From NCBI GenBank assembly GCA_009829735.1, contig CM020618.1, positions 24,289,346 to 24,353,345 on the forward strand: DNA of 64,000 nucleotides, given 5' to 3'. Numbering within the stretch: position 1 is the stretch's first letter; the number at the start of each line of letters is the position of its first letter. Positions 1 through 64,000 of the stretch are shown here, piece after piece. The translations under genes were made by a program, and so were the position numbers. The DNA comes from Pyropia yezoensis (lineage: Eukaryota > Rhodophyta > Bangiophyceae > Bangiales > Bangiaceae). The notes below the pieces were generated by a model. The model saw only the letters and a list, made by a program, of their open reading frames with translations, was not told the DNA's origin and searched no databases.

Positions 1-1
1 G

Positions 2-1138
2 GTGAAGGACAGTTATCCCCTACCTAGGATGGATGACTGTCTGGACTCTCTGGGGGAGGCAAACGTGTTCTCTACCCTGGACTGTAACTCGGGGTACTGG
101 CAAATTCCCATTGCCCCGGAGGACAGGTATAAAACTACCTTTACCTGTCACTGTGGTACCTACCAGTGCAAGCGCCTACCGTTTGGTCTGTGTAACGCGC
201 CGGCAACTTTCCAGCGCGCTATGGACATGATTCTGGCCGGAGTACGGTGGCAGATCTGTCTTGTGTACCTAGACGATATCATTGTGTTCTCCCGAAGTCC
301 GGAGGAACACATTGGCCGTCTTGGCCAGGTGTTCAAGCTACTTGCTGACGCCGGTGTGTCACTGAAGGCGAGTAAGTGCCACCTCTTCACTCAAGAGGTG
401 GAGTACTTGGGACATGTTGTCCGTCCGGGGCGTCTCAGTGTCATCGAGAAAAACTTGAGGGCCATTCGTAAGGCTCAGTACCCCCGGACCCAGACCCAGA
501 TGAGGAGCTTCCTCGGGATGTGTAACGTGTACCGACGTTTCACCAAGGGCTTCGCCCAGGTGGCGAAGCCGTTGAATGAGCTAGTGAGCTCAACGCTACC
601 GAAGAACCTGCCTCCCCCAAGTCGGGTGGAGCAGGAATCCTTTGAGACTCTTCGGGACCTTCTGCTGAACCCCCCCATCTTGGCTATTCCCAGGTTGGGA
701 GGCCACTACATCCTGGATGTGGACGCTAGCTACGACCAACTTGGTTGTGTGTTGCTTCAGCAGCAGCCGGACAAGGAGTACTTGCCGGTGGGATACTTTA
801 GCAAGGGGCTGAACTCGGCCGAGAAGAACTACGGAGTCACCGAGTTGGAAGGACTCGCAGTGGTGCGGGCGGTGACGTCACTTCGTCACTACCTAGAGGG
901 TGAGAAGTTCCTCATCCGCTGTGACCACCGCGCGTTGCAGTTCATCTTCAACACGGACTGTACGAACGCTCGTCTCAACCGGTGGAGGGTGCGACTGGCA
1001 CCCTTCAACTTTGACATTGAGTACCGACCTGGCAGGCAAAATGCCCTTGCCGACGGCCTCTCTCGGGTACCTACCGAGGGGCTGGACACTAACGCAGTCG
1101 ATGACGACATCCCCATCGTGGGGGTAGTCACGCGCTAG
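2..1138 (+). CDS. pol: Reverse transcriptase-RNase H (copy I, 5' partial)
   Basis: This is part of the retrotransposon polyprotein that copies element RNA into DNA and degrades the RNA strand. The window opens in the RT fingers, at the VKDSYPLPRMDD stretch. The palm motif LPFGLCNAPATFQ and the catalytic box YLDDI are present. The RNase H part shows the expected acidic residues: Asp in ILDVDAS, Glu in VTELEGLAVV and Asp in IRCDHRAL. The frame ends at a TAG (1136-1138), but the same frame continues directly into the integrase. The sequence is identical to the matching part of copy II. I take it as the middle of one pol reading frame cut by a single stop codon. Confidence 0.93.
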   Translation: MKDSYPLPRMDDCLDSLGEANVFSTLDCNSGYWQIPIAPEDRYKTTFTCHCGTYQCKRLPFGLCNAPATFQRAMDMILAGVRWQICLVYLDDIIVFSRSPEEHIGRLGQVFKLLADAGVSLKASKCHLFTQEVEYLGHVVRPGRLSVIEKNLRAIRKAQYPRTQTQMRSFLGMCNVYRRFTKGFAQVAKPLNELVSSTLPKNLPPPSRVEQESFETLRDLLLNPPILAIPRLGGHYILDVDASYDQLGCVLLQQQPDKEYLPVGYFSKGLNSAEKNYGVTELEGLAVVRAVTSLRHYLEGEKFLIRCDHRALQFIFNTDCTNARLNRWRVRLAPFNFDIEYRPGRQNALADGLSRVPTEGLDTNAVDDDIPIVGVVTR

Positions 1139-2680
1139 GGTCAGGCGTTGAACCCCGAGGCGCCAGGGAACAAGAAGTACTTGCCCCTGTCCCTGGACGA
1201 GGTGGTGAAGGCCCAGGCCGAGGATCCCTTCTGCAAGTCGCAGAGGGATACACTGGATACAGTGGTGGAGACGCGCTTCTTTCTGGGAGACGATGGCCTC
1301 CTCATGAGGAGGGGGGTATTCCAGGGGACCGAACAACTTGTCGTCCCCGCATCCCTCAAGGACAGTATCCTTGAGAGGGAGCACAACGCTCCCACGGGTG
1401 GACACCTGGGGTCTAGTAAACTGTACCAGACCCTGAGGACCAGATACTACCGGCCGTCCATGGTGGTGGGCACCTATAGTTGGGTGGCTGCCTGCACAAG
1501 TTGTGCACAGAACCGTCTGATGGAACGGCGGCCTAGTACGGCTATGCTATTGTTCCCGGCCAAGGAGCCCTTCGCCGCGTTGGCGATGGACATCCTTGGG
1601 CCACTGCCAGTGACCGAGGAGGGCAACCAGTACCTCCTGGTCATCTGTGACCGCTTCACGAAACTTACGCGAGCGATCCCACTGGCAGAGATCACGGCCA
1701 TGTCGGTCGTGTCAGCCTTCCTAGATCACTGGGTTGCCGCGTATGGCATCCCAGATAGTACACTATCGGACAATGGACCGCAATTTGCGTCTGTACTGTT
1801 TCAGGGAGTGCTGGATATGTTGGGGGTTAAGGCAAACTATGCCACCCCCTACCACCCACAAACTAATGGGCAGGTGAAGCGCTTCAACAAAACTATTGTT
1901 AGGCAGCTGCGCCACTATGTGAGTGAGCACGTGAAGACGTGGGACCAATACATTTCTATCCTTACTACTGCCTACAATTCGCAGGTTCACTCATCTACCG
2001 GGGAAGTACCCCTCGCTTTTGTGACCCCCCGTCGCGTGCGGTCTATTGCCGTGCGGCGGTCGCTCCCAACTAGGGAGGGTGGTGGCAGTTCGCCTACTCC
2101 TACTGAGAGTAAGGCGGAGTTCGCTGCTAGGCTTGAAAACCTCATCCTTAAAGTCAGGGCTGAGATGGATAAAGCACAGAAGCGCTACAAGCGTACCTTT
2201 GACAAAAAGGTGCGCAATGCTAAGCATGTCCCCGAGCAGGGTGACTGGGTGCTGGTTCACTCACACACCCCAACTGGGGGTAAGTTGGTATTCCAGACGA
2301 AGGGGCCGTACCAGGTCCTTCGTACTGATGGGCGGCGCTTCACCATCGAAAGTGACGATGGGGTCCGCACAGTGAACGGACAGGACGTGGTCAAAGTTGC
2401 ACCACCGCCTGCAGCTGACCCAGCTTGGGCGCGTGCTTTGGAAGCGTGGCGCCTCCCCTCACTGCCTGCGGCCAAACAGGGCCCGCAGGAGTACGTGTTC
2501 GATAAGTTCATCGACCACGGATGGGATGAGGATACCAACCGCCTCATGTTGAGGGTGCGTTGGTTTGGCTACAAAGCCAAGGATGATACGTGGGAGTATG
2601 TGGAGGACCTTCCCGCTGAGAAGGTCCGGGCGTACTGTGCCCGGAATGAGATAGACCCTAACAGCCCTCTCTCAACGTGA
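1139..2680 (+). CDS. pol: Integrase with chromodomain (copy I)
   Basis: This is the C-terminal pol segment, responsible for inserting element cDNA into the host chromosome. The HHCC zinc-binding domain is visible (HNAPTGGH, then CTSC). The catalytic core has Asp in AMDILGPL and Asp in LSDNGPQF. The third acidic residue, normally Glu in a GQxER motif, is Lys here (NGQVKRFN, codon 1877-1879). The last 65 residues form a chromodomain (YVFDKFIDHGW, VRWFGYKAKDDTWEYVEDL), a module that binds histone-tail marks in chromoviruses. The reading frame is continuous with RT-RNase H apart from the TAG at 1136-1138. Integrase activity is doubtful because of the missing Glu. Confidence 0.92.
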   Translation, partial: GQALNPEAPGNKKYLPLSLDEVVKAQAEDPFCKSQRDTLDTVVETRFFLGDDGLLMRRGVFQGTEQLVVPASLKDSILEREHNAPTGGHLGSSKLYQTLRTRYYRPSMVVGTYSWVAACTSCAQNRLMERRPSTAMLLFPAKEPFAALAMDILGPLPVTEEGNQYLLVICDRFTKLTRAIPLAEITAMSVVSAFLDHWVAAYGIPDSTLSDNGPQFASVLFQGVLDMLGVKANYATPYHPQTNGQVKRFNKTIVRQLRHYVSEHVKTWDQYISILTTAYNSQVHSSTGEVPLAFVTPRRVRSIAVRRSLPTREGGGSSPTPTESKAEFAARLENLILKVRAEMDKAQKRYKRTFDKKVRNAKHVPEQGDWVLVHSHTPTGGKLVFQTKGPYQVLRTDGRRFTIESDDGVRTVNGQDVVKVAPPPAADPAWARALEAWRLPSLPAAKQGPQEYVFDKFIDHGWDEDTNRLMLRVRWFGYKAKDDTWEYVEDLPAEKVRAYCARNEIDPNSPLST

Positions 2681-2791
2681 GGGAGGGCCGAGCAACAGTG
2701 CCAAGAGAGTGCTTCAAGTCGAAGTGGTACGCAGAGTGGCTTTTAACTACAGCCCTAACCCTCACACTCTCACAACAAAGGCAGCTGCCAA

Positions 2792-4731
2792 CTAGGCACG
2801 CATGCTAGACTTTACCACTCCACGGCCCTCGCCCTCGCGTGGAGGCGAGCGGCGAGACCCACGCCGATAACGGTCTCCACTCGTTGGAAGGGGCGGCGGC
2901 TCCAAGTCGGAACCGTCGCGCCCTTCACGGTCGCGCAAGTGGCGCCGACCGTGGCTACTCTTCTGCCTGGTCTTGCGCGCAAGATTGCGACGCAGACGCT
3001 GGACAGACTCCGTCTCCGACGGGGTAGAGGACTCCGAAACGGAGTAAGACAATTCGTCTTCCGATACGGAAGGAGAGCGCCGCGAGTGTCGGCGACGACG
3101 GCGAGGAGGCGAGTATGCCCGGCTCGCGCGACGTTTGCCACGCCCAAGTGGGGCTGGCTGGGGCATAATAGCCCCAATGCGATCCAACTCGGCTGTCATA
3201 AACTCCGCCACCGACTCGCAACTCGCGGTCGCCACTGCAGTACGAACGCGCTCCTCAAGTTGAGGAGTCTCGGAACTTTGGAGGGTTGCGGTCGACGCGG
3301 CCAACCAGGAAATGGTGCGCACCAACGTGGTGATCATCATCTCTGAGGTTAGAGGCGTCGGCGGTAACACCAACTTGGGGTATACCGTCAGGAGGGTGGC
3401 CCCCAAGTTGGGGGACACCGGGGTGGATGACTCCACGGCCACGCTGATCGAGATGTTCCCGTGAGGCTGGAAAGGAACAGGAGGAAGCGGAGGGGCCCGC
3501 CGAGGTGGCGGTACCCGGGTGTAACTGCGACCCCGACTTGGGGCCCCCGCAGTGGGTTGAGTCATATGGTCATCATATGAGGGCACGGCCATAACTATGG
3601 GCTTGTCCGGGGGTGGCGCAGTGTGGCGATCCACCCCCGGGGCATACGGGTAGTCCCCGATGCCCAACCCCTCTCGTAGGACCACACGGCCGTCGTGAAG
3701 TTCACGAGCGACCCACACGAACTGGCGAAGTGCGCCATCGTCCTTGGGCCCACGAGTGGGGCGGCGCAACTTGTGCTCAATGCTCTCCCACTCGATAAAC
3801 TTATGGAGCCGGAGCATCTCTTCAAGTAGAGTGAGTTTCCTGATGAGCACTCCTCAGCAACTAGCTGAGGGGTGAGCTGGTCCAAACCTTGGAGGAGCCG
3901 GAGGGGGAGATGCCAGAGCATCCCCCGCCGCTGAACACAGGACACCCAGGTCGACATGACCTCGAGGAGCCACTGGGTGGCCAACATGGCCCACACCAGG
4001 TGATCAGGGGCAGCCGTGAACATGACGGAGCCGAAGTGGTCAAGCAACCGTGGCAACAACGCCGGGAACCCGTAGGGGACCTCAACTTGAGGCCACCACT
4101 CGGGCTTCTTCGGATAGTACTGCTCCTTACTGGCAGCAGACTGTTGAGGAAACTCAAGTTGAGCCGAGGTCACCAAGTAGGGACCTCGCCGGAAGTCTTT
4201 CTCCATCCGCACATCAAAGTGATGAGTGTGCGGATCGGCCTCGTGGAGGTACGGGGGCGAGTTGCCACGCGTCCCACGTAAAGGTCGGCAAGTCGCCGGG
4301 ACCCGGGATAATTCCCCCGCGGTCCACCATGGCCTTGGCACGCTGAACGTCCTCAACCTCCTCATCGTCCAGGAAGGCAAACTGGTCCGTCCTGAAGCCG
4401 GCAGGGAACCCGACCCTACGGGGATACTTCTCCCGTAGGCGGTCCATACCCGGCCCATCGCTGCGCCAAGTCGGCCACAGCGAAGAACAGTCAGCCCCTC
4501 CTCATAGAGAGGCCAAGCGGGGTAAAACCACCGCCCCAAGGCCTCACGCGGGACAACTTGTCCCGCCTCCGGGGGAGACCCCGCCGTCAACCCAAAGCCG
4601 GGTGACGCGGGAGTCCCGTCCCCCGGAGCGATCGCGGAGCCCCCGCCGGAAGTCCCGGCGGGTGCTGCCCCGTAGGAGGTGTCCTCCATGCGCTCGTCAA
4701 GAGAGTCCGTCTCCACTCCCGGAGTCGCCAT
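2792..4731 (-). pseudogene. Antisense ORF of copy I, frameshifted
   Basis: This lies on the opposite strand between integrase and LTR. It corresponds to the intact 646-codon antisense ORF of copy II (17348-19288), starting at the same ATG context (MATPGVETDS). In copy I it is split by several 1-bp deletions relative to copy II, near 3838, 4254, 4267 and 4443. That leaves pieces of about 352 codons (2792-3850) and 378 codons (3595-4731) in different frames. The C-terminal Arg/Ser-rich portion is unchanged. The function is unknown. The loss here beside an unchanged pol segment argues that copies I and II have mixed histories. Confidence 0.7.
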
Positions 4732-5069
4732 GGCTCTCCCAAAGTTGGGGAGAGACGCTCTGGCTATCGCAGCACGAGACCCGCCTCGAGTTGAGGGGGA
4801 CTCGGATCGTGGGTATACGGTTGGCCTCCCTAGCGTGGGGCGGCCCAGTGGAAGGTGAAGGGGAGGTGGTGGTGATGGTGAAGTGTGAACTGAGGAGAGC
4901 AGGCTGCCGAGTGGGCAAGCTTGAGGAGAGGGGCGGTCAACGTGACCGCCTCCACATCCGTGTTACGTACTCGATGGGGGACAGCAAGTCGCGCCCCCAA
5001 CGCCGAGACGTGCGTTTACGCACCCCCTCACAGGGCCGACCGGGTCGGTCGGAACTGAGGAGAGGGGAG

Positions 5070-5536
5070 TGTGCAGTATTTGACCCCCAGGTAGGGGGGC
5101 AACACGTGCCATGCAAGGGGCGGCAGGCCACTAGCCTGATCCGTTCCTCCCCCTGCATTTGGGTCCATATTCCCTAAGTTTGGGATAGTTGCTTAGTAGT
5201 AAATCCAACTTGGATTTGAGGGTTTTCTGCATTTATCGTCTTGAATTTTCGTGTGGCCCGGTGGGCAGGTGCTGGGGTGGGAGATTCTGAGTGGCGAGAT
5301 TCTGAGTGGACCCTGGGGGGATAAGGGGAGGGACAGCGGGGCTTGGCCCTGCGTCCCCGTCCCGACCAAGAAACTGTTGGACCACACACCATCCTCTTTT
5401 TGTCCGTGGGGGGTTTGCCCCACAACAGGGACAGAGTGTGTGCGACTTGCACTTCTTCCGGTTCCCCCGACACGGGAGGCAGCCCTAGCACACCGCCCCA
5501 ACTTGGGTGCCGTGTGTGCTAGTGGTTTTTGCCACA
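5070..5536 (+). repeat. LTR copy 1 (3' LTR of copy I)
   Basis: This is a 467-bp long terminal repeat. Family LTRs begin TGTGGCA and end TGCCACA, a perfect 7-bp terminal inverted repeat. This copy has lost one G at the start (TGTGCAG). A purine-rich tract (GAGGAGAGGGGAG) sits directly before it, as expected of the plus-strand primer. It contains a short internal duplication, GAGATTCTGAGTG repeated twice. Diagnostic bases (CCCTAGCACACC, GTGCTAGTGG) group it with the 5' LTR of copy II rather than with LTRs 3 and 4. Confidence 0.92.
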
Positions 5537-5855
5537 TTTCGAGCCCGCGACATAAAAAAAGACTCGCAGCCTGCACGCGCGGGAGCTACACGAGCTCTGG
5601 CGCCTCCACACAGGCCAGCTACACACGCACACGGCCGGCCCTCGACACAAGAGAGCCCCCATTCCCGGAGCACCCATAAACACAAAAGACACTCTACAAC
5701 GGACAGAGGACGCCAAAAAAGCTCCATCTCCGCCGCGTCCTCACACGACAGACACTCTCATGACGAAAAGCCCACAAGACGAAACCCTCCTGCACGAGGC
5801 AGCCGCCCCAGATTCGAACCCCCCTCCACAACCACCATTGCACGGCATAATGACC
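5537..5855. other. Flank between LTR copy 1 and family-B pseudogene
   Basis: No gene is recognisable here. It holds an A-rich run (ATAAAAAAAGAC) just after the LTR and low-complexity CACA-rich sequence. A tRNA-like T-loop string near 5813 lacks stems. Confidence 0.5.
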
Positions 5856-8500
5856 TCAGTTCAGGTCAGCTGCGTCGCCCTCTGTCGGTCCCTTGCCCGG
5901 GTACGCAGCAACGATACAGTTATCAGACCGATACGACCCACATGGCCGGCGGAGTGACTGGCTCTCCAGCTCCAGGTTGCATGTGAACGTACATAACATC
6001 ACGAACCGGGTGGGGGCAGACTCCTGCAACGTCGACCACTCCACTGTCTCGCCGTCCTCCGGCCCACTTGCACATAGCCGGAGTCAAGGCCAGCTGGAAC
6101 AGGTGGTGCATGTCAGGGGACACGGGGTGAACTCCATTGGAGCGATAGGAGTCAGCACCGGGCTCCGCTGTTCAGCCGAGGCATCCGAGTCACCTGCGGC
6201 ACCCGCCGCACCTCCGGCACCCGCTGCACCTCCGGCATCAGCATCACCAGCCGTACCCGCCCCGCTCGCGCGGTACCCGCGGAACGTCGGGCACCAGCAT
6301 CACCAGTCGTACCCGCCGCTCGCGCGGTACCCCGCGGCACGTCGGGCACCTGGAGCCCCTGCCGCACCCGCCGCACCTGCCGCACCTGGAGCGTCTGCCG
6401 CACTCACAGCACCTGCCGCACCCGTGGCAACTGCCGTACCAGCGGAACCTGCGTCAACCGCCGCACCTACGTGACCCGCCGCACTGGCGGCACCGGGGCA
6501 TCAGCGGTACGAGCCGCACCTAGAGCTCCCCCCACACGCCGTGAAGGACCAGCTGCTTCTTGTGCAGCTCCGGCCGGCGGTGCAGCAGCACGGTCCGTCG
6601 CCCCAGCCACGTACCGTGACAATGATCCAGGCTCGACAACCGCAGCAGCAGCCTCCCCAGACGCTGCGGCGTTTGATCGCCGCTGGTAGAGCAGCAACTC
6701 CGTCCGCCGATGGTGCAGCATCCGCAGCGTCCACCGGTGGAGCGACCCCAACCGATACAGGTTGAACCGCGTCCCGTGACCCCCCTCCCGGTGCGTCGCC
6801 CACAGTAGCAGCCGCCGGAGCTGGTGCCACACCGGGGGTCCCATTCGATCCAGCATCTGGACTGGGGCCGGGCAGCAACGGTGCATCTCTGTTCACGCCC
6901 GTCGACGCCCTCTCTCGAATTCCTCGAGGCGTCCCTCTGCTCGCGCCGCTATCCAATCTTTCGAGGCGAAGATGATCTCGTATCTGCCGCCCACGTCAAA
7001 GGACAACACCTTGCGACAGGAAGTCTGCCACTTGCCTTCGCCTCGCCCATGCGGGGTTCAGCATGAAGGGGAAACTGAGCGAAGATCAGGACACCCCCAT
7101 AAGGCCATGCCGAGTATGGCTTGACCTGTCCCAGCTTGAACGGCGGTCGCACCACGGTTGCTCGACGCTCCCCCTCCATCAGCGCCGTGGCCGCCATCAC
7201 CAAGTGTTTCTCGAACTTGCGGGTCGTCCTCTTGTGCTGGACTGAGCGAGCTGGACAGACCCACGGGCACGGGCACTACAGGGTCCGCCGCCGCTGCGCG
7301 CTTTGACCCACGTGCCGCCCGCGGCGAAGGGCTAGCGGGCTGGCGTCGACCATGAGCCGGCGCCCTGCGTGCGGTAGTTCCCACGCGACCGCGGTTATCG
7401 GCGTCCTCGGCCGGTCCGCCTTCCCCCCCCCCCCCCACAAACTTGGGCCTAGCACGCGAAGCACGAGGTTGAAGGTCGCGTCGGGCCGGTGAGCTGCATC
7501 CCACGTCCACTCCAGCCGGATCACCAGCGTTTGCCCGGCTTCAGCTCCACCGATGAGGCCGTTCACGGAGCGACATACCTCTGGCATCGTTGCCGGTGGC
7601 TTAACCGCATGGGATATGTAGGACATATCCTGCATGCTCAGCCCCTCTGGGCACTCCGCGTCCGTACCAGGAGATCCCATTAGTAAGTAGTCTCGCAGCT
7701 GCACGTTCCGCGCCAGCAGAGTATGATGGCGCTTCGTCGGGTTGATGCTCTGCTGCACCAGTCGTCGTTGAGGCTGGCTGGCTGGTTCAAAATGTGTTTT
7801 TTTGCCTGTGGCGAGGCAAGCAGACAATCAGGGAGTTAAAATCCAGCAGACAACCAGGTGGCAGCGAGCCTACGGGACATCGCGAAGAAGGACCGCGTGA
7901 GAACCACGCGAGTGGTGTCATCTCTCTCCCACCTCAAGCCGCCCACACCCCACTGAGCAAACACATGCAAGGAGACTCACTGAAGCGTAAGCGCGCGTCA
8001 TAAACGTACCTGGACTCGCATTGCGATGTCCATGTCCTCTTCATTGACGCAGAAGGCCTCCGCCAGGTGCCGTGCAGCTTGCGCCACCTTCCCCGACCCG
8101 AAAGATGTGTTGATGAAGGTCGCCAGCGCATTCGTGTCAGACTCCGTATGCGGAAACGCTTAGTTGCGCTGGCTCAGGATTATCCTGAACAGGACGAGCA
8201 GGGGTAGGTTGTGTCCATTGCTACTGTCAATATCAGTCACAGTTGCCACCGTACGGCACAGCAGGAAAACGTGTCCGCCGTCCGTCCACGCAAGGTCATT
8301 GTGCCAGAAAAGGACGATCCTTGACGCGGACGGGCAGCCGGGGGCCGAAGCGCGTGCGGGTGTGCGGTGCAGACGACGGGGATGCAGGCAATGCGGGCCC
8401 TCCTTGCAGCTGCGTACCTGTGCCCTGGCGGCAAGAACGCGAAAACCTCCTGCGTGCCACCTTAAAAACCTCATCGTCGCCAGCCAGCCTCCTGCTTAGA
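5856..8500 (-). pseudogene. Family-B protein, decayed copy (B-minus)
   Basis: The product is unrecognised, but it is clearly homologous in collinear blocks to the + strand gene at 50745-53080. Reading the minus strand: a block with VFLLCRTVATVTDIDSSNGH (about 8160-8330), then AFPHTESDTNALATFINTSF; a donor CCAG/GTACGT ending the exon at 8010; a 204-bp intron (7806-8009) with acceptor CGCCACAG; a block KKHILNQPAS then LVQQSINP and LLARNVQLRD; CPEGLSM; a block ATVVRPPFKLGQVKPYSAWP with SCRKVLSFDVGGRYEI (about 6950-7200); and a C-terminal block EWSTLQESAPTRFVMLCTF (5856-6044). Frame changes between blocks, for example just after QPAS, show it is broken. The 5' end may be lost in the N gap. The linker before the last block has become a minisatellite. 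Confidence 0.8.
6169..6470. repeat. GC-rich minisatellite in the family-B linker
   Basis: This consists of imperfect CCGCACCTG/CCGGCACCC-type 9- to 18-bp units. It also holds a larger unit of about 57 bp, repeated twice (about 6238-6294 and 6295-6350), containing CGCTCGCGCGGTACC. It falls where the + strand family-B gene has an Ala/Gly/Thr/Ser-rich linker, so it looks like expansion of an already repetitive coding linker. Confidence 0.8.
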
Positions 8501-8639
8501 TGACGTACGCCGAAGAACCAGGCTGCACGCGACGCATGCAAAGCACGTCCGAGCTAACGGCAACGGAGAACGCTAAAGCAACCCAGTTGGGCGTGATGTG
8601 GAGGTGGTGCAGCGGCCGCGGGGTCGTGTCCCCCGGCGA

Positions 8640-8661
8640 GCGCCAACGCTGGCGTTGGCGC
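8640..8661. repeat. 22-nt near-perfect palindrome
   Basis: The arms GCGCCAACGC and GCGTTGGCGC are separated by two bases. It would form a 10-bp hairpin stem. It lies 60 bp left of the assembly gap. No role is evident. Confidence 0.85.
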
Positions 8662-8723
8662 AAGTATGCCTGCGTGCACATCGTTGCGACTAGCAAGTGT
8701 GTGCAGCGAATTGCACTTCAAGT

Positions 8724-9223
8724 NNNNNNNNNNNNNNNNNNNNNNNNNNNNNNNNNNNNNNNNNNNNNNNNNNNNNNNNNNNNNNNNNNNNNNNNNNNNN
8801 NNNNNNNNNNNNNNNNNNNNNNNNNNNNNNNNNNNNNNNNNNNNNNNNNNNNNNNNNNNNNNNNNNNNNNNNNNNNNNNNNNNNNNNNNNNNNNNNNNNN
8901 NNNNNNNNNNNNNNNNNNNNNNNNNNNNNNNNNNNNNNNNNNNNNNNNNNNNNNNNNNNNNNNNNNNNNNNNNNNNNNNNNNNNNNNNNNNNNNNNNNNN
9001 NNNNNNNNNNNNNNNNNNNNNNNNNNNNNNNNNNNNNNNNNNNNNNNNNNNNNNNNNNNNNNNNNNNNNNNNNNNNNNNNNNNNNNNNNNNNNNNNNNNN
9101 NNNNNNNNNNNNNNNNNNNNNNNNNNNNNNNNNNNNNNNNNNNNNNNNNNNNNNNNNNNNNNNNNNNNNNNNNNNNNNNNNNNNNNNNNNNNNNNNNNNN
9201 NNNNNNNNNNNNNNNNNNNNNNN
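8724..9223. other. Assembly gap (500 N)
   Basis: Exactly 500 N, the usual placeholder for a scaffold gap of unknown size. The sequence to its left belongs to family B and the sequence to its right to a Gypsy element, so the gap hides at least one element boundary. Confidence 0.99.
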
Positions 9224-10726
9224 CTCATGAAAACCCTGAATGTCAAGACCACTGAAACGGACTTCGCGGCAAACATGCCGATGGACGTTCCCATGTACTC
9301 GCTGAAACCATTGAACCCTTAGAGATTCCATCGGCCTTTACCGAGAACGACTACGGTTCGCCGTATGCGACCTCAGTGCGTACGACGTTATCCTCGGTAA
9401 GAAATGGCGCGATGACAAGGGCGCCAAGATCAACAACAAGAAGAACAAGATATCCTTAAAGTTCAACCACAAGAATATTTCTATCACCGCCTCCTCAAGA
9501 AACCGGAGGGCCTCAATTGCCGGCAACGACTCGCACGTGACCTCATTCAAAGGACCCCTGTATTCGCCATCTACCTGCAGTCTGAAGACCCCTCAAGCAG
9601 CTTTGACATCAACTCCATCATTATGGGAGAAGCTGAAGACAAAAATGAAGTCCAACAGATTCTCAAGGAGTACGCTGACGTCTTCCCGGCTGAGCTCCCG
9701 GACGGACTCCCTCCCGAGCGTAGTCACAAGTTTAGCATCAAGCTGACCGACGACGCTGAACCACGTCGCAGCGGTATTTACCGCCTCTCCGAGTGGGAAC
9801 TCGATGAACTCAAGACGCAACTTGCGACCCTGATTCGGAAGGGATTCATCCAGCCAAGTGCCTCACCGTGGGGCTCCTCCATTCTATTTGCGGCGAAGAA
9901 GGACGGCGGCTGGCGGATGTGCATCGACTACCGAGCATTGAACAAGGCCACCATCAAGAATGCGTATCCTCTACCACGTATCGATGACATCTTTGATCAA
10001 CTACGAAAGGCCAAGTATTTCACGAAGATTGACCTTAGCTCTGGCTACCACCAGATCCGGCTGGACCCTGACACCATCCCATTGACGGCGTTCCGGACCA
10101 AGTATGGATTCTACGAGTTTACTGTGCCACCCTTCGGACTGACGAACGCCCCCGCAGTCTTCATGAACTTGATGAACGATGTGTTCAGACCCTACCTGTA
10201 CGACTTCATCTGCGTCTGCTTAGACGACATTTTGGTCTACAGCGAAACCTACGATGATCATCTCAAGCACCTGAGAAAAACCCTGGCCAAGCTACGAGAC
10301 CACAAGCTTTACGCCAAGGCAAGTAAGTGCCAATTCGCTCGAACCTCTGTCGATTACCTCGGCCACGTCATATCTGACGCAGGCTTTTCCATGGAGGACC
10401 AGAAGGTCCAAGCCATTCGGACGTGGGCAACCCCCAAGAGCAAGAAAAACGTGCAGTCCTTCCTCGGTATGGTCAACTTCTATCGCCGATTTATCAAGGG
10501 AATGGCCGCAGTTGCTACCCCTCTTACGAGGTTGACGGGGAAGGTCGACTTTGAGTGGACGCCGGATGCCCAAAAAGCCTTCGAGCAGCTGCGGACTCTG
10601 ACAACAAGTGCACCGGTACTAAGGCCGTTTGACAAACGATATCCCATCTACGTGTCTACTGATGCCAGCGGGTATGCTATTGGCGCAGTCCTCGAACAAG
10701 ACGACGGAAAGGGACGGCGTCCAGTG
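9224..10726 (+). mobile_element. Fragment of a second Ty3/Gypsy family
   Basis: This fragment runs from a degraded protease C-terminus through RT into the start of RNase H. It is cut off abruptly by the 5' LTR of copy II. A protease-like end (FAVCDLSAYDVILGKKW, about 9357-9407) is in a different frame from the RT. Its RT is clearly different from that of copies I and II. Neither the rest of RNase H nor an integrase reappears after the retrotransposon block (20618 onward), so the 3' half was deleted or displaced. Confidence 0.88.
9491..10726 (+). pseudogene. pol: Reverse transcriptase of second Gypsy family, 3' truncated
   Basis: An open frame of about 412 codons runs from LLKKPEGLNC to GKGRRP, where the LTR of copy II interrupts it. 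Visible RT motifs are KKDGGWRMCIDYRALNKATI, YPLPRIDDIFD, FTKIDLSSGYHQIR, FGLTNAPAVFM, LGHVIS and FLGMVNFYRRFIKG. RNase H starts with YVSTDASGYAIGAVL. The catalytic box reads CLDD instead of YLDD (codon TGC for the usual TAC). That removes the conserved aromatic residue and probably impairs polymerisation. The element is inactive in its present form. Confidence 0.88.
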
Positions 10727-11191
10727 TGTGGCAGTATTGACCCCAGGGGGGGCAACACGTGCCATGCAAGGGGCGGCAGGCCACTAGCCTGATCCGTTCC
10801 TCCCCCTGCATTTGGGTCCATATTCCCTAAGTTTGGGATAGTTAGCTTAGTAGTAAATCCAACTTGGATTTGAGGGTTTTCTGCATTTATCGTCTTGAAT
10901 TTTCGTGTGGCCCGGTGGGCAGGTGCTGGGGTGGGAGATTCTGAGTGGCGAGATTCTGAGTGGACCCTGGGGGGATAAGGGGAGGGACAGCGGGGCTTGG
11001 CCCTGCGTCCCCGTCCCGACCAAGAAACTGTTGGACCACACACCATCCTCTTGTTTGTCCGTGGGGGGTTTGCCCCACAACAGGGACAGAGTGTGTGCGA
11101 CTTGCGCTTCTTCCGGTTCCCCCGACACGGGAGGCAGCCCTAGCACACCGCCCCAACTTGGGTGCCGTGTGTGCTAGTGGTTTTTGCCACA
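10727..11191 (+). repeat. LTR copy 2 (5' LTR of copy II)
   Basis: 465 bp, TGTGGCA...TGCCACA. It inserts into the RNase H region of the second Gypsy family. Diagnostic sites (CCCTAGCACACC, GTGCTAGTGG, TGCGTCCCC) match LTR copy 1, not its own partner LTR 3. Confidence 0.93.
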
Positions 11192-11193
11192 TT

Positions 11194-11210
11194 TGGTGGA
11201 GCAGCAGGGG
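11194..11210 (+). promoter_or_regulatory. Primer-binding site
   Basis: Two bases after the LTR, TGGTGGAGCAGCAGGGG is complementary to a sequence ending CTGCTCCACCA. That is a plausible tRNA acceptor end with CCA. The tRNA identity cannot be named from the sequence alone. Confidence 0.6.
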
Positions 11211-11310
11211 ATAGAGGTAAACTTTACCTCCGGGTGCACCCGGGTGTAGGGGGCCCTCTGTCTCAGAGGAACGGTGGTCTTGGACCGTGTCATACGGATC
11301 GTCAGCCAAC

Positions 11311-13253
11311 ATGGCTAGCTCGGACCCCCCGTCGTCCGGGGAGTACACGGGTGACGCACGTACTTCAGTGCCTTTGAATACTGGTGAGACACAGGTGGGT
11401 TTACCTGGGGTCGCAGAGGGACTAGAGGTCCCTCAAGCCAGCAGGACTGGAAGTACGGGCGGGCAACAGGCCACCCCGACTCAGTCGGGAGTTCACTCGG
11501 GTGACACTTCTGATGTGGGTGGGCCGAAGTCTGGCCACCGTGTGGTATACTCAACGGGAACGTCCCAAGGGGTGAGGACTGTCCCCGCGGGTTCCACTCG
11601 GGTTGGAGCCAACTTTGGCTTGGAGTCGTCGCCAACTAGGCTTTCGGAGGACGGTGGACCTCCGTTGGTCGGCGATGGGCTCGCGCCCATGCCCCCGGTT
11701 GAGACCCCTGAGGAACGTGGTTACCCCTCAGGTGGACTCCCGGAGGCGGACCGAGACTCAACTGGAGTCGTCAATCCACTCCTCGCGGAAACTGTCCGTC
11801 GGGAGGCGACCAATGTGTTGCGGCAGACTTTGCCGGACCTGGTGGTCACGATGACGAATACTATTCTGAATCAGATTGTGGCGAGTTTGCCAGATGGCCT
11901 TAATGTCCAAACCGGATTGGGGCTTTCGAGCCCGCAGGCGCAGGGGGAATCCCCCCTTACGCCTATCTCTGGTCGCCCCGAACTGGGGGCGACACCTGTG
12001 ACTCCCAACGAGGGAGCCACACCATACTCGGTGGGGCGTACGCCCTTCACGGGGGAGTTCCCCCCGGAAACGCCGGCGGCTACACCAAGCGCGCCGCGCC
12101 GGACTACAGGCACTGAGAGTGAACTTACCCCAGTGCCACAGCGGCTGTTCCCTCAACGTGAGGTGCCGCCCAAGATCCAGGTAGCCAACCCGGTCTACCA
12201 GAGGATCTTTGACTGTGAGACCTACGCCCTCCACAACAAGTCGGTGGCGTATGGTCCTGACCAGGCCCGAGCCATGGGCCGTGCCAAGAAGAATGCACTT
12301 CATTCTTTTGGGCACAAAGCGGAGTGGGACGGAACTCCCCCCCTCCGTGTCTTTGAGTTCCTACGTCGTTTCACAAAAGCCTGTGACGACAATGCCATAA
12401 GTGAAGGCATGGCTTTTTACATGCTACAGGAGTTTACGAAGGGCGACCTACGGACAGAACTTATGTCCGTCATGCCCAGCTCCTCAAGTGGAGGCGCTGG
12501 GGAGGTGACGTCCTATTTGGAGCTCGTCAACTGGTTGTTGAGAGCCATGGTTGATGAGGCAGCGTTGGCTTCTCAAGTCGAGGAGTTTACGCAAGCCCAT
12601 CAGGAAGAGGCGGAGGACGAGTTGTCCTTTGCGGAGCGAGTCCGTAAGCTCAACAATCTTTGTGGGTTTCTTCATCCACAAGCTGTGGTGAAGAGTCGGT
12701 TTGTGGAGGGACTCCATTGGTCAGTCCGGATGGAGACCCGGGAGCATAACACTGCCCGGCGACCCTGGCCGAGTTGGCCAGGTTCGCCTATCGCAGAGGC
12801 GAGGCCTACCGCAAGTTGGGAGGAACAACGCCAGGAGCGTCAGGCCGAGTTGGCCAAGGAACGGGAGGAGGCGCGCCAGGCCAGAGAGTTGAGAGAGGCA
12901 CGCCGAATCCGCAAGGAGAGGGTGGTAGCTGCCGTGGGAACTTCCCAGGGTATCCCTTCGTCTTCCCCAGTTGGGAAGACCCCCTCCCGGGACGGACCAT
13001 CGGTGTTGGAACTGCAACTCCGATGGTCACTGGGCATATGATTGCCCCAAGTTGAGTAAACGCATCCAAAACTTGTTAGGAATGCGAGTAAAAAGTCGGC
13101 TACGAACGAAGTACGTTCACGCCGCGAGGGTGGGTCTCGACCGGTCGTTGCGGTCGCCACACCCTCGGCGGAGGAGGCGGACACGTCGTCCTCGGACTCG
13201 TCGTCTTCCCCTTCGCCCTCAGATTCGGACGCCAAGTCGGCGGGAAACGAATG
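11311..13253 (+). pseudogene. gag: Gag with zinc knuckle (frame-disturbed)
   Basis: Nucleocapsid/capsid precursor of copy II. The start is the ATG of MASSDPPSSG at 11311; upstream codons in the frame lack ATG. A Ser/Thr/Pro-rich N-terminal half is followed by a capsid-like region (FDCETYALHNKSVAYG, FLRRFTKACDDN, FAERVRKLNNLCGFLHP). After that come a charged coiled coil (ERQAELAKEREEARQARELR), a CCHC knuckle CWNCNSDGHWAYDC (about 13004-13045) and an acidic Ser-rich tail ending at 13253. Two stretches (about 12748-12820 and 12960-13078) read correctly only in the next frame and then return. That means paired compensating 1-bp indels, so the protein is broken as it stands. Confidence 0.85.
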
Positions 13254-13401
13254 ACCGTTGGGGCTGGTCGTCCGAAGCTCACAACGGCAGCCTCGGCCAA
13301 GTGGGCCAGGAGGACGAACCAACCGTGCCGGATACTGCGGCGACCTAAGGGAGTCCGCCCACCTCGGGTAGGACTCCCCAAGAACGTAAACCCCACGTCG
13401 G

Positions 13402-13929
13402 ATCATCGCGGTGCTGATGGGTGAGAACTTCCAGGTGGCTGGACGGGTGCAACTTGCCCCCGGCCGCGCCTGTTGTGCCCGTATCGTACTTGATACCGGG
13501 TGAGGAGCCTCCTTGATACGCAAGTCGCTATTACCAAAGGAGGTGAAGCTCCAACGCTGGAGGTCCAAAGCTGACCATATGATTGACATCAATGGTGGGG
13601 TACTTCCCATCGTTGGTGCCGTGACCCTACCAACTAGGTTGGCGACCCATGAGGTCGACGTGACCTATGGTGTAGTTGAGAATATATCGGTACCCCTGCT
13701 TCTGGGTACCCCTTATGTTGTTACACAAGTGCCTTTGATTTGTGGCCCTGAGTACTGGGTCAAGTTGATGAATGGGGTGACTATCCCCATCCTTGGTAAG
13801 GGAAAGTCTGTGGCTCCTGTGACAGTCTCACAGTCGAAGCCTGTTTGCTCTGTGAGGGAAGGGTTTACTGCTACCCTGCGTTTAGCCCGTAAAGTCACGT
13901 TGCCCCCCAACTCGGTGGCGCACGTTTGA
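13402..13929 (+). pseudogene. pro: Retropepsin-like aspartic protease with stop at the active site
   Basis: The frame reads ENFQVAGRVQLAPGRACCAR and then IVLDTG, followed immediately by TGA (13501-13503) and GASLIRKSLLPKEV. It continues to a flap-like and C-terminal part (GVVENISVPLLLGTPYVV). LDTG is the catalytic Asp-Thr-Gly motif of retroviral-type proteases that mature Gag-Pol. The stop falls within the active-site loop, so no functional enzyme is expected without readthrough. It is in a different frame from the downstream RT, as is common between pro and pol, although gag and pol frames here are also damaged. Confidence 0.82.
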
Positions 13930-13957
13930 TGTTGTAACTGATTATACGGGGAACGGG

Positions 13958-15694
13958 TTGGTGCACCCTCACCCCCGTCTTGCTCGCAAGCACCAAGTGC
14001 ATGTTGCCCTTGGCACGATGGACTCCAAAGCCGGAGTCCCGTGGAGGATACAGGTGATGAACCTGAGCTCGTCGCCCCAGTACTTCAAGTCGGGAGCCAA
14101 GTTCGGCTATATCGACCAACACGAGGGACCGGTAGAAGCGGTCACCCTCAACGCGGGCGCAAGTGACGACCCGAAGTCCGGAAAGGAGAAGCATCAAGCC
14201 AAGTCGGCCGCCTCTCCTCGGCCCCATGTGAACATGGAGAGTGTCCCCCCCAGGTTGAGGGTTCAAGTTGAACGCCTCTTGGACCAAAATCACAAGTTGT
14301 GGGATGGTCAATTGGGACTCATGAGAGCAACCCAACACCGGATCGAGTTGAAGCCCGGTGCACCCCCTATACGCCAACAACCGTATAGGGGAGGACCTCG
14401 TTCAAGGGCCCTCGTTAAGGAGCAAGTTGCTCGCATGGAGGCCCTCGATGTGATCGAGGCCAGCAACGCCGAGTGGGCGAGTCCGGTGGTTATCGTCCCC
14501 AAAGTTGATGGGACCCCCCGGTTTTGTATCGACTACCGTAAGCTCAACGAGAGCACGGTGAAGGACAGTTATCCCCTACCTAGGATGGATGACTGTCTGG
14601 ACTCTCTGGGGGAGGCAAACGTGTTCTCTACCCTGGACTGTAACTCGGGGTACTGGCAAATTCCCATTGCCCCGGAGGACAGGTATAAAACTACCTTTAC
14701 CTGTCACTGTGGTACCTACCAGTGCAAGCGCCTACCGTTTGGTCTGTGTAACGCGCCGGCAACTTTCCAGCGCGCTATGGACATGATTCTGGCCGGAGTA
14801 CGGTGGCAGATCTGTCTTGTGTACCTAGACGATATCATTGTGTTCTCCCGAAGTCCGGAGGAACACATTGGCCGTCTTGGCCAGGTGTTCAAGCTACTTG
14901 CTGACGCCGGTGTGTCACTGAAGGCGAGTAAGTGCCACCTCTTCACTCAAGAGGTGGAGTACTTGGGACATGTTGTCCGTCCGGGGCGTCTCAGTGTCAT
15001 CGAGAAAAACTTGAGGGCCATTCGTAAGGCTCAGTACCCCCGGACCCAGACCCAGATGAGGAGCTTCCTCGGGATGTGTAACGTGTACCGACGTTTCACC
15101 AAGGGCTTCGCCCAGGTGGCGAAGCCGTTGAATGAGCTAGTGAGCTCAACGCTACCGAAGAACCTGCCTCCCCCAAGTCGGGTGGAGCAGGAATCCTTTG
15201 AGACTCTTCGGGACCTTCTGCTGAACCCCCCCATCTTGGCTATTCCCAGGTTGGGAGGCCACTACATCCTGGATGTGGACGCTAGCTACGACCAACTTGG
15301 TTGTGTGTTGCTTCAGCAGCAGCCGGACAAGGAGTACTTGCCGGTGGGATACTTTAGCAAGGGGCTGAACTCGGCCGAGAAGAACTACGGAGTCACCGAG
15401 TTGGAAGGACTCGCAGTGGTGCGGGCGGTGACGTCACTTCGTCACTACCTAGAGGGTGAGAAGTTCCTCATCCGCTGTGACCACCGCGCGTTGCAGTTCA
15501 TCTTCAACACGGACTGTACGAACGCTCGTCTCAACCGGTGGAGGGTGCGACTGGCACCCTTCAACTTTGACATTGAGTACCGACCTGGCAGGCAAAATGC
15601 CCTTGCCGACGGCCTCTCTCGGGTACCTACCGAGGGGCTGGACACTAACGCAGTCGATGACGACATCCCCATCGTGGGGGTAGTCACGCGCTAG
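13958..15694 (+). CDS. pol: Reverse transcriptase-RNase H (copy II)
   Basis: 578 codons. An N-terminal linker is followed by RT with the motifs SPVVIVPKVDGTPRFCIDYR, SYPLPRMDDC, STLDCNSGYWQIP, LPFGLCNAPATFQ and YLDDIIVF. The connection follows, then RNase H (VDASYDQLGCVL, TELEGLAVV, CDHRALQFIF). All catalytic carboxylates are present. It ends at a TAG (15692-15694), after which the same frame runs into integrase without another stop for 510 codons. From 14557 onward it is identical to copy I. Confidence 0.93.
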   Translation: MVHPHPRLARKHQVHVALGTMDSKAGVPWRIQVMNLSSSPQYFKSGAKFGYIDQHEGPVEAVTLNAGASDDPKSGKEKHQAKSAASPRPHVNMESVPPRLRVQVERLLDQNHKLWDGQLGLMRATQHRIELKPGAPPIRQQPYRGGPRSRALVKEQVARMEALDVIEASNAEWASPVVIVPKVDGTPRFCIDYRKLNESTVKDSYPLPRMDDCLDSLGEANVFSTLDCNSGYWQIPIAPEDRYKTTFTCHCGTYQCKRLPFGLCNAPATFQRAMDMILAGVRWQICLVYLDDIIVFSRSPEEHIGRLGQVFKLLADAGVSLKASKCHLFTQEVEYLGHVVRPGRLSVIEKNLRAIRKAQYPRTQTQMRSFLGMCNVYRRFTKGFAQVAKPLNELVSSTLPKNLPPPSRVEQESFETLRDLLLNPPILAIPRLGGHYILDVDASYDQLGCVLLQQQPDKEYLPVGYFSKGLNSAEKNYGVTELEGLAVVRAVTSLRHYLEGEKFLIRCDHRALQFIFNTDCTNARLNRWRVRLAPFNFDIEYRPGRQNALADGLSRVPTEGLDTNAVDDDIPIVGVVTR

Positions 15695-17236
15695 GGTCAG
15701 GCGTTGAACCCCGAGGCGCCAGGGAACAAGAAGTACTTGCCCCTGTCCCTGGACGAGGTGGTGAAGGCCCAGGCCGAGGATCCCTTCTGCAAGTCGCAGA
15801 GGGATACACTGGATACAGTGGTGGAGACGCGCTTCTTTCTGGGAGACGATGGCCTCCTCATGAGGAGGGGGGTATTCCAGGGGACCGAACAACTTGTCGT
15901 CCCCGCATCCCTCAAGGACAGTATCCTTGAGAGGGAGCACAACGCTCCCACGGGTGGACACCTGGGGTCTAGTAAACTGTACCAGACCCTGAGGACCAGA
16001 TACTACCGGCCGTCCATGGTGGTGGGCACCTATAGTTGGGTGGCTGCCTGCACAAGTTGTGCACAGAACCGTCTGATGGAACGGCGGCCTAGTACGGCTA
16101 TGCTATTGTTCCCGGCCAAGGAGCCCTTCGCCGCGTTGGCGATGGACATCCTTGGGCCACTGCCAGTGACCGAGGAGGGCAACCAGTACCTCCTGGTCAT
16201 CTGTGACCGCTTCACGAAACTTACGCGAGCGATCCCACTGGCAGAGATCACGGCCATGTCGGTCGTGTCAGCCTTCCTAGATCACTGGGTTGCCGCGTAT
16301 GGCATCCCAGATAGTACACTATCGGACAATGGACCGCAATTTGCGTCTGTACTGTTTCAGGGAGTGCTGGATATGTTGGGGGTTAAGGCAAACTATGCCA
16401 CCCCCTACCACCCACAAACTAATGGGCAGGTGAAGCGCTTCAACAAAACTATTGTTAGGCAGCTGCGCCACTATGTGAGTGAGCACGTGAAGACGTGGGA
16501 CCAATACATTTCTATCCTTACTACTGCCTACAATTCGCAGGTTCACTCATCTACCGGGGAAGTACCCCTCGCTTTTGTGACCCCCCGTCGCGTGCGGTCT
16601 ATTGCCGTGCGGCGGTCGCTCCCAACTAGGGAGGGTGGTGGCAGTTCGCCTACTCCTACTGAGAGTAAGGCGGAGTTCGCTGCTAGGCTTGAAAACCTCA
16701 TCCTTAAAGTCAGGGCTGAGATGGATAAAGCACAGAAGCGCTACAAGCGTACCTTTGACAAAAAGGTGCGCAATGCTAAGCATGTCCCCGAGCAGGGTGA
16801 CTGGGTGCTGGTTCACTCACACACCCCAACTGGGGGTAAGTTGGTATTCCAGACGAAGGGGCCGTACCAGGTCCTTCGTACTGATGGGCGGCGCTTCACC
16901 ATCGAAAGTGACGATGGGGTCCGCACAGTGAACGGACAGGACGTGGTCAAAGTTGCACCACCGCCTGCAGCTGACCCAGCTTGGGCGCGTGCTTTGGAAG
17001 CGTGGCGCCTCCCCTCACTGCCTGCGGCCAAACAGGGCCCGCAGGAGTACGTGTTCGATAAGTTCATCGACCACGGATGGGATGAGGATACCAACCGCCT
17101 CATGTTGAGGGTGCGTTGGTTTGGCTACAAAGCCAAGGATGATACGTGGGAGTATGTGGAGGACCTTCCCGCTGAGAAGGTCCGGGCGTACTGTGCCCGG
17201 AATGAGATAGACCCTAACAGCCCTCTCTCAACGTGA
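15695..17236 (+). CDS. pol: Integrase with chromodomain (copy II)
   Basis: Same protein as in copy I: zinc-binding HHCC domain, catalytic core and C-terminal chromodomain. The Glu of the DDE triad is again Lys (NGQVKRFN, codon 16433-16435). No Met is needed if the frame is reached by readthrough of the TAG just upstream. Otherwise no good ATG starts this frame before the zinc-binding domain. The chromodomain contains the aromatic positions YVFDKF, WFGY and TWEY. Because the same substitution occurs in both copies, the last amplification may have depended on an integrase supplied by another element, or the copies were homogenised by conversion. Confidence 0.92.
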   Translation, partial: GQALNPEAPGNKKYLPLSLDEVVKAQAEDPFCKSQRDTLDTVVETRFFLGDDGLLMRRGVFQGTEQLVVPASLKDSILEREHNAPTGGHLGSSKLYQTLRTRYYRPSMVVGTYSWVAACTSCAQNRLMERRPSTAMLLFPAKEPFAALAMDILGPLPVTEEGNQYLLVICDRFTKLTRAIPLAEITAMSVVSAFLDHWVAAYGIPDSTLSDNGPQFASVLFQGVLDMLGVKANYATPYHPQTNGQVKRFNKTIVRQLRHYVSEHVKTWDQYISILTTAYNSQVHSSTGEVPLAFVTPRRVRSIAVRRSLPTREGGGSSPTPTESKAEFAARLENLILKVRAEMDKAQKRYKRTFDKKVRNAKHVPEQGDWVLVHSHTPTGGKLVFQTKGPYQVLRTDGRRFTIESDDGVRTVNGQDVVKVAPPPAADPAWARALEAWRLPSLPAAKQGPQEYVFDKFIDHGWDEDTNRLMLRVRWFGYKAKDDTWEYVEDLPAEKVRAYCARNEIDPNSPLST

Positions 17237-17347
17237 GGGAGGGCCGAGCAACAGTGCCAAGAGAGTGCTTCAAGTCGAAGTGGTACGCAGAGTGGCTTTT
17301 AACTACAGCCCTAACCCTCACACTCTCACAACAAAGGCAGCTGCCAA

Positions 17348-19288
17348 CTAGGCACGCATGCTAGACTTTACCACTCCACGGCCCTCGCCCTCGCGTGGAG
17401 GCGAGCGGCGAGACCCACGCCGATAACGGTCTCCACTCGTTGGAAGGGGCGGCGGCTCCAAGTCGGAACCGTCGCGCCCTTCACGGTCGCGCAAGTGGCG
17501 CCGACCGTGGCTACTCTTCTGCCTGGTCTTGCGCGCAAGATTGCGACGCAGACGCTGGACAGACTCCGTCTCCGACGGGGTAGAGGACTCCGAAACGGAG
17601 TAAGACAATTCGTCTTCCGATACGGAAGGAGAGCGCCGCGAGTGTCGGCGACGACGGCGAGGAGGCGAGTATGCCCGGCTCGCGCGACGTTTGCCACGCC
17701 CAAGTGGGGCTGGCTGGGGCATAATAGCCCCAATGCGATCCAACTCGGCTGTCATAAACTCCGCCACCGACTCGCAACTCGCGGTCGCCACTGCAGTACG
17801 AACGCGCTCCTCAAGTTGAGGAGTCTCGGAACTTTGGAGGGTTGCGGTCGACGCGGCCAACCAGGAAATGGTGCGCACCAACGTGGTGATCATCATCTCT
17901 GAGGTTAGAGGCGTCGGCGGTAACACCAACTTGGGGTATACCGTCAGGAGGGTGGCCCCCAAGTTGGGGGACACCGGGGTGGATGACTCCACGGCCACGC
18001 TGATCGAGATGTTCCCGTGAGGCTGGAAAGGAACAGGAGGAAGCGGAGGGGCACGCCGAGGTGGCGGTACCCGGGTGTAACTGCGACCCCGACTTGGGGC
18101 CCCCGCAGTAGGTTGAGTCATATGATCATCATATGAGGGCACAGCCATAACTATGGGCTTGTCCGGGGGTGGCGCAGTGTGGCGATCCACCCCCGGGGCA
18201 TACGGGTAGTCCCCGATGCCCAACCCCTCTCGTAGGACCACACGGCCGTCGTGAAGTTCACGAGCGACCCACACGAACTGGCGAAGTGCGCCATCGTCCT
18301 TGGGCCCACGAGTGGGGCGGCGCAACTTGTGCTCAATGCTCTCCCACTCGATAAACTTGTGGAGCCGGAGCATCTCTTCAAGTAGAGTGAGTTGTCCTGA
18401 TGAGCACCCCTCAGCAACTAGCTGAGGGGTGAGCTGGTCCAAAACTTGGATGAGCCGGAGGGGGAGATGCCAGAGCATCCCCCGCCGCTGAACACAAGAC
18501 ACCCAGGTCGACATGACCTCGAGGAGCCACTGGGTGGCCAACATGGCCCACACCAGGTGATCAGGGCCAGCCGTCAACATGACGGAGCCGAAGTGGTCAA
18601 GCAACCGTGGCAGCAACGCCGGGAACCCGTAGGGGACCTCAACTTGAGGCCACCACTCGGGCTTCGGATAGTACTGCTCCTTACTGGCAGCAGACTGTTG
18701 AGGAAACTCAAGTTGAGCCGAGGTCACCAAGTAGGGACCTCGCCGGAAGTCTTTCTCCATCCGCGCATCAAAGTGATGAGTGTGCGGATCGGCCTCGTGG
18801 AGGTACGGGGGGCGAGTTGCCACCGCGTCCCAAGTAAAGGTCGGCAAGTCGCCGGGACCCGGGATAGCTCCCCCGCGGTCCACCATGGCCTTGGCACGCT
18901 GAACGTCCTTAACCTCCTCATCGTCCAGGAAGGCAAACTGGTCCGTCCTGAAGCCGGCAGGGAACCCGACCCTACGGGGATACTTCTCCCGTAGGCGGTC
19001 CCATACCCGACCCATCGCTGCGCCAAGTCGGCCACAGCGAAGAACAGTCAACCCCTCCTCATAGAGAGGCCAAGCGGGGTAAAACCACCGCCCCAAGGCC
19101 TCACGCGGGATAACTTGTCCCGCCTCCGGGGGAGACCCCGCCGTCAACCCAAAGCCGGGTGACGCGGGAGTCCCATCCCCCGGAGCGATCGCGGAGCCCC
19201 CGCCGGAAGTCCCGGCGGGTGCTTCACCGTAGGTGGTGTCCTCCATACGCTCATCTAGAGAGTCCGTCTCCACTCCCGGGGTCGCCAT
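17348..19288 (-). CDS. Large antisense ORF between integrase and 3' LTR
   Basis: An uninterrupted 646-codon reading frame antisense to the element. Its first ATG (MATPGVETDSLDERMED) is at 19288, and the frame extends about 90 codons further upstream without an ATG. The composition is protein-like: a central region with FRTDQFAFLDDEEV, PEWWPQVEVPYGFPALLP, LVWAMLATQWLLEV and LHKFIEWESIEHKLRRP, then a Pro-rich part. The C-terminal third is Arg/Ser-rich (SPPRRRRRHSRRSPSVSEDE), similar in style to SR-type RNA-binding proteins. I do not recognise a family. Antisense ORFs in this position are known in some plant Ty3/Gypsy elements; I infer an accessory or regulatory protein. Confidence 0.7.
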   Translation of the reverse strand: MATPGVETDSLDERMEDTTYGEAPAGTSGGGSAIAPGDGTPASPGFGLTAGSPPEAGQVIPREALGRWFYPAWPLYEEGLTVLRCGRLGAAMGRVWDRLREKYPRRVGFPAGFRTDQFAFLDDEEVKDVQRAKAMVDRGGAIPGPGDLPTFTWDAVATRPPYLHEADPHTHHFDARMEKDFRRGPYLVTSAQLEFPQQSAASKEQYYPKPEWWPQVEVPYGFPALLPRLLDHFGSVMLTAGPDHLVWAMLATQWLLEVMSTWVSCVQRRGMLWHLPLRLIQVLDQLTPQLVAEGCSSGQLTLLEEMLRLHKFIEWESIEHKLRRPTRGPKDDGALRQFVWVARELHDGRVVLREGLGIGDYPYAPGVDRHTAPPPDKPIVMAVPSYDDHMTQPTAGAPSRGRSYTRVPPPRRAPPLPPVPFQPHGNISISVAVESSTPVSPNLGATLLTVYPKLVLPPTPLTSEMMITTLVRTISWLAASTATLQSSETPQLEERVRTAVATASCESVAEFMTAELDRIGAIMPQPAPLGRGKRRASRAYSPPRRRRRHSRRSPSVSEDELSYSVSESSTPSETESVQRLRRNLARKTRQKSSHGRRHLRDREGRDGSDLEPPPLPTSGDRYRRGSRRSPPREGEGRGVVKSSMRA

Positions 19289-19610
19289 GGCTCTCCCCAA
19301 GTTGGGGAGAGACGCTCTGCCTATCGCGGCACGAGACCCGCCTAGAGTTGAGGGGGACTCGGATGGTGGGTATACGGGTGGCCTCCCCAGCGTGGGGCGG
19401 CCCAGTGGAAGGTGAAGGGGAGGTGGTGGTGATGGTGAAGTGTGAACTGAGGAGAGCGAGCTGCCGATTGGGCAAGCTTGAGGAGCGGGGCGGTCAACGT
19501 GACCGCCTCCACCTCCGCGTTTCGTACTCGATGGGGGACAGCAAGTCGCGCCCCCCAACGCCGAGACGTGCGTTTACGCACCCCCTCACAGGGCCGACCG
19601 GGTCGGTCGG

Positions 19611-19627
19611 AACTGAGGATAGGGGAG
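19611..19627 (+). promoter_or_regulatory. Polypurine tract of copy II
   Basis: Purine-rich AACTGAGGATAGGGGAG directly abuts the 3' LTR, the expected site of plus-strand priming. Confidence 0.75.
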
Positions 19628-20096
19628 TGTGGCAGTATTGACCCCCAGGTAGGGGGGCAACACGTGCCATGCAAGGGGCGGCAGGCCACTAGCCTGACCC
19701 GTTCCTCCCCCTGCATTGGGGTCCATATTCCCTAAGTTTGGGATAGTTGGCTTCGTAGTAAATCCAACTTGGATTTGAGGGTTTTCTGCATTTATCGTCT
19801 TGAATTTTCGTGTGGCCCGGTGGGCAGGTGCTGGGGTGGGAGATTCTGAGTGGCGAGATTCTGAGTGGACCCTGGGGGGATAAGGGGAGGGACAGCGGGG
19901 CTTGGCCCTGCTTCCCCGTCCCGACCAAGAAACTGTTGGACCACACACCATCCTCTTCTTTGTCCGTGGGGGGTTTGCCCCACAACAGGGACAGAGTGTG
20001 TGCGACTTGCACTTCTTCCGGTTCCCCCGACACGGGAGGCAGCCCTTGCACACCGCCCCAACTTGGGTGCCGTGTGTGCATGTGGTTTTTGCCACA
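19628..20096 (+). repeat. LTR copy 3 (3' LTR of copy II)
   Basis: 469 bp, TGTGGCA...TGCCACA. It is followed directly by primer-binding-site and gag-leader sequence. It therefore also serves as the 5' LTR of a deleted element to its right. Its diagnostic bases (GTGCATGTGG) match LTR copy 4. Confidence 0.93.
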
Positions 20097-20210
20097 TTTG
20101 GTGGAGCAGCAGGGGACTAGAGGTCCCTCAAGCCAGCAGGACTGGAAGTACGGGCGGGCAACAGGCCACCCCGACTCAGTCGGGAGTTCACTCGGGTGAC
20201 ACTTCTGATG
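20097..20210 (+). mobile_element. Internal remnant between LTR copies 3 and 4
   Basis: 20 bp identical to the primer-binding region of copy II are joined to about 95 bp of its gag start (equivalent to about 11420-11516). The junction falls in a short GGGGA/GGGA microhomology, so about 210 bp of leader is missing. The rest of the internal region is absent. This is a deletion derivative. Confidence 0.88.
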
Positions 20211-20211
20211 G

Positions 20212-20617
20212 AGCCTGACCCGTTCCTCCCCCTGCATTGGGGTCCATATTCCCTAAGTTTGGGATAGTTAGCTTAGTAGTAAATCCAACTTGGATTTGAG
20301 GGTTTTCTGCATTTATCGTCTTGAATTTTCGTGTGGCCCGGTGGGCAGGTGCTGGGGTGGGAGATTCTGAGTGGCGAGATTCTGAGTGGACCCTGGGGGG
20401 ATAAGGGGAGGGACAGCGGGGCTTGGCCCTGCTTTCCCGTCCCGACCAAGAAACTGTTGGACCACACACCATCCTCTTGTTTGTCCGTGGGGGGTTTGCC
20501 CCACAACAGAGACAGAGTGTGTGCGACTTGCACTTCTTCCGGTTCCCCCGACACGGGAGGCAGCCCCTGCACACCGCCCCAACTTGGGTGCCGCGTGTGC
20601 ATGTGGTTTTTGCCACA
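20212..20617 (+). repeat. LTR copy 4 (5' truncated)
   Basis: It lacks about the first 68 bp of the LTR, starting at AGCCTGACCCG, and ends at TGCCACA. Apart from that it is close to LTR copy 3. Confidence 0.92.
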
Positions 20618-21595
20618 GTTATAGTAGCCAACACTCCGTAAGTAGTAACACCACTAAGAGGCAAAAGATACAGAAGAGAGGACGAGTCCCTATCCGTGTG
20701 CCAGGGCCGGAGACGGCGTCACCACTAGGGTGACGGGAACCCTTCCCCTGCTGCTCTACCAATGTAGCACAATGGGGAACCGTTACCTATCCACTCTCAG
20801 GGAACACACACCGAGGGGGATCGACGTCAGAGTCACCGGGTGGCCAAGGTTGCTGTCCTTCGAGCACAAGCAACGGGACCAAGATGGGAGCCCAAAAGGG
20901 AGGGGGTTGTTGTTATCCTATTCCTCGCGGCGGAACCGCCGCCGGCCTCTCGTTATAAACCCGCGGAGACGACCTCTACATACTCTATCCTCCAACACGC
21001 AAGTCCCTCTGGCAATGCGTAACCCGTAGATACTTTAGCCAAAGTGAACCCACAAAACGAAAGGTACGAATCAGAAGTAGCCCCCTAGATTGGGATAACA
21101 TTACGGGTTCCCATATTGCTACAGCGGTTCATGGATTATCCTTCAGTGCCTCCCCTCTTGTCCTTGTCTCTTCCTGACCTTCTCGCACAGTGTCAACCTT
21201 GTACTTAGCATGCTTGTATATGCATCGGTATTTTAACGCTTTGCTGTCGCATTCCGAACTACTCCCCGCCACGGTAGAAGCCCGCAGTCAACCGGCCCGA
21301 AACGGTTGGGATCTGCAGGGCACATGCGTACTCGGAGCTCTCTCCCTCTTCGTCCGTGCTACTTTCTCCCATCTCACTTTCGAGGGACTCCTTCGCAGAC
21401 TTGATATTTGCGCCCGCGCCTCTGCCAGCTGCCAGACCTCCAGCGGTAAGCAGACCAATGTCCTGGCCGGTAGCGGCCGGCGCTGCTGTTGACACGGTAA
21501 GGTCGACCACAGGCAGGCCGCCGCATGGCATTCTGCTTCTTGGTTGCCATAGCGCTCGATCCTGGCGAGCTTTCCCCCTTACCAGAACTGGGTTG
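20618..21595. other. Non-coding flank, possibly an old LTR piece
   Basis: Less GC-rich than its surroundings, with no supported ORF. A TATAAA at 20954-20959 follows a short GC inverted pair (GCGGCGGAACCGCCGC), which would suit a promoter of a decayed LTR. That is only a guess. Confidence 0.4.
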
Positions 21596-23098
21596 CTAGG
21601 GCCCCTCTGCATTCGAGGACGACACAGGCTGGGGTGGCTTCGTTGCGTGCTGCTGCCGAGAGGCCCCCGCACGGGCTTCCGCACGACGCTGGCGAGACGC
21701 AGCAAGCGCGGAGCGCCCCAGAGGGATCATCTCCGGGTGCAGGTTGGCTCGGAGCTCCTTGGATTCCGGGGTGTCGCTCAGGGCTGTTAAAGTGCTCCGC
21801 CGCAGCACGCCGGTCCTCGGCTTGCTGTGCTGCCCCGCTCGCCTTGATCGCCGCCGCACGCTTAGAGGTGGAGGACACCATTGCTTCGATGGCCTCGTTT
21901 GAGGCCAACAGCGCCTGTCTCCGGCCATGCTTTCCAGCCTTACTGTCGCGTTCGCTGCGTTCCTGGCGTTTCGCTGCTTTTGTACCGATCGATTTCTCTC
22001 GTGGAGGCGGCCGCTTACCGGCACCGCCCGCGGTCGACCCGCTGCCACTTCCCTTAGTGCCGACAAGAGCAGCTGTCTCAGGATCTGCCGCCGCCCCGCT
22101 CCACTTTTCTAGGGCACGCAACTCTTCCCAGCATGGCTGCCAGTTTTCGGGAATCTTGCGTGCACGACGCTCGAGCAGCGGTCTGCCAGCTTTTCCAGAG
22201 CCTCTTCTTAGCAGCGGTCCTTCCTTGCGGCTTTGTATTCACTCGCCACGGAATACAGCGCTCGAGCTGCGCGCTTCACGCAATCCTCATGGAGGTTTCC
22301 CGTGAGAGCGAACAAACCAGCCACAAAGTGCAAGTGGGCGTAGCGCTGCGCGCACGGCCCAATGTATTGAAGACACTCCACCTTGGAGGAAGGCCACTTT
22401 CGGCTCCCCCGTCGCCCGCTCTTCTTGGAAGGAGAGAAATTGGGCGGCATCTGCTCGACAGAGCCTTTGAAAATTTCAAACCAGAATTCATCACCATCCT
22501 GGTCTGCCCCAAACAAAGAGTTCAGGGTCGCCACGACCAGCTCCTTTCACAGCACAACACGCTTTTGAGCACTCCAAGCCTTTCCCTTTCCCTTCGATCC
22601 GCGACGTGCCTCCGCATCCTTCGTGCGACTCAGCGCAGCTCCTGAGCGGTCTGGTCTTGCACGCGGTGCCGCCGCGGGCGACGGAACACCTGCAGCGGCC
22701 GTGCTGACGGCCCCGCCAAAAGCTTTTCCTGAGCTACCAGCGACGGCCGCCTGGGCCGGCGCTCCGCTTCCCAGTCGCGCTGTGCTGCGAAAAGGCGGCT
22801 CAACAGTGCTGCCGCCCGCACGATCACGTGCCGCCGCCGCCCCCGCGGCCCTACGACCACCAGCAACTCGCGGATCAGCACCAACGCGATGACCACGAGC
22901 GCCGGCAGGAATGGGCGCTCCGCCGACCAAAACCGCGTCCTCTAACGCCACCGGGACAGGAAGTGGCGCTGTCCGTGGCTGCAGCGGAGCCATCCGCCCC
23001 AACGCCGTGTCCACAGCTCTCTCGGCTGCATCCACACGCTCCCGTGCCTCGAAGATGGCTCGGGGGGCCGCCGCTTTATCGACGATCTGATTTCTCAA
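21596..23098 (-). pseudogene. Myb/SANT-like protein with NAM-associated type C-terminus, broken
   Basis: Reading the minus strand: an Ala/Pro-rich N-terminal part with a coiled-coil start (RNQIVDKAAAPRAIFEARER), then KGKAWSAQKR. An in-frame TGA follows (22547-22549). The frame resumes with LNSLFGADQDGDEFWFEIFK, a spaced RKW, and YAHLHFVAGLFALTGNLHED before ARALYSVASEYK. After a second stop there is RFPKTGSHAGKSCVP and a KRPP...GTKAAKRQER motif, then an Ala-rich helix. The pattern W...DQ...FW..I...RKW...LTGN.ED..+.A..LY followed by RP..K.AK is that of Myb/SANT-like DNA-binding proteins (NAM-associated domain) accompanying PIF/Harbinger transposons in plants and algae. At least two stops and one frameshift make it a pseudogene. 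No partner nuclease was found. Confidence 0.6.
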
Positions 23099-25382
23099 GG
23101 CGACGATGTCCGTCCGGCTTTGACGTCGACCACGCCCGTGTGTAGAACGTCCAAAAGATCAAGAGTCTGCTGAGGGAGGCGAGCCGGCTATCACAGGCGC
23201 CGCAGCAAGCAGAGAGGGGAGAGGCAGAATCAATGGCGCTTCGCCGCCAGAAGTCGGGCCAGGACTGGCTCTCGCGGCCAAGCTGTGCACAGGACGCGGC
23301 CCATGGGGTTGAAGAAAGCTCATTCGAGGGGCAGAGGGTCTGTACGATGCGCCTACACGGATAGAAGGAAAGGTCGCACCACACAGGGCACCGCTACAAA
23401 GCGATGCGCTTGGAATTGCGGTATCAATCCAGCCTGATTTAGGTCCATATCGTCCTCAAAGTGCGTTCGAGGGGCTATCATCAGCTGTTTTGAGTCCCAC
23501 TGCGCGGGACGGCCCACATCTTGTGCTGTAAGGACGCCGGCGTCGCACCCTACCTACGTAGAGGACTCTTGGGAAAGCGATCTGGACACTGGACGCTCCG
23601 AGGCTTCAGAGCGGGCCCAAGCCGGTCAGCCCGGTGATCCCATTGATCCTTTGATCTTTTGGTCGCTTGGGACCACCGCGACGCGGCGCGCTTTGCCAGT
23701 GGTCCAGATCAACATGGTCAGGAAACTGCGCTTGATTGGCCGCCTTCATTGCCCGTCCCGCAGTCACGGGACTCGATTGAGCCCCTTCCCGCAGTGCCAT
23801 AATTTGTGTCGTGCACGGCCCACGTCTTCGCCACGTGTATCATCTCAGGCGGCTTCACTGGACTGGGACTAGGTGTCCGTGCCAAGCAGGCCACTCCGAC
23901 GAGGCCACGGCTAGGCGCCGCTCCACTTTCTATGCCAACGTACACGTTCACAAAGAATCCTTTTGCACCCCCCCCCCCCTCGTCGGGCCGACTTACGCAT
24001 CAGCTCTTCCAGGGAGACACGCACTCCGCCACTGCACGCCACCAGCAACATATGTCCTGCACCGACCGTGCATTTCAACTCACAGCACCCCTCGCGCTCG
24101 ACTGGATCTCAGGCTCTTTAAAGGAACACTCCCCAAGTAGTCGCCCTTTGCCTGAACCACTTCTCTCATTCCCAGTCCATCGATTGACCACACCTGCTCC
24201 CGCTATCACGCATCGGCAGTCTCAAGTTGGTATCGTCAACGCAGTCTCATGCGGATTAAAACGGAATCCCCGCCAACGCCGCGGCCTCGCCGCCCGTCCC
24301 CCATTGCAGCTGCAATATCGCATGTCCAAAAACATACGACTGCATCCGGCAGCACACCGTTCGCATCCGCGCCTGATATGTGTCAGAGTCACGCTGAGAC
24401 AAAGCGCCCGACAATGCCGAGCCCCCACGCACGCTCAGCACACGCCCGCGGGCATTAACTCGTATCCCTGCCTCTCCCTCGCATGTCCGATCGCGACTCG
24501 GCAGGAGCCCAGGAAATCCGTGCTCTTTCCCCCATTTAGACCGCCAATACATGCCCCGAGCCTACCCTCAGGGCCACTCATCAGCCATCCTGGCCGATTT
24601 GGATCAAAGGTCCCTCGTGCTCAGCCCCTTTGCAGCCCGACCACCCTGCCGCCGGCACTGGGCAGCCTCGGCGCTCCCCTGTCGCGTCCATGCAAGCACA
24701 ATACGTGCCTCACGCTCGTGATAGCACCTCCGCGTCAGCCGCCAAGACGACCCCGACGCACGCGGCCACATAGCTGAGCACTGGCCGTGACTCCCCCCCG
24801 TGGAGCGATCATTTTTAGCGCACACCCCCACCGCGGCTGTGAGCCTGCCTTCCCGCGGTCTCGCACCTTGTCAATGGTCGCGAAATGAACATCCTCGCCT
24901 TTTTTGCCATCCTCCCTAGTACCTTTCCCGCTTGGGCCTGCGCACTCCTGGGCAGCCGAGGGTGGACGGGGGAGGGGGATGAGGGCAGCCGCTGCTGGAC
25001 CTCCTCAGCGCGCGCCGCCTGCTCTTTCCTTGCGCCGATGTTGAATCTCTTCGAGTGTGCGTAATGTGAGGAGGATACCTTCGACCTGCTCGATTTTATG
25101 AAGTGGTAGCGAAGAACCCGGGACGTGGGACGTACTCATAGGGACGCCCGCCGATTGGTCCGCAAAATCGACTCTGTAAGGACCGTCCATGATTACCACA
25201 GCTGTTCATCGTTGAAAACGTTGCCAGTACGCACCCACGCTCGCGGCGACGAAACATGCCACGGCCGCGACGTGTGCGATGGGCATGGCGCGGTGCCCTG
25301 GGGAGGCCGTGGATTCATAACAGCCGCACACGCCCCTCCCCTCCCCCTGTGAGCAACCTAGGCAGCCGACCCCGTCTCGTAC
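23099..25382. other. Gene-poor stretch
   Basis: Long open frames occur here, for example 323 codons on + at 23806-24777. They are GC-driven, rich in Pro/Arg/His with no motif, and overlap open frames on the other strand. I see no supportable gene. It holds a C homopolymer near 23967. Confidence 0.4.
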
Positions 25383-25670
25383 ACAAAAGCAAATGCATGC
25401 AGATTCCCAAGCGTACACACATGAGGGGCGTCCTCTCCTCTACAGCACAAATGAACATCCTACCCACTCTGCATACCCGCCTCATCACACGAACGAAGTG
25501 CAGTCTCTGCTGGCGAGTGACAAGCAAGAGCCCGCGAGGGTACCGCGAAGAAAAGTACACAAAAGCGCACACGTGCAGAACCCCAAGCCCACACACATGA
25601 GGGGAGTGCTATCCTAATAAGCACACATAAGCATCCTACACACTCTGCGCACCCGCCCCATCGACAGTGC
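25383..25670. repeat. Direct repeat, period about 176 bp
   Basis: The first unit (25383-25490) and the second (25559-25670) share ACAAAAGC, ACACACATGAGGGG and ACTCTGC with CACCCGCC in the same order. It is an imperfect local duplication. Confidence 0.75.
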
Positions 25671-26349
25671 GCCGGCACTTGCTGGGCCGCTGGGCGCAGC
25701 CATCTGCCAAGGAGGTGCTCGACCGGGCCACCGTCATCCGCTTGCGCGCAGCTGCAGGTAAAGACGCCCGGCGAGCGGCCTCCGTAGTGATAGGCTGCGT
25801 GCGGGCACGGCCGTGGCCACACTCGGATGGCGACGAAGAACGCTGGTCGCTGCCAGCAGGGGAGCCCACGGCTGCAGATGGTGCGCCCCTCGCCGGCTTC
25901 TTCCGAGGGTTCCCGGCTCGGCGACGAGGGTGTGGCGAGCCCTGATGGCCCCCTCGACCGCCGGACGTTATAGGTGCCTGCGATGCGCCCCGCGCATGTG
26001 CCTCTCGAGGACGAGCAGTGCGTCGTGGGCGGGTGGAGGAGGATGGCTCAACAAAATCCGCTGCCGCGTGTGTTGCGACAGCCGTCGCCTTGTCCGACTG
26101 CGTGGCCGCATGCCTCTGCTCTCTCCCGCGCCGACGCCGTGCCGGCGGCGACGCCGACGGACTCGGCACCAATGAAGAAGAGCACGACGCCGACCACGAA
26201 GGCGATGACGTGAATGGCGGTGATGGCGTGGATGAAAGGGGCGCTTCAGGAAGCGGCGACGGCGATGTTGAGCGTGAGGGGGAGCAGTCGAAGCTGAAGC
26301 TGCCAGTGTACCCAACAGCACATGCCAGAGGGCCACTGAGGTCCCCCGT

Positions 26350-26889
26350 TTAAGATAGCGGTGGCCCAACAATTGCTGCCAAGCCAGCGCTGGGAGGCAA
26401 CGCCGCGGCCACTGCTGGCCACCCAGACACTGGAGCAAGCGCACCTTCGACAGCGCTGTCCATTGCTGCAGCATCTTCGGCAGCTTCTGCCCTACTGGAG
26501 CCCCATCGCGGTAGTCTGGTCCACACGGCCCTGGCCCCCATGGTCGCCACTGCGATGGCCAGACCGTCGGACCGTGACACTGGCGTCAAACCCTCCATAA
26601 CGAGCCTCAAGGGCGTGCCATTCTTGTTTGGCTTCGCCGTCAATCCCGCGGAGTTCAGAAAGATGTCACTCGCCCGACTGGCGATCAGCTGCGCCGCCGA
26701 TAGGGCCGTTGATCCAGCGGCAGACGGCCTCTTGGGGAGGGACGAGCTAGCGGCCCCACGGTGAGGGGACGCCATCGTCATGTTTGCCCATTGGACCGAC
26801 AGCTCCGCCGCAGTGAACGACAGTCCGTCGCTGGAAGCCTCCCGAGGAACGATGCTCAGATTGATAGACGGCGCGGCGACGCTGACCAT
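26350..26889 (-). CDS. Hypothetical protein, uncertain
   Basis: A 179-codon frame starting at an ATG (MVSVAAPSINLSIVPREASS). The middle part (AAQLIASRASDIFLNSAGLT, RLVMEGLTPVSRSDGLAIAV) looks more protein-like than neighbouring GC-driven frames. The C-terminus is Ala/Pro-rich. I recognise no family and see no conserved copy in the window. It could be an exon of a larger gene or chance. Confidence 0.25.
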   Translation of the reverse strand: MVSVAAPSINLSIVPREASSDGLSFTAAELSVQWANMTMASPHRGAASSSLPKRPSAAGSTALSAAQLIASRASDIFLNSAGLTAKPNKNGTPLRLVMEGLTPVSRSDGLAIAVATMGARAVWTRLPRWGSSRAEAAEDAAAMDSAVEGALAPVSGWPAVAAALPPSAGLAAIVGPPLS

Positions 26890-27101
26890 GCCACAAGCGC
26901 CTAGGTGGTCCACCAAAATGTCCACCCCATGACGTCAGTGGGCGACACTGGGCGGCGCGAGAGGGTGCTCTATGGAAGAAGCAGAGGGCGTAGCAGATGT
27001 CGGACAAAGCGGAGGCGGGCAGCGTGTCCGGGCGGGGGTGGTAGGGTCGGCGCTCGGGGGGCCACAGCCACAGCCGCGGGAGTGATGAACCGCCGGCGGC
27101 C

Positions 27102-27231
27102 GTCAGAGAATGTGCTCGCCTGCACCTCCTGATGCCAAAGTGAAGTGGCTGCGGTGGGGTTGGCTCGTCGGAGACTGTGCTCTCCTTTACCTCCCGATGC
27201 CAAAGTGAAGTGGCAGCCGTGGGGGTAGCTC
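27102..27231. repeat. Tandem duplication, 65-bp unit
   Basis: The two units begin GTCAGAGAATGTGCTC and GTCGGAGACTGTGCTC. They share GATGCCAAAGTGAAGTGGC at the same offset. Confidence 0.85.
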
Positions 27232-27862
27232 GACGCCACACCCCGCCCTTGCGATTTGGGGGAGGGATTTTTGCCGCTCCAATTGCGACTGAAACGGTAC
27301 GGGGGGGACTGGAGCGGGGATAGCTATATTGTTCTCGCTCAAGAGAGCCACCAGCCATCGCCACGTGGTATCGTGAGCAAGGCCTTTCGTAGAGAGCGCC
27401 CGCCCTGGGGTGGCGCAAGAACGAAGGGTTTGGGGCGGCTGCTTGGCGCGCGGCGCCACAGGAAACGTACTTCCTGATTGGCCAGCCGTGAGACCAAAGG
27501 CATGGTGCGTGGCTGCGCCTTCGAGATGAGGGACCTGTGGGAGTGGGGAGGAAAAGGCTTTGCGCCATTACTGGACAGTACCGCGACGACGCTTCCGCCC
27601 ATTAAGGTATGATTTCGAGTTGGGAGGGGCCGTCCGCGCCTTGGATCTGATGGGCGTGGCGCCACGATAATGGCACAGCCGTTGCCACTTGGCATGCCGT
27701 GGGAGCGCGAGCTCGGGGTGGTCCAGCGGGGGTGGCCGAAAGTACTCGGACTATGCCAACGGACGAGGATGCCCACTTTGGCGTACCCCGCACAGAGACG
27801 GTTCCCGTCTGTGGATGGGTGGTCCGTCCTCTAGCATGAGGCGGGGGGGCGGTGGGACTTCC

Positions 27863-28338
27863 CGACGCTGACACGCGGCGGCGTCAGCGTCAGCGGCCAA
27901 ACGACTATCAGAGAGCCCAGATTAAGCCCCACATCGTCACGTATTACCCTGAACCCCAACGCCCCAGGAACGCGGAGTGCGTTGGCGTCCGGTGCATCGA
28001 ATTCGGAGGTCGTTGGCCAGGGAATGGTCCAGTTTACGCTAACGCGCAGGCCGACGACCGCCCGCAGCGATGGCTGCGATTACCGGGGCTCCGAACCCAT
28101 TTCTGACGCGTCAGCGAGTCGACAGCAGAAGGCTGTAGAATCACGTGTGTGTCACGTCGTGACAGCTCGCATTCCCATGCTCTGATTGGACACATCGCGA
28201 TCCACTTGAGCCGCGGCCGAGAGAACTTGAAGCAATTGCTTCGCGTCAGCGAGTGCCCAGGACTGGTGTGTCCTGGTCACCGCACGCCGTGGGAGCTCTG
28301 CACGGTGCGGCCGCATTCGTACACGGGCGCGTCAGCGA
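27863..28338. repeat. Dispersed GCGTCAGCG motifs
   Basis: GCGTCAGCG occurs at 27881, 28108, 28243 and 28329, with an inverted relative (CGACGCTGAC) at 27863. The copy at 28108 overlaps the palindrome TGACGCGTCA, which also occurs at 40479-40488, beyond the other side of the C-Y/A-Y pair. Confidence 0.6.
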
Positions 28339-28974
28339 CGTTCTCCGCAGCAGTCTCTTCTCCTCACCGCAACCGGTCGCAACCCGGTTCCTAAACTGTC
28401 TCGCAATACCACAGCATTATGCCAACGTGCGTACCAGGTCTGTGCCGAAAGGCGCCCTCACGCCGACGGAATGATGACGGCCCTGCAGGGCCCAGCGCCG
28501 CCGGCGTCGAACGTGGCCAATGTCGCACTCTCATTTGTGGCGCTCGGCGACAAAGCTGAGATCGGCGGTCTGCCTGGTACGGTCAGTACCGTCGCCATTG
28601 CGCACTTCGGGGCACAGCAGCTGAAGCAGATGGACCAGCCGTCGGTGGCCTTCTAGTGATTGATGGACGGTATGTTCCGTCCTCTCGTAAAGCGGCGGCA
28701 AAGGAAAAGTGCAAACCCGGCCGTGCTGGACAGTTGGGGGGGAAGGCCGAGCTGCTGCAGCACTCCTTGCTGGGATCGGACGTGCGCCACTATTTAGAGT
28801 TGTGCAAGTGACGGAGGTGGCGAGGAGGAGAGGGATGTGGGCTCAACGCAGGGCCTTTTGCAGTTGTCACGACAGCAGAAGTTCACTCTCACGTCGGTAC
28901 TCGCGAGAGGATACACGCCGTGCATCAGGTCAGAGTCACTCGTATGCAAAAACTCAAAGGAAAAGGCATCGACT

Positions 28975-31900
28975 TCATCGTGGCACCTCCCACGGATAGA
29001 AGGCATTCAAAAAGAATCTCATCGCAAGACGCTGATCTAAAGGATCCAGCTCACCGGCGGGCGCGGCGCCCACCCCTCGTCGCATATCAAGGTCCCGGAA
29101 GTCAGGGACTACGTGGGCAACCCGCCTGAAGTCCTTGACCGGAACCACTCGCAAGGAGCAGTTGACTCCACCGGGGCGTCGCAGCCATTTCAGACGAGTA
29201 CATCCGCGCGCCGCAAGTGGACAGCCAAAAACGGCACTGACGGGCTCCATCTCGCACACGACAGCGATGTCCCCGTGTGGTCTCCGCAGGAGGGCGCGTA
29301 CCTCCCCAACAAAGACGGTCCGCTTGTCCTCGCCCACTGAGTAGATGACAGCGTCCAGCCAGGGTGCCTCCCGGAAGGATCGCGACGCCCGAACGATCTG
29401 GGGCGCTCGCGTACCGCAGTCGAACGTCGCAGGAATCCGTACGAAGCCGAGTACCGGCAGAACGTAGTCGGCTTGAAGACCCAGCAAGCTTGGGAGGTTG
29501 CCAAGGCCCGGTCGCTGCGCAACTTTCGCAACTGTCTCGTGCGCCAGATGGTGGGAGGCTGCCGGCCGCTGAGCGCCGCCCTCGGTAGCTGCAGCATTGC
29601 GCGAAGCTCTACGGGCGACGGCCGCGTCACGCCGCGCACGAAGGGTGGTACTGGCGGCGCGCCCGTGCCGCCCACTAGCTGTAGCACCACCAACTCGCGC
29701 AGCTCCTGGTCCGGCTGATGCAGCAGCCCGCTTAGCGTCTGCATCCTGCTGCTCCAGCGCTTCGAGCATGGCTCGCGACCCTTGCGCCTGGCGCACAAGC
29801 TGGGCTGTGAATGACGCCGGATGCTTCGTCGTCCGCGAGTAGAAAACCTTGTCCTCCTTATGCTGCGACTCATTGGCAGCCGTGTGACCGTTACGCAGGT
29901 TTCCATGCATCTTGATGGCCTGCAGTACATTGCAGAGCAGGCGATGGAACTTGGTGCCGTTGAGCTGGCCGAGGATGGGAGTGACGTAGTCGAGGACGAA
30001 CCGCGTGGCGTGCTCGGAAATGTCCTGGGCGACGTCCAGCGTCAACGGCGGGGGGACAGAAGCACCGACTTGGCCGGCAATTCGCATGTATAGCGTCGCG
30101 TACTCAGCAATCAGAGCGGTCACCGCTTCATGCAGCGGCGTGTCACCAAATGTAGAGCGGTATGCGCCCCAGTCGTAGGTAAAGCCACGCTTGACCTTGT
30201 CAACCTCTTCGTCATCGTCCGCATCGCAGACTTGATCGTCCGCTGCCGGCTCTGGGTCATCGGCCGCGTCGGCACTGTCTTGCGTGCCGCCTACGTTCGC
30301 AGCCGGGTTGCCGCCTTGTCGCCCAAACAAGCCCGCAAAATTGTGTGGCAGGATGCAGACGCCGTCCCGTTGCTGCTTCACGGTAAAGCAAGCCTGCGTC
30401 TCATCGGACCCCACGGCGTATCTGCTCTGGGTGTGAAACATTCACGCAGTACGTCGCGGCGCAGCTCAATCAATGCGAACAAAGCAGAGTGGAAGAGAGT
30501 CAGCAGACTGGTCCCGTGGTCCCGTCGCACATGTCCCCACCCGTACATCACACAAGCGCACGTAACGACGAAGTAATCCCACGTCGGCCAGGACGTCGAC
30601 TTGCCCACTTCGTTCGACGTACCCAGGATCTGCCTTGCATGCGCGGCTGCGACGGCCCAGGTACTTGAGTCGTTCAAATGCCACGCGCTTCGTAGCTTCG
30701 AGACTTCCAGCAAGCGGCTTGTCACCGACGCACATGAATGGGAACAACTTGATAAGCCTGTGGACCAACTGACGAGTGACTCCCAAATCCAGGACCTGCA
30801 ACAGAAGAAACCAACCGATGAGCACGACGCGATCGCCACACTCGCACCGCACGTCAGCTACCTGCGACCGTCCAAGTAACACAAGAAATCCCCCCACCGC
30901 CGTGTACACAAGCAAGAGAACACAACTGACTTACGTGCAAGATATCGAATCCGACCATGCGGAACAGCAAGTGTGGAGCTGTGGATAGCCCAGCCATACA
31001 AGCCAATGCGGGGACGAAGCCATTGGAGCTATCCACAGCCTCCAGAGTGGCGTTCCTTCTTCGTCTCTTGGACGACCGCCGGCTATGCGCCGCTTCGTAC
31101 TGCCGCTCAAGAGTTGCTACAACGTCGCGCTCCTTGGCTGTTAATGCCGCGGACGACCCGGCATCCCCCACCTTGACGTCGCACATGGAGCATGGTCGCG
31201 CACACGAGCCACCCTTGAAGCACAATACTGCGCGCTCCTCAGGCTGGTCGCAGATGTACGCCAGCACGCGAGGATACGCCACCACAGAGCGCCCAGTGCG
31301 AGGGTCCTCGACGGTCACGCCCTCGTTACCAGCGACGATGGTGCTTCTCAGCACCAGGTACAGCACGCGCTGGAAAATTGCGGCGCGGCGTTGCCGAGCC
31401 CGCTCTTTCCCAGCGGGCTCTTTGAGGGTCTTCACGACGGGTACGTAAGCCACGGTGACCCACTTCGCCTCTCTCGTGACGCTATTGATGACCCTGAGTC
31501 TGACTGCGTACAGCTTGTGGGCTGATAACAAACAGGAGGCAGGCAAGTCACCGAGTAGCGATCTCCGACCGGAGCACCCTGGCGTTAGTCCGTGCGTACG
31601 TCGCTGACTGCGCTAATCACCTGGGCATCCCGCGATCGTTTTCCGTCTGAGCTATCACCTGGGCATCCCGCGGTCGTCCTCCCTCTTACCTCACAGACCC
31701 ACCCCAGACTGCGCACCAAGGTGCACCCGCGTCACCTACCTCCCGACCACGAGAGTTGGAAGCAGTCACTGAAGAAGTGAATGCCCAAAACGCAGCTCCC
31801 CGGCCCGTACTCATCCATCACAGCCTTCTCAGACAGGCGGAAGGCGTCACCATCAAGCGGCGTCTCCCGAAGCGCAGATGGTGGCGCCGGTCCCGATGCA

Positions 31901-32961
31901 CCGCTCCACAGGCGGACGTTCTGGTCGCCGCGGACCCAATCAAGAATGACGTGCAGCGCGGGAGTGAAGAACGTCTGGTAGTGCTGTCCACCCTCAGCGA
32001 GGCTGCACTTGCGCCATCCCTTGTGGTGGACAGCGGCGTCAATGTCATCCCTCACGGCAGCCTTAAATGCACCGAAGGTGGAGAACACGTCGCGCAGCTT
32101 CTGATCGTGGCCGACGTCCTTCAGTTGGCTAGGTTGCGTGCCATCCCAAACCGTTAGGAAGTCATACAGCTTCTCCAAGTCTGCCAGCGACATCCCTCCG
32201 CGACCCACGGTCAGTACAAACCGCTGCAGCGCCCGAAGTCTGACGGTATTGAACCTTCCCCCCTTCGCACGCTTTCGCTTAATGGCCAACGGCGCAGACC
32301 GCTTCCAGTCGCCGAGCTCCTCGAACATGGCCCTCAGCTTCGTCTGCAGCGTCAAGTACGCATGCGAAGGACCCTGCGCCTGGGCAGTAGCGGCGCCCGT
32401 CTGCCGGCGCCGCTTGCGAGGCCTTGAGGAAGGGGAAGGGGAAGGGGGGGGAGAAGCTACAGCCACCCGGGCCAGTTCCAACAGGCCGTCAAGCTCCGCT
32501 TGCACAGCTTCTTCAATGGTCGCCGGGTCTGCGTTTCCCGACAGCGGAGCAGCAGGGAGTGCAGCAGCAGCTGCCGGCGCAGAGGCTTCCTCGAAGCCCG
32601 AGTGGCTCCCTGCCATACCTCCATGGACGCCACCCGCATGTGATGGTCCCGGCGGGTGACTTCCTCTGTTGACGAGAGGCGGAGGGGCTGAAGACGTGAC
32701 GGCTGCATCAGCTCCCACGGGTGACCCTGCGCCCCCAGCCAATCCTTCAGCACGCATCACCATGACTCGAGCCAGGCGACGCGTCACAAGCTTGCGTCGC
32801 CGCCGCTCGTGGCCAGATACACTTCCACGCCGGGCATGTCGCCCACAAGGCACGTCCGCATGCACGGAGTCGTAGTGCCATTGTAGCCCTGCGCTGCCTC
32901 GCGCAGAGAATTCGCAGATCAGGCAATCAAGGTCCTTCCTCGTGGGAGGTACGTCGGACAT
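28975..32961 (-). CDS. Plavaka-type (CACTA-superfamily) transposase, C-Y
   Basis: Spliced gene for a DDE-type DNA transposase. Exon 1 is 32961-31740; intron 1 is 31522-31739, donor GGGAG/GTAGGT and acceptor TTATCAG, phase 1; exon 2 is 31521-30935; intron 2 is 30796-30934, CAC/GTAAGT to TTGCAG, phase 0; exon 3 starts at 30795 and runs to about 30623; intron 3 is about 30373-30622, with exact junction unsettled; exon 4 ends at 28975. The N-terminal zinc finger has C13, C16, H29 and H34. After an Ala/Pro linker come HYQTFFTPALHVILDW, FSDCFQLSWSGAHKLYAVRL (formed only by splicing), YPRVLAYICDQPEE, CARPCSMCDV, FDILHVLDLGVTRQL (catalytic-Asp motif, also splice-formed) and KFHRLLCNVLQAIKMHGNLR. These match the block order of Plavaka transposases known mainly from fungi. 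Homologue in this window: 61623-64000. Confidence 0.82.
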
Positions 32962-35399
32962 GGTGGCAACGACACAGGAGGTGGATGAGAAGAGACACAG
33001 TTACGTGAAAAAATGTGATTGGAGGGTTAGCGTCAGATCCCCATTGGAGACCCGGACCCACGTATATAAGCACGAGCGGGCGGGAGACCTCGACCCGAGC
33101 GCACGGTGGCTGCCTCACCCACACCGGCACGAACACTGCGGTCTCCCAACCCACGCTGCACACCACAGGGGGAGAGCCTCAAACGCACCACGAAAACGCG
33201 GAACGGCCACTAGGCCGCGACGATGCGCGCGCGGCGGCATAGTGAGCACTGCCGCACGATGCAAGCGAAAGCATTGCAACGCTCATCCGGTAGCAGGACT
33301 GCAATGGCAACAACACGACAACGCGGGAGACAAGCGGCACGCACGACGAGGGTCCATCCGACGCTAGGGTGACCATAACGGTTAGGACGACAAGAGCGAA
33401 ACAAGTATGAAGCACAGAGGGGCAAAAGTGGAGGACACAGAGGCCAGCGAGTCGCGCGAAATACAAGCGACAAAAACGGAAGGAGCACAAACATACACAG
33501 CGCGAGGAAGCGGCCACAAAGTGCGCGAGAAGGAGCAACAGGCGCAGGGGGGTAGCCTGTGCGTGCGCTCCCGCCGAGGGCTCCCAGCAGGTTGGCGGGA
33601 GCCAACCAAGTGGCGCAGCGTGTGCCGTGGCCCTCCGCGCGACGCTCTGATGGGCACTGTCAATCAACAGCGCGCCTTGCATGCCTCGCGCCACACAAAA
33701 CGTCCAGTGGGGTGGAAGGAGCTGCGCGCGGAGCCCGCGCCTCTCAAAACCGCCAAGAGGGCAACCCCTCCCACCGATGCATCATACCGTGCACTGACTC
33801 GAAGGACCGGCGACGTCCCGCTCCACAGGTCCCAGAAGACGGCGCCACAAGGCTGTCTCCTGTGCGTTGAGGCGCCACAGGCAGCCCCGCATCGTAGAAG
33901 CTTTGCTGGGCCCAATGACGACAAAACTCATCGCGCAAGCCGACACCAGGGGACCCACAGCAAGTGAGCCGGCGCACATCAGCGGACGCCTCAAGCAGGA
34001 GCCCCCCTGCCAGCCAATCGGTGCTCGAAGTCAGGGGTCACAGGGCACCTTGGCTTTGCGGGGTCCATCCTGCGGTCCACGCCGACCAAGGCCATCGGCG
34101 GATTCGGCGTCATTCGGCGAGAGGTGACCACGGGCACGGTTGAGACAGTGCTCGATCTGCGCGCCAAGTGGGGGCCTTGGACGCGCGCCACGCTGTCCCC
34201 GCCTGTGGTGGCCAAGCGCTGGCGTCGATCATGGGAACGTGACGTGGCCGCTCAAGATTTGAACACCAAGGAATGGCTCTGCAAGTGCACAACGTACGAG
34301 TCAAATAAAAAAAGTAGTCGTGGCAAGCCACCTATCAGCCTCGTTTTGCACCTAATCCACCGTTATTACGTGCCCTTTCAGGTGTTAAGGTACCCAGCAG
34401 CCCGCCACGGCGCGGTTAAGCGGCGTTCAGTGCCAAATACGTGGAAGTATTTTTTTTCGGCATGCCAACTTCTGCCCAGCCTCACTCTGCGCGCGCTTTC
34501 CTTTGCCTCGAGATCCATTCTGGAGTGCGCAGTGGGGACCGAGCGCGCCTTTGCCCAGTGCATGTTGAGACGCTGTCGGCCAGTGTTTACGTATCAACGC
34601 GTCGCCGGCCGACCCCCTCACGGTCGCCAAGGAGCATGGATCTCCGCGCCTCCCGCTGTCACGCCCGAGGGTGCCGAAGTGAGACGTGGCTTTCATGGCC
34701 CATCTGAATCCGCGCGGAGACCAAGGCGCGCCGTTGGCGCTCTGTCGGCCGCGTAGAGACGCGTGGCGACTGCTCGGACGCGCGCTTCCGCTTGCTCCCG
34801 ACGATCACGCGGCGCCACCCTAGCACTATCGTACACACCAGGCGGCGCAGACCGGAGCACTCGTCGGGCGGCGTGACTACTGCCCGTGGACCTACCGCCT
34901 GGACGGGGCTCCCAGAGGTGAGCCGAGTGTCTTTGGTGGGCAGGGAGTGCGACTCGACGCAGTGCGTGCTCAGCTCGCTCGTGGTTCTCACGCGTGCAGT
35001 TTGCGTAACGGTGGGGCGTGACTTGGCGCTGGAGTTCGCTGCTAACGCCCTATTCGAACAATGGCTTTCCGCTTGGCACCGCCCGCTGGTGAACCCCCCC
35101 TTTGTCACCGTCGATCGGGGCGACGAGCAGTGTGACAGACGGCCTGCGGGCCTCTGCCGGGACGCCGTTGCACGCGGACTTGCACCTCTTTGGCCCTCCT
35201 CGCTGATCGCCGGGTATAAGAACCCGTGCGGGTGCGCGCCTTGCCGCTGGTCTCCTCGCTCCTCACCCCCCTTTCTTCCATCTATCCTTTCCGCCCTGCC
35301 TTGCTCTCCCCTCTACACTCTTTTCTGCCTGCCCGCTGTCGTCCGTGCACGTGCCGCTGTCTAGCTCTTTCTTTGTGCTACCGATCCAAGGTCGTCTTG
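32962..35399. promoter_or_regulatory. Divergent intergenic region between C-Y and A-Y
   Basis: 2,438 bp separate the two start codons. On the C side, a TATATA core (33063-33068) lies about 100 bp upstream of the transposase ATG. On the A side, GGGTATAAGAAC (TATAAG at 35214-35219) lies about 185 bp before the ATG, followed by a pyrimidine-rich leader. Open frames at 33407-33967 and 34124-34756 have no recognisable motif. The matching region of the second pair is 2,426 bp long, without obvious sequence identity by eye. Confidence 0.6.
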
Positions 35400-36041
35400 A
35401 TGGCTCCGTGCGACCACACCGCCACGCCGATGGCGTTTGACGGGGGCTCTTCGCGCCCGTCTACGCCGATGCCTGTGGGCAACCAGGGGCTGCCGGCAGG
35501 TCCGAGCTGTGGTCAAGGTCGCACGTACATCACACCGCGCCCTCACCTGCTGCCCCAGCTGAACACCATGCCCGACCCGTACGGTGTCCCCCCCCCGCCG
35601 CTCATCATGCCCGGCGTCCCCCCGGCTGCGCCGCAGCTCATGGGATCGCTGCCGTTCTCTGCGCCGGGTTATACGAGCCAGTTTGAGGCACCGTTTGACG
35701 CGGGCCTGCTCAACTCCGACCCGCCGGCGGCTCAACCCTCTGTCGGTCCGCTGGCAGCCGCAGCGGCAGGTGCGCCCGCGAAGCCGACGTACTCTGCTCG
35801 CGTCGTGGCAGCCGTGGACCGCACGCAGCTGGGAGGCCCCAGCACGGCCCTCCTGCCGCCGGCCATTGCCAACGACGGGCCCGACCCTCTTGGTGCTCTT
35901 CTGAACAATCTGCCTGCTCCCAGCGCACCGGCCCCGCCCCTGCCAGCGCCGGAACGTCCCAACACTCGCGCGTTCGTCCGGCCGCCGACGGGGGCTTCGT
36001 CTCGCGGGGCTTCATCGGTTGATGGGGCTCCCTCGATTGGC

Positions 36042-36075
<34 letters not shown>

Positions 36076-37823
36076 TGCCGATCGTCTCTGGGTCTCCGTT
36101 GCCCGGGCGCCCTCGCGTGCGCGCGCCTCGAGGGCTCCCAGCTAGCGCTTCCACTGGGCGAGGTAATTCTCGCGGCTCTGGCACGCCGGGCACGCCGGCT
36201 CGTCACTTGGCCGCCGCTCGTGGGCCCACCACTGACACGCCGATCGCCGGCGGGGCATCCCAGGCTGTGCCGGCCGCATCTATGCCGCGCGTGGCCGCTG
36301 CGAGTGTGTCCCCCAGTGGCCAGCGTGCTCCCGCGGTGGCGTCACGGGCTGTGCCATCTGCGTCTGGAGCGGGAGCAACGGCGTCGCTGTTACGCTTTGC
36401 ACCTGCCGGCTCGTCGGGCGGAGGGGCGTCTCTCTGTGCGACGCCTACCCTACAGCGCGGTGGGGCGTCGGCCAGCGGCCCTTCTACCACTGGGCGCGGG
36501 GGCGCGCACCTGGGCCAAGCCCGTGCGCAGAGCAAGAAGGGCAAGGGACCGAAGAATCCGTCCGCGCAGCCCTCGTCGGCTGCCGCTGCCGTGCCGCGGG
36601 GTATTCCCGCGATGTCGCCCACCCTGAGTGCCAACAAGCTTCATGACGGGACTCCGGTGCTGTCTGAGTCCGGTTATGCCCTGGCGCACGCTGTTTCGGT
36701 GGGACTGAGGCCCATTCGTCTCGACGTGAACGGTACGTCTGCGAGTGTCGAGGAGCTCACCGACACAGTGAACAAGTTTGGCCATCAGCTGCAGTCACAG
36801 GGGAAGGTGCTGGAGCAGGTCGCCAAGGGCATCCACTCATTGAAGGCCGATACCAGCGCTGGCCTCACTGACCTCAAGCAGAAGGTGGGGCTCGACAAAT
36901 GCGACATGGACGCCATTAAGGCGGACCTGGAGACCGCCAAGAAGAACCAGGCTGAGCTTATGCGCATTCGCAACCGCCTGCGCGCCTACTCCAAGGAAGA
37001 GACGGCGACCACCCTCCTGACGCGCCGCGTGTACCTCAACGCCGATCACTACACGGACTTGATGCACATGGCCATCGAGGACGAGCTCGAGATCAACGAA
37101 GAGGATGCGCGCATCTACGCCATGAGCCGGAAGATTTACCCAGCGCGAAGGAGCAAGACAACCTCGATGCGCGTGCGGTCCCTCCTCATGCGCAGCCGCT
37201 CTCATACGGTGCAGGCGTACAAAGAGGTCATCATCCCCGTCTACTTCGAGCACATCGGCGTCTTTACCCCCGCTCCGCGCACCAAGACCGGCAAGCGCAA
37301 GCGGCAGTCGGCTGCTGACCTCCAGGTTGTGGCGGACCTGATGGATAAGGCGACTGCGGAAGGGTGGCTGCACGAAGAGGGCTACATCGAGTCGGACCAG
37401 GGCTACCCGGCGATGGTCGAGACGGTGAAGCAGTTTATGCTGATGCTTGGCGCAGGCAAGCGCGTCGTTGCGTCCAAAACCGTTGGCGGTGGGGAGTACG
37501 TGGACTGTACGGTTGGGCACGTCTCCATCGTGAGCGCTATCGTTCGTGGCGAGCTGGAGAAAGCGGCAGGCATGAAGCCCCAGCGCCGGACCGGCCTGGC
37601 CGGTGGCATTTACACCGAGTTTGCCGCGGAGGTGCCGCGCTTGGACGACCTGTTGCCCATGCATGACCTGCCCGCCCGCGGCCTTCGCCTCGTTGACGGC
37701 GGTGACGATGACCGTGGCAAGCTGGACAAGGACGACCTTGTGGAGTCTGAAGAGCTCCTCGAGGAGGAGGCGCTCGACGTGGCCGCTTTGGAGGCCGGTC
37801 TTGTCGACGCCATGGAGGAGTAA
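35400..37823 (+). CDS. Family-A protein (transposase-associated, unrecognised), A-Y
   Basis: 807 codons from ATG at 35400 (MAPCDHTATPMAFDGG). The frame is open further upstream, but the TATA box at 35214 and the C/T-rich leader favour this start. The N-terminal 400 residues are Pro/Ala/Ser/Gly-rich and include a run of eight prolines. The middle (about 36730-37010) predicts a coiled coil (VEELTDTVNKFGHQLQSQGK, LETAKKNQAEL). The conserved C-terminal domain includes RVYLNADHYTDLMHMAIEDE, EINEEDARIYAM and VGHVSIVSAIVRGELEK, and the end is acidic. The same C-terminal domain occurs in A-X (57374-59196), also divergent from a transposase. No known family is recognised. I infer a DNA- or transposase-binding partner, comparable in role to the second proteins of plant CACTA elements. 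Confidence 0.75.
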
Positions 37824-40800
37824 GACCTCGAAGGGTTGGACGTCTTGCGCTGCTTTGAGGGCATCGGCGTCTTGGTACTCACTGTACAGTGTGCTTTGTC
37901 CTTTAGTGCGCTCGGTCCTCCTCTCCACACGCTTGTTGGGGAGGCACTGTTGTTTGCTCCATCATAGGTCCATGTTGACAACAACTGGGTAGTCTTGCTT
38001 TCATTGTCTCAATAGCAATCCTCATGTGCATTTGCTGTGTCCTGTAGGCGACATGCGACATGTGTGGCTGTGCGGTCGTGCTTTATGCACTACATTAGAT
38101 GGTGGCCGGCCGGAAGTTCGACGACAGGAGCGAAGGCAACAAGAGTGGGGTTCCGCGTAGGGAGCGGCACTGTAGCGTTCCAGTGGGTGTGATACCACGA
38201 CGCATCAGTGCAACGCCTGTGCCTGCTGGGCGTTGTCAGCTACCGTCACGGGCCTGCGCCTGTAGTGATTCCGCATGGGGCATGCTGCTGTTTTTATGAA
38301 CAACAGGCCCACCACGTTCTCCTCCCGCGCCCCTCAACCCAAATGCTGGTCCGTGTGCAGCACAAAAGTGGACATGTCGCGTGGCCTGGGAACAGTCCCC
38401 TCCCCCCGACTGTCCAAAGAAAGCCTCGTCCTATAAAAGGTTAGGCAGCCGGCGTATGCTGGACAAGAAAAGGAGCGGTGGCTGGCCATCCTGCTGGAGC
38501 CTTGCGCCGCCACCACCGCAACGACCCGACGCACCACGGCCCCCTGCCACCGGGAATGATGCACGTGGCGCAGATGTTGGCGGCGACAGCGTCGGCGCCG
38601 GCGGCAGAGCGCACGACTGCTGCGTGCAGTGAGCAGGATCCCGAGGCGCAACAGGCAGCGGCAGCTGCGCTGCGGTAGCTGCAGCCTCCACCCCCCAGGC
38701 GTGCATTGATCGCAGGCAGAACGAGTTACTCACTCAGCATGGGCACCAAACTCCAAGTCCTCACCTTGGACTTGGACAGCTGATCACAGGCCTCTGATTG
38801 GCCCACACGGCTCAGACAGACGACCATTCTTGTCAAGGCAGGGTGGCACGGCGGTGCAGCAGGCCCCAACGCGGGTGCGAAATCGCGGCCCCATCAAGGT
38901 CCATCAAAGCCTGGTGTCGTGCAGCGTTTTTGGTGCATCGCTGGCGTAACAAAACAGGCGTGCGATTTCGGGTTGGGGAGTACGTGACGATGTGGGAAAG
39001 ACACAAGAAGACGGTTGACAGCCAATGGAGAATCTCTGGGCGTCGACGGAGGGGAGTGCCACGTGGATGAAGGCTGTCGTGCAGGAAGAGCATGAGCCGT
39101 TTGCGTCAAAACTCGCCAAACGCAAGCCTGGGTCAACGTTGTTCGGCGATGACACTCGTGCAAACGGGGGACCTCCCTCTCTTCAGGAGGGGGGGGCGGG
39201 GGAGCCGGGTGCCTCGTAACGCGCCGAGGCGTCAATAGAGATCGCCCCATATCGGGGTGGCTGCTGGGAGGAGTGGGGTACAAACAGAGCATGCCTCTAC
39301 AGGAGTGGCTGCTGGGAGACGAGTGGGGCAGGGGGGGGGAAAGACGCTGAAGCGGCACGTGCTTGACGCGGCGCGGTGCGCGGTGGCATGGGCTCTAGGA
39401 CTCCACACGTGTTCCAGCCATGCTGGATCGTAGTGCGTCCGGGGTCCAATGAGCATGGGGGCACAGAAAGAGGTGCAAACAAGAGGGCAACGTGCTCGTT
39501 CTCTCCGCCACACGTCTGGTGCACGCACAGCAAAAGCAGGGTGCCGACATGGCCTGCGAAAAGGATGTATTTGACAGGATTTTTTGCGAAGGATAAGTCC
39601 AATCTGGAGCAGCAGAGACGCCCTCTAGCACGTCGTGCGGCGCCCTCTTGTCAAAAGCGGAGTGAACTGGCAACTCTCAAAGCGGCACGACCACGGTTGA
39701 ATTGAACACTGCGAGAGCGCCGGACGCAGAACTAAGCCAGGACGAGCACTCCACGACTTGGGTACCGTGCGGGGGTGTCCACAAGCGGCCCTCCAGCGCC
39801 TGTGTGGGCTGCTTCAACAAGCTGTACTGAGGTTGTGACAGCGTGTCCCCGTTCGCGACTCTCGAGAGCGGACCACGTCACTTCAATCTTTGCACGATGT
39901 GGGCCTATGTGGCCAATATTTTTGCTATGATCGAACGCGAACGTCACATTACTGTGCTCGAATGGTCCGGAGCCACGTATGAACGACAAAATGCTCGGAT
40001 GCGGTCGTGATGTCGCCACTTGTGCTAGCGAAGTGGGGTCGTTCTTCTCGACATTGGTGTTTGACCGCTTGACCAACCGTCTGAAACGCGTTCACACGAA
40101 ACGCTGAAACCGAGATGCGCCGGGACAGGTGGCCTGCTTGTAGCCCCCGTCACGGCCTCAAGTCCTTCGCTCGGGGTGACCCGATAGTCCGACGGTAGTC
40201 CACGATAGTCCAACCACTCAGGGGCGTACACGTAAGCACACGTGGCGTTCAAAAATGAACCGTTTAAGAGCGATAGTAGACGTTGGTGGCTGTGCCCTGA
40301 GTGTGCGACGAGGACCAAGGGACAGCTTCTTTATTTTTTGTCTTTTCTGTCAACACTTTTCGTTGGCTTGGACCCTCCGCTGTTGGCCGCCCATTCTTGG
40401 CAAGCACGCCCGCACGCGCCTGCACAGTGGGCGGAGCGGGGAGAGGGGGGGCGGACCGCGCGGCCGCCCCACGGCGGCTGACGCGTCATTGCCCCCAGGT
40501 CGAGGCCGGCGTCGACCGTCGTCGTCGCGCCCCTCACCGCCGCTGCCACGATGCGGCGACGCTGGAAGCCAGCGGGCCTCCATGAGCGCGACGACTGCGC
40601 TGGAGTTTGGGGGGAGCGAGCGCCGTCAGCCAGATGGCGGGCAGGGCGGTCGGGGGGGGCGGGGGGGTGAGGGCTGAAAGAATGCAAGTCGTTCTCTTGT
40701 TGCCTGGCACAGGCGTCTACTCTCCCTCAGCGCCCCAGGCGCTGCTGATATACGAGGCATATCTCCACAGACGGTGGGCTAGTCTCTGCCCGTCCTCAAC

Positions 40801-41336
40801 GGGCCATCGCCAGGCTGTCCCTGATGAAGGGGCACGCCCGGCCAGGCTGCCCCAACCAAGAGGCACTCCCCATGAAGCGTCATGCCCGTCGTCCCGCGTG
40901 CGCCCGCGTCTCACGCGGTACACGTAACTCACGCACATCGACTATTTACATATGTACTGTGCGCGTAGAGAGAACTGCACACACCGCGCGGCAAGACCCA
41001 CCCACCAAACGTTGCACCGCCGTCGTCGCGTCATCGCGGCGGCGAGCAGTGGTCGCCAGCCAGCGCCCTCCTTTGCTTCACAATTCTTCCCCCCCTTCCC
41101 TCTCATCAATCAGGCAGCCGATCCTTCTTTTGGCGCAACCACCCCCACACGTACCATTGTCCGCCTGGGTGGCGCTTCGCCCCAGCCGCTGCCGCCCGCG
41201 AAGAAGGGCATCCTCCGGTGGCCCCTTCAGACCACGGTGGATCCCGGCACGCTCCCGCTCGTCTGCGTCGGAGGTCTTCTGCTCATTCGTGCACCCACAG
41301 GTATGGGCAGGCACAAGCTCTCTTTAATCAACAATT
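37824..41336. other. No gene recognised
   Basis: Many short overlapping frames on both strands, none with a motif or ATG context I trust. It holds a short duplicated GTGGCTGCTGGGAG unit (39258-39330), a TATAAAAGG near 38430 and the TGACGCGTCA palindrome at 40479. The right end of the A/C element should lie near the start of this stretch. Confidence 0.4.
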
Positions 41337-42386
41337 CTAGACAGGCGCCGCTGGCAACCCCGCCGGCACCCTCGTCCCCCAGACTCCCCCCCACCGGCGG
41401 GGGTGCCCCCAAAGCAATCGGCCCGCGGTGGGCCCCACCACAGCCAACGCTGCCGTCATCTCAACCCCATCCCCATCGGCGATGGGGGTACCGTCATAGG
41501 CGCCCTCGTTAGCAGCGCGGACCGCCCGCCAGCCCGTCAGAGCGGCCGCCAGTGAACCCGCCACACCCGTGGCGACGAAGACCATCATCATCAGGTCGAA
41601 GGTCGGGGGCAGGCCGCCCGCGAACAGCAGCGGTATTGTGCTGACCTGGACCGCCCCAATAATGCCAGTCACGAGCAGGCCGCGGCCGGCCAGACGGGCG
41701 CCTGCAGCATCGCCGCGGGGCGCCCCCCCCCCCGCCTGGCTTCCCCCCCCGGTTGTGCTGCCCGCGCTCCGGACGGCATCACCGCAACGATTCTCATGGG
41801 GCAGCAGCGGTGCAGCCGCGGCACCCGCCGCAGCGTCAGCTGCAGCGGCAGCTGCGTCAGCGGCGGCGCGGAGGGAGGCCAATCCCAACCGAGCAAAGGA
41901 CAGCGCCATGCCCAGCGCCGGCAGCATCACCAGGCAAAACACCCAGCTGTCGCTGAGGACGATGTCCTTGACAGTCACTCCCGCCCACACGCTGCCGTAT
42001 AGCAGCATTGTCAGGTCATGGGGGGGGCGGGGGCGGCCGCCGTACCACCAGCCTCCGCCGCCGCCAGCGGCCGTCGCCGCTGCAGCCGCCGCCGTCCGAC
42101 CTCCCCGCGCCGCCGCAGCGTCGGCCCCATGGTCGGGCACGGTCTCGGCCCCACCGCCTCTGCTGCGTCGGGCGCCACCCGGCTGCTGCGGCAAAGCCGA
42201 CAGGTCCACGACCGCCTCGTCCTCCCCGACGACAACAGCCGCAGGGGAGTCCCGCACGGCTGCGGTGGGGGCGGCCGTGGCCACCGTCACCGCCACGCAG
42301 GTCCCACCAACCGCGCCATAGCTGGTAGGCGCGACCACTTCCGCCGGCGCCGCTGCTGCCATTGCCCGGGACCCTGTCTTTGTCAT
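41337..42386 (-). CDS. Probable multi-pass membrane protein
   Basis: About 349 codons from ATG at 42386 (MTKTGSRAMAAAAPAEVVA); a second Met lies eight residues in. The N-terminal third is Ala/Gly-rich and low-complexity. Hydrophobic segments follow: LTMLLYGSVWAGVTVKDIVL, then SWVFCLVMLPALGMALSF; after an Ala/Gly loop, GLLVTGIIGAVQVSTIPLLF and FDLMMMVFVATGVAGSLAAA. That suggests four membrane spans in two pairs. It resembles a host gene more than a mobile element, but I do not recognise the family. Splicing near the 3' end is possible. Confidence 0.5.
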   Translation of the reverse strand: MTKTGSRAMAAAAPAEVVAPTSYGAVGGTCVAVTVATAAPTAAVRDSPAAVVVGEDEAVVDLSALPQQPGGARRSRGGGAETVPDHGADAAAARGGRTAAAAAATAAGGGGGWWYGGRPRPPHDLTMLLYGSVWAGVTVKDIVLSDSWVFCLVMLPALGMALSFARLGLASLRAAADAAAAAADAAAGAAAAPLLPHENRCGDAVRSAGSTTGGGSQAGGGAPRGDAAGARLAGRGLLVTGIIGAVQVSTIPLLFAGGLPPTFDLMMMVFVATGVAGSLAAALTGWRAVRAANEGAYDGTPIADGDGVEMTAALAVVGPTAGRLLWGHPRRWGGVWGTRVPAGLPAAPV

Positions 42387-42687
42387 CCCAGGTGGCGGGT
42401 GGCCCACCTTCCGTCACGTGACACAGCGCCTCGAAGGCCGGCCGGCAGACCACCCCACGGGGCGCCGCGAGCTGGGCAGCGTGGGAGTGAATTGGGGAGG
42501 GGGCGGCGGACGCCCCGGCGGGGACGGGCGGAGGGGGGCGGGGGGTGTGTGTGCCCTACGCGCCTCGGTGGCCTCTGGGACTTTGCACCCTGCTGCCACG
42601 GCCGCGGAATAAACAAGCTGTGGGAATGCGCTTGCTTTCGACGTGCCGGTGGTAAGCCGCCGCTGAAGTCGTGCGCGGCAATTGACG

Positions 42688-43122
42688 ATGGCTGGCGCTA
42701 GAAAGCGCCCTCGGTCTGTGCGCCGCGCCATCAGCCCGTCTGGAGAGGCTGCGGCGCGGGCAGGCGCCCTGAACTGTCTGCCTCCGTACTGCATGCGGGC
42801 GACCGCCGGCGCGGCGGGTGCCCTTGTCGACCCCTCAAAGAGGCCGCCTCAATCCGGTGGAGGCGGCCCCCCTTTGAGGCTTCCGTCCGCATTTGGGGCG
42901 CTGTACGTGCCCCCGCCAGGCCTTCCTTCTGGGCGTCCATGGACGGGATACCTCACTGCCACGCCCGGCGGCTGGCCGGCGCCGTTTCCATTGGTACGCG
43001 AACCGGGTGCCACCCTGCTCCCGGCACGCCCGCCAGCCACCCCCGTGAGGTCGCGGCCAAGCGGGGGTGCAGGGCGGGAGTCCTGCATCATGGCGGTGGC
43101 ACCCGCCGTGGTCGGCCCATGA
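42688..43122 (+). CDS. Small hypothetical protein, uncertain
   Basis: 145 codons starting MAGARKRPRSVRRAISPSGE, with a basic N-terminus and then Pro/Gly-rich sequence. It is divergent from the membrane-protein gene, with a gap of about 300 bp. There is no motif and it could be chance in GC-rich DNA. Confidence 0.25.
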   Translation: MAGARKRPRSVRRAISPSGEAAARAGALNCLPPYCMRATAGAAGALVDPSKRPPQSGGGGPPLRLPSAFGALYVPPPGLPSGRPWTGYLTATPGGWPAPFPLVREPGATLLPARPPATPVRSRPSGGAGRESCIMAVAPAVVGP

Positions 43123-43865
43123 TAGGCTGACCACGGCGGGAGCCGCCGCCATCTGGTGTCGCGCGGTCCCGTCCGCCGCCTGCGCCGTCGCCGCCGCCAC
43201 CTCAGCCGCCTCCGCCGCCGCCGCCAGTTGCCAAAGCGTTGCCACCCTTCCTTGCCCCCCGGCGCGACTCGAGTCGGGTGGGGGAAACTGAGGCGGGGGG
43301 GGACGCGGGGGGAGGGCCAGCGGTGGGCAGGCGCCGCTCACGATCGCCATGAGCTGCGGCACCTGCAGACGTTCCCTGTGGTGACTTGGTAATTGTGGGG
43401 CCCTACGATAGAACCGTCATCGTTATTCAGATTGTGTCTTCAAGATGTATTGTCGTGGGGGTTACGCTCAGGGCTTGTCAAGTGTAAGTACTGGCACAAA
43501 GCGTATCTAAAACCAATTATGCATGAACTTTTTTTCAGCGCATTACGCGTACGCTTGCACCTTTGCTCCCACGGCGAGCTACGCGTACGCACCTTTTGGT
43601 GGTCTTCAAAGAGAAGACGCAGAAGGACCGATATCGAGCGACCTCTTCTCAGATATGCTTGACAATCCCTGGTTACGCATAGGCAGCCTGGGAAAATTTA
43701 CTGGACTGGGCCTGACAGAGATTTTTGGCAGGCCCAAGCCTGCCACCGGCGGGTTGTGAACGATCCCGACTGGCGGGTGATCGGTGCACCGAACGACGAG
43801 GCCGGCAAGTTCCTAAACTCCCGCGGATCTCACCTCCCTTCTTTGGCCCGCGCGACTCCGCCGGC

Positions 43866-44455
43866 ATGACGCCCCCGGGGGCGCATAGACGCCCCGGCCG
43901 GTGTGGGGAACCAACGAGTGGTACAGCTGACGCACGCGTGCGGGATGGAATGAGTATATTTGTTCCCAACTTTCCGTGCGGAAGCGGCGCCTCCGAGCCA
44001 CCCACAACGGCCCCCGCGCGAGCTGGGGCGCATTATAACCCGAGGTGGTGCTTTTTGTATGCGCAACACGGACGACGCGGACGGCGACAGTAGGTACTCG
44101 CGGGTTGGGCGCCTGAATGGTCGTATTTATGGACAAGTTTACGCGCCGGACTGGCGCCCCGCAGCCACACGATTGGGGCCTCACACGGCCGGGGGCGCCA
44201 TGACGGCCGCGGGGGCGCATAGACGCCCCGACCGGTGTGGGGAACCAACGAATGGTACAGCTGACGCACGCGTGCGGGATGGAATGAGTATATTTGTTCC
44301 CAACTTTCCGTGCGGAAGCGGCGCCTCCGAGCCACCCACAACGGCCCCCACGCGGGCGGGGGCGCTTTTTGAACCGTGCGGGTGCTTTTTGTATGCGCAC
44401 CGCGGACGACGCGGGGGGCGGCAGTGGGTAGCCGCGGTTTGGGTGTCTGACTGGT
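43866..44455. repeat. Direct duplication with 334-bp offset
   Basis: About 250 bp starting near 43866 recur near 44200. Both hold GCGCATAGACGCCCC, GGAATGAGTATATTTGTTCC, GCGGAAGCGGCGCCTCCGAG and GGTGCTTTTTGTATGCGCA. Identity is high in the core and falls off toward the ends. It lies 0.7-1.2 kb upstream of the M13 peptidase. Confidence 0.9.
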
Positions 44456-44902
44456 GGGGGAGGGGGACGATGGCGGGGCATCACACTCCTGGGCTGGGCA
44501 CAACCACCGAATTTTGTCATTGGCTGGGCACAAAAGTGTGCACAGGGTCCGCGTATTCCTTACAGTGCGTGGGCACGTGGGAAGAAATACAAAAGCACGA
44601 TGTAATGCAAGGGCGGCGGGGCCTCGGCAAGGAGAACGAGCGTCGTCCATGGGGCGCGTCCACCTTTCGTTTTTTGCACTGTAGCGACGGGTGCGGGGCC
44701 TTGAATGGACGAGGTGCCCGGCTGGTCACTGCTGGTGGCCCTCACTCGGCAGAGTCCCGCCCGCCGTCCGTGGGGGGGGGGGAGGTAACCAGCGGAGGGG
44801 GGCAATGCGTGCCCAATGGCGTCTACGGGGCCACCGCCTCGCGCGCGGGGCACGGGGCCTGCGGCGGCGGGGCCGGCTCTTTCTATGCAGCCGGGCGTCG
44901 GT

Positions 44903-44913
44903 GGGTATAAAAA
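44903..44913 (+). promoter_or_regulatory. TATA-like box upstream of M13 peptidase
   Basis: GGTATAAAAAAG lies about 205 bp before the putative start codon and reads in the same direction. Confidence 0.45.
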
Positions 44914-45113
44914 AGAGGGTCCATCGGGACGGACGGCAGACGGAGGCTCCCTTGACGGCGCAACCCCCTATCCAGTCCCGTCGCTCGGCTGTCACCGTCA
45001 GGCAGCATCGGGCGTGGCCCCCCCCGCTCTCTGTCAGGGGGTTCCCCCTCCCCCCCCCTTTCGTCCCGCGTTTCCCCTGATCATCGTCCCCACGCGGCCC
45101 ACCAACCGTTACC

Positions 45114-47366
45114 ATGCCCTGGGCCGTTGCCCTGGTGCTGTCTGCGACGACGGCGGCTGCCGCCGCGGGTGTCGCAGCGGGCACCCCCCGTCCGCCCCCC
45201 AACGATGGCTTCCCCGTTCACAGGCAGGTACCACAGCCCTCGACGCCCGACGACCTCGCCGCTGCCATCTTCCGCCGCATGGACCGGTCGGTGGACCCGT
45301 GCACCGACTTTTACGCCTACGCCTGTGGGACGGTCACGCCCGAGACGCCCACGCTGGCCACGATGGAGGCGGCATCCGCCGCGTACATTTACCCACTCCC
45401 TCTCTTCGGGGCGCCTGACACGCACCCCCGCCGGCCGCCGGTACCGCGCGTGCATGGCCGATCGGGTGCCGTCGGCGCGGGTTGGGCTGGGCCTTGCCGG
45501 CGCCAGCATCTCGCGGATCGGCAGCGCGATCACCGCGCGGGAGCTGAACGCGGCGCTGGCGGGGACGGTGGTCAATCCGCTGTTTGCGCTGAGCGTGAAC
45601 AACAACTATCGCAGCCGGCGGGTGGGCGACTCGGCGGTGGTGGCGCTGCCGGCGGGGCCCATCGCGGGCGTGACGGCCGAGGTGTTGGATGAGACGGACG
45701 AGGCGGTGGCAGGGGAGCGGGCGGTTCTGCGCGCCCAGCTGCGAGCCGCCCTGCGGCTAGCCTCAGCGGCGGGGTTGCTTGACGGGGTGCTGGCGTCGCC
45801 CGCCGACTCGTTCCCACCCGGCCGCACCGCCGTGTGGGACACGCTGGACGAGGTGGTGGCGGCGGTGTTCGGGTGGCAGGTGGTACTGGCCCGCCGGTCC
45901 GTCGGGGCGGTGCCCATTGAAGAGGTGGTGGCCCGGCGTCTGTATCGCGACGGACCAATGGTGCCTGTGGCGGGGGTGCTCGGTCACCTGCTGCCCGCGC
46001 CGCTGCCGCCGTCGGCTCACGTACTGGAGTCTGACGAGGACTACTTCGTGTGGCTGGCCGACTGGCTACGCGCCGCCGTCGCCGGGTCTGCCAACCCCAC
46101 CGGCCGCACCCAGATGGCGACGTTGCAGGCCGACGCCGCCGTCCGCCACGTGCTGCGGCTGGTCCAGCTCGGCTCCATGGGGCTGGACGCGGCGCTGATG
46201 CTGGCAGGCGTGGACCCGCCGGTGGACCCCGAGGCGCGACGGCAGGTGCTGAGCGGCCTGTGCAAGGGGGTTACTGAGGCGCTCCTCCCAGACGCCCTGT
46301 CGAGGGACTTTACGCGACGATTCTTTTCCGCCAACGACCGCCGGCGGGTGGCACGGCTATCGCGGCAGGTGCAGGCGGGAGTCTTGGACACCCTGCGGTC
46401 CACTCTGTGGCTGCACCCTCGCGCGCGACGAGAGATGATGCGCAAGATGGCGGCCGCCAGGACGTACGCGGGTGGCCCAAGGCTTCCCGACGCGTACGCC
46501 GACGTGGTCATCCCCCGGGGGCTGTCCAACAGCACCTACGCCGAGGGGCTCGTGTCGGTGGGCGGCGCGAATCGTCGCCGCCTGTGGGCAGCACTGTACC
46601 ACCCCGCCGCGGCCGACGCTTGGGGCAACCCCAACTTCCCCACATTGGCGTTCCAAGCCAACGCCGCATACACGCCCCTCCGCAACGCGCTCTACGTCAA
46701 CGCCGCCATGATTGGGTGGCCGGTCTTCCCAACGTCACCGGCACTGGCGGGGGCGCTCCCCACCGCCATTGAGTACGGCGCGCTGGGCTCCCTCATTGGC
46801 CACGAGTAAGGCCACGGGCTGGACACGCGGGACAGTCGCTTTGACGACCGCCTGGTGCTGGGCCCCGGCGGGTGGAGCCCCGCCGACCGGCAGGCGCTGG
46901 CCAACCGCTCCCGCTGCCTGGTGCGCCTGCACAACTCCTTCCCCCCGTCGGTGGACGGCACGACGGGCGCCAACATCACAACCGGCCTGGGCGCCTCCAC
47001 CCTCAACGAAAACCTGGCCGACTATATGGGCATCCGCACGGCCTACCGCGCTCTGACCGCCGCCCGCGACCGCGGTGCACCACGACGCCACAACGACCGC
47101 CGTGTCTGGTCTGGCGGCGTGGCGGCAACCAGCCCGGCGCTGGCCGCGGCGTTTACCGACGAGCAGCTCTTCTTTGTGGCGGCCGCCCAGTTTTTCTCTG
47201 TGTCCCCGGCAGCGTCGATGGTGGTGCGGCCCTCCCGCACGTACGCGTCGTTTGCCCACCGCGTGCGCGGGACCATGGGCCAGGCGCCGGCGTTTGCCGC
47301 TGCCTTCCAGTGCCTGCCGGGGGCGCCCTACCACCCGCCGCCGGCGGACCGGTGTGATGTGTACTA
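45114..47366 (+). pseudogene. M13-family (neprilysin-like) metallopeptidase, broken
   Basis: About 750 codons, the usual M13 length. The start ATG at 45114 gives a hydrophobic, signal-like N-terminus (MPWAVALVLSATTAAAAAGV), then RMDRSVDPCTDFYAYACG, the M13 N-terminal signature. Between about 45,400 and 45,430 the reading moves to the next frame, where YRACM and the rest follow. The zinc region has the substrate-binding motif ANAAYTPLRN, then IGHE, a TAA stop (46807-46809) and GHGLD: the stop occupies the third position of the HExxH zinc motif. The downstream frame retains ENLADYMG (third zinc ligand and Asp) and a C-terminus ending ADRCDVY, like the usual Cys-x-x-Trp end. It is a zinc endopeptidase of the secretory pathway by family. 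It has no introns, so it may be a retrocopy. Confidence 0.85.
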
Positions 47367-48128
47367 AGGGTCCACGATGACAAGGAGGGCAGGGGCAGGC
47401 GTACCGGGAGCGAAAGCGATGACGAGAGCACCGAGACTGACGGTACGTCAGTATCGGGAACTGAGCTCGACAGCAGCGACAACCCCGACAAGGTCCCGTA
47501 CAATCGGCTTCGGAGGACGGGTGAAGGCCGAGGCCTTCCCCCGTCTAGTCCTGCGGCTCCCGTGTACATCCCATCCATCACGTGCACTACTGGGGACGCG
47601 GTTCTGAAGGCTGGTGTTGCCCACGCGGTCCTGGCGCTGGGAGAATACAAGGTCGGGAGCTGCGCAGGCAAAAATGTCCCAAACGAAGAGTCCGAGCGCT
47701 CTCATGTCGTCGCACCCTCGGTGTTTGTCGTGGGAAGGCGACCTCTACAATCGGTACGTCTGCTGATAGCAACGACGCACGGAGCATGGGTGGCTTCCGA
47801 GTCGTGGCTGTTGGAGTCTATGAGGGGTCGAGCGTGGAAGCCGTGTGGAGACTTCATCCCCAGCGCCTTCCCGGGAGTTGTGGCCGCCCGCGATGCGCAT
47901 GCTGCCGGAGACTCGCTGCTGAACGGTATGCGAGTTGGCCTTGGCGGACATCTTTCCATCGACCTGGGTGCGTTCGTTCAGCTGGTGGAAAGCGCCGGCG
48001 GCGCTTTCGGGAATCGAGACGCGAAGGTCGTTGTGTGGGGTGGCGTCTGTACGTCAGAACAGCGTGCGCGTTTTGGGACGGCAACGTGCGTGAGCCAGCG
48101 TTGGATGCCAGACTCGATTGCACGCTAG
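47358..48128 (+). CDS. Tandem-BRCT protein, C-terminal part (5' end missing)
   Basis: An open frame of about 255 codons with no usable ATG before the domain, so this is a 3' exon or truncated gene. It starts with an acidic Ser/Thr-rich stretch (GSESDDESTETDGTSVSGTE). BRCT-like sequence follows: GVAHAVLALGEYKVG, SHVVAPS, then QSVRLLIATTHGAWVASESW as the Trp-containing helix, then LLNGMRVGLGG and FVQLVESAGGAF of a second repeat. Tandem BRCT modules of the MDC1/Crb2/PTIP kind bind phosphoserine peptides in the DNA-damage response. A TACTAAG just before the open frame could be a branch site and acceptor. The frame overlaps the last codons of the M13 pseudogene in another frame. Confidence 0.62.
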   Translation, partial: CVLRVHDDKEGRGRRTGSESDDESTETDGTSVSGTELDSSDNPDKVPYNRLRRTGEGRGLPPSSPAAPVYIPSITCTTGDAVLKAGVAHAVLALGEYKVGSCAGKNVPNEESERSHVVAPSVFVVGRRPLQSVRLLIATTHGAWVASESWLLESMRGRAWKPCGDFIPSAFPGVVAARDAHAAGDSLLNGMRVGLGGHLSIDLGAFVQLVESAGGAFGNRDAKVVVWGGVCTSEQRARFGTATCVSQRWMPDSIAR

Positions 48129-49935
48129 GAGCTTCAGCCGTACACCGAGTACGTGGTAGAGTGAACCGAGAGATACAAGAGGAGGGGTTGGATTGAGCCT
48201 GTTTGCGTGCTTTGCACTTTTTTGGTCCTCAGGACTCGTTTGTCGATTCCCATGGAGCTTGTATGCGGGCAGGTGCTCCGCATGGTGATGATGTGCAAGA
48301 AGTGATACCGGCATACCGATGAGGGATCAGAAAGGGAGAGCGTGAGGAGCGTGCAAAGGTGAGCGTCGTGTGTACGAGGTGGGTGTTAACGGAGAAGCTT
48401 TTGGTAGCCTTCTTCGTACACGTGGAGTGCAAGAGCGGGAACGTGTGGGGAGTGGAGAACGCGAACGTGTGGGGGATGGAGAACGGGCGTTGGCTTAAGG
48501 AGAAAGATGTGGCGGGCGTGCTCAATCTGAATCGGCCATTCATCTGCATGGCACGGCGATGGTACGCCGCAGAAGAATGGCTCCCACACATGGCCACCGT
48601 TCGCGAAGTAGACAGCAGAGCTGCGACGACGGTGGGTAGCAGAGGGCCCGTCATTGCGAATGTACATCATTGCCGCAATGATAAGCTTGCGGTCGCGCGG
48701 TGAGAGGTGCGCGGGTCGTTAGACGTACACTCAATCTATGATGATCTGCGTAGTAGCTCACTCTCCTGGGGTCACCACTTCCCCTGCTCGCCCACACCCC
48801 TCCTTCGCTCTCCCAATCGCCTCACGTGGTCCGTCGGCAACAAGAGCGTCTCGCATGCCACCATACTCACCCAGAAGTTTGGCACTTCGCACCCCCGACG
48901 CGGCGGGGGGTCCCGCCCACAGGGGTTTGACGTTGGAGAAGCAGGCGACGCGCTATCGATGGCCTTGTTGGCAGCGGGGCCCTTCAGACGCCGCTGATCC
49001 GCCAAGGCGGGAGCATCCTCCGCGCCGGCTCAGCACTCCCGCAGGTAAACGTAGTGGAAAAAGCGGTGACCGCATGTGCATCGTGTTCCACCGCTGCCAT
49101 ATCCGCAACCTCGCTACAGTTTTACTCTAGCACGCAAGCGGCGCGAATGAGCGACCAGAGACGGCGCCATCGCGTCATGCCGCCGCAGCCTCCGCGGCCG
49201 CCGCAACCGCCGCAGCCACCTCGACCTCATCGGCAGATGACGCCCGGCTGGAAACGACCACCGCGACGTCTATGTCCAAAACTTATCAATACCGAGCGCG
49301 CCTGCACGGCAGAGCACTCTTTACGATCCCGCGCCGCGCCAGGCGGGCGCGCCAATGCGCAGGCATCCGCCACGACAAAGGAAGCGTCGCCCTTCTTGTC
49401 AGTCCTGTACGGACGACCAGGCCGCGATGACGACAGCCACCGCTGCCGCAACGTCTGCTACAGCCCCTGCCCCACCAGCCGTAACAGCGTCCAGGCCGCT
49501 GGCCACCGCAGACTCCTTGCCGAAAGCCTTTACGCGCTGTCTTGTTGCCGTCAACGAGCCATTAGCACGGCCTTCTCCAGGACAATGCCGGTTCCGCTGC
49601 CGGCATCATGGCAGAAGCTTGCCGCACTGCATGTGCGCCCGCAACTGCCGCGTGATCGTCCTTGTCGCCCGATCGCCGCGTGATCGTCCTTGTCGCCCGA
49701 TAGGCTACGGTCCGCTGCCGCCCATGGCCCCTCGACGGCACAGCCCGGGCAACGGACCCACCGACCTGAACGTCGGCTGCCTGAAATTGCATCAGCAGCC
49801 GCCATTCGGGTGAACTGCATGAACCATCGCCATGACCCAAGGTACACCAACACCGACTGCGGCATAGGCTGGTACTGGTAGCGGGTGCAGCAGGCGACGT
49901 GGTCAACGGGCGGCCCCATGGCCTCTGTATAGTGT
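48129..49935. other. No gene recognised
   Basis: Only short frames. One at 48359-48703 contains a short duplicated unit (ACGTGTGGGG-AGTGGAGAACG), but no domain. From 49140 on there is Pro/Arg/His-rich low-complexity translation on both strands. Confidence 0.4.
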
Positions 49936-50646
49936 ATGGTGCAGTTCGAACGACACGTATGCGGTGGTGACAACGCTGACGGTCCGCTGAGTTGGCCGAG
50001 TGCTGACAATATGGCCATAGGAACACCCCATTTCGCGATAGGATGCGTTGGACAAGACAGTGCAAAACCTCTCTCGCCTCGTGAAAGGTGGGATTATTCG
50101 GCGCAGAACTCCTTAGGGCCCGTGACTTTTGCCGAAACGTCTCATCAAATGGTCGCATGGGCTAGACAATGCCATTCGAGATCCAGAAAAAATGTTTACC
50201 GTCTGATGTACGGGAGACGATTGGTAGCAAAGAGCTTCAAGAGAAGGACAAGCGCCAGAAAAACTGTCCAGAAGTCATTGCCGGCGTCCGACAGCGGGGA
50301 TCACGGATCAGCAGCTGCAGCTGTCGTAGAGCGCGCAATTCAACAGTGGATCTATGCATGGAATTTGCACACACGTGCCTGCACGGGCGTAACGCTTGCG
50401 GGTACTGTGCTGTGGGGCCTTCGGCTTCCCCGGCACTTGTGCCGACGAGGGCTGGTTGGGGACTCTGTGGCGTTACTGGTCCCAGGACAAGGCAGCAGCG
50501 CCGTCGGGTTTCGTTTGGCGGACGGCGCAGGACTAACTGACACTGGCGCTTTTACGTGTACGCTTCGAGGGCCGATGCTACACCTGTTGGGGCATGATGG
50601 GGTGCTAATCCCCTTTCGGGCGTGCCTCCGTTACCAGGGAGTCTAG
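49936..50646 (+). CDS. Open frame upstream of family-B gene, possible 5' exon
   Basis: 236 codons without a stop, in the same frame as the next exon of the family-B gene. The second half (VVERAIQQWIYAWNLHTRAC, DSVALLVPGQGSSAVGFRLA) reads like protein. The decayed copy shows no matching block, because its corresponding region is short before the N gap. It could be a 5' exon, an unrelated frame or chance. Confidence 0.25.
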   Translation: MVQFERHVCGGDNADGPLSWPSADNMAIGTPHFAIGCVGQDSAKPLSPRERWDYSAQNSLGPVTFAETSHQMVAWARQCHSRSRKNVYRLMYGRRLVAKSFKRRTSARKTVQKSLPASDSGDHGSAAAAVVERAIQQWIYAWNLHTRACTGVTLAGTVLWGLRLPRHLCRRGLVGDSVALLVPGQGSSAVGFRLADGAGLTDTGAFTCTLRGPMLHLLGHDGVLIPFRACLRYQGV

Positions 50647-50744
50647 GGCTTAGTTTCGGAGAACTGGCACGCCTGCCTCGGGGATACCGAGACAGGTGCG
50701 GCCTTAAGCGAAGCGAGGGCACTCGTGTGAGATTGTGCCGCGTC

Positions 50745-53080
50745 GCTGTACACATTGTCGTCGAAGGACGTGGTTGTGCGCTACCATCAGCGACTTTTGA
50801 AGGCGCAGGCGGCTTCATCCTGCCCGGTGGCAGCTTTCGTTTTTGTCATGGGTTGGGTGGGAGCCGCTGATGCGTTTTCTCTGTTGTGCCGGACTGTATC
50901 GATTGTGACGAAGAAGAACAGTGTCAATGGTCACACCTTGCCAATTCTGTTGCTGCTCAGAGTGGTCATGGCGCAGCGCACCTTGGCCTTCACACACACT
51001 GCCGCCGACACACTGGCGCTTGCGACGTTCATGACCACGACGTTCCAGACGGCCAAGATTGAGAAGACGACGGAAGTGTTGGCTAAGGCGGATGAAGTGC
51101 CGGTCTTGGCACTGGACCTGGCAGCGCGTGTGAAGGTGAGTTTCATCCTCTGTAACATTGTACCGGACACGTCCAGGGTGTTTGGGGAGATCTACGCCGC
51201 TGCTTACTCTGTTGCCGTTGCGGCTGGCGCGCCTGTGACGACACGTGAGGACAAGGACTGACGATTGAAGACCTTGTGTTTCGTTTTCGTCCTACGTGGC
51301 GTGCCTGTCGTTCTCTTGGCGGATTTTTGTATTGATGGTCCGACTGCCGCAGTCGCGAAAGCACATTACGAACCAGCCCGCTGACGTGAATGCAGAGCTT
51401 GTCAAGAAGGCGCTAAACCCCAACATGATGCAGTGGTCCTGGGTTGCCCGAAATGTGCTCCTGCGATCATCGTGCACCCTTTGATCGCCGACAGCTCAGG
51501 TGAACTGTCCGGCGGGGCTGTCCATCGCCAATGTCACAGCCATCAAGGAGGCTATCATAGAATTGAGAACGGTGAACGCACCTATGCCCGAAGGCTGTAC
51601 GGCCGTTGTCGGCAGTGGAGCTGCCGAGTGCGACCTCTGCGTGGACAAGATTGGATGGTCGTGGACCAAAGTGCACGTCGAAGACCCGGACTTCATCATC
51701 GTCTGGCGCTTGTTGGAAGGTCGGTTCCTTGTTGGGGTCTCCGAGAAGAGGAGCGGTGGAGCAGATGCCGTCACTGCTGACGATGCAGCTGCCCCACCGC
51801 TAGCTGCGCCCGCCACCCTCCCAGAACGTGGAGGGCGTCCGCCGCCTGCACCTCCGGGGAAGGGGTCGAAGTCGGGCACCAAGTCTGGCTGCGGAACGAA
51901 GCGGACAGACCCAGAGCCTGTCGTCCCGAGCCCGTCATCTATGCGTAGTCTGCGACAGAAAAAGGCCGCAGCGAAGTACGCCAAGAGCCTTGACGTGGCG
52001 GCCTCCATCCTGTTGGAGCAGGAGGCACGGGCAACCGTTGTGCGACCACCATTCGTTCTCGGCCGCGTGAAGCCGTTCTCCATGTGGCCTTTTGGAGGCG
52101 TGGTTGTTTTTGTACGGTTTCCGTTCTTGGTGGACCCGACGTGGCGAAAGACTGTGACTTGGACTGCGTATTGTCGCAAGGTGCTGATTCTCAAGACGGG
52201 GGGTCGCTACGAGATTGTCTTCAGGCCCAAGAAGGTCTCCTCGGCTTATTCCGCAGATGGACCAAATGGGACCGAGCCGCTGCTGGACAATAGAGACAAG
52301 ACAAATGCTGCTTTCGGAGCCGGGACGGATGCGTCAGGAGCAGCAGCAGCCGGAACTGACGCCTCGGGAGAAGGGCCGAGCGGGGGAGCTGAGTCAGGGA
52401 CGGATCAGCCCTCTGGGGGGGTGGGCACTGGCGCTGCGGCGGACGGCACACACGCGGACGCCAGCGAGAACGATGAGCTTGGAACTCTCGAGCGTATCGA
52501 AGAGTCACTTTTGCCTGGGAGTGGCGCAAGTGCCGCGTCGGTCGGTCGGTCCGTCTCGTCAAGCGCCGCCGGGGGTCTGGTTGACGGGGCGTCGACAGGG
52601 GCGCCAGTCAACGGTGAAGCTGAATTGGCCGTGGAAACTTCCCATGGGCAGCTTGCCCCTGGCGCGAGTGGCGGTGCGACCTTGACGGGTGATAATGATG
52701 CTGCCACAGCGGCCGAGGGGAGCCCCCCCAACAGCTGGGACGGCTCGGAGTTTACTGTGGCGGACCTGTTTGATGCAGGCTCCATCGACGATAAAGAGCC
52801 AGCGTACTCTCCGCTTCCAGAGACCTTGCAGGAGCACTTCATCGCAACGCTGGAGAAGTCCAAGGTTTGGGATGCACCGGATGAGGACGAGCAGATCGAG
52901 TGGTCAGTCGTCACTCGCTCGGCGCCATCGTCGTTCTCCTTGGTGTGCACTTTTGCGAGCAGTATGGATCTCGGTCGTTCGCAGAGTCCGCAGTGTGGCT
53001 CGCATCGCTCCAACAACTTCGTTACGTGTGCCTACCCTGCGCGCGACCCCCGCGATGAGCAGGAGATGGAGCTGCGGTGA
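50745..53080 (+). CDS. Family-B protein (unrecognised), B-plus
   Basis: An intron-containing gene of unknown function. The exon from about 50745 to 51135 holds FSLLCRTVSIVTKKNSVNGH and AFTHTAADTLALATFMTTTF. Intron 51136-51352 (217 bp, AAG/GTGAGT to TGCCGCAG, phase 0) sits at the same protein position as in B-minus. The following exon has RKHITNQPADVNAELVKKAL and VARNVLLRSS, a TGA (51482-51484), then CPAGLSIANVTAIKEAIIEL. Further on are ATVVRPPFVLGRVKPFSMWP, WTAYCRKVLILKTGGRYEI, a long Gly/Ala/Ser/Thr acidic linker and the C-terminal block EWSVVTRSAPSSFSLVCTF with SQSPQCGSHRSNNF. The single TGA falls where B-minus has Met-Gly, so this copy is probably recently damaged, unless read through. The blocks recur collinearly at 5856-8500 (-). 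No known domain is recognised. Confidence 0.72.
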
Positions 53081-55235
53081 TGGACCTCTTATGTCAGCTG
53101 ACGTACGGGTGAGAGCCCCTCATGTACATTTAACAAAGGTCGTGACATGATTGTTCGTGGACTAGTTTCGGTGTGAGTTGGAGGCTCTCTGTGACAAGAG
53201 TGGCGTGCAAACCATGATGCGTCCTTGTACTTTTTTGTCGATGCCTGAGTCGATAGCACCTTGTGTCTTGGGACTCCATGGGTGCCTGGTGCGGTGCGAA
53301 GGTCCTCTGGGGATGGCTTGAGCGACAACGACTGTGTCGGTAGCGCGTACCACTAGGCCCGCAGAGGGGGAGCTACAACACAGACTGCCTCTGTGGTCGC
53401 TGCCAGCCATGTCACGAGGCATTAGCGTCGGTCCAACTGGCACCACCGACGAAGGCGACTCCCGTGCAGGGTGCTGCCGGGGAAGAGTCAAAGCACCCCT
53501 CGCCACCCATACACAGTACCGGTACAAAGTTGTATGCTCGCCGCCGCGCAGAGGCTGTGGCGGCCGTTGGCGGCCGTCGGGTATGGAGCAACAGCCATTA
53601 TCCGCCTTGGCCATAGCTGCACTCGCCACACCTGCCCCGAGCGACAATCCACCGAAGCCTCCCCCCATCCGGCACGCAACGACACCATGCACGCCGCAGC
53701 CGCCGACTGCAGAGGCCAGCCACGCCGCTCTCCCGAAACCCTGTCGCCCCCGGTGCAGCCGCCATCGGTGGCCAGGAACGGCCTCCTTGTCACCAGCCGC
53801 CCCAAGGCGGACCCCATCGGGGGGGGACCATCACGGGTGGGTGCACCGTCTGTCGCCGAGTCTACACCTCGAAAAGGGTAAGGGAGCAACCCCCACCGTC
53901 TGCCACGGCACTTGGTTCCGGCAATAAAGACCGCCTCTGGCGCAAACGCTATCGGGACGGCGAGGAGCCGTGCCCTCCAGCACGTGGAGAACGAACGCAA
54001 GGGTCCGTGCCGTGGCGCACGCGCGGAGGGTATTGGATCACATGGCCCCGTTGCCCGTGTGGCAGACCGCCATTGCAGCGCCGCCGGCGGGGGTAGCAAG
54101 GCCCAGCCCCAAAGCCTGCCACGTCTCCACCGTCGCCCCGTGGGCGGCCGCGTGGCGGGGGGGGGGTGGGACACACCCGCTGGTCGCACAGCTGCGGTGG
54201 CGGCGATGGCGGTGGCGGTGAGGAGGCTTGGCTACGCGTCCTCGTCAGAGGCCAGGTAGGATGCCAGCCGGGCCCCGTCCGCAACGGCAAAAGTGCAGTC
54301 GGGTTGGCTGTGGCAGTCGCCCCGAAGTACCAGCCGCGCGAGGTGGACGGCGGCGGTGCACCCCGCCGGGTCATCACCAAGCATCCGCGCCGCGAGGGTG
54401 GCGTCCTCGTCGTATAGCAGCGCACGGACGGCGTCCCACAGACCCAGCCACGACAAGCGTCACAATGGCAAGTCAATCGCAACGGACGGCGTCGACGACA
54501 AGGCCCGATGCCAATCGCTGTACTTCCGGCCTGCTTCCGAGCTTGTTCTAGCAATATGTGTGGGCAGACGTGTTCGCCACGTAGGGGATGCTGGGCAACC
54601 CCATCCAATACGTGCACATTGCTGCACGACAGCTGGGCCGCATGCCAAGTGCAATAATACGGCGTGTGCGGACCGACGTTTTTTGCGCACGGGTGATATG
54701 CGGAAGCCGCCGTGTTATGCACGTCGGGTGTGAATAAATGGTGAGCGCGATCACAAACGCGCAAAGTTCTGTGAAAAAATGCGTTCGTGCACGTCGCCGA
54801 AAGGGGTCAAAAAAGGTCCAAAGCGGATGGGAACACGTGCCCGCACGCACATGCGCGGATAATAAGCTAATGGCGGTTGGCCCCACTGCGCAGTGGCCAG
54901 ACGCATCGACACGGCGACAGGCCACGGACACGGACACGGCGTGGCGTCGTGTCAGTGTCTCTCTGGGGGAGCTGAAAGGTCACGGTGGCCCGCCTCAGGG
55001 GCCACGGGTGTCGGCAAGTACCAGGGCAACGTGTGAATACTAGAAGTAAAAGAAAGTGACTGTAAGTCCTCAAGCAGTTCCTCATGGACCGGAAGAGAAC
55101 AGGCCTTGATCCGGCTGCAGCCGGTTAGCCCTGGCAATGCCTATTCAATGCGCTGCATGTTTCCTTGCAACTCTCACACTGCACTGCCATGCACGTGCTG
55201 TTGCATCACAGCTGCATTTTGCATATCACGTATTA
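53081..55235. other. No gene recognised
   Basis: Frames up to 271 codons on the minus strand (53949-54764) and 197 on plus are Pro/Arg/Cys-rich, mutually overlapping and without motifs. I do not support a gene. Confidence 0.4.
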
Positions 55236-56304
55236 GAGGGTTTTTGTCGATCCGTTTGGTGGGTATCCCGTGGATATGTCGTAGACATTTTGCGCTCCAG
55301 CAACGCTGGCTGCGGATCGGAAAAATCCTGCGCTCAAAGGGTTTTTGTCGATCCGTTTTTTGATGGAGTTTGCGGTCGTGGGTTTTGATTCCAATACAGC
55401 ACTCGTCGGGTTGCCCCGTATGTCACCGCTGTGTCTTCGTCCTCGCCCTCGTCCCCTCCCTCGCCCACGTCCCCGCCCTCGCCCCCTGTCTCGTCCCCGT
55501 CCCCGTCTCCGTTTCGGTCCCCGTCTCGCTTGAGCGGCCCGCTCTTGTCCTCGAAAGCGAACCGGTTCTTCTGTAGGTAGAAGCGGTCCCGCAGCTTCTT
55601 GCCGTCCGTGCGCAGCGTCGCCTGATGGTGCTTGATGAAGCTGTACACGGCAGCGGCGAAGCCCTTTGTGGCCTCGCGATACGGAGCGACGTGGGCACCT
55701 GCGCCAACGACAACTTTTACGGCCAGGTAGTCGTCACGCTCCGTCCTTCGAGGGCGTGCGTGCTTTACTCGGCTAGGTAGGAACTCGCCCACGCTCTCAC
55801 TCTCAAGCCTGCCCTCCTTTTGGGTGCGGCGCACATCTCTAGTACCCTCAGTGCTTTGCACAGTCTCTGGCAGCACGGGCACTGGACGAGAGGACGCCGA
55901 GCCATCCGGCGAGGAGCCCCCGACAGTGCCGCCGGCCTAAGGCGTTGCGTCTGTGCCCATGACGACCGAGCGAGCAACGCTCTGCTGCGGCACGCGCAGC
56001 GACGCGGGCACCAACGGAGGACGACGAAGCCTGCAGCACGGGTACATAGAACCCCAGCACACTCGCTGTGCTTCGTACACAAAATTGTCACACCTCCCTG
56101 AAGTCCCTTTCTGACACTGGCCTGTCCGCCCCAGCAGGGGGGGTGCGCATACCCACGGGTTGTGGATTCAAGCCCCCTTTTTATCACAAGTGGAAAGAGG
56201 TTTTTCCGATCCATGCGGCCGTCTAATATGCGTGGAAGGATCTCGCACTTTTTATCCGGTCGAGATATCCACGAGATGGTCACTACTTATCGACAGAACC
56301 CCTC
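55236..56304. mobile_element. Inverted-repeat element, about 1.07 kb
   Basis: Left arm about 55236-55335 and right arm about 56197-56304 are inverted relatives. Left GAGGGTTTTTGTCGAT pairs with right GAGGGGTTCTGTCGAT on the reverse strand. CCCGTGGATATGTCG pairs with CTCGTGGATATCTCG, and GGATCGGAAAAATCCT with GGATCGGAAAAACCTC. A third, direct copy of the terminal motif (AAAGGGTTTTTGTCGATCCG) follows at 55336. Size, long arms and one internal ORF suggest a non-autonomous DNA transposon. No clear target duplication: TTA on the left, AAT on the right. Confidence 0.75.
55334..55882 (-). CDS. ORF inside the inverted-repeat element, Myb/SANT-like fragment
   Basis: 182 codons without an ATG, so an exon or a fragment. 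The part ERDDYLAVKVVVGAGAHVAP, then FAAAVYSFIKHH and RTDGKKLRDRFYLQKNRFAF, follows the pattern of Myb/SANT- or trihelix-like domains found beside DNA transposons (Leu-rich helix, then DGK.LRDRF..L...F). The C-terminal half is an acidic Asp-Gly/Glu-Gly repeat encoded by a simple-sequence tract (55433-55535). The last residues are encoded by the left arm repeat. It may be captured from, or a relic of, the autonomous parent. Confidence 0.4.
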   Translation of the reverse strand: MPVLPETVQSTEGTRDVRRTQKEGRLESESVGEFLPSRVKHARPRRTERDDYLAVKVVVGAGAHVAPYREATKGFAAAVYSFIKHHQATLRTDGKKLRDRFYLQKNRFAFEDKSGPLKRDGDRNGDGDGDETGGEGGDVGEGGDEGEDEDTAVTYGATRRVLYWNQNPRPQTPSKNGSTKTL

Positions 56305-56423
56305 AATTGTATGGACGACGGGAATGGTGCCTGCATTTCACTGTATTTCTTTCCTTTTAAAAAGGGGTTGAAATGCATGAAACCATGCAGCGAATGGCAG
56401 TGGTTCCGGTCACCCACGATTAA

Positions 56424-56765
56424 CCACCCGCACCCGCCCGCCCGCCCGCCCGCCACGACCGCCGCCGTAGGCCGGCCGGCCCACCGTGCGCGCGCGCATG
56501 CGCACGCACACACGGGAGGGAGGCGGCGGCGGCGGCGGCAGCGGCGGCGGTGGCGGCGGCGGCGGCGGCAGCGGCGGCGGTGGCGGCGGCGGCGGCGGTG
56601 GCAGTGCGCCGCGCGGCTCGGCGGCTCCCCCCCCCCCCGGTTGGCTTGGCCGTGGGCGGCGCGGCCGCCGCTCCCCCCCCCCCCCCCCCCCCGTGACCCC
56701 TCGTCGTGGACAATCCGCCCGTTGCGGCGTCAGCGGGGCGCGGCGGGGGCTAGGGGGGGGGGGAA
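56424..56765. repeat. Simple-sequence tract: CCCG, GGC and poly-C
   Basis: (CCCG)n lies at about 56431-56452. A GGC/GGT/AGC trinucleotide array follows at about 56521-56609, then C runs at about 56629 and 56673-56692 and a G run near 56754. The DNA would be prone to quadruplex formation and polymerase slippage. Confidence 0.9.
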
Positions 56766-57373
56766 GCGGAACAACGTCACAGGTTATGCAAATCAGAACG
56801 AAGCGGTTTTTCGGTTGCCTTCAGTTCCCTGCTCGCCACGGGAATGCCAGCGGACTATCGGATTTTAGTCACATTCAAGTTCGCCCAGCTCGAGACCAGA
56901 CAGCAGACCACGGCAGACTCCTCCTTGATCCCGTGTGCCGCTGACGAGAAGTTGCGCTGAGCACGAGCTCTAATGCGTCTCCTAATCGAAGGCGATTTAA
57001 CGAGGTCCCCGCCAGGACCGCAGCGGGCGGCTGGGGGGCGGCAGGGGGGCGGCAGGGCAGCAGCATGCAGGGTGGAAAGAATGGGATGGTTTCTTTTCGG
57101 ATGGACGGGTAGCGGTTCCACCCTGGGCACGAGCCGCTGTCAGGTGTCCCGCTCGCGCCCTGCGCTCACGCCGCGTCGCTACCTGTCCCTACAAACATGA
57201 ACAAACAAATCACTCAACAACTCTCACCCACGAAGCATGACCGCTCATCGGCATCTGCTCGTCCACCAGCCCACGCAGCCCGCCTTGTCCCACACTTTCT
57301 TTGGCGCACTATACGCGTGCACAAAGGTGCACCCGCTGGCAGCGTCGCCCATCCACTCCAGCACCACCCCTGT

Positions 57374-59196
57374 CTAGTCCAGTTGCTCAAGCAGCCCGTC
57401 GCCCACGGCCTCGGCAGAGTAGCCGTCTTCGTCGCCTTCGCCGGCTGTGGCCGCCCCACCCGCACCACCAGCCACCGCACCAGATGCGCGCTGAGGCGGA
57501 CGGTCGGCTGACGCACGCAAGGGCGACGCGGCGTCGATGAGACGCAGCCCGTTGCTGGCAGACGGCAACCGCCAGTAAACGCGGTCGAGGATGGCCAGCT
57601 CTCGGATCCAGGGCTGCCGGTGCCCCTCATTCACCCCGGCAGCGGTGGCCTGCGCCGCCGTCCCACCATACGCACGAAGCTTAAGATGCTCCCGCACCAT
57701 GGTCGCGACGAGGGCCATGTGTGCTAGGAGGCACACAACAGTCTTGTCCGTGCTGCCCGACACGGGCTCCTCAAAACGATGGCCCGCCGCCACCGCAGCA
57801 AACATGTTCGACGCCCCGGCCAGTAGCGCCGTCTTCCCAAACGCCTCTGAGATGAAGCGGTCGCCCGTCAAGAGGTGGAGAGCTTCCTCTCGGGTGAGGG
57901 TGAGCACTGTCCGGGTTCGGCTACCGCTCAACAACACCTGTCGGCCCATTCCGGTGCTGTCGTTGATGCTGCACACGAATGCCTTAACGGCCGCCTTCCC
58001 CAGGCTCTCGTAAAAGTGGGAGACAGGCCGCCTGAGATAGCGGTATGCGACCACAGTTGTCGCCGCCCGGCTGTTGCGGCGCCTCGAGGACGGGATCCGC
58101 GTCATCAACTTCGCGTTGGCCTCCTCCCGGGTGATGCGCAGGTGGTCGGCGACTAGCGTCACAAGAGCGGTGTTGTGCTCCTCCATTGGTTTGTAGGCGT
58201 CCCAAGCCGACTCGGCGTTGATAAAGTCTTGCTTAAGCTTGATCAGCAGGCCCTTCTGCGTGCAGCAGTCAGCAGCCCGTGGGAGTGAGAAAGGAAGCAA
58301 GGAAGTCAACTCTCGCGCAAGAAGGACACAGAAGTAGTGGCACAGATGAGCGTGAGTGGGTGCACCAGTGAGGACCATGTAGCTCGCCCCTGCGCTCTGT
58401 CCTCACGCTCATTCCAATGATGCACCGTGGCACCTTCCCGTAGAAGCAAAAAACGCACCCGCACAATGCCCACCCAGGCGTAAGGGCCCTCTGCGGCTTC
58501 GCTTGTCTCCCCGCCCCCACCGGCAGTAGCCATGCGCTCAATGATGTCGTCCAACTTCTTCTCCAGTTACACCAGGAAAGCACGGTCCTCGGCGCGCCTT
58601 GCCGCGATCTGCTCGACGGCAACGGCCAGGCGGTCAATCTTGGTCATTCCCGACGCCACTTGGCGTCCCACATCGGTCGTTGTAGCGCGCAGCTCGGTGA
58701 GGGAGCCCCGAACCGTAGCGAAGCTGCGCTTGACGGCGGTGAGCACGTCGCCCACAGTGAGCTCCTCCTCGTCCTCATCAGACGCGGCCGCCACATTGGG
58801 GCGGGCTTGACCCGCAGCTTTCGGCTGCGACGGGGACGCCGACCGGGGGCGCGCGTTTGTGGCACGCGTGCGACGGCCTTTGCGCGTCTGCGTGGCAGGC
58901 GCCGCAGATGGCCCTGTGGACGGCGTACCGGGAGGCCCACTAGGGGGAAGGGACTGAACAGCTGGAGATGGTGGGCCCGGCGGATAGGGACCGCCAGCAG
59001 AAGCTCCGGCAACGGCCGCCGCCGCTTGAGCGCTCCATAGAGGATGGCCGGGGACGACGCCGTGAGGCATGGGCCAGACACCCCCGCTTGCGATGGCCGT
59101 CGCGCCCTGACGGACAAACCCCGCCGACGGATGCGTAGGCGGCGGCAGCGTAGCGCGGCGCGGGTCTTCCTCGGTAAAGTAGTAGCCAGACGCCAT
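57374..59196 (-). pseudogene. Family-A protein, A-X (one in-frame stop)
   Basis: Homologue of A-Y. The first exon starts at the ATG 59196 (MASGYYFTEEDPRRATLPPP). It has a Pro/Ala-rich N-terminal part, then a coiled coil (LTVGDVLTAVKRSFATVRGS, KIDRLAVAVEQIAARRAEDR). A TAA (58567-58569) interrupts it, and the same frame goes on with LEKKLDDIIERMATAGGGG. An intron of about 200 bp ends at GCACGCAG (58256-58263). Its donor is uncertain; GCCTGG/GTGGGC and CGG/GTGCGT are candidates. The last exon, from 58255, starts KGLLIKLKQDF and holds the conserved domain: RITREEANAKLM, VAYRYLRRPVSHFYESLGKA and CLLAHMALVATMVREHLKLR, ending at 57374. It is divergent from the transposase C-X, as A-Y is from C-Y. 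Confidence 0.7.
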
Positions 59197-61622
59197 CGTG
59201 GGGAGAGGGTAGATGAGAGAAGAAGCGCAGAGGCAAGTGGAAGGTAATCGTTCGCAGGAGCAGGCAGGGGGCAGGGCGTCCACAGAGAATTGCGATGGTG
59301 GAACGGTGACGGCGGGGCGAGGCTGTCAGGGCTTCTCTTATGCACTATCGGACGCGCATCGCCCGCTGATCCGTAAGGGGACCACGGCAGGCGAGGCTGT
59401 CGGCAACAGGTGTAGGCCTCACCGGTGTGGCCCCCCACAGACGGTACCCTCAGTCGCCGCGAGCTCGGTCGTGTGCCACGACGCCCACTACGCCACCACA
59501 CAAGAAGCTATTACACGGGCCTCACAGAAAATGCACCGCATGCAGCCCTTACCAATCTGCGCAGGTAGTGCGTAGGCGCTTTTTGGCAACCGACCGCGCG
59601 CCGCTAAGTCACAGGAGAAGGTGGACAGCATGACGGGAAGCCGCATCCGGCACACGGCACAGGCGCCACGGCGTCTGCTACATTGAGTAACGGCTTGGTC
59701 CGAGGCAGGTGAGGCACACAGGCGTCGGTTGTCCCGCGGGGTGCTTGGCGAGATCGCGGCTGGCGGCCGGTGCCTGTCCACCCACATTGGATAAAGCAAA
59801 TGACGTGTCATGATGTTTCGAATACGTGCCACTTTATGGTTGGTACCTTCGCACTTCACGAAGCGTAATTCGCCACACAGCGCTCCCCGATTGGACGGCT
59901 CGAGCCTCATATTGGTGAAATTTGACCGGATCTCACTTTGAAGCTTTCCTTCGTAAGCCACGAACGGGTTTACGCTGCTGTCGTCGTCGCCAGGAGCGGC
60001 GCGGGACGTTCGCTTCGCAGGCGACCCCCGCTTTGGGATGCGGTCTCCGAGTGGACTCAGACCTGGTGGAGCGCCATCTGCGTGGCGTTCTCGGTGCGTG
60101 TTTCCCTTCTGGTGTGTCGCGCACTCCTGCAAATCAACCCTGCAGGCAGCGGATGACGGTGCGCCGGCGGGCAGCTGGTTCGTGGTCGGCCCGGCGGTGG
60201 GCTGGCGGGCAACGCGCCATCGACGCGAGTGCGAACGGCCTTGCACACGCGCACGCTAGGCGGGTGGGGGCAGCGGTTGTATGGGAAGCCTTCCTCGTGG
60301 CCGCTTTGGCGTTTCCTACTAGCTGCAGGGGCGCACTGGTGCTACAAGGGATGCATGTGCCGCGGAGGTTGGTAGGTGCGGATGGTGGCTACCTGGAAGG
60401 AGGCGGGTGGCTATGATGGCGTTGCTTCGGGGGCCTGGCACGGGCGCGCCATGTTGGTGGGCGGCTGCGAACTGGTGGCCAGCGCGGAGGGGGGTACCCA
60501 TGCCTCCGTCATCGCAGGCGCTCGGGCCGCGTCTGTCGAGCCAGCGCTTGGCGCACTGAAGACGGCCGCCATGGCCCTACCCTTTTGTTGCTCGTCATTG
60601 GGTGTGGTGCCACGGAGGTCGAGGCTGGCTCATCTCTCTTCGTGGACCGTGTGTTAGCGGACGCCTGGGGTGCGCCTGCAGAATCGCCGCATCTTAAGCA
60701 CTACACGCCTGACGGCTGTGCGCCACGTTGCCGAGCGGATGCACATGGTCGCCACCGGGGCGGCGGCGTGTGGGCGGACGACCGGGGTGCTCCCTCAGAA
60801 TTGCCGGGTGTTGCTTGTTCCCCCCCTGACGGCCGTGTGCCACGTTGTTGAGCGCGCGCACATGGTCGCCACCGGCGGGGCGCCGAGTGGGCCCATCGAG
60901 GTGGCCAAGCAGGGCGAGAATGGCACTCGGATTGAAGCCAGGTGGACGATCACCACCCGATCAGGGGAATGCGCCATGTCCGCCGTGTTGGAGGCCGCCG
61001 ATAGGCCAGACTGCCCCGGTGCGAGCGTCCGCATGGCAGGGGCTGCGGCTGTGGCTTGCGACCTGCTCGCTGCGGGTATCCTCCCGCCGTCCAATTATTG
61101 TGGTGTGGCTCACCAGAGTGCCTGCTTGGCGCGCTCCGGTAGGCGTTTGGCGTTTGCCTGTACCGCCAGGGGCAGGGCTGGTACCACGACCCGGAAGCCG
61201 GCCACTCCTGCCGTGTCGTTGTCCGAGGCCCTTTTGCGTTCCTACAGTGGTTGGTACGCGGCGCTGGTCGACGTGCTAGCTGCTTTAAGCGGTGCCCGCT
61301 CTACTGAGGTAGACCGCGGGCAATCTCACCATGGGTGGCGAGCGTTCTCTGTCATCGCGGCCGCTTCAGCCGTGGAAGTCCGGCAGGGGATTCACCCCAC
61401 CGCTGGTCTGGCGTCTTTGATTTGTGTGGGGGCGCGCAGCGTGCTGTGTCACCGGCGTTACCGATTTGTGCCGCAACGCTGGTGTTCAAGAGGGAGGCCG
61501 AGACGCCGTTGAGTCGTTGACACCTGTTGCCGTGCAGGCGGGGGCTCGCTGCTCCTTGTCGTTCTTGCTGGCTGGCTTGTTGTAGGCTCAACGCTTCTTC
61601 GCCGGCGTACTCTACTACAGCG
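59197..61622. promoter_or_regulatory. Divergent intergenic region between A-X and C-X
   Basis: 2,426 bp between the two start codons. On the A side, a TATA-like GCATAAGAGAAGCC lies on the minus strand near 59340. Frames such as 59488-60246 (-) and 60670-61512 (+) have no motif I recognise. The latter is built partly on a 117-bp duplication. Confidence 0.5.
60659..60893. repeat. Tandem duplication, 117-bp unit
   Basis: Two units share GACGCCTGGGGTGC/GACGACCGGGGTGC, CAGAATCGCC/CAGAATTGCC and CACATGGTCGCCACCGG at a constant 117-bp offset (39 codons). Confidence 0.85.
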
Positions 61623-64000
61623 ATGGCGCCCACACCGCCCTCAACTGCTGCCATCTCCAAGATCTCCCACAAGTGCTGCTTTTGTCCTCGCGGCTTCGCG
61701 TCCTCTCTGCATCGTCAGCGCCACATGAATGCCGTCCACAGCGACCGCAACATTCTGATGGCCGGCATTGCTTCTGGTAGCGCGCCTACGCCGCCAGGGA
61801 CGATGGCAGAGGAGGAGTGTGCTGCCATTGAGGAGGTGGCAGTCGGAGCTGTGGACGACGGCGGCGGTCTGGGCACGGCGGTCGATCGTGAGCAGGCTGT
61901 CGCACCTCTGAACATGGCCGCTCGTGGCCTGTCTCAGGGCACTGGATTGGCAGTCATGAACGCGGCCAGCGCCTTTGTGAATGAGTCGGCTATGGACTTT
62001 GTTACCCGCCAAAGCCGCAATGGTGTTGCTCGCGGCGCTCTTGCTGGGCCGCGTCCCCCGGCGGGAGCTGTGCGACACGTATTTGCTACTAGCGTGGCAG
62101 CCCGTATCCGTGGCTACTACGAGGCGCTTCCGGAGGCGTCGCTTTGTGAGCCCGTTGTCCGTCCTGGGTTGGGGGACGGTCCATCTCGCTTCCGCGGCCC
62201 AGCAATGCGGTCGATTCTCAAGTTCGCCCTTGGCGCGGGGGGGTGCGGCCTGTCACGCAGCGACCAAGCGGACCTGTGCGGCGTTTTGCTTCAGGTCGAG
62301 GCGTCGACGAGCGGCAACGACGGCGCCCCACTCACCGAGGAGATCCCTAATCCGGGTGCGTTTGTTGGCGGTCTCCGCCAGGAGCAGCACCGCATCGTAG
62401 CCCGGCTGATTTGGATGGAGGTACCCATTGTGGTGGGCGGCAAAGAGTACTTTTTCTACCACAGGGACCTGTTAGGCGTGGCCATCCATGCCGTGCGGTC
62501 GGCCAAGAAGCTGGACTTATTGGGAGGGGCTTTACCGCCGGCCGACGACGGATCTCGTCGGCGTTCGTCGACCCTCAACTCGGACCTGTTCATCAGGGAG
62601 GCAGCCGCGATTACGGCCCTTCACGGCCAGCGAGCGCGTCCGCTGTTTGCATCCTTGCACGCCGACGCCGCGGTTGTCTCATGGAGCGGCGCGGCGTACG
62701 TGTACCCGATCAGGGCAGAGTTTCCCAGCGTGCTGGACGAGGGCAACCGATGGGCTACCATCGGCTACATCCCTCACATCCCAAAGGCTGTGAGTCGCAC
62801 CGCAAAAGCGGTGCTTGCTGTGAGTGACGAACGGAATGACCTGCTGCAGCGTTGCCTGGCTGTCGTCCTCCGTCGCTTCTCGCGCGCCGGTGAGACGGGC
62901 GTCCCGGTTCACATTCCCAACCTTGGTACCGCTCTTCTTGTGGCGCGCGTCGGGTCGGTTGTTGTGGACTACTTGGAGGAGCGCAGTATGTACGCGCTTA
63001 TGGGAAGCAAGAGCACATTTCCTTGCACGCATTGTCGTGTTCGGAATGGAGCTTCCTGCGCGCCGGACACGGAAGACGCTGATCCGCGGGACGTCATTCA
63101 GACGCTTGAGGCGCAGCTTGCGGCTGCCGAAAGGCGCCTCGTGGACCCGCGGGCGTCGCTTCGGGGACCTCTCGGGAAGCTGCATAGTGCTTTGGCCTTT
63201 GCCCCAGCACTCGGGAGTATGCACGGGCTCAGCACTGGGAATATGAACTACTTCAACATCGTTTCGTTTGACTTGCTCCACGTATGGAAGCTGGGCGTGC
63301 TGCGTACTTTGGCCCAGCGGATCCCGGGGTTTCTCAAAGCCGTCTGCACTGCTGAGAAGGGCGCTGTTATGGGACCAGTCCAGCGATCGCTGGACGTGCT
63401 CAACCTCCGTGCCTTTGAAATAGGTCGGCGGTGCCGAGTCAAGCCAGTAGCGCCTGGGTATGTTCGAGGGTCTCGATCCGTGGTGGGGTTTTTTAGAGGT
63501 GTAGTCAGACCGGGAAGCCAGCGTCGGCCGCCAGCAGACACTGACGGAGTGTTTCTTTGGCCACCTCGCGGACACTCACTTGACGACTTATCCTGCTTTT
63601 CAGTTGCTTTGTGCCTCCCAAGGAAAAGCAGGCGACGATGACGGGGCGCAGCTGGCGCCACTTTTCTGTCCATTGGCCCCACATTGTCGCTGGACTCGTC
63701 GGACCGGCAGACCCTGCGCGGCTTGTTGCTATGCGTGCTCCTCCTGTGGCTGAGGCTGGCAGCGACGATGCTGAATGCGACGACCACGACGTCTTGAGGC
63801 CTGATGAGGACGAGGAGGTCCATCAGCCTGTCCCCGCCGGTATCTCTATTGGAGCCGGCTCGGCCTACGAGGCACTGTTCGGTGACATCCCTGTGCAAGA
63901 CGCGGTGCAAGACATGTTCTGCCAGGCAGCCAAGCTCGGCGGGCTTTTCATGGGCGACAATCAGGGCGACACGGTCAACACTACTGCGAGTAATGTGACA
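61623..64000 (+). CDS. Plavaka-type transposase, C-X (3' end outside the window)
   Basis: Homologue of C-Y. The start is the ATG of MAPTPPSTAA at 61623; upstream frame lacks a better one. The zinc finger C18, C21, H34, H39 has the same spacing as in C-Y. Later blocks are SWSGAAYVYPIRAEF, IGYIPHIPKAV, FPCTHCRVRNG, SMHGLSTGNMNYFNIVSFDL and LHVWKLGVLRTL. The first exon is uninterrupted to about 63457, where C-Y has two introns. An intron (about 63458-63631, CCTGG/GTATGT to AAAGCAG) precedes the exon containing MTGRSWRHFSVHWPHIVAGL and SAYEALFGDIPVQDAVQDMF, open to the window edge. It would cut and join DNA at the ends of its element. The catalytic-Asp motif FDLLH is present. No stop is seen within 61623-63457. 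Confidence 0.82.

What the first reader, a model, noticed from the sequence alone, without database searches (positions are those of the whole stretch)
28975..37823. Head-to-head transposase/partner gene pair found twice
A Plavaka-type transposase (C) and an unrecognised coiled-coil protein (A) are divergently transcribed at 28975-37823 and again at 57374-64000. Start codons are 2,438 and 2,426 bp apart. The proteins of the two pairs are clearly diverged (for example ELEINEEDARIYAM against HLRITREEANAKLM in A), so this is not a recent duplication but kept synteny. It suggests a two-component DNA transposon in which A is needed for mobility, binding or regulation. I know of no description of such a partner for Plavaka elements.
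Basis: partly seen in the sequence, partly recalled or inferred. Interest (0 to 1): 0.9.

Follow-up and report, generated by a model that had tools for sequence, protein, structure and literature searches.

The report
Two-gene Plavaka transposons in nori seaweed
In the genome of the red seaweed behind nori, a large family of "jumping genes" usually carries two facing genes, the enzyme that moves it and a second, undescribed protein, which suggests that this kind of mobile element keeps a partner protein for a reason.

Summary
The window is from Pyropia (Neopyropia) yezoensis. Two Plavaka-clade transposase genes each face an unrelated gene, A. Pair 1 is one mobile unit: inverted repeats ATCGTCACGTA at 27933-27943 and 38981-38991 enclose both genes (11,059 bp), and a 99.2% identical copy on another contig starts and stops there. 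Two relatives carry both genes between like ends. Genome-wide, 118 of 189 A loci have a transposase within 12 kb: 115 head-to-head, 3 otherwise; random mean 7.2. A's domain is under purifying selection (dN/dS 0.14-0.15) and its divergence tracks the transposase. A has no convincing Pfam, PDB or fold match. Best reading: a two-gene Plavaka transposon whose fast-evolving partner A works like TnpA of En/Spm. The unit is shown; A's function is inferred. No target-site duplication was established, and 46 of 189 A loci have no detected transposase within 40 kb. Red-algal EnSpm elements with accessory genes are already cited in print, so the general kind is known; I found no description of A in the papers searched.

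The parts
27933..38991 (.). whole pair-1 element, 11,059 bp
   Evidence: 99.2% identical copy on contig C3 aligns over window 27933-38992 and the two copies diverge at these ends
27933..27943 (+). terminal inverted repeat, transposase side: ATCGTCACGTA
   Evidence: exact inverted match to 38981-38991; the first ten bases are the same end in L024, L025 and a C2 locus
38981..38991 (-). terminal inverted repeat, A side
   Evidence: the first ten bases are shared by L024, L025 and, at the one end seen, L027
31735..32961 (-). transposase exon 1, with an N-terminal C2H2 zinc finger
   Evidence: ORF; finger CLIC...HYDSVH by pattern
30857..31546 (-). transposase exon 2, Plavaka core with C(2)C motif (open frame; the exon itself starts a little inside)
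   Evidence: PF18759 E 9e-13; alignment of 15 copies; sequence at the exon 1/2 gap fits a GT..AG intron by eye
28975..30441 (-). transposase 3' exon(s), ending FFLNAFYPW...
   Evidence: ORF; tblastn to the pair-2 transposase C-terminus, E 2.6e-18
32962..35399 (.). 2,438-bp head-to-head intergenic region (presumed promoters of both genes)
   Evidence: between the two ATGs; promoter function inferred
35400..37823 (+). partner protein A1, 807 aa: basic Pro/Ala-rich N-terminus, coiled-coil-like stretch, helical C-terminal domain, acidic tail
   Evidence: ORF; composition; AF2 model of the C-terminal 327 aa
36840..37820 (+). A domain used for genome and structure searches
61623..64000 (+). pair-2 transposase T2, continues beyond the window
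   Evidence: C2H2 finger
57374..58378 (-). pair-2 partner A2, C-terminal domain
58567..59196 (-). pair-2 partner A2, N-terminal and coiled-coil-like part, in-frame TAA at its end

Best explanation
These are two-gene DNA transposons of the Plavaka/EnSpm (CMCT) clade. SHOWN: one TIR-bounded unit encodes a zinc-finger transposase and, divergently, a partner A; the pair has stayed together while both proteins diverged, and A's domain is under purifying selection. INFERRED: the transposase cuts and joins at the ATCGTCACGT ends, while A, expressed from the facing promoter, forms coiled-coil multimers and acts with the transposase on the element's own ends or promoter region, as TnpA does beside TnpD in En/Spm. 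So A would be a transposition cofactor that also regulates the element. Its fast divergence would follow each lineage's changing cis-sites.
For: Unit: 99.2% copy over 11,060 bp ending at the TIRs; L024 (11,178 bp) and L025 (20,883 bp, apparently with nested DNA) have both ends and both genes. Association: 118 of 189 A loci have a transposase within 12 kb, 115 head-to-head, 1 tail-to-tail, 2 tandem; random mean 7.2, highest of 300 draws 17; 129 one-to-one head-to-head pairs within 20 kb. Selection: dN/dS 0.14 and 0.15 for the A domain (dS 0.72), 0.09, 0.12 and 0.21 for transposase exons (dS 1.1-1.4), compared with the same two relatives. Co-divergence: A and transposase similarities correlate over 11 loci (rho 0.50; 6 of 5,000 permutations as high); A is the less similar partner in 54 of 55 locus pairs. 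Shape: Pro/Ala-rich basic N-terminus, long helix, helical domain. En/Spm needs both TnpD and TnpA, and TnpA-like proteins are poorly conserved (PMC2613891, passages).
Against: No recognisable DNA-binding domain or fold in A (models only pLDDT 60-63, so this is weak either way). The transposase has its own C2H2 finger, so A need not be the end-binder. Subterminal repeats of the TnpA kind are not clear: GGTGCATCG lies about 60 bp from both ends in W and C3 and on the transposase side of L024 and L025, but not on the A side of those two; CGCGTCAGCGA is repeated near one end of pair 1 only. Of 189 A loci, 71 have no detected transposase within 12 kb, 55 none within 20 kb and 46 none within 40 kb. 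Of 176 transposase loci, 44 have no head-to-head A within 20 kb, though in 3 of these (L015, L016, L019) the profile finds an A. The recent W/C3 copies show dN/dS 0.36-0.79 over both genes, from few differences, so recent constraint is not established.
Confidence: 0.6

Rival explanations
1. A is an anti-silencing or regulatory factor (it shields or reactivates the element's promoters) and is not needed for the cut-and-paste reaction, comparable in role to TET/JBP enzymes carried by fungal transposons.
For: Transposons of this clade do carry such helpers: TET/JBP in fungal Plavaka and EnSpm (PMC12730594, passages). The transposase already has a zinc finger. The facing promoters would be a natural target.
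Against: A has no recognisable enzymatic domain. Its pairing is widespread in this genome and not confined to a few families.
Confidence: 0.22
2. A is a structural subunit of the transposase complex, analogous to RAG2 beside RAG1 in ProtoRAG (recalled), and contacts the transposase and not DNA.
For: The CMCT clade includes Transib and RAG1 (PMC12730594). A co-diverges with the transposase and has a long, coiled-coil-like helix.
Against: No direct evidence of contact; no kelch or PHD match in Pfam.
Confidence: 0.13
3. A is a host gene picked up as a passenger, with no role in the element.
For: Giant algal transposons carry unrelated genes (PMC12477816, passages).
Against: Same place and orientation in deeply diverged lineages, purifying selection, co-divergence.
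Confidence: 0.03
4. The association is an artefact of transposon clustering or of profile drift during iterated searches.
For: Later profile rounds were trained on the same loci; near-identical copies count repeatedly; the uniform random control ignores clustering; two of the four A queries (L011, L028) were themselves found by position.
Against: Clustering alone would give a mix of orientations, but 115 of 118 are head-to-head. The A1 query alone, with no iteration, already gives 47 of 99 loci near a PF18759 hit against a random mean of 2.3.
Confidence: 0.02

Closest known systems
Plavaka (PlavakaA/PlavakaB), fungal DNA transposons of the CMCT clade
   Same: PF18759 transposase core and C(2)C motif. 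Ends CATCG..CGATG in pair 1 (counting the outer base) resemble PlavakaB CATCA..TGATG; the one L015/L016 end seen is ..TGATGA (family features from PMC12730594, passages).
   Different: Red algal host; second gene A of an undescribed family facing the transposase; target duplication not established.
En/Spm (CACTA) with TnpA and TnpD
   Same: Related transposase clade; a second, fast-evolving element protein beside the transposase (PMC2613891, passages).
   Different: TnpA and TnpD come from one transcription unit by splicing; A is a separate divergent gene. Sequence similarity of A to TnpA was not tested directly.
Giant EnSpm elements with accessory genes in red algae (Petroll et al. 2025, Bostrychia; not held here, known from its citation in PMC12477816; that they are Plavaka is recalled)
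   Same: Red algal element of this clade that carries further genes.
   Different: Whether their accessory genes include a homologue of A could not be checked.
Harbinger two-gene elements (transposase plus Myb/SANT protein)
   Same: Two-component DNA transposon (Nuwa, PMC12730594; tail-to-tail Harbinger genes in Ectocarpus, PMC12477816).
   Different: Other superfamily; A has no Myb/SANT match in Pfam.
ProtoRAG (RAG1-like plus RAG2-like; recalled)
   Same: CMCT-clade transposase with a second gene inside the same TIRs.
   Different: A has no kelch or PHD match; gene order differs (recalled).

Membership tests
Plavaka | PF18759 transposase domain above cut-off | tested here: met
   pair 1: 48.6 bits, cut-off 26.3; pair 2 falls short at 22.3 but is homologous
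Plavaka | C(2)C motif in the transposase core | tested here: met
   both cysteines in 13 of 15 aligned copies, window pairs included; L012 and L022 lack one each
Plavaka | H(3-4)H motif and full DDE triad | not tested
   3' exons not modelled to the base
Plavaka | Terminal inverted repeats, termini like CATCA..TGATG (PlavakaB) | tested here: met
   exact 11-bp TIR ATCGTCACGTA in pair 1; CATCG..CGATG counting the outer base, which other copies do not all keep; similar to, not identical with, the PlavakaB termini
Plavaka | 2-3 bp target-site duplication | tested here: inconclusive
   with ATCG as end: C3 copy GG/GG; W AC/GT; L025 CC/GA; L024 not testable as another transposon abuts it; AT itself could be the duplication; no empty site in 2 searches
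En/Spm TnpA-type partner | second protein encoded by alternative splicing of one transcription unit | tested here: not met
   A is a separate gene on the opposite strand
En/Spm TnpA-type partner | binding to subterminal repeats, required for transposition | not testable with these tools
   binding cannot be tested; candidate repeats are weak
ProtoRAG RAG2-like partner | kelch / PHD domains | tested here: not met
   no such Pfam match in A1, A2 or in 16 family members at E up to 1
Fungal TET/JBP-carrying transposons | TET/JBP dioxygenase domain in the second gene | tested here: not met
   no such Pfam match

The most novel reading that the evidence does not exclude
A founds a new family of transposition proteins: an obligatory, lineage-matched second subunit of red-algal Plavaka transposons with a DNA- or transposase-binding domain of a fold not yet described, evolved independently of TnpA, Myb/SANT and RAG2 partners. 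A copies without a nearby transposase would then be helpers, suppressors or domesticated regulators.
Probability: 0.35. Interest if true: 0.78.

Novelty: new variant of a known kind. Interest (0 to 1): 0.6.

Why it matters
Several DNA transposon groups have acquired a second protein beside the transposase (TnpA, Myb/SANT, RAG2). A large set of diverged, partly near-identical two-gene Plavaka elements in one sequenced alga offers a natural series in which transposase, partner and ends vary together, so the question of why transposons need partners can be tested. It also gives a handle on a gene family whose named database members from this alga are called only 'hypothetical protein'.

Tried and rejected
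Target-site duplication: looked for at four elements; one of three testable shows a 2-bp match (GG), which three random pairs would give about 18% of the time; left open. Empty sites: joined flanks of the C3 and L024 copies found no uninterrupted copy. The L024 flank turned out to be the end of another repeat, ATCCGTCTGGGG, present at further loci. TIRs for pair 2: none convincing, only low-complexity and short matches. L015/L016 (99.93% over 6,954 bp) end at ..CTTACTGATGA, but the pattern CATCAGTAAGCYG hit only that end in the two copies plus three other places, so the other end was not found. L023/L026 are probably a segmental duplication beside masked sequence. Subterminal repeats as binding sites for A: CGCGTCAGCGA occurs three times near the transposase-side end of pair 1 but not there in L024 or L025; GGTGCATCG is mirrored in W and C3 only; TGTCACGTCGTGACA near the transposase-side end is kept with 2 changes in L024 and L025 but is one-sided; none was taken as evidence.

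Literature searches: Plavaka, 11 papers, 10 listed; Pyropia yezoensis + transposable element + CACTA, none; EnSpm + red alga + transposase + Repbase, one; Pyropia yezoensis + genome assembly + DNA transposon; Bostrychia moritziana + transpos; CACTA + TnpA + subterminal + transposase; EnSpm + accessory + red algae + transposon + genome expansion, none; Porphyra umbilicalis + transposable elements + genome + EnSpm, 259 holding three or more, 10 listed. Passages were read in PMC12730594, PMC12477816, PMC2613891, PMC9674265 and PMC8290104. In these listings and passages I saw no description of A; the Bostrychia paper itself is not held.

Full report
HOST. The window is contig C1:24289346-24353345 of a 107.5-Mb, 11-contig genome. 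Partner A1 is 98% identical, over the half that BLASTP aligned, to a hypothetical protein of Pyropia yezoensis, and another P. yezoensis protein sits on a contig of 43,592,136 bases, exactly the length of C1. The host is therefore the red alga P. (Neopyropia) yezoensis, nori. All gene coordinates must be read with introns in mind.

OBSERVATION. Both pairs are present as described. Pair 1 has transposase exons at 28978-32961 (-) and A at 35400-37823 (+), with 2,438 bp between the ATGs. Pair 2 has A at 57374-59196 (-) and the transposase from 61623 (+), with 2,426 bp between the ATGs, running past the window end. The pair-1 transposase carries PF18759 at 48.6 bits (cut-off 26.3); pair 2 reaches 22.3 bits but is 33% identical to pair 1 over 205 aa. 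The A proteins share 24% over 184 aa, E 4e-4, and a profile built without pair 2 finds the pair-2 A at E 3.7e-10. Exon 1 of each transposase has a C2H2 zinc finger. The gap between exons 1 and 2 of pair 1 fits a GT..AG intron by eye.

ELEMENT ENDS. Inverted repeats flank pair 1. A copy on C3 (stretches L018 and L020) is 99.2% identical over 11,060 bp, aligned to window 27933-38992; on both sides identity stops at ATCG.../...CGAT, give or take one shared base. The element is thus 27933-38991, 11,059 bp, with an 11-bp exact TIR, and holds both genes. L024 (partner 79-82% identical) has the same ends 11,178 bp apart around both genes. A genome-wide pattern for the end gave 8 places, against 0 for the reversed control. 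Seven are ends of five known loci (W 1, C3 copy 1, L024 2, L025 2, a C2 locus with a transposase 1); C3:10202838 was not followed up. The two ends of L025 lie 20,883 bp apart, with its transposase and, apparently beyond nested DNA, its A. The A of L025 had looked unpaired in the 12-kb count. A target duplication could not be established. The flanks next to ATCG..CGAT are GG/GG (C3), AC/GT (W) and CC/GA (L025); in L024 another transposon end abuts. AT itself may be the duplicated target.

ASSOCIATION. I fetched 10-kb stretches upstream of 19 Plavaka loci, those among the 20 best PF18759 hits (of 114 listed) other than the window's own; L018 and L020 belong to one locus. Iterated profiles seeded with A1 found A on the expected side and strand in 15 of 19. 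Two more turned out to have A outside the stretch: L014 at 11 kb, apparently behind an expanded satellite, and L025. L012 and L022 have none in the right place. Genome-wide, the A1 domain alone, without iteration, gave 108 matches in 99 loci; 47 of 99 lie within 12 kb of one of the 114 PF18759 hits, against a random mean of 2.3 and a highest of 8 in 1,000 draws. With four A queries and three transposase queries there are 189 A and 176 transposase loci. Within 12 kb, 118 of 189 A loci have a transposase: 115 head-to-head, 1 tail-to-tail, 2 tandem (random: mean 7.2, highest 17 of 300 draws; head-to-head mean 1.7). Within 20 kb it is 134 of 189, 132 of them head-to-head. Pairing one to one gives 129 pairs within 20 kb. 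The orientation is the better control, because transposons cluster.

RESULTS AGAINST. 71 of 189 A loci have no detected transposase within 12 kb, 55 none within 20 kb and 46 none within 40 kb; 44 of 176 transposases have no head-to-head A within 20 kb. Some of this is detection: L015, L016 and L019 have an A by profile that the single queries missed, and the listing was cut. Some is probably nested DNA or decay. Real A-only copies probably exist. Near-identical copies (the L028 family) are counted separately, and two A queries (L011, L028) were themselves found by position.

SELECTION AND CO-DIVERGENCE. Against the L025 and L024 elements the A domain has dN/dS 0.14 (L038, the A of L025) and 0.15 (L024) at dS 0.72; transposase exons have 0.09 and 0.12 (exon 2) and 0.21 (exon 1) at dS 1.1-1.4. 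In two more distant A pairs it rises to 0.38 and 0.71, and in the W/C3 pair, with few differences, to 0.40-0.53 (A) and 0.36-0.79 (transposase). Over 11 loci A and transposase similarities correlate (Spearman 0.50; 6 of 5,000 permutations as high), and A is the less similar partner in 54 of 55 locus pairs, the exception being the closest pair (some A sequences there are partial). That is the pattern of TnpA against TnpD in CACTA elements as described in PMC2613891 (passages).

WHAT A IS. A1: basic Pro/Ala-rich N-terminus (pI 11.1), coiled-coil-like stretch, mostly helical C-terminal domain with a conserved G[LM].L.D...R motif in most members, acidic tail. No Pfam match in A1 or A2 or, at convincing E-values, in 16 members (best 0.031); no PDB relative; no fold match from two models of modest confidence. 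Database relatives are P. yezoensis proteins and unnamed or EukProt sequences; the search is word-limited, so restriction to Bangiales is not shown. The transposase is wider: five relatives of pair 2 with PF18759 come from JGI or ENA sequences.

MECHANISM. Shown: the unit, the partnership, the constraint on A's domain. Inferred: that the transposase cuts at the TIRs and that A helps it or controls it. I favour a TnpA-like role at the element's own DNA, with anti-silencing regulator and RAG2-like subunit as rivals. The zinc finger in the transposase argues that A is not the only DNA-binding part. Candidate cis-motifs are weak: GGTGCATCG is mirrored about 60 bp from both ends in W and C3 but kept on one side only in L024 and L025.

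KNOWN OR NEW. Plavaka belongs with EnSpm, Transib and RAG1 in the CMCT clade (PMC12730594, passages). Accessory genes in red algal EnSpm giants are cited in PMC12477816 (passages), from a Bostrychia paper that is not held; I recall that it concerns giant Plavaka elements. So a Plavaka element with extra genes in red algae is known in kind, while the constant, diverging partner A and its facing arrangement are, within the searches listed, undescribed. New variant of a known kind.

Noticed in passing
window 1-20620: Ty3/Gypsy-type retroelements with a chromodomain integrase (RVT_1 at 13958-15691 and 9623-10789, rve plus a sub-threshold Chromo at 15704-17233) and a direct duplication of about 5 kb with copies 14.55 kb apart.
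   Followed up: partly
window 45127-46806: Long frame with a weak Peptidase_M13_N match, E 4.5e-7 but below the curated cut-off; possibly a host gene between the two transposons.
   Followed up: no
window 58567-58569: In-frame TAA in the coiled-coil-like part of the pair-2 A gene; decay or splicing not decided.
   Followed up: partly
window 27928-27932 and 38992-38996: The 5 bases outside the pair-1 ends form an inverted repeat, CCCAC / GTGGG, absent in the C3 copy; the target may have been a palindrome.
   Followed up: no
L024 A-side end (C1:25119691 onward): Another repeat ending ATCCGTCTGGGGGG abuts the element exactly; nearly the same end lies at C3:19333220, C1:29649995, C3:23127997 and C2:5384414.
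   Followed up: partly
L011 and L014 (C1:5281292, C1:39893318): A tandem satellite between transposase and A appears expanded in L014, with A 11 kb away.
   Followed up: partly
L028 family, e.g. C1:33980013, C3:27285453, C2:4533205: Several two-gene copies with A 97-98% identical on all three large contigs, pointing to recent activity; some A copies of this family (C2:4607386, C3:26957285) have no detected transposase within 40 kb.
   Followed up: partly
C3:10202838-10202854: A further copy of the element-end pattern with no A or transposase assigned to it.
   Followed up: no
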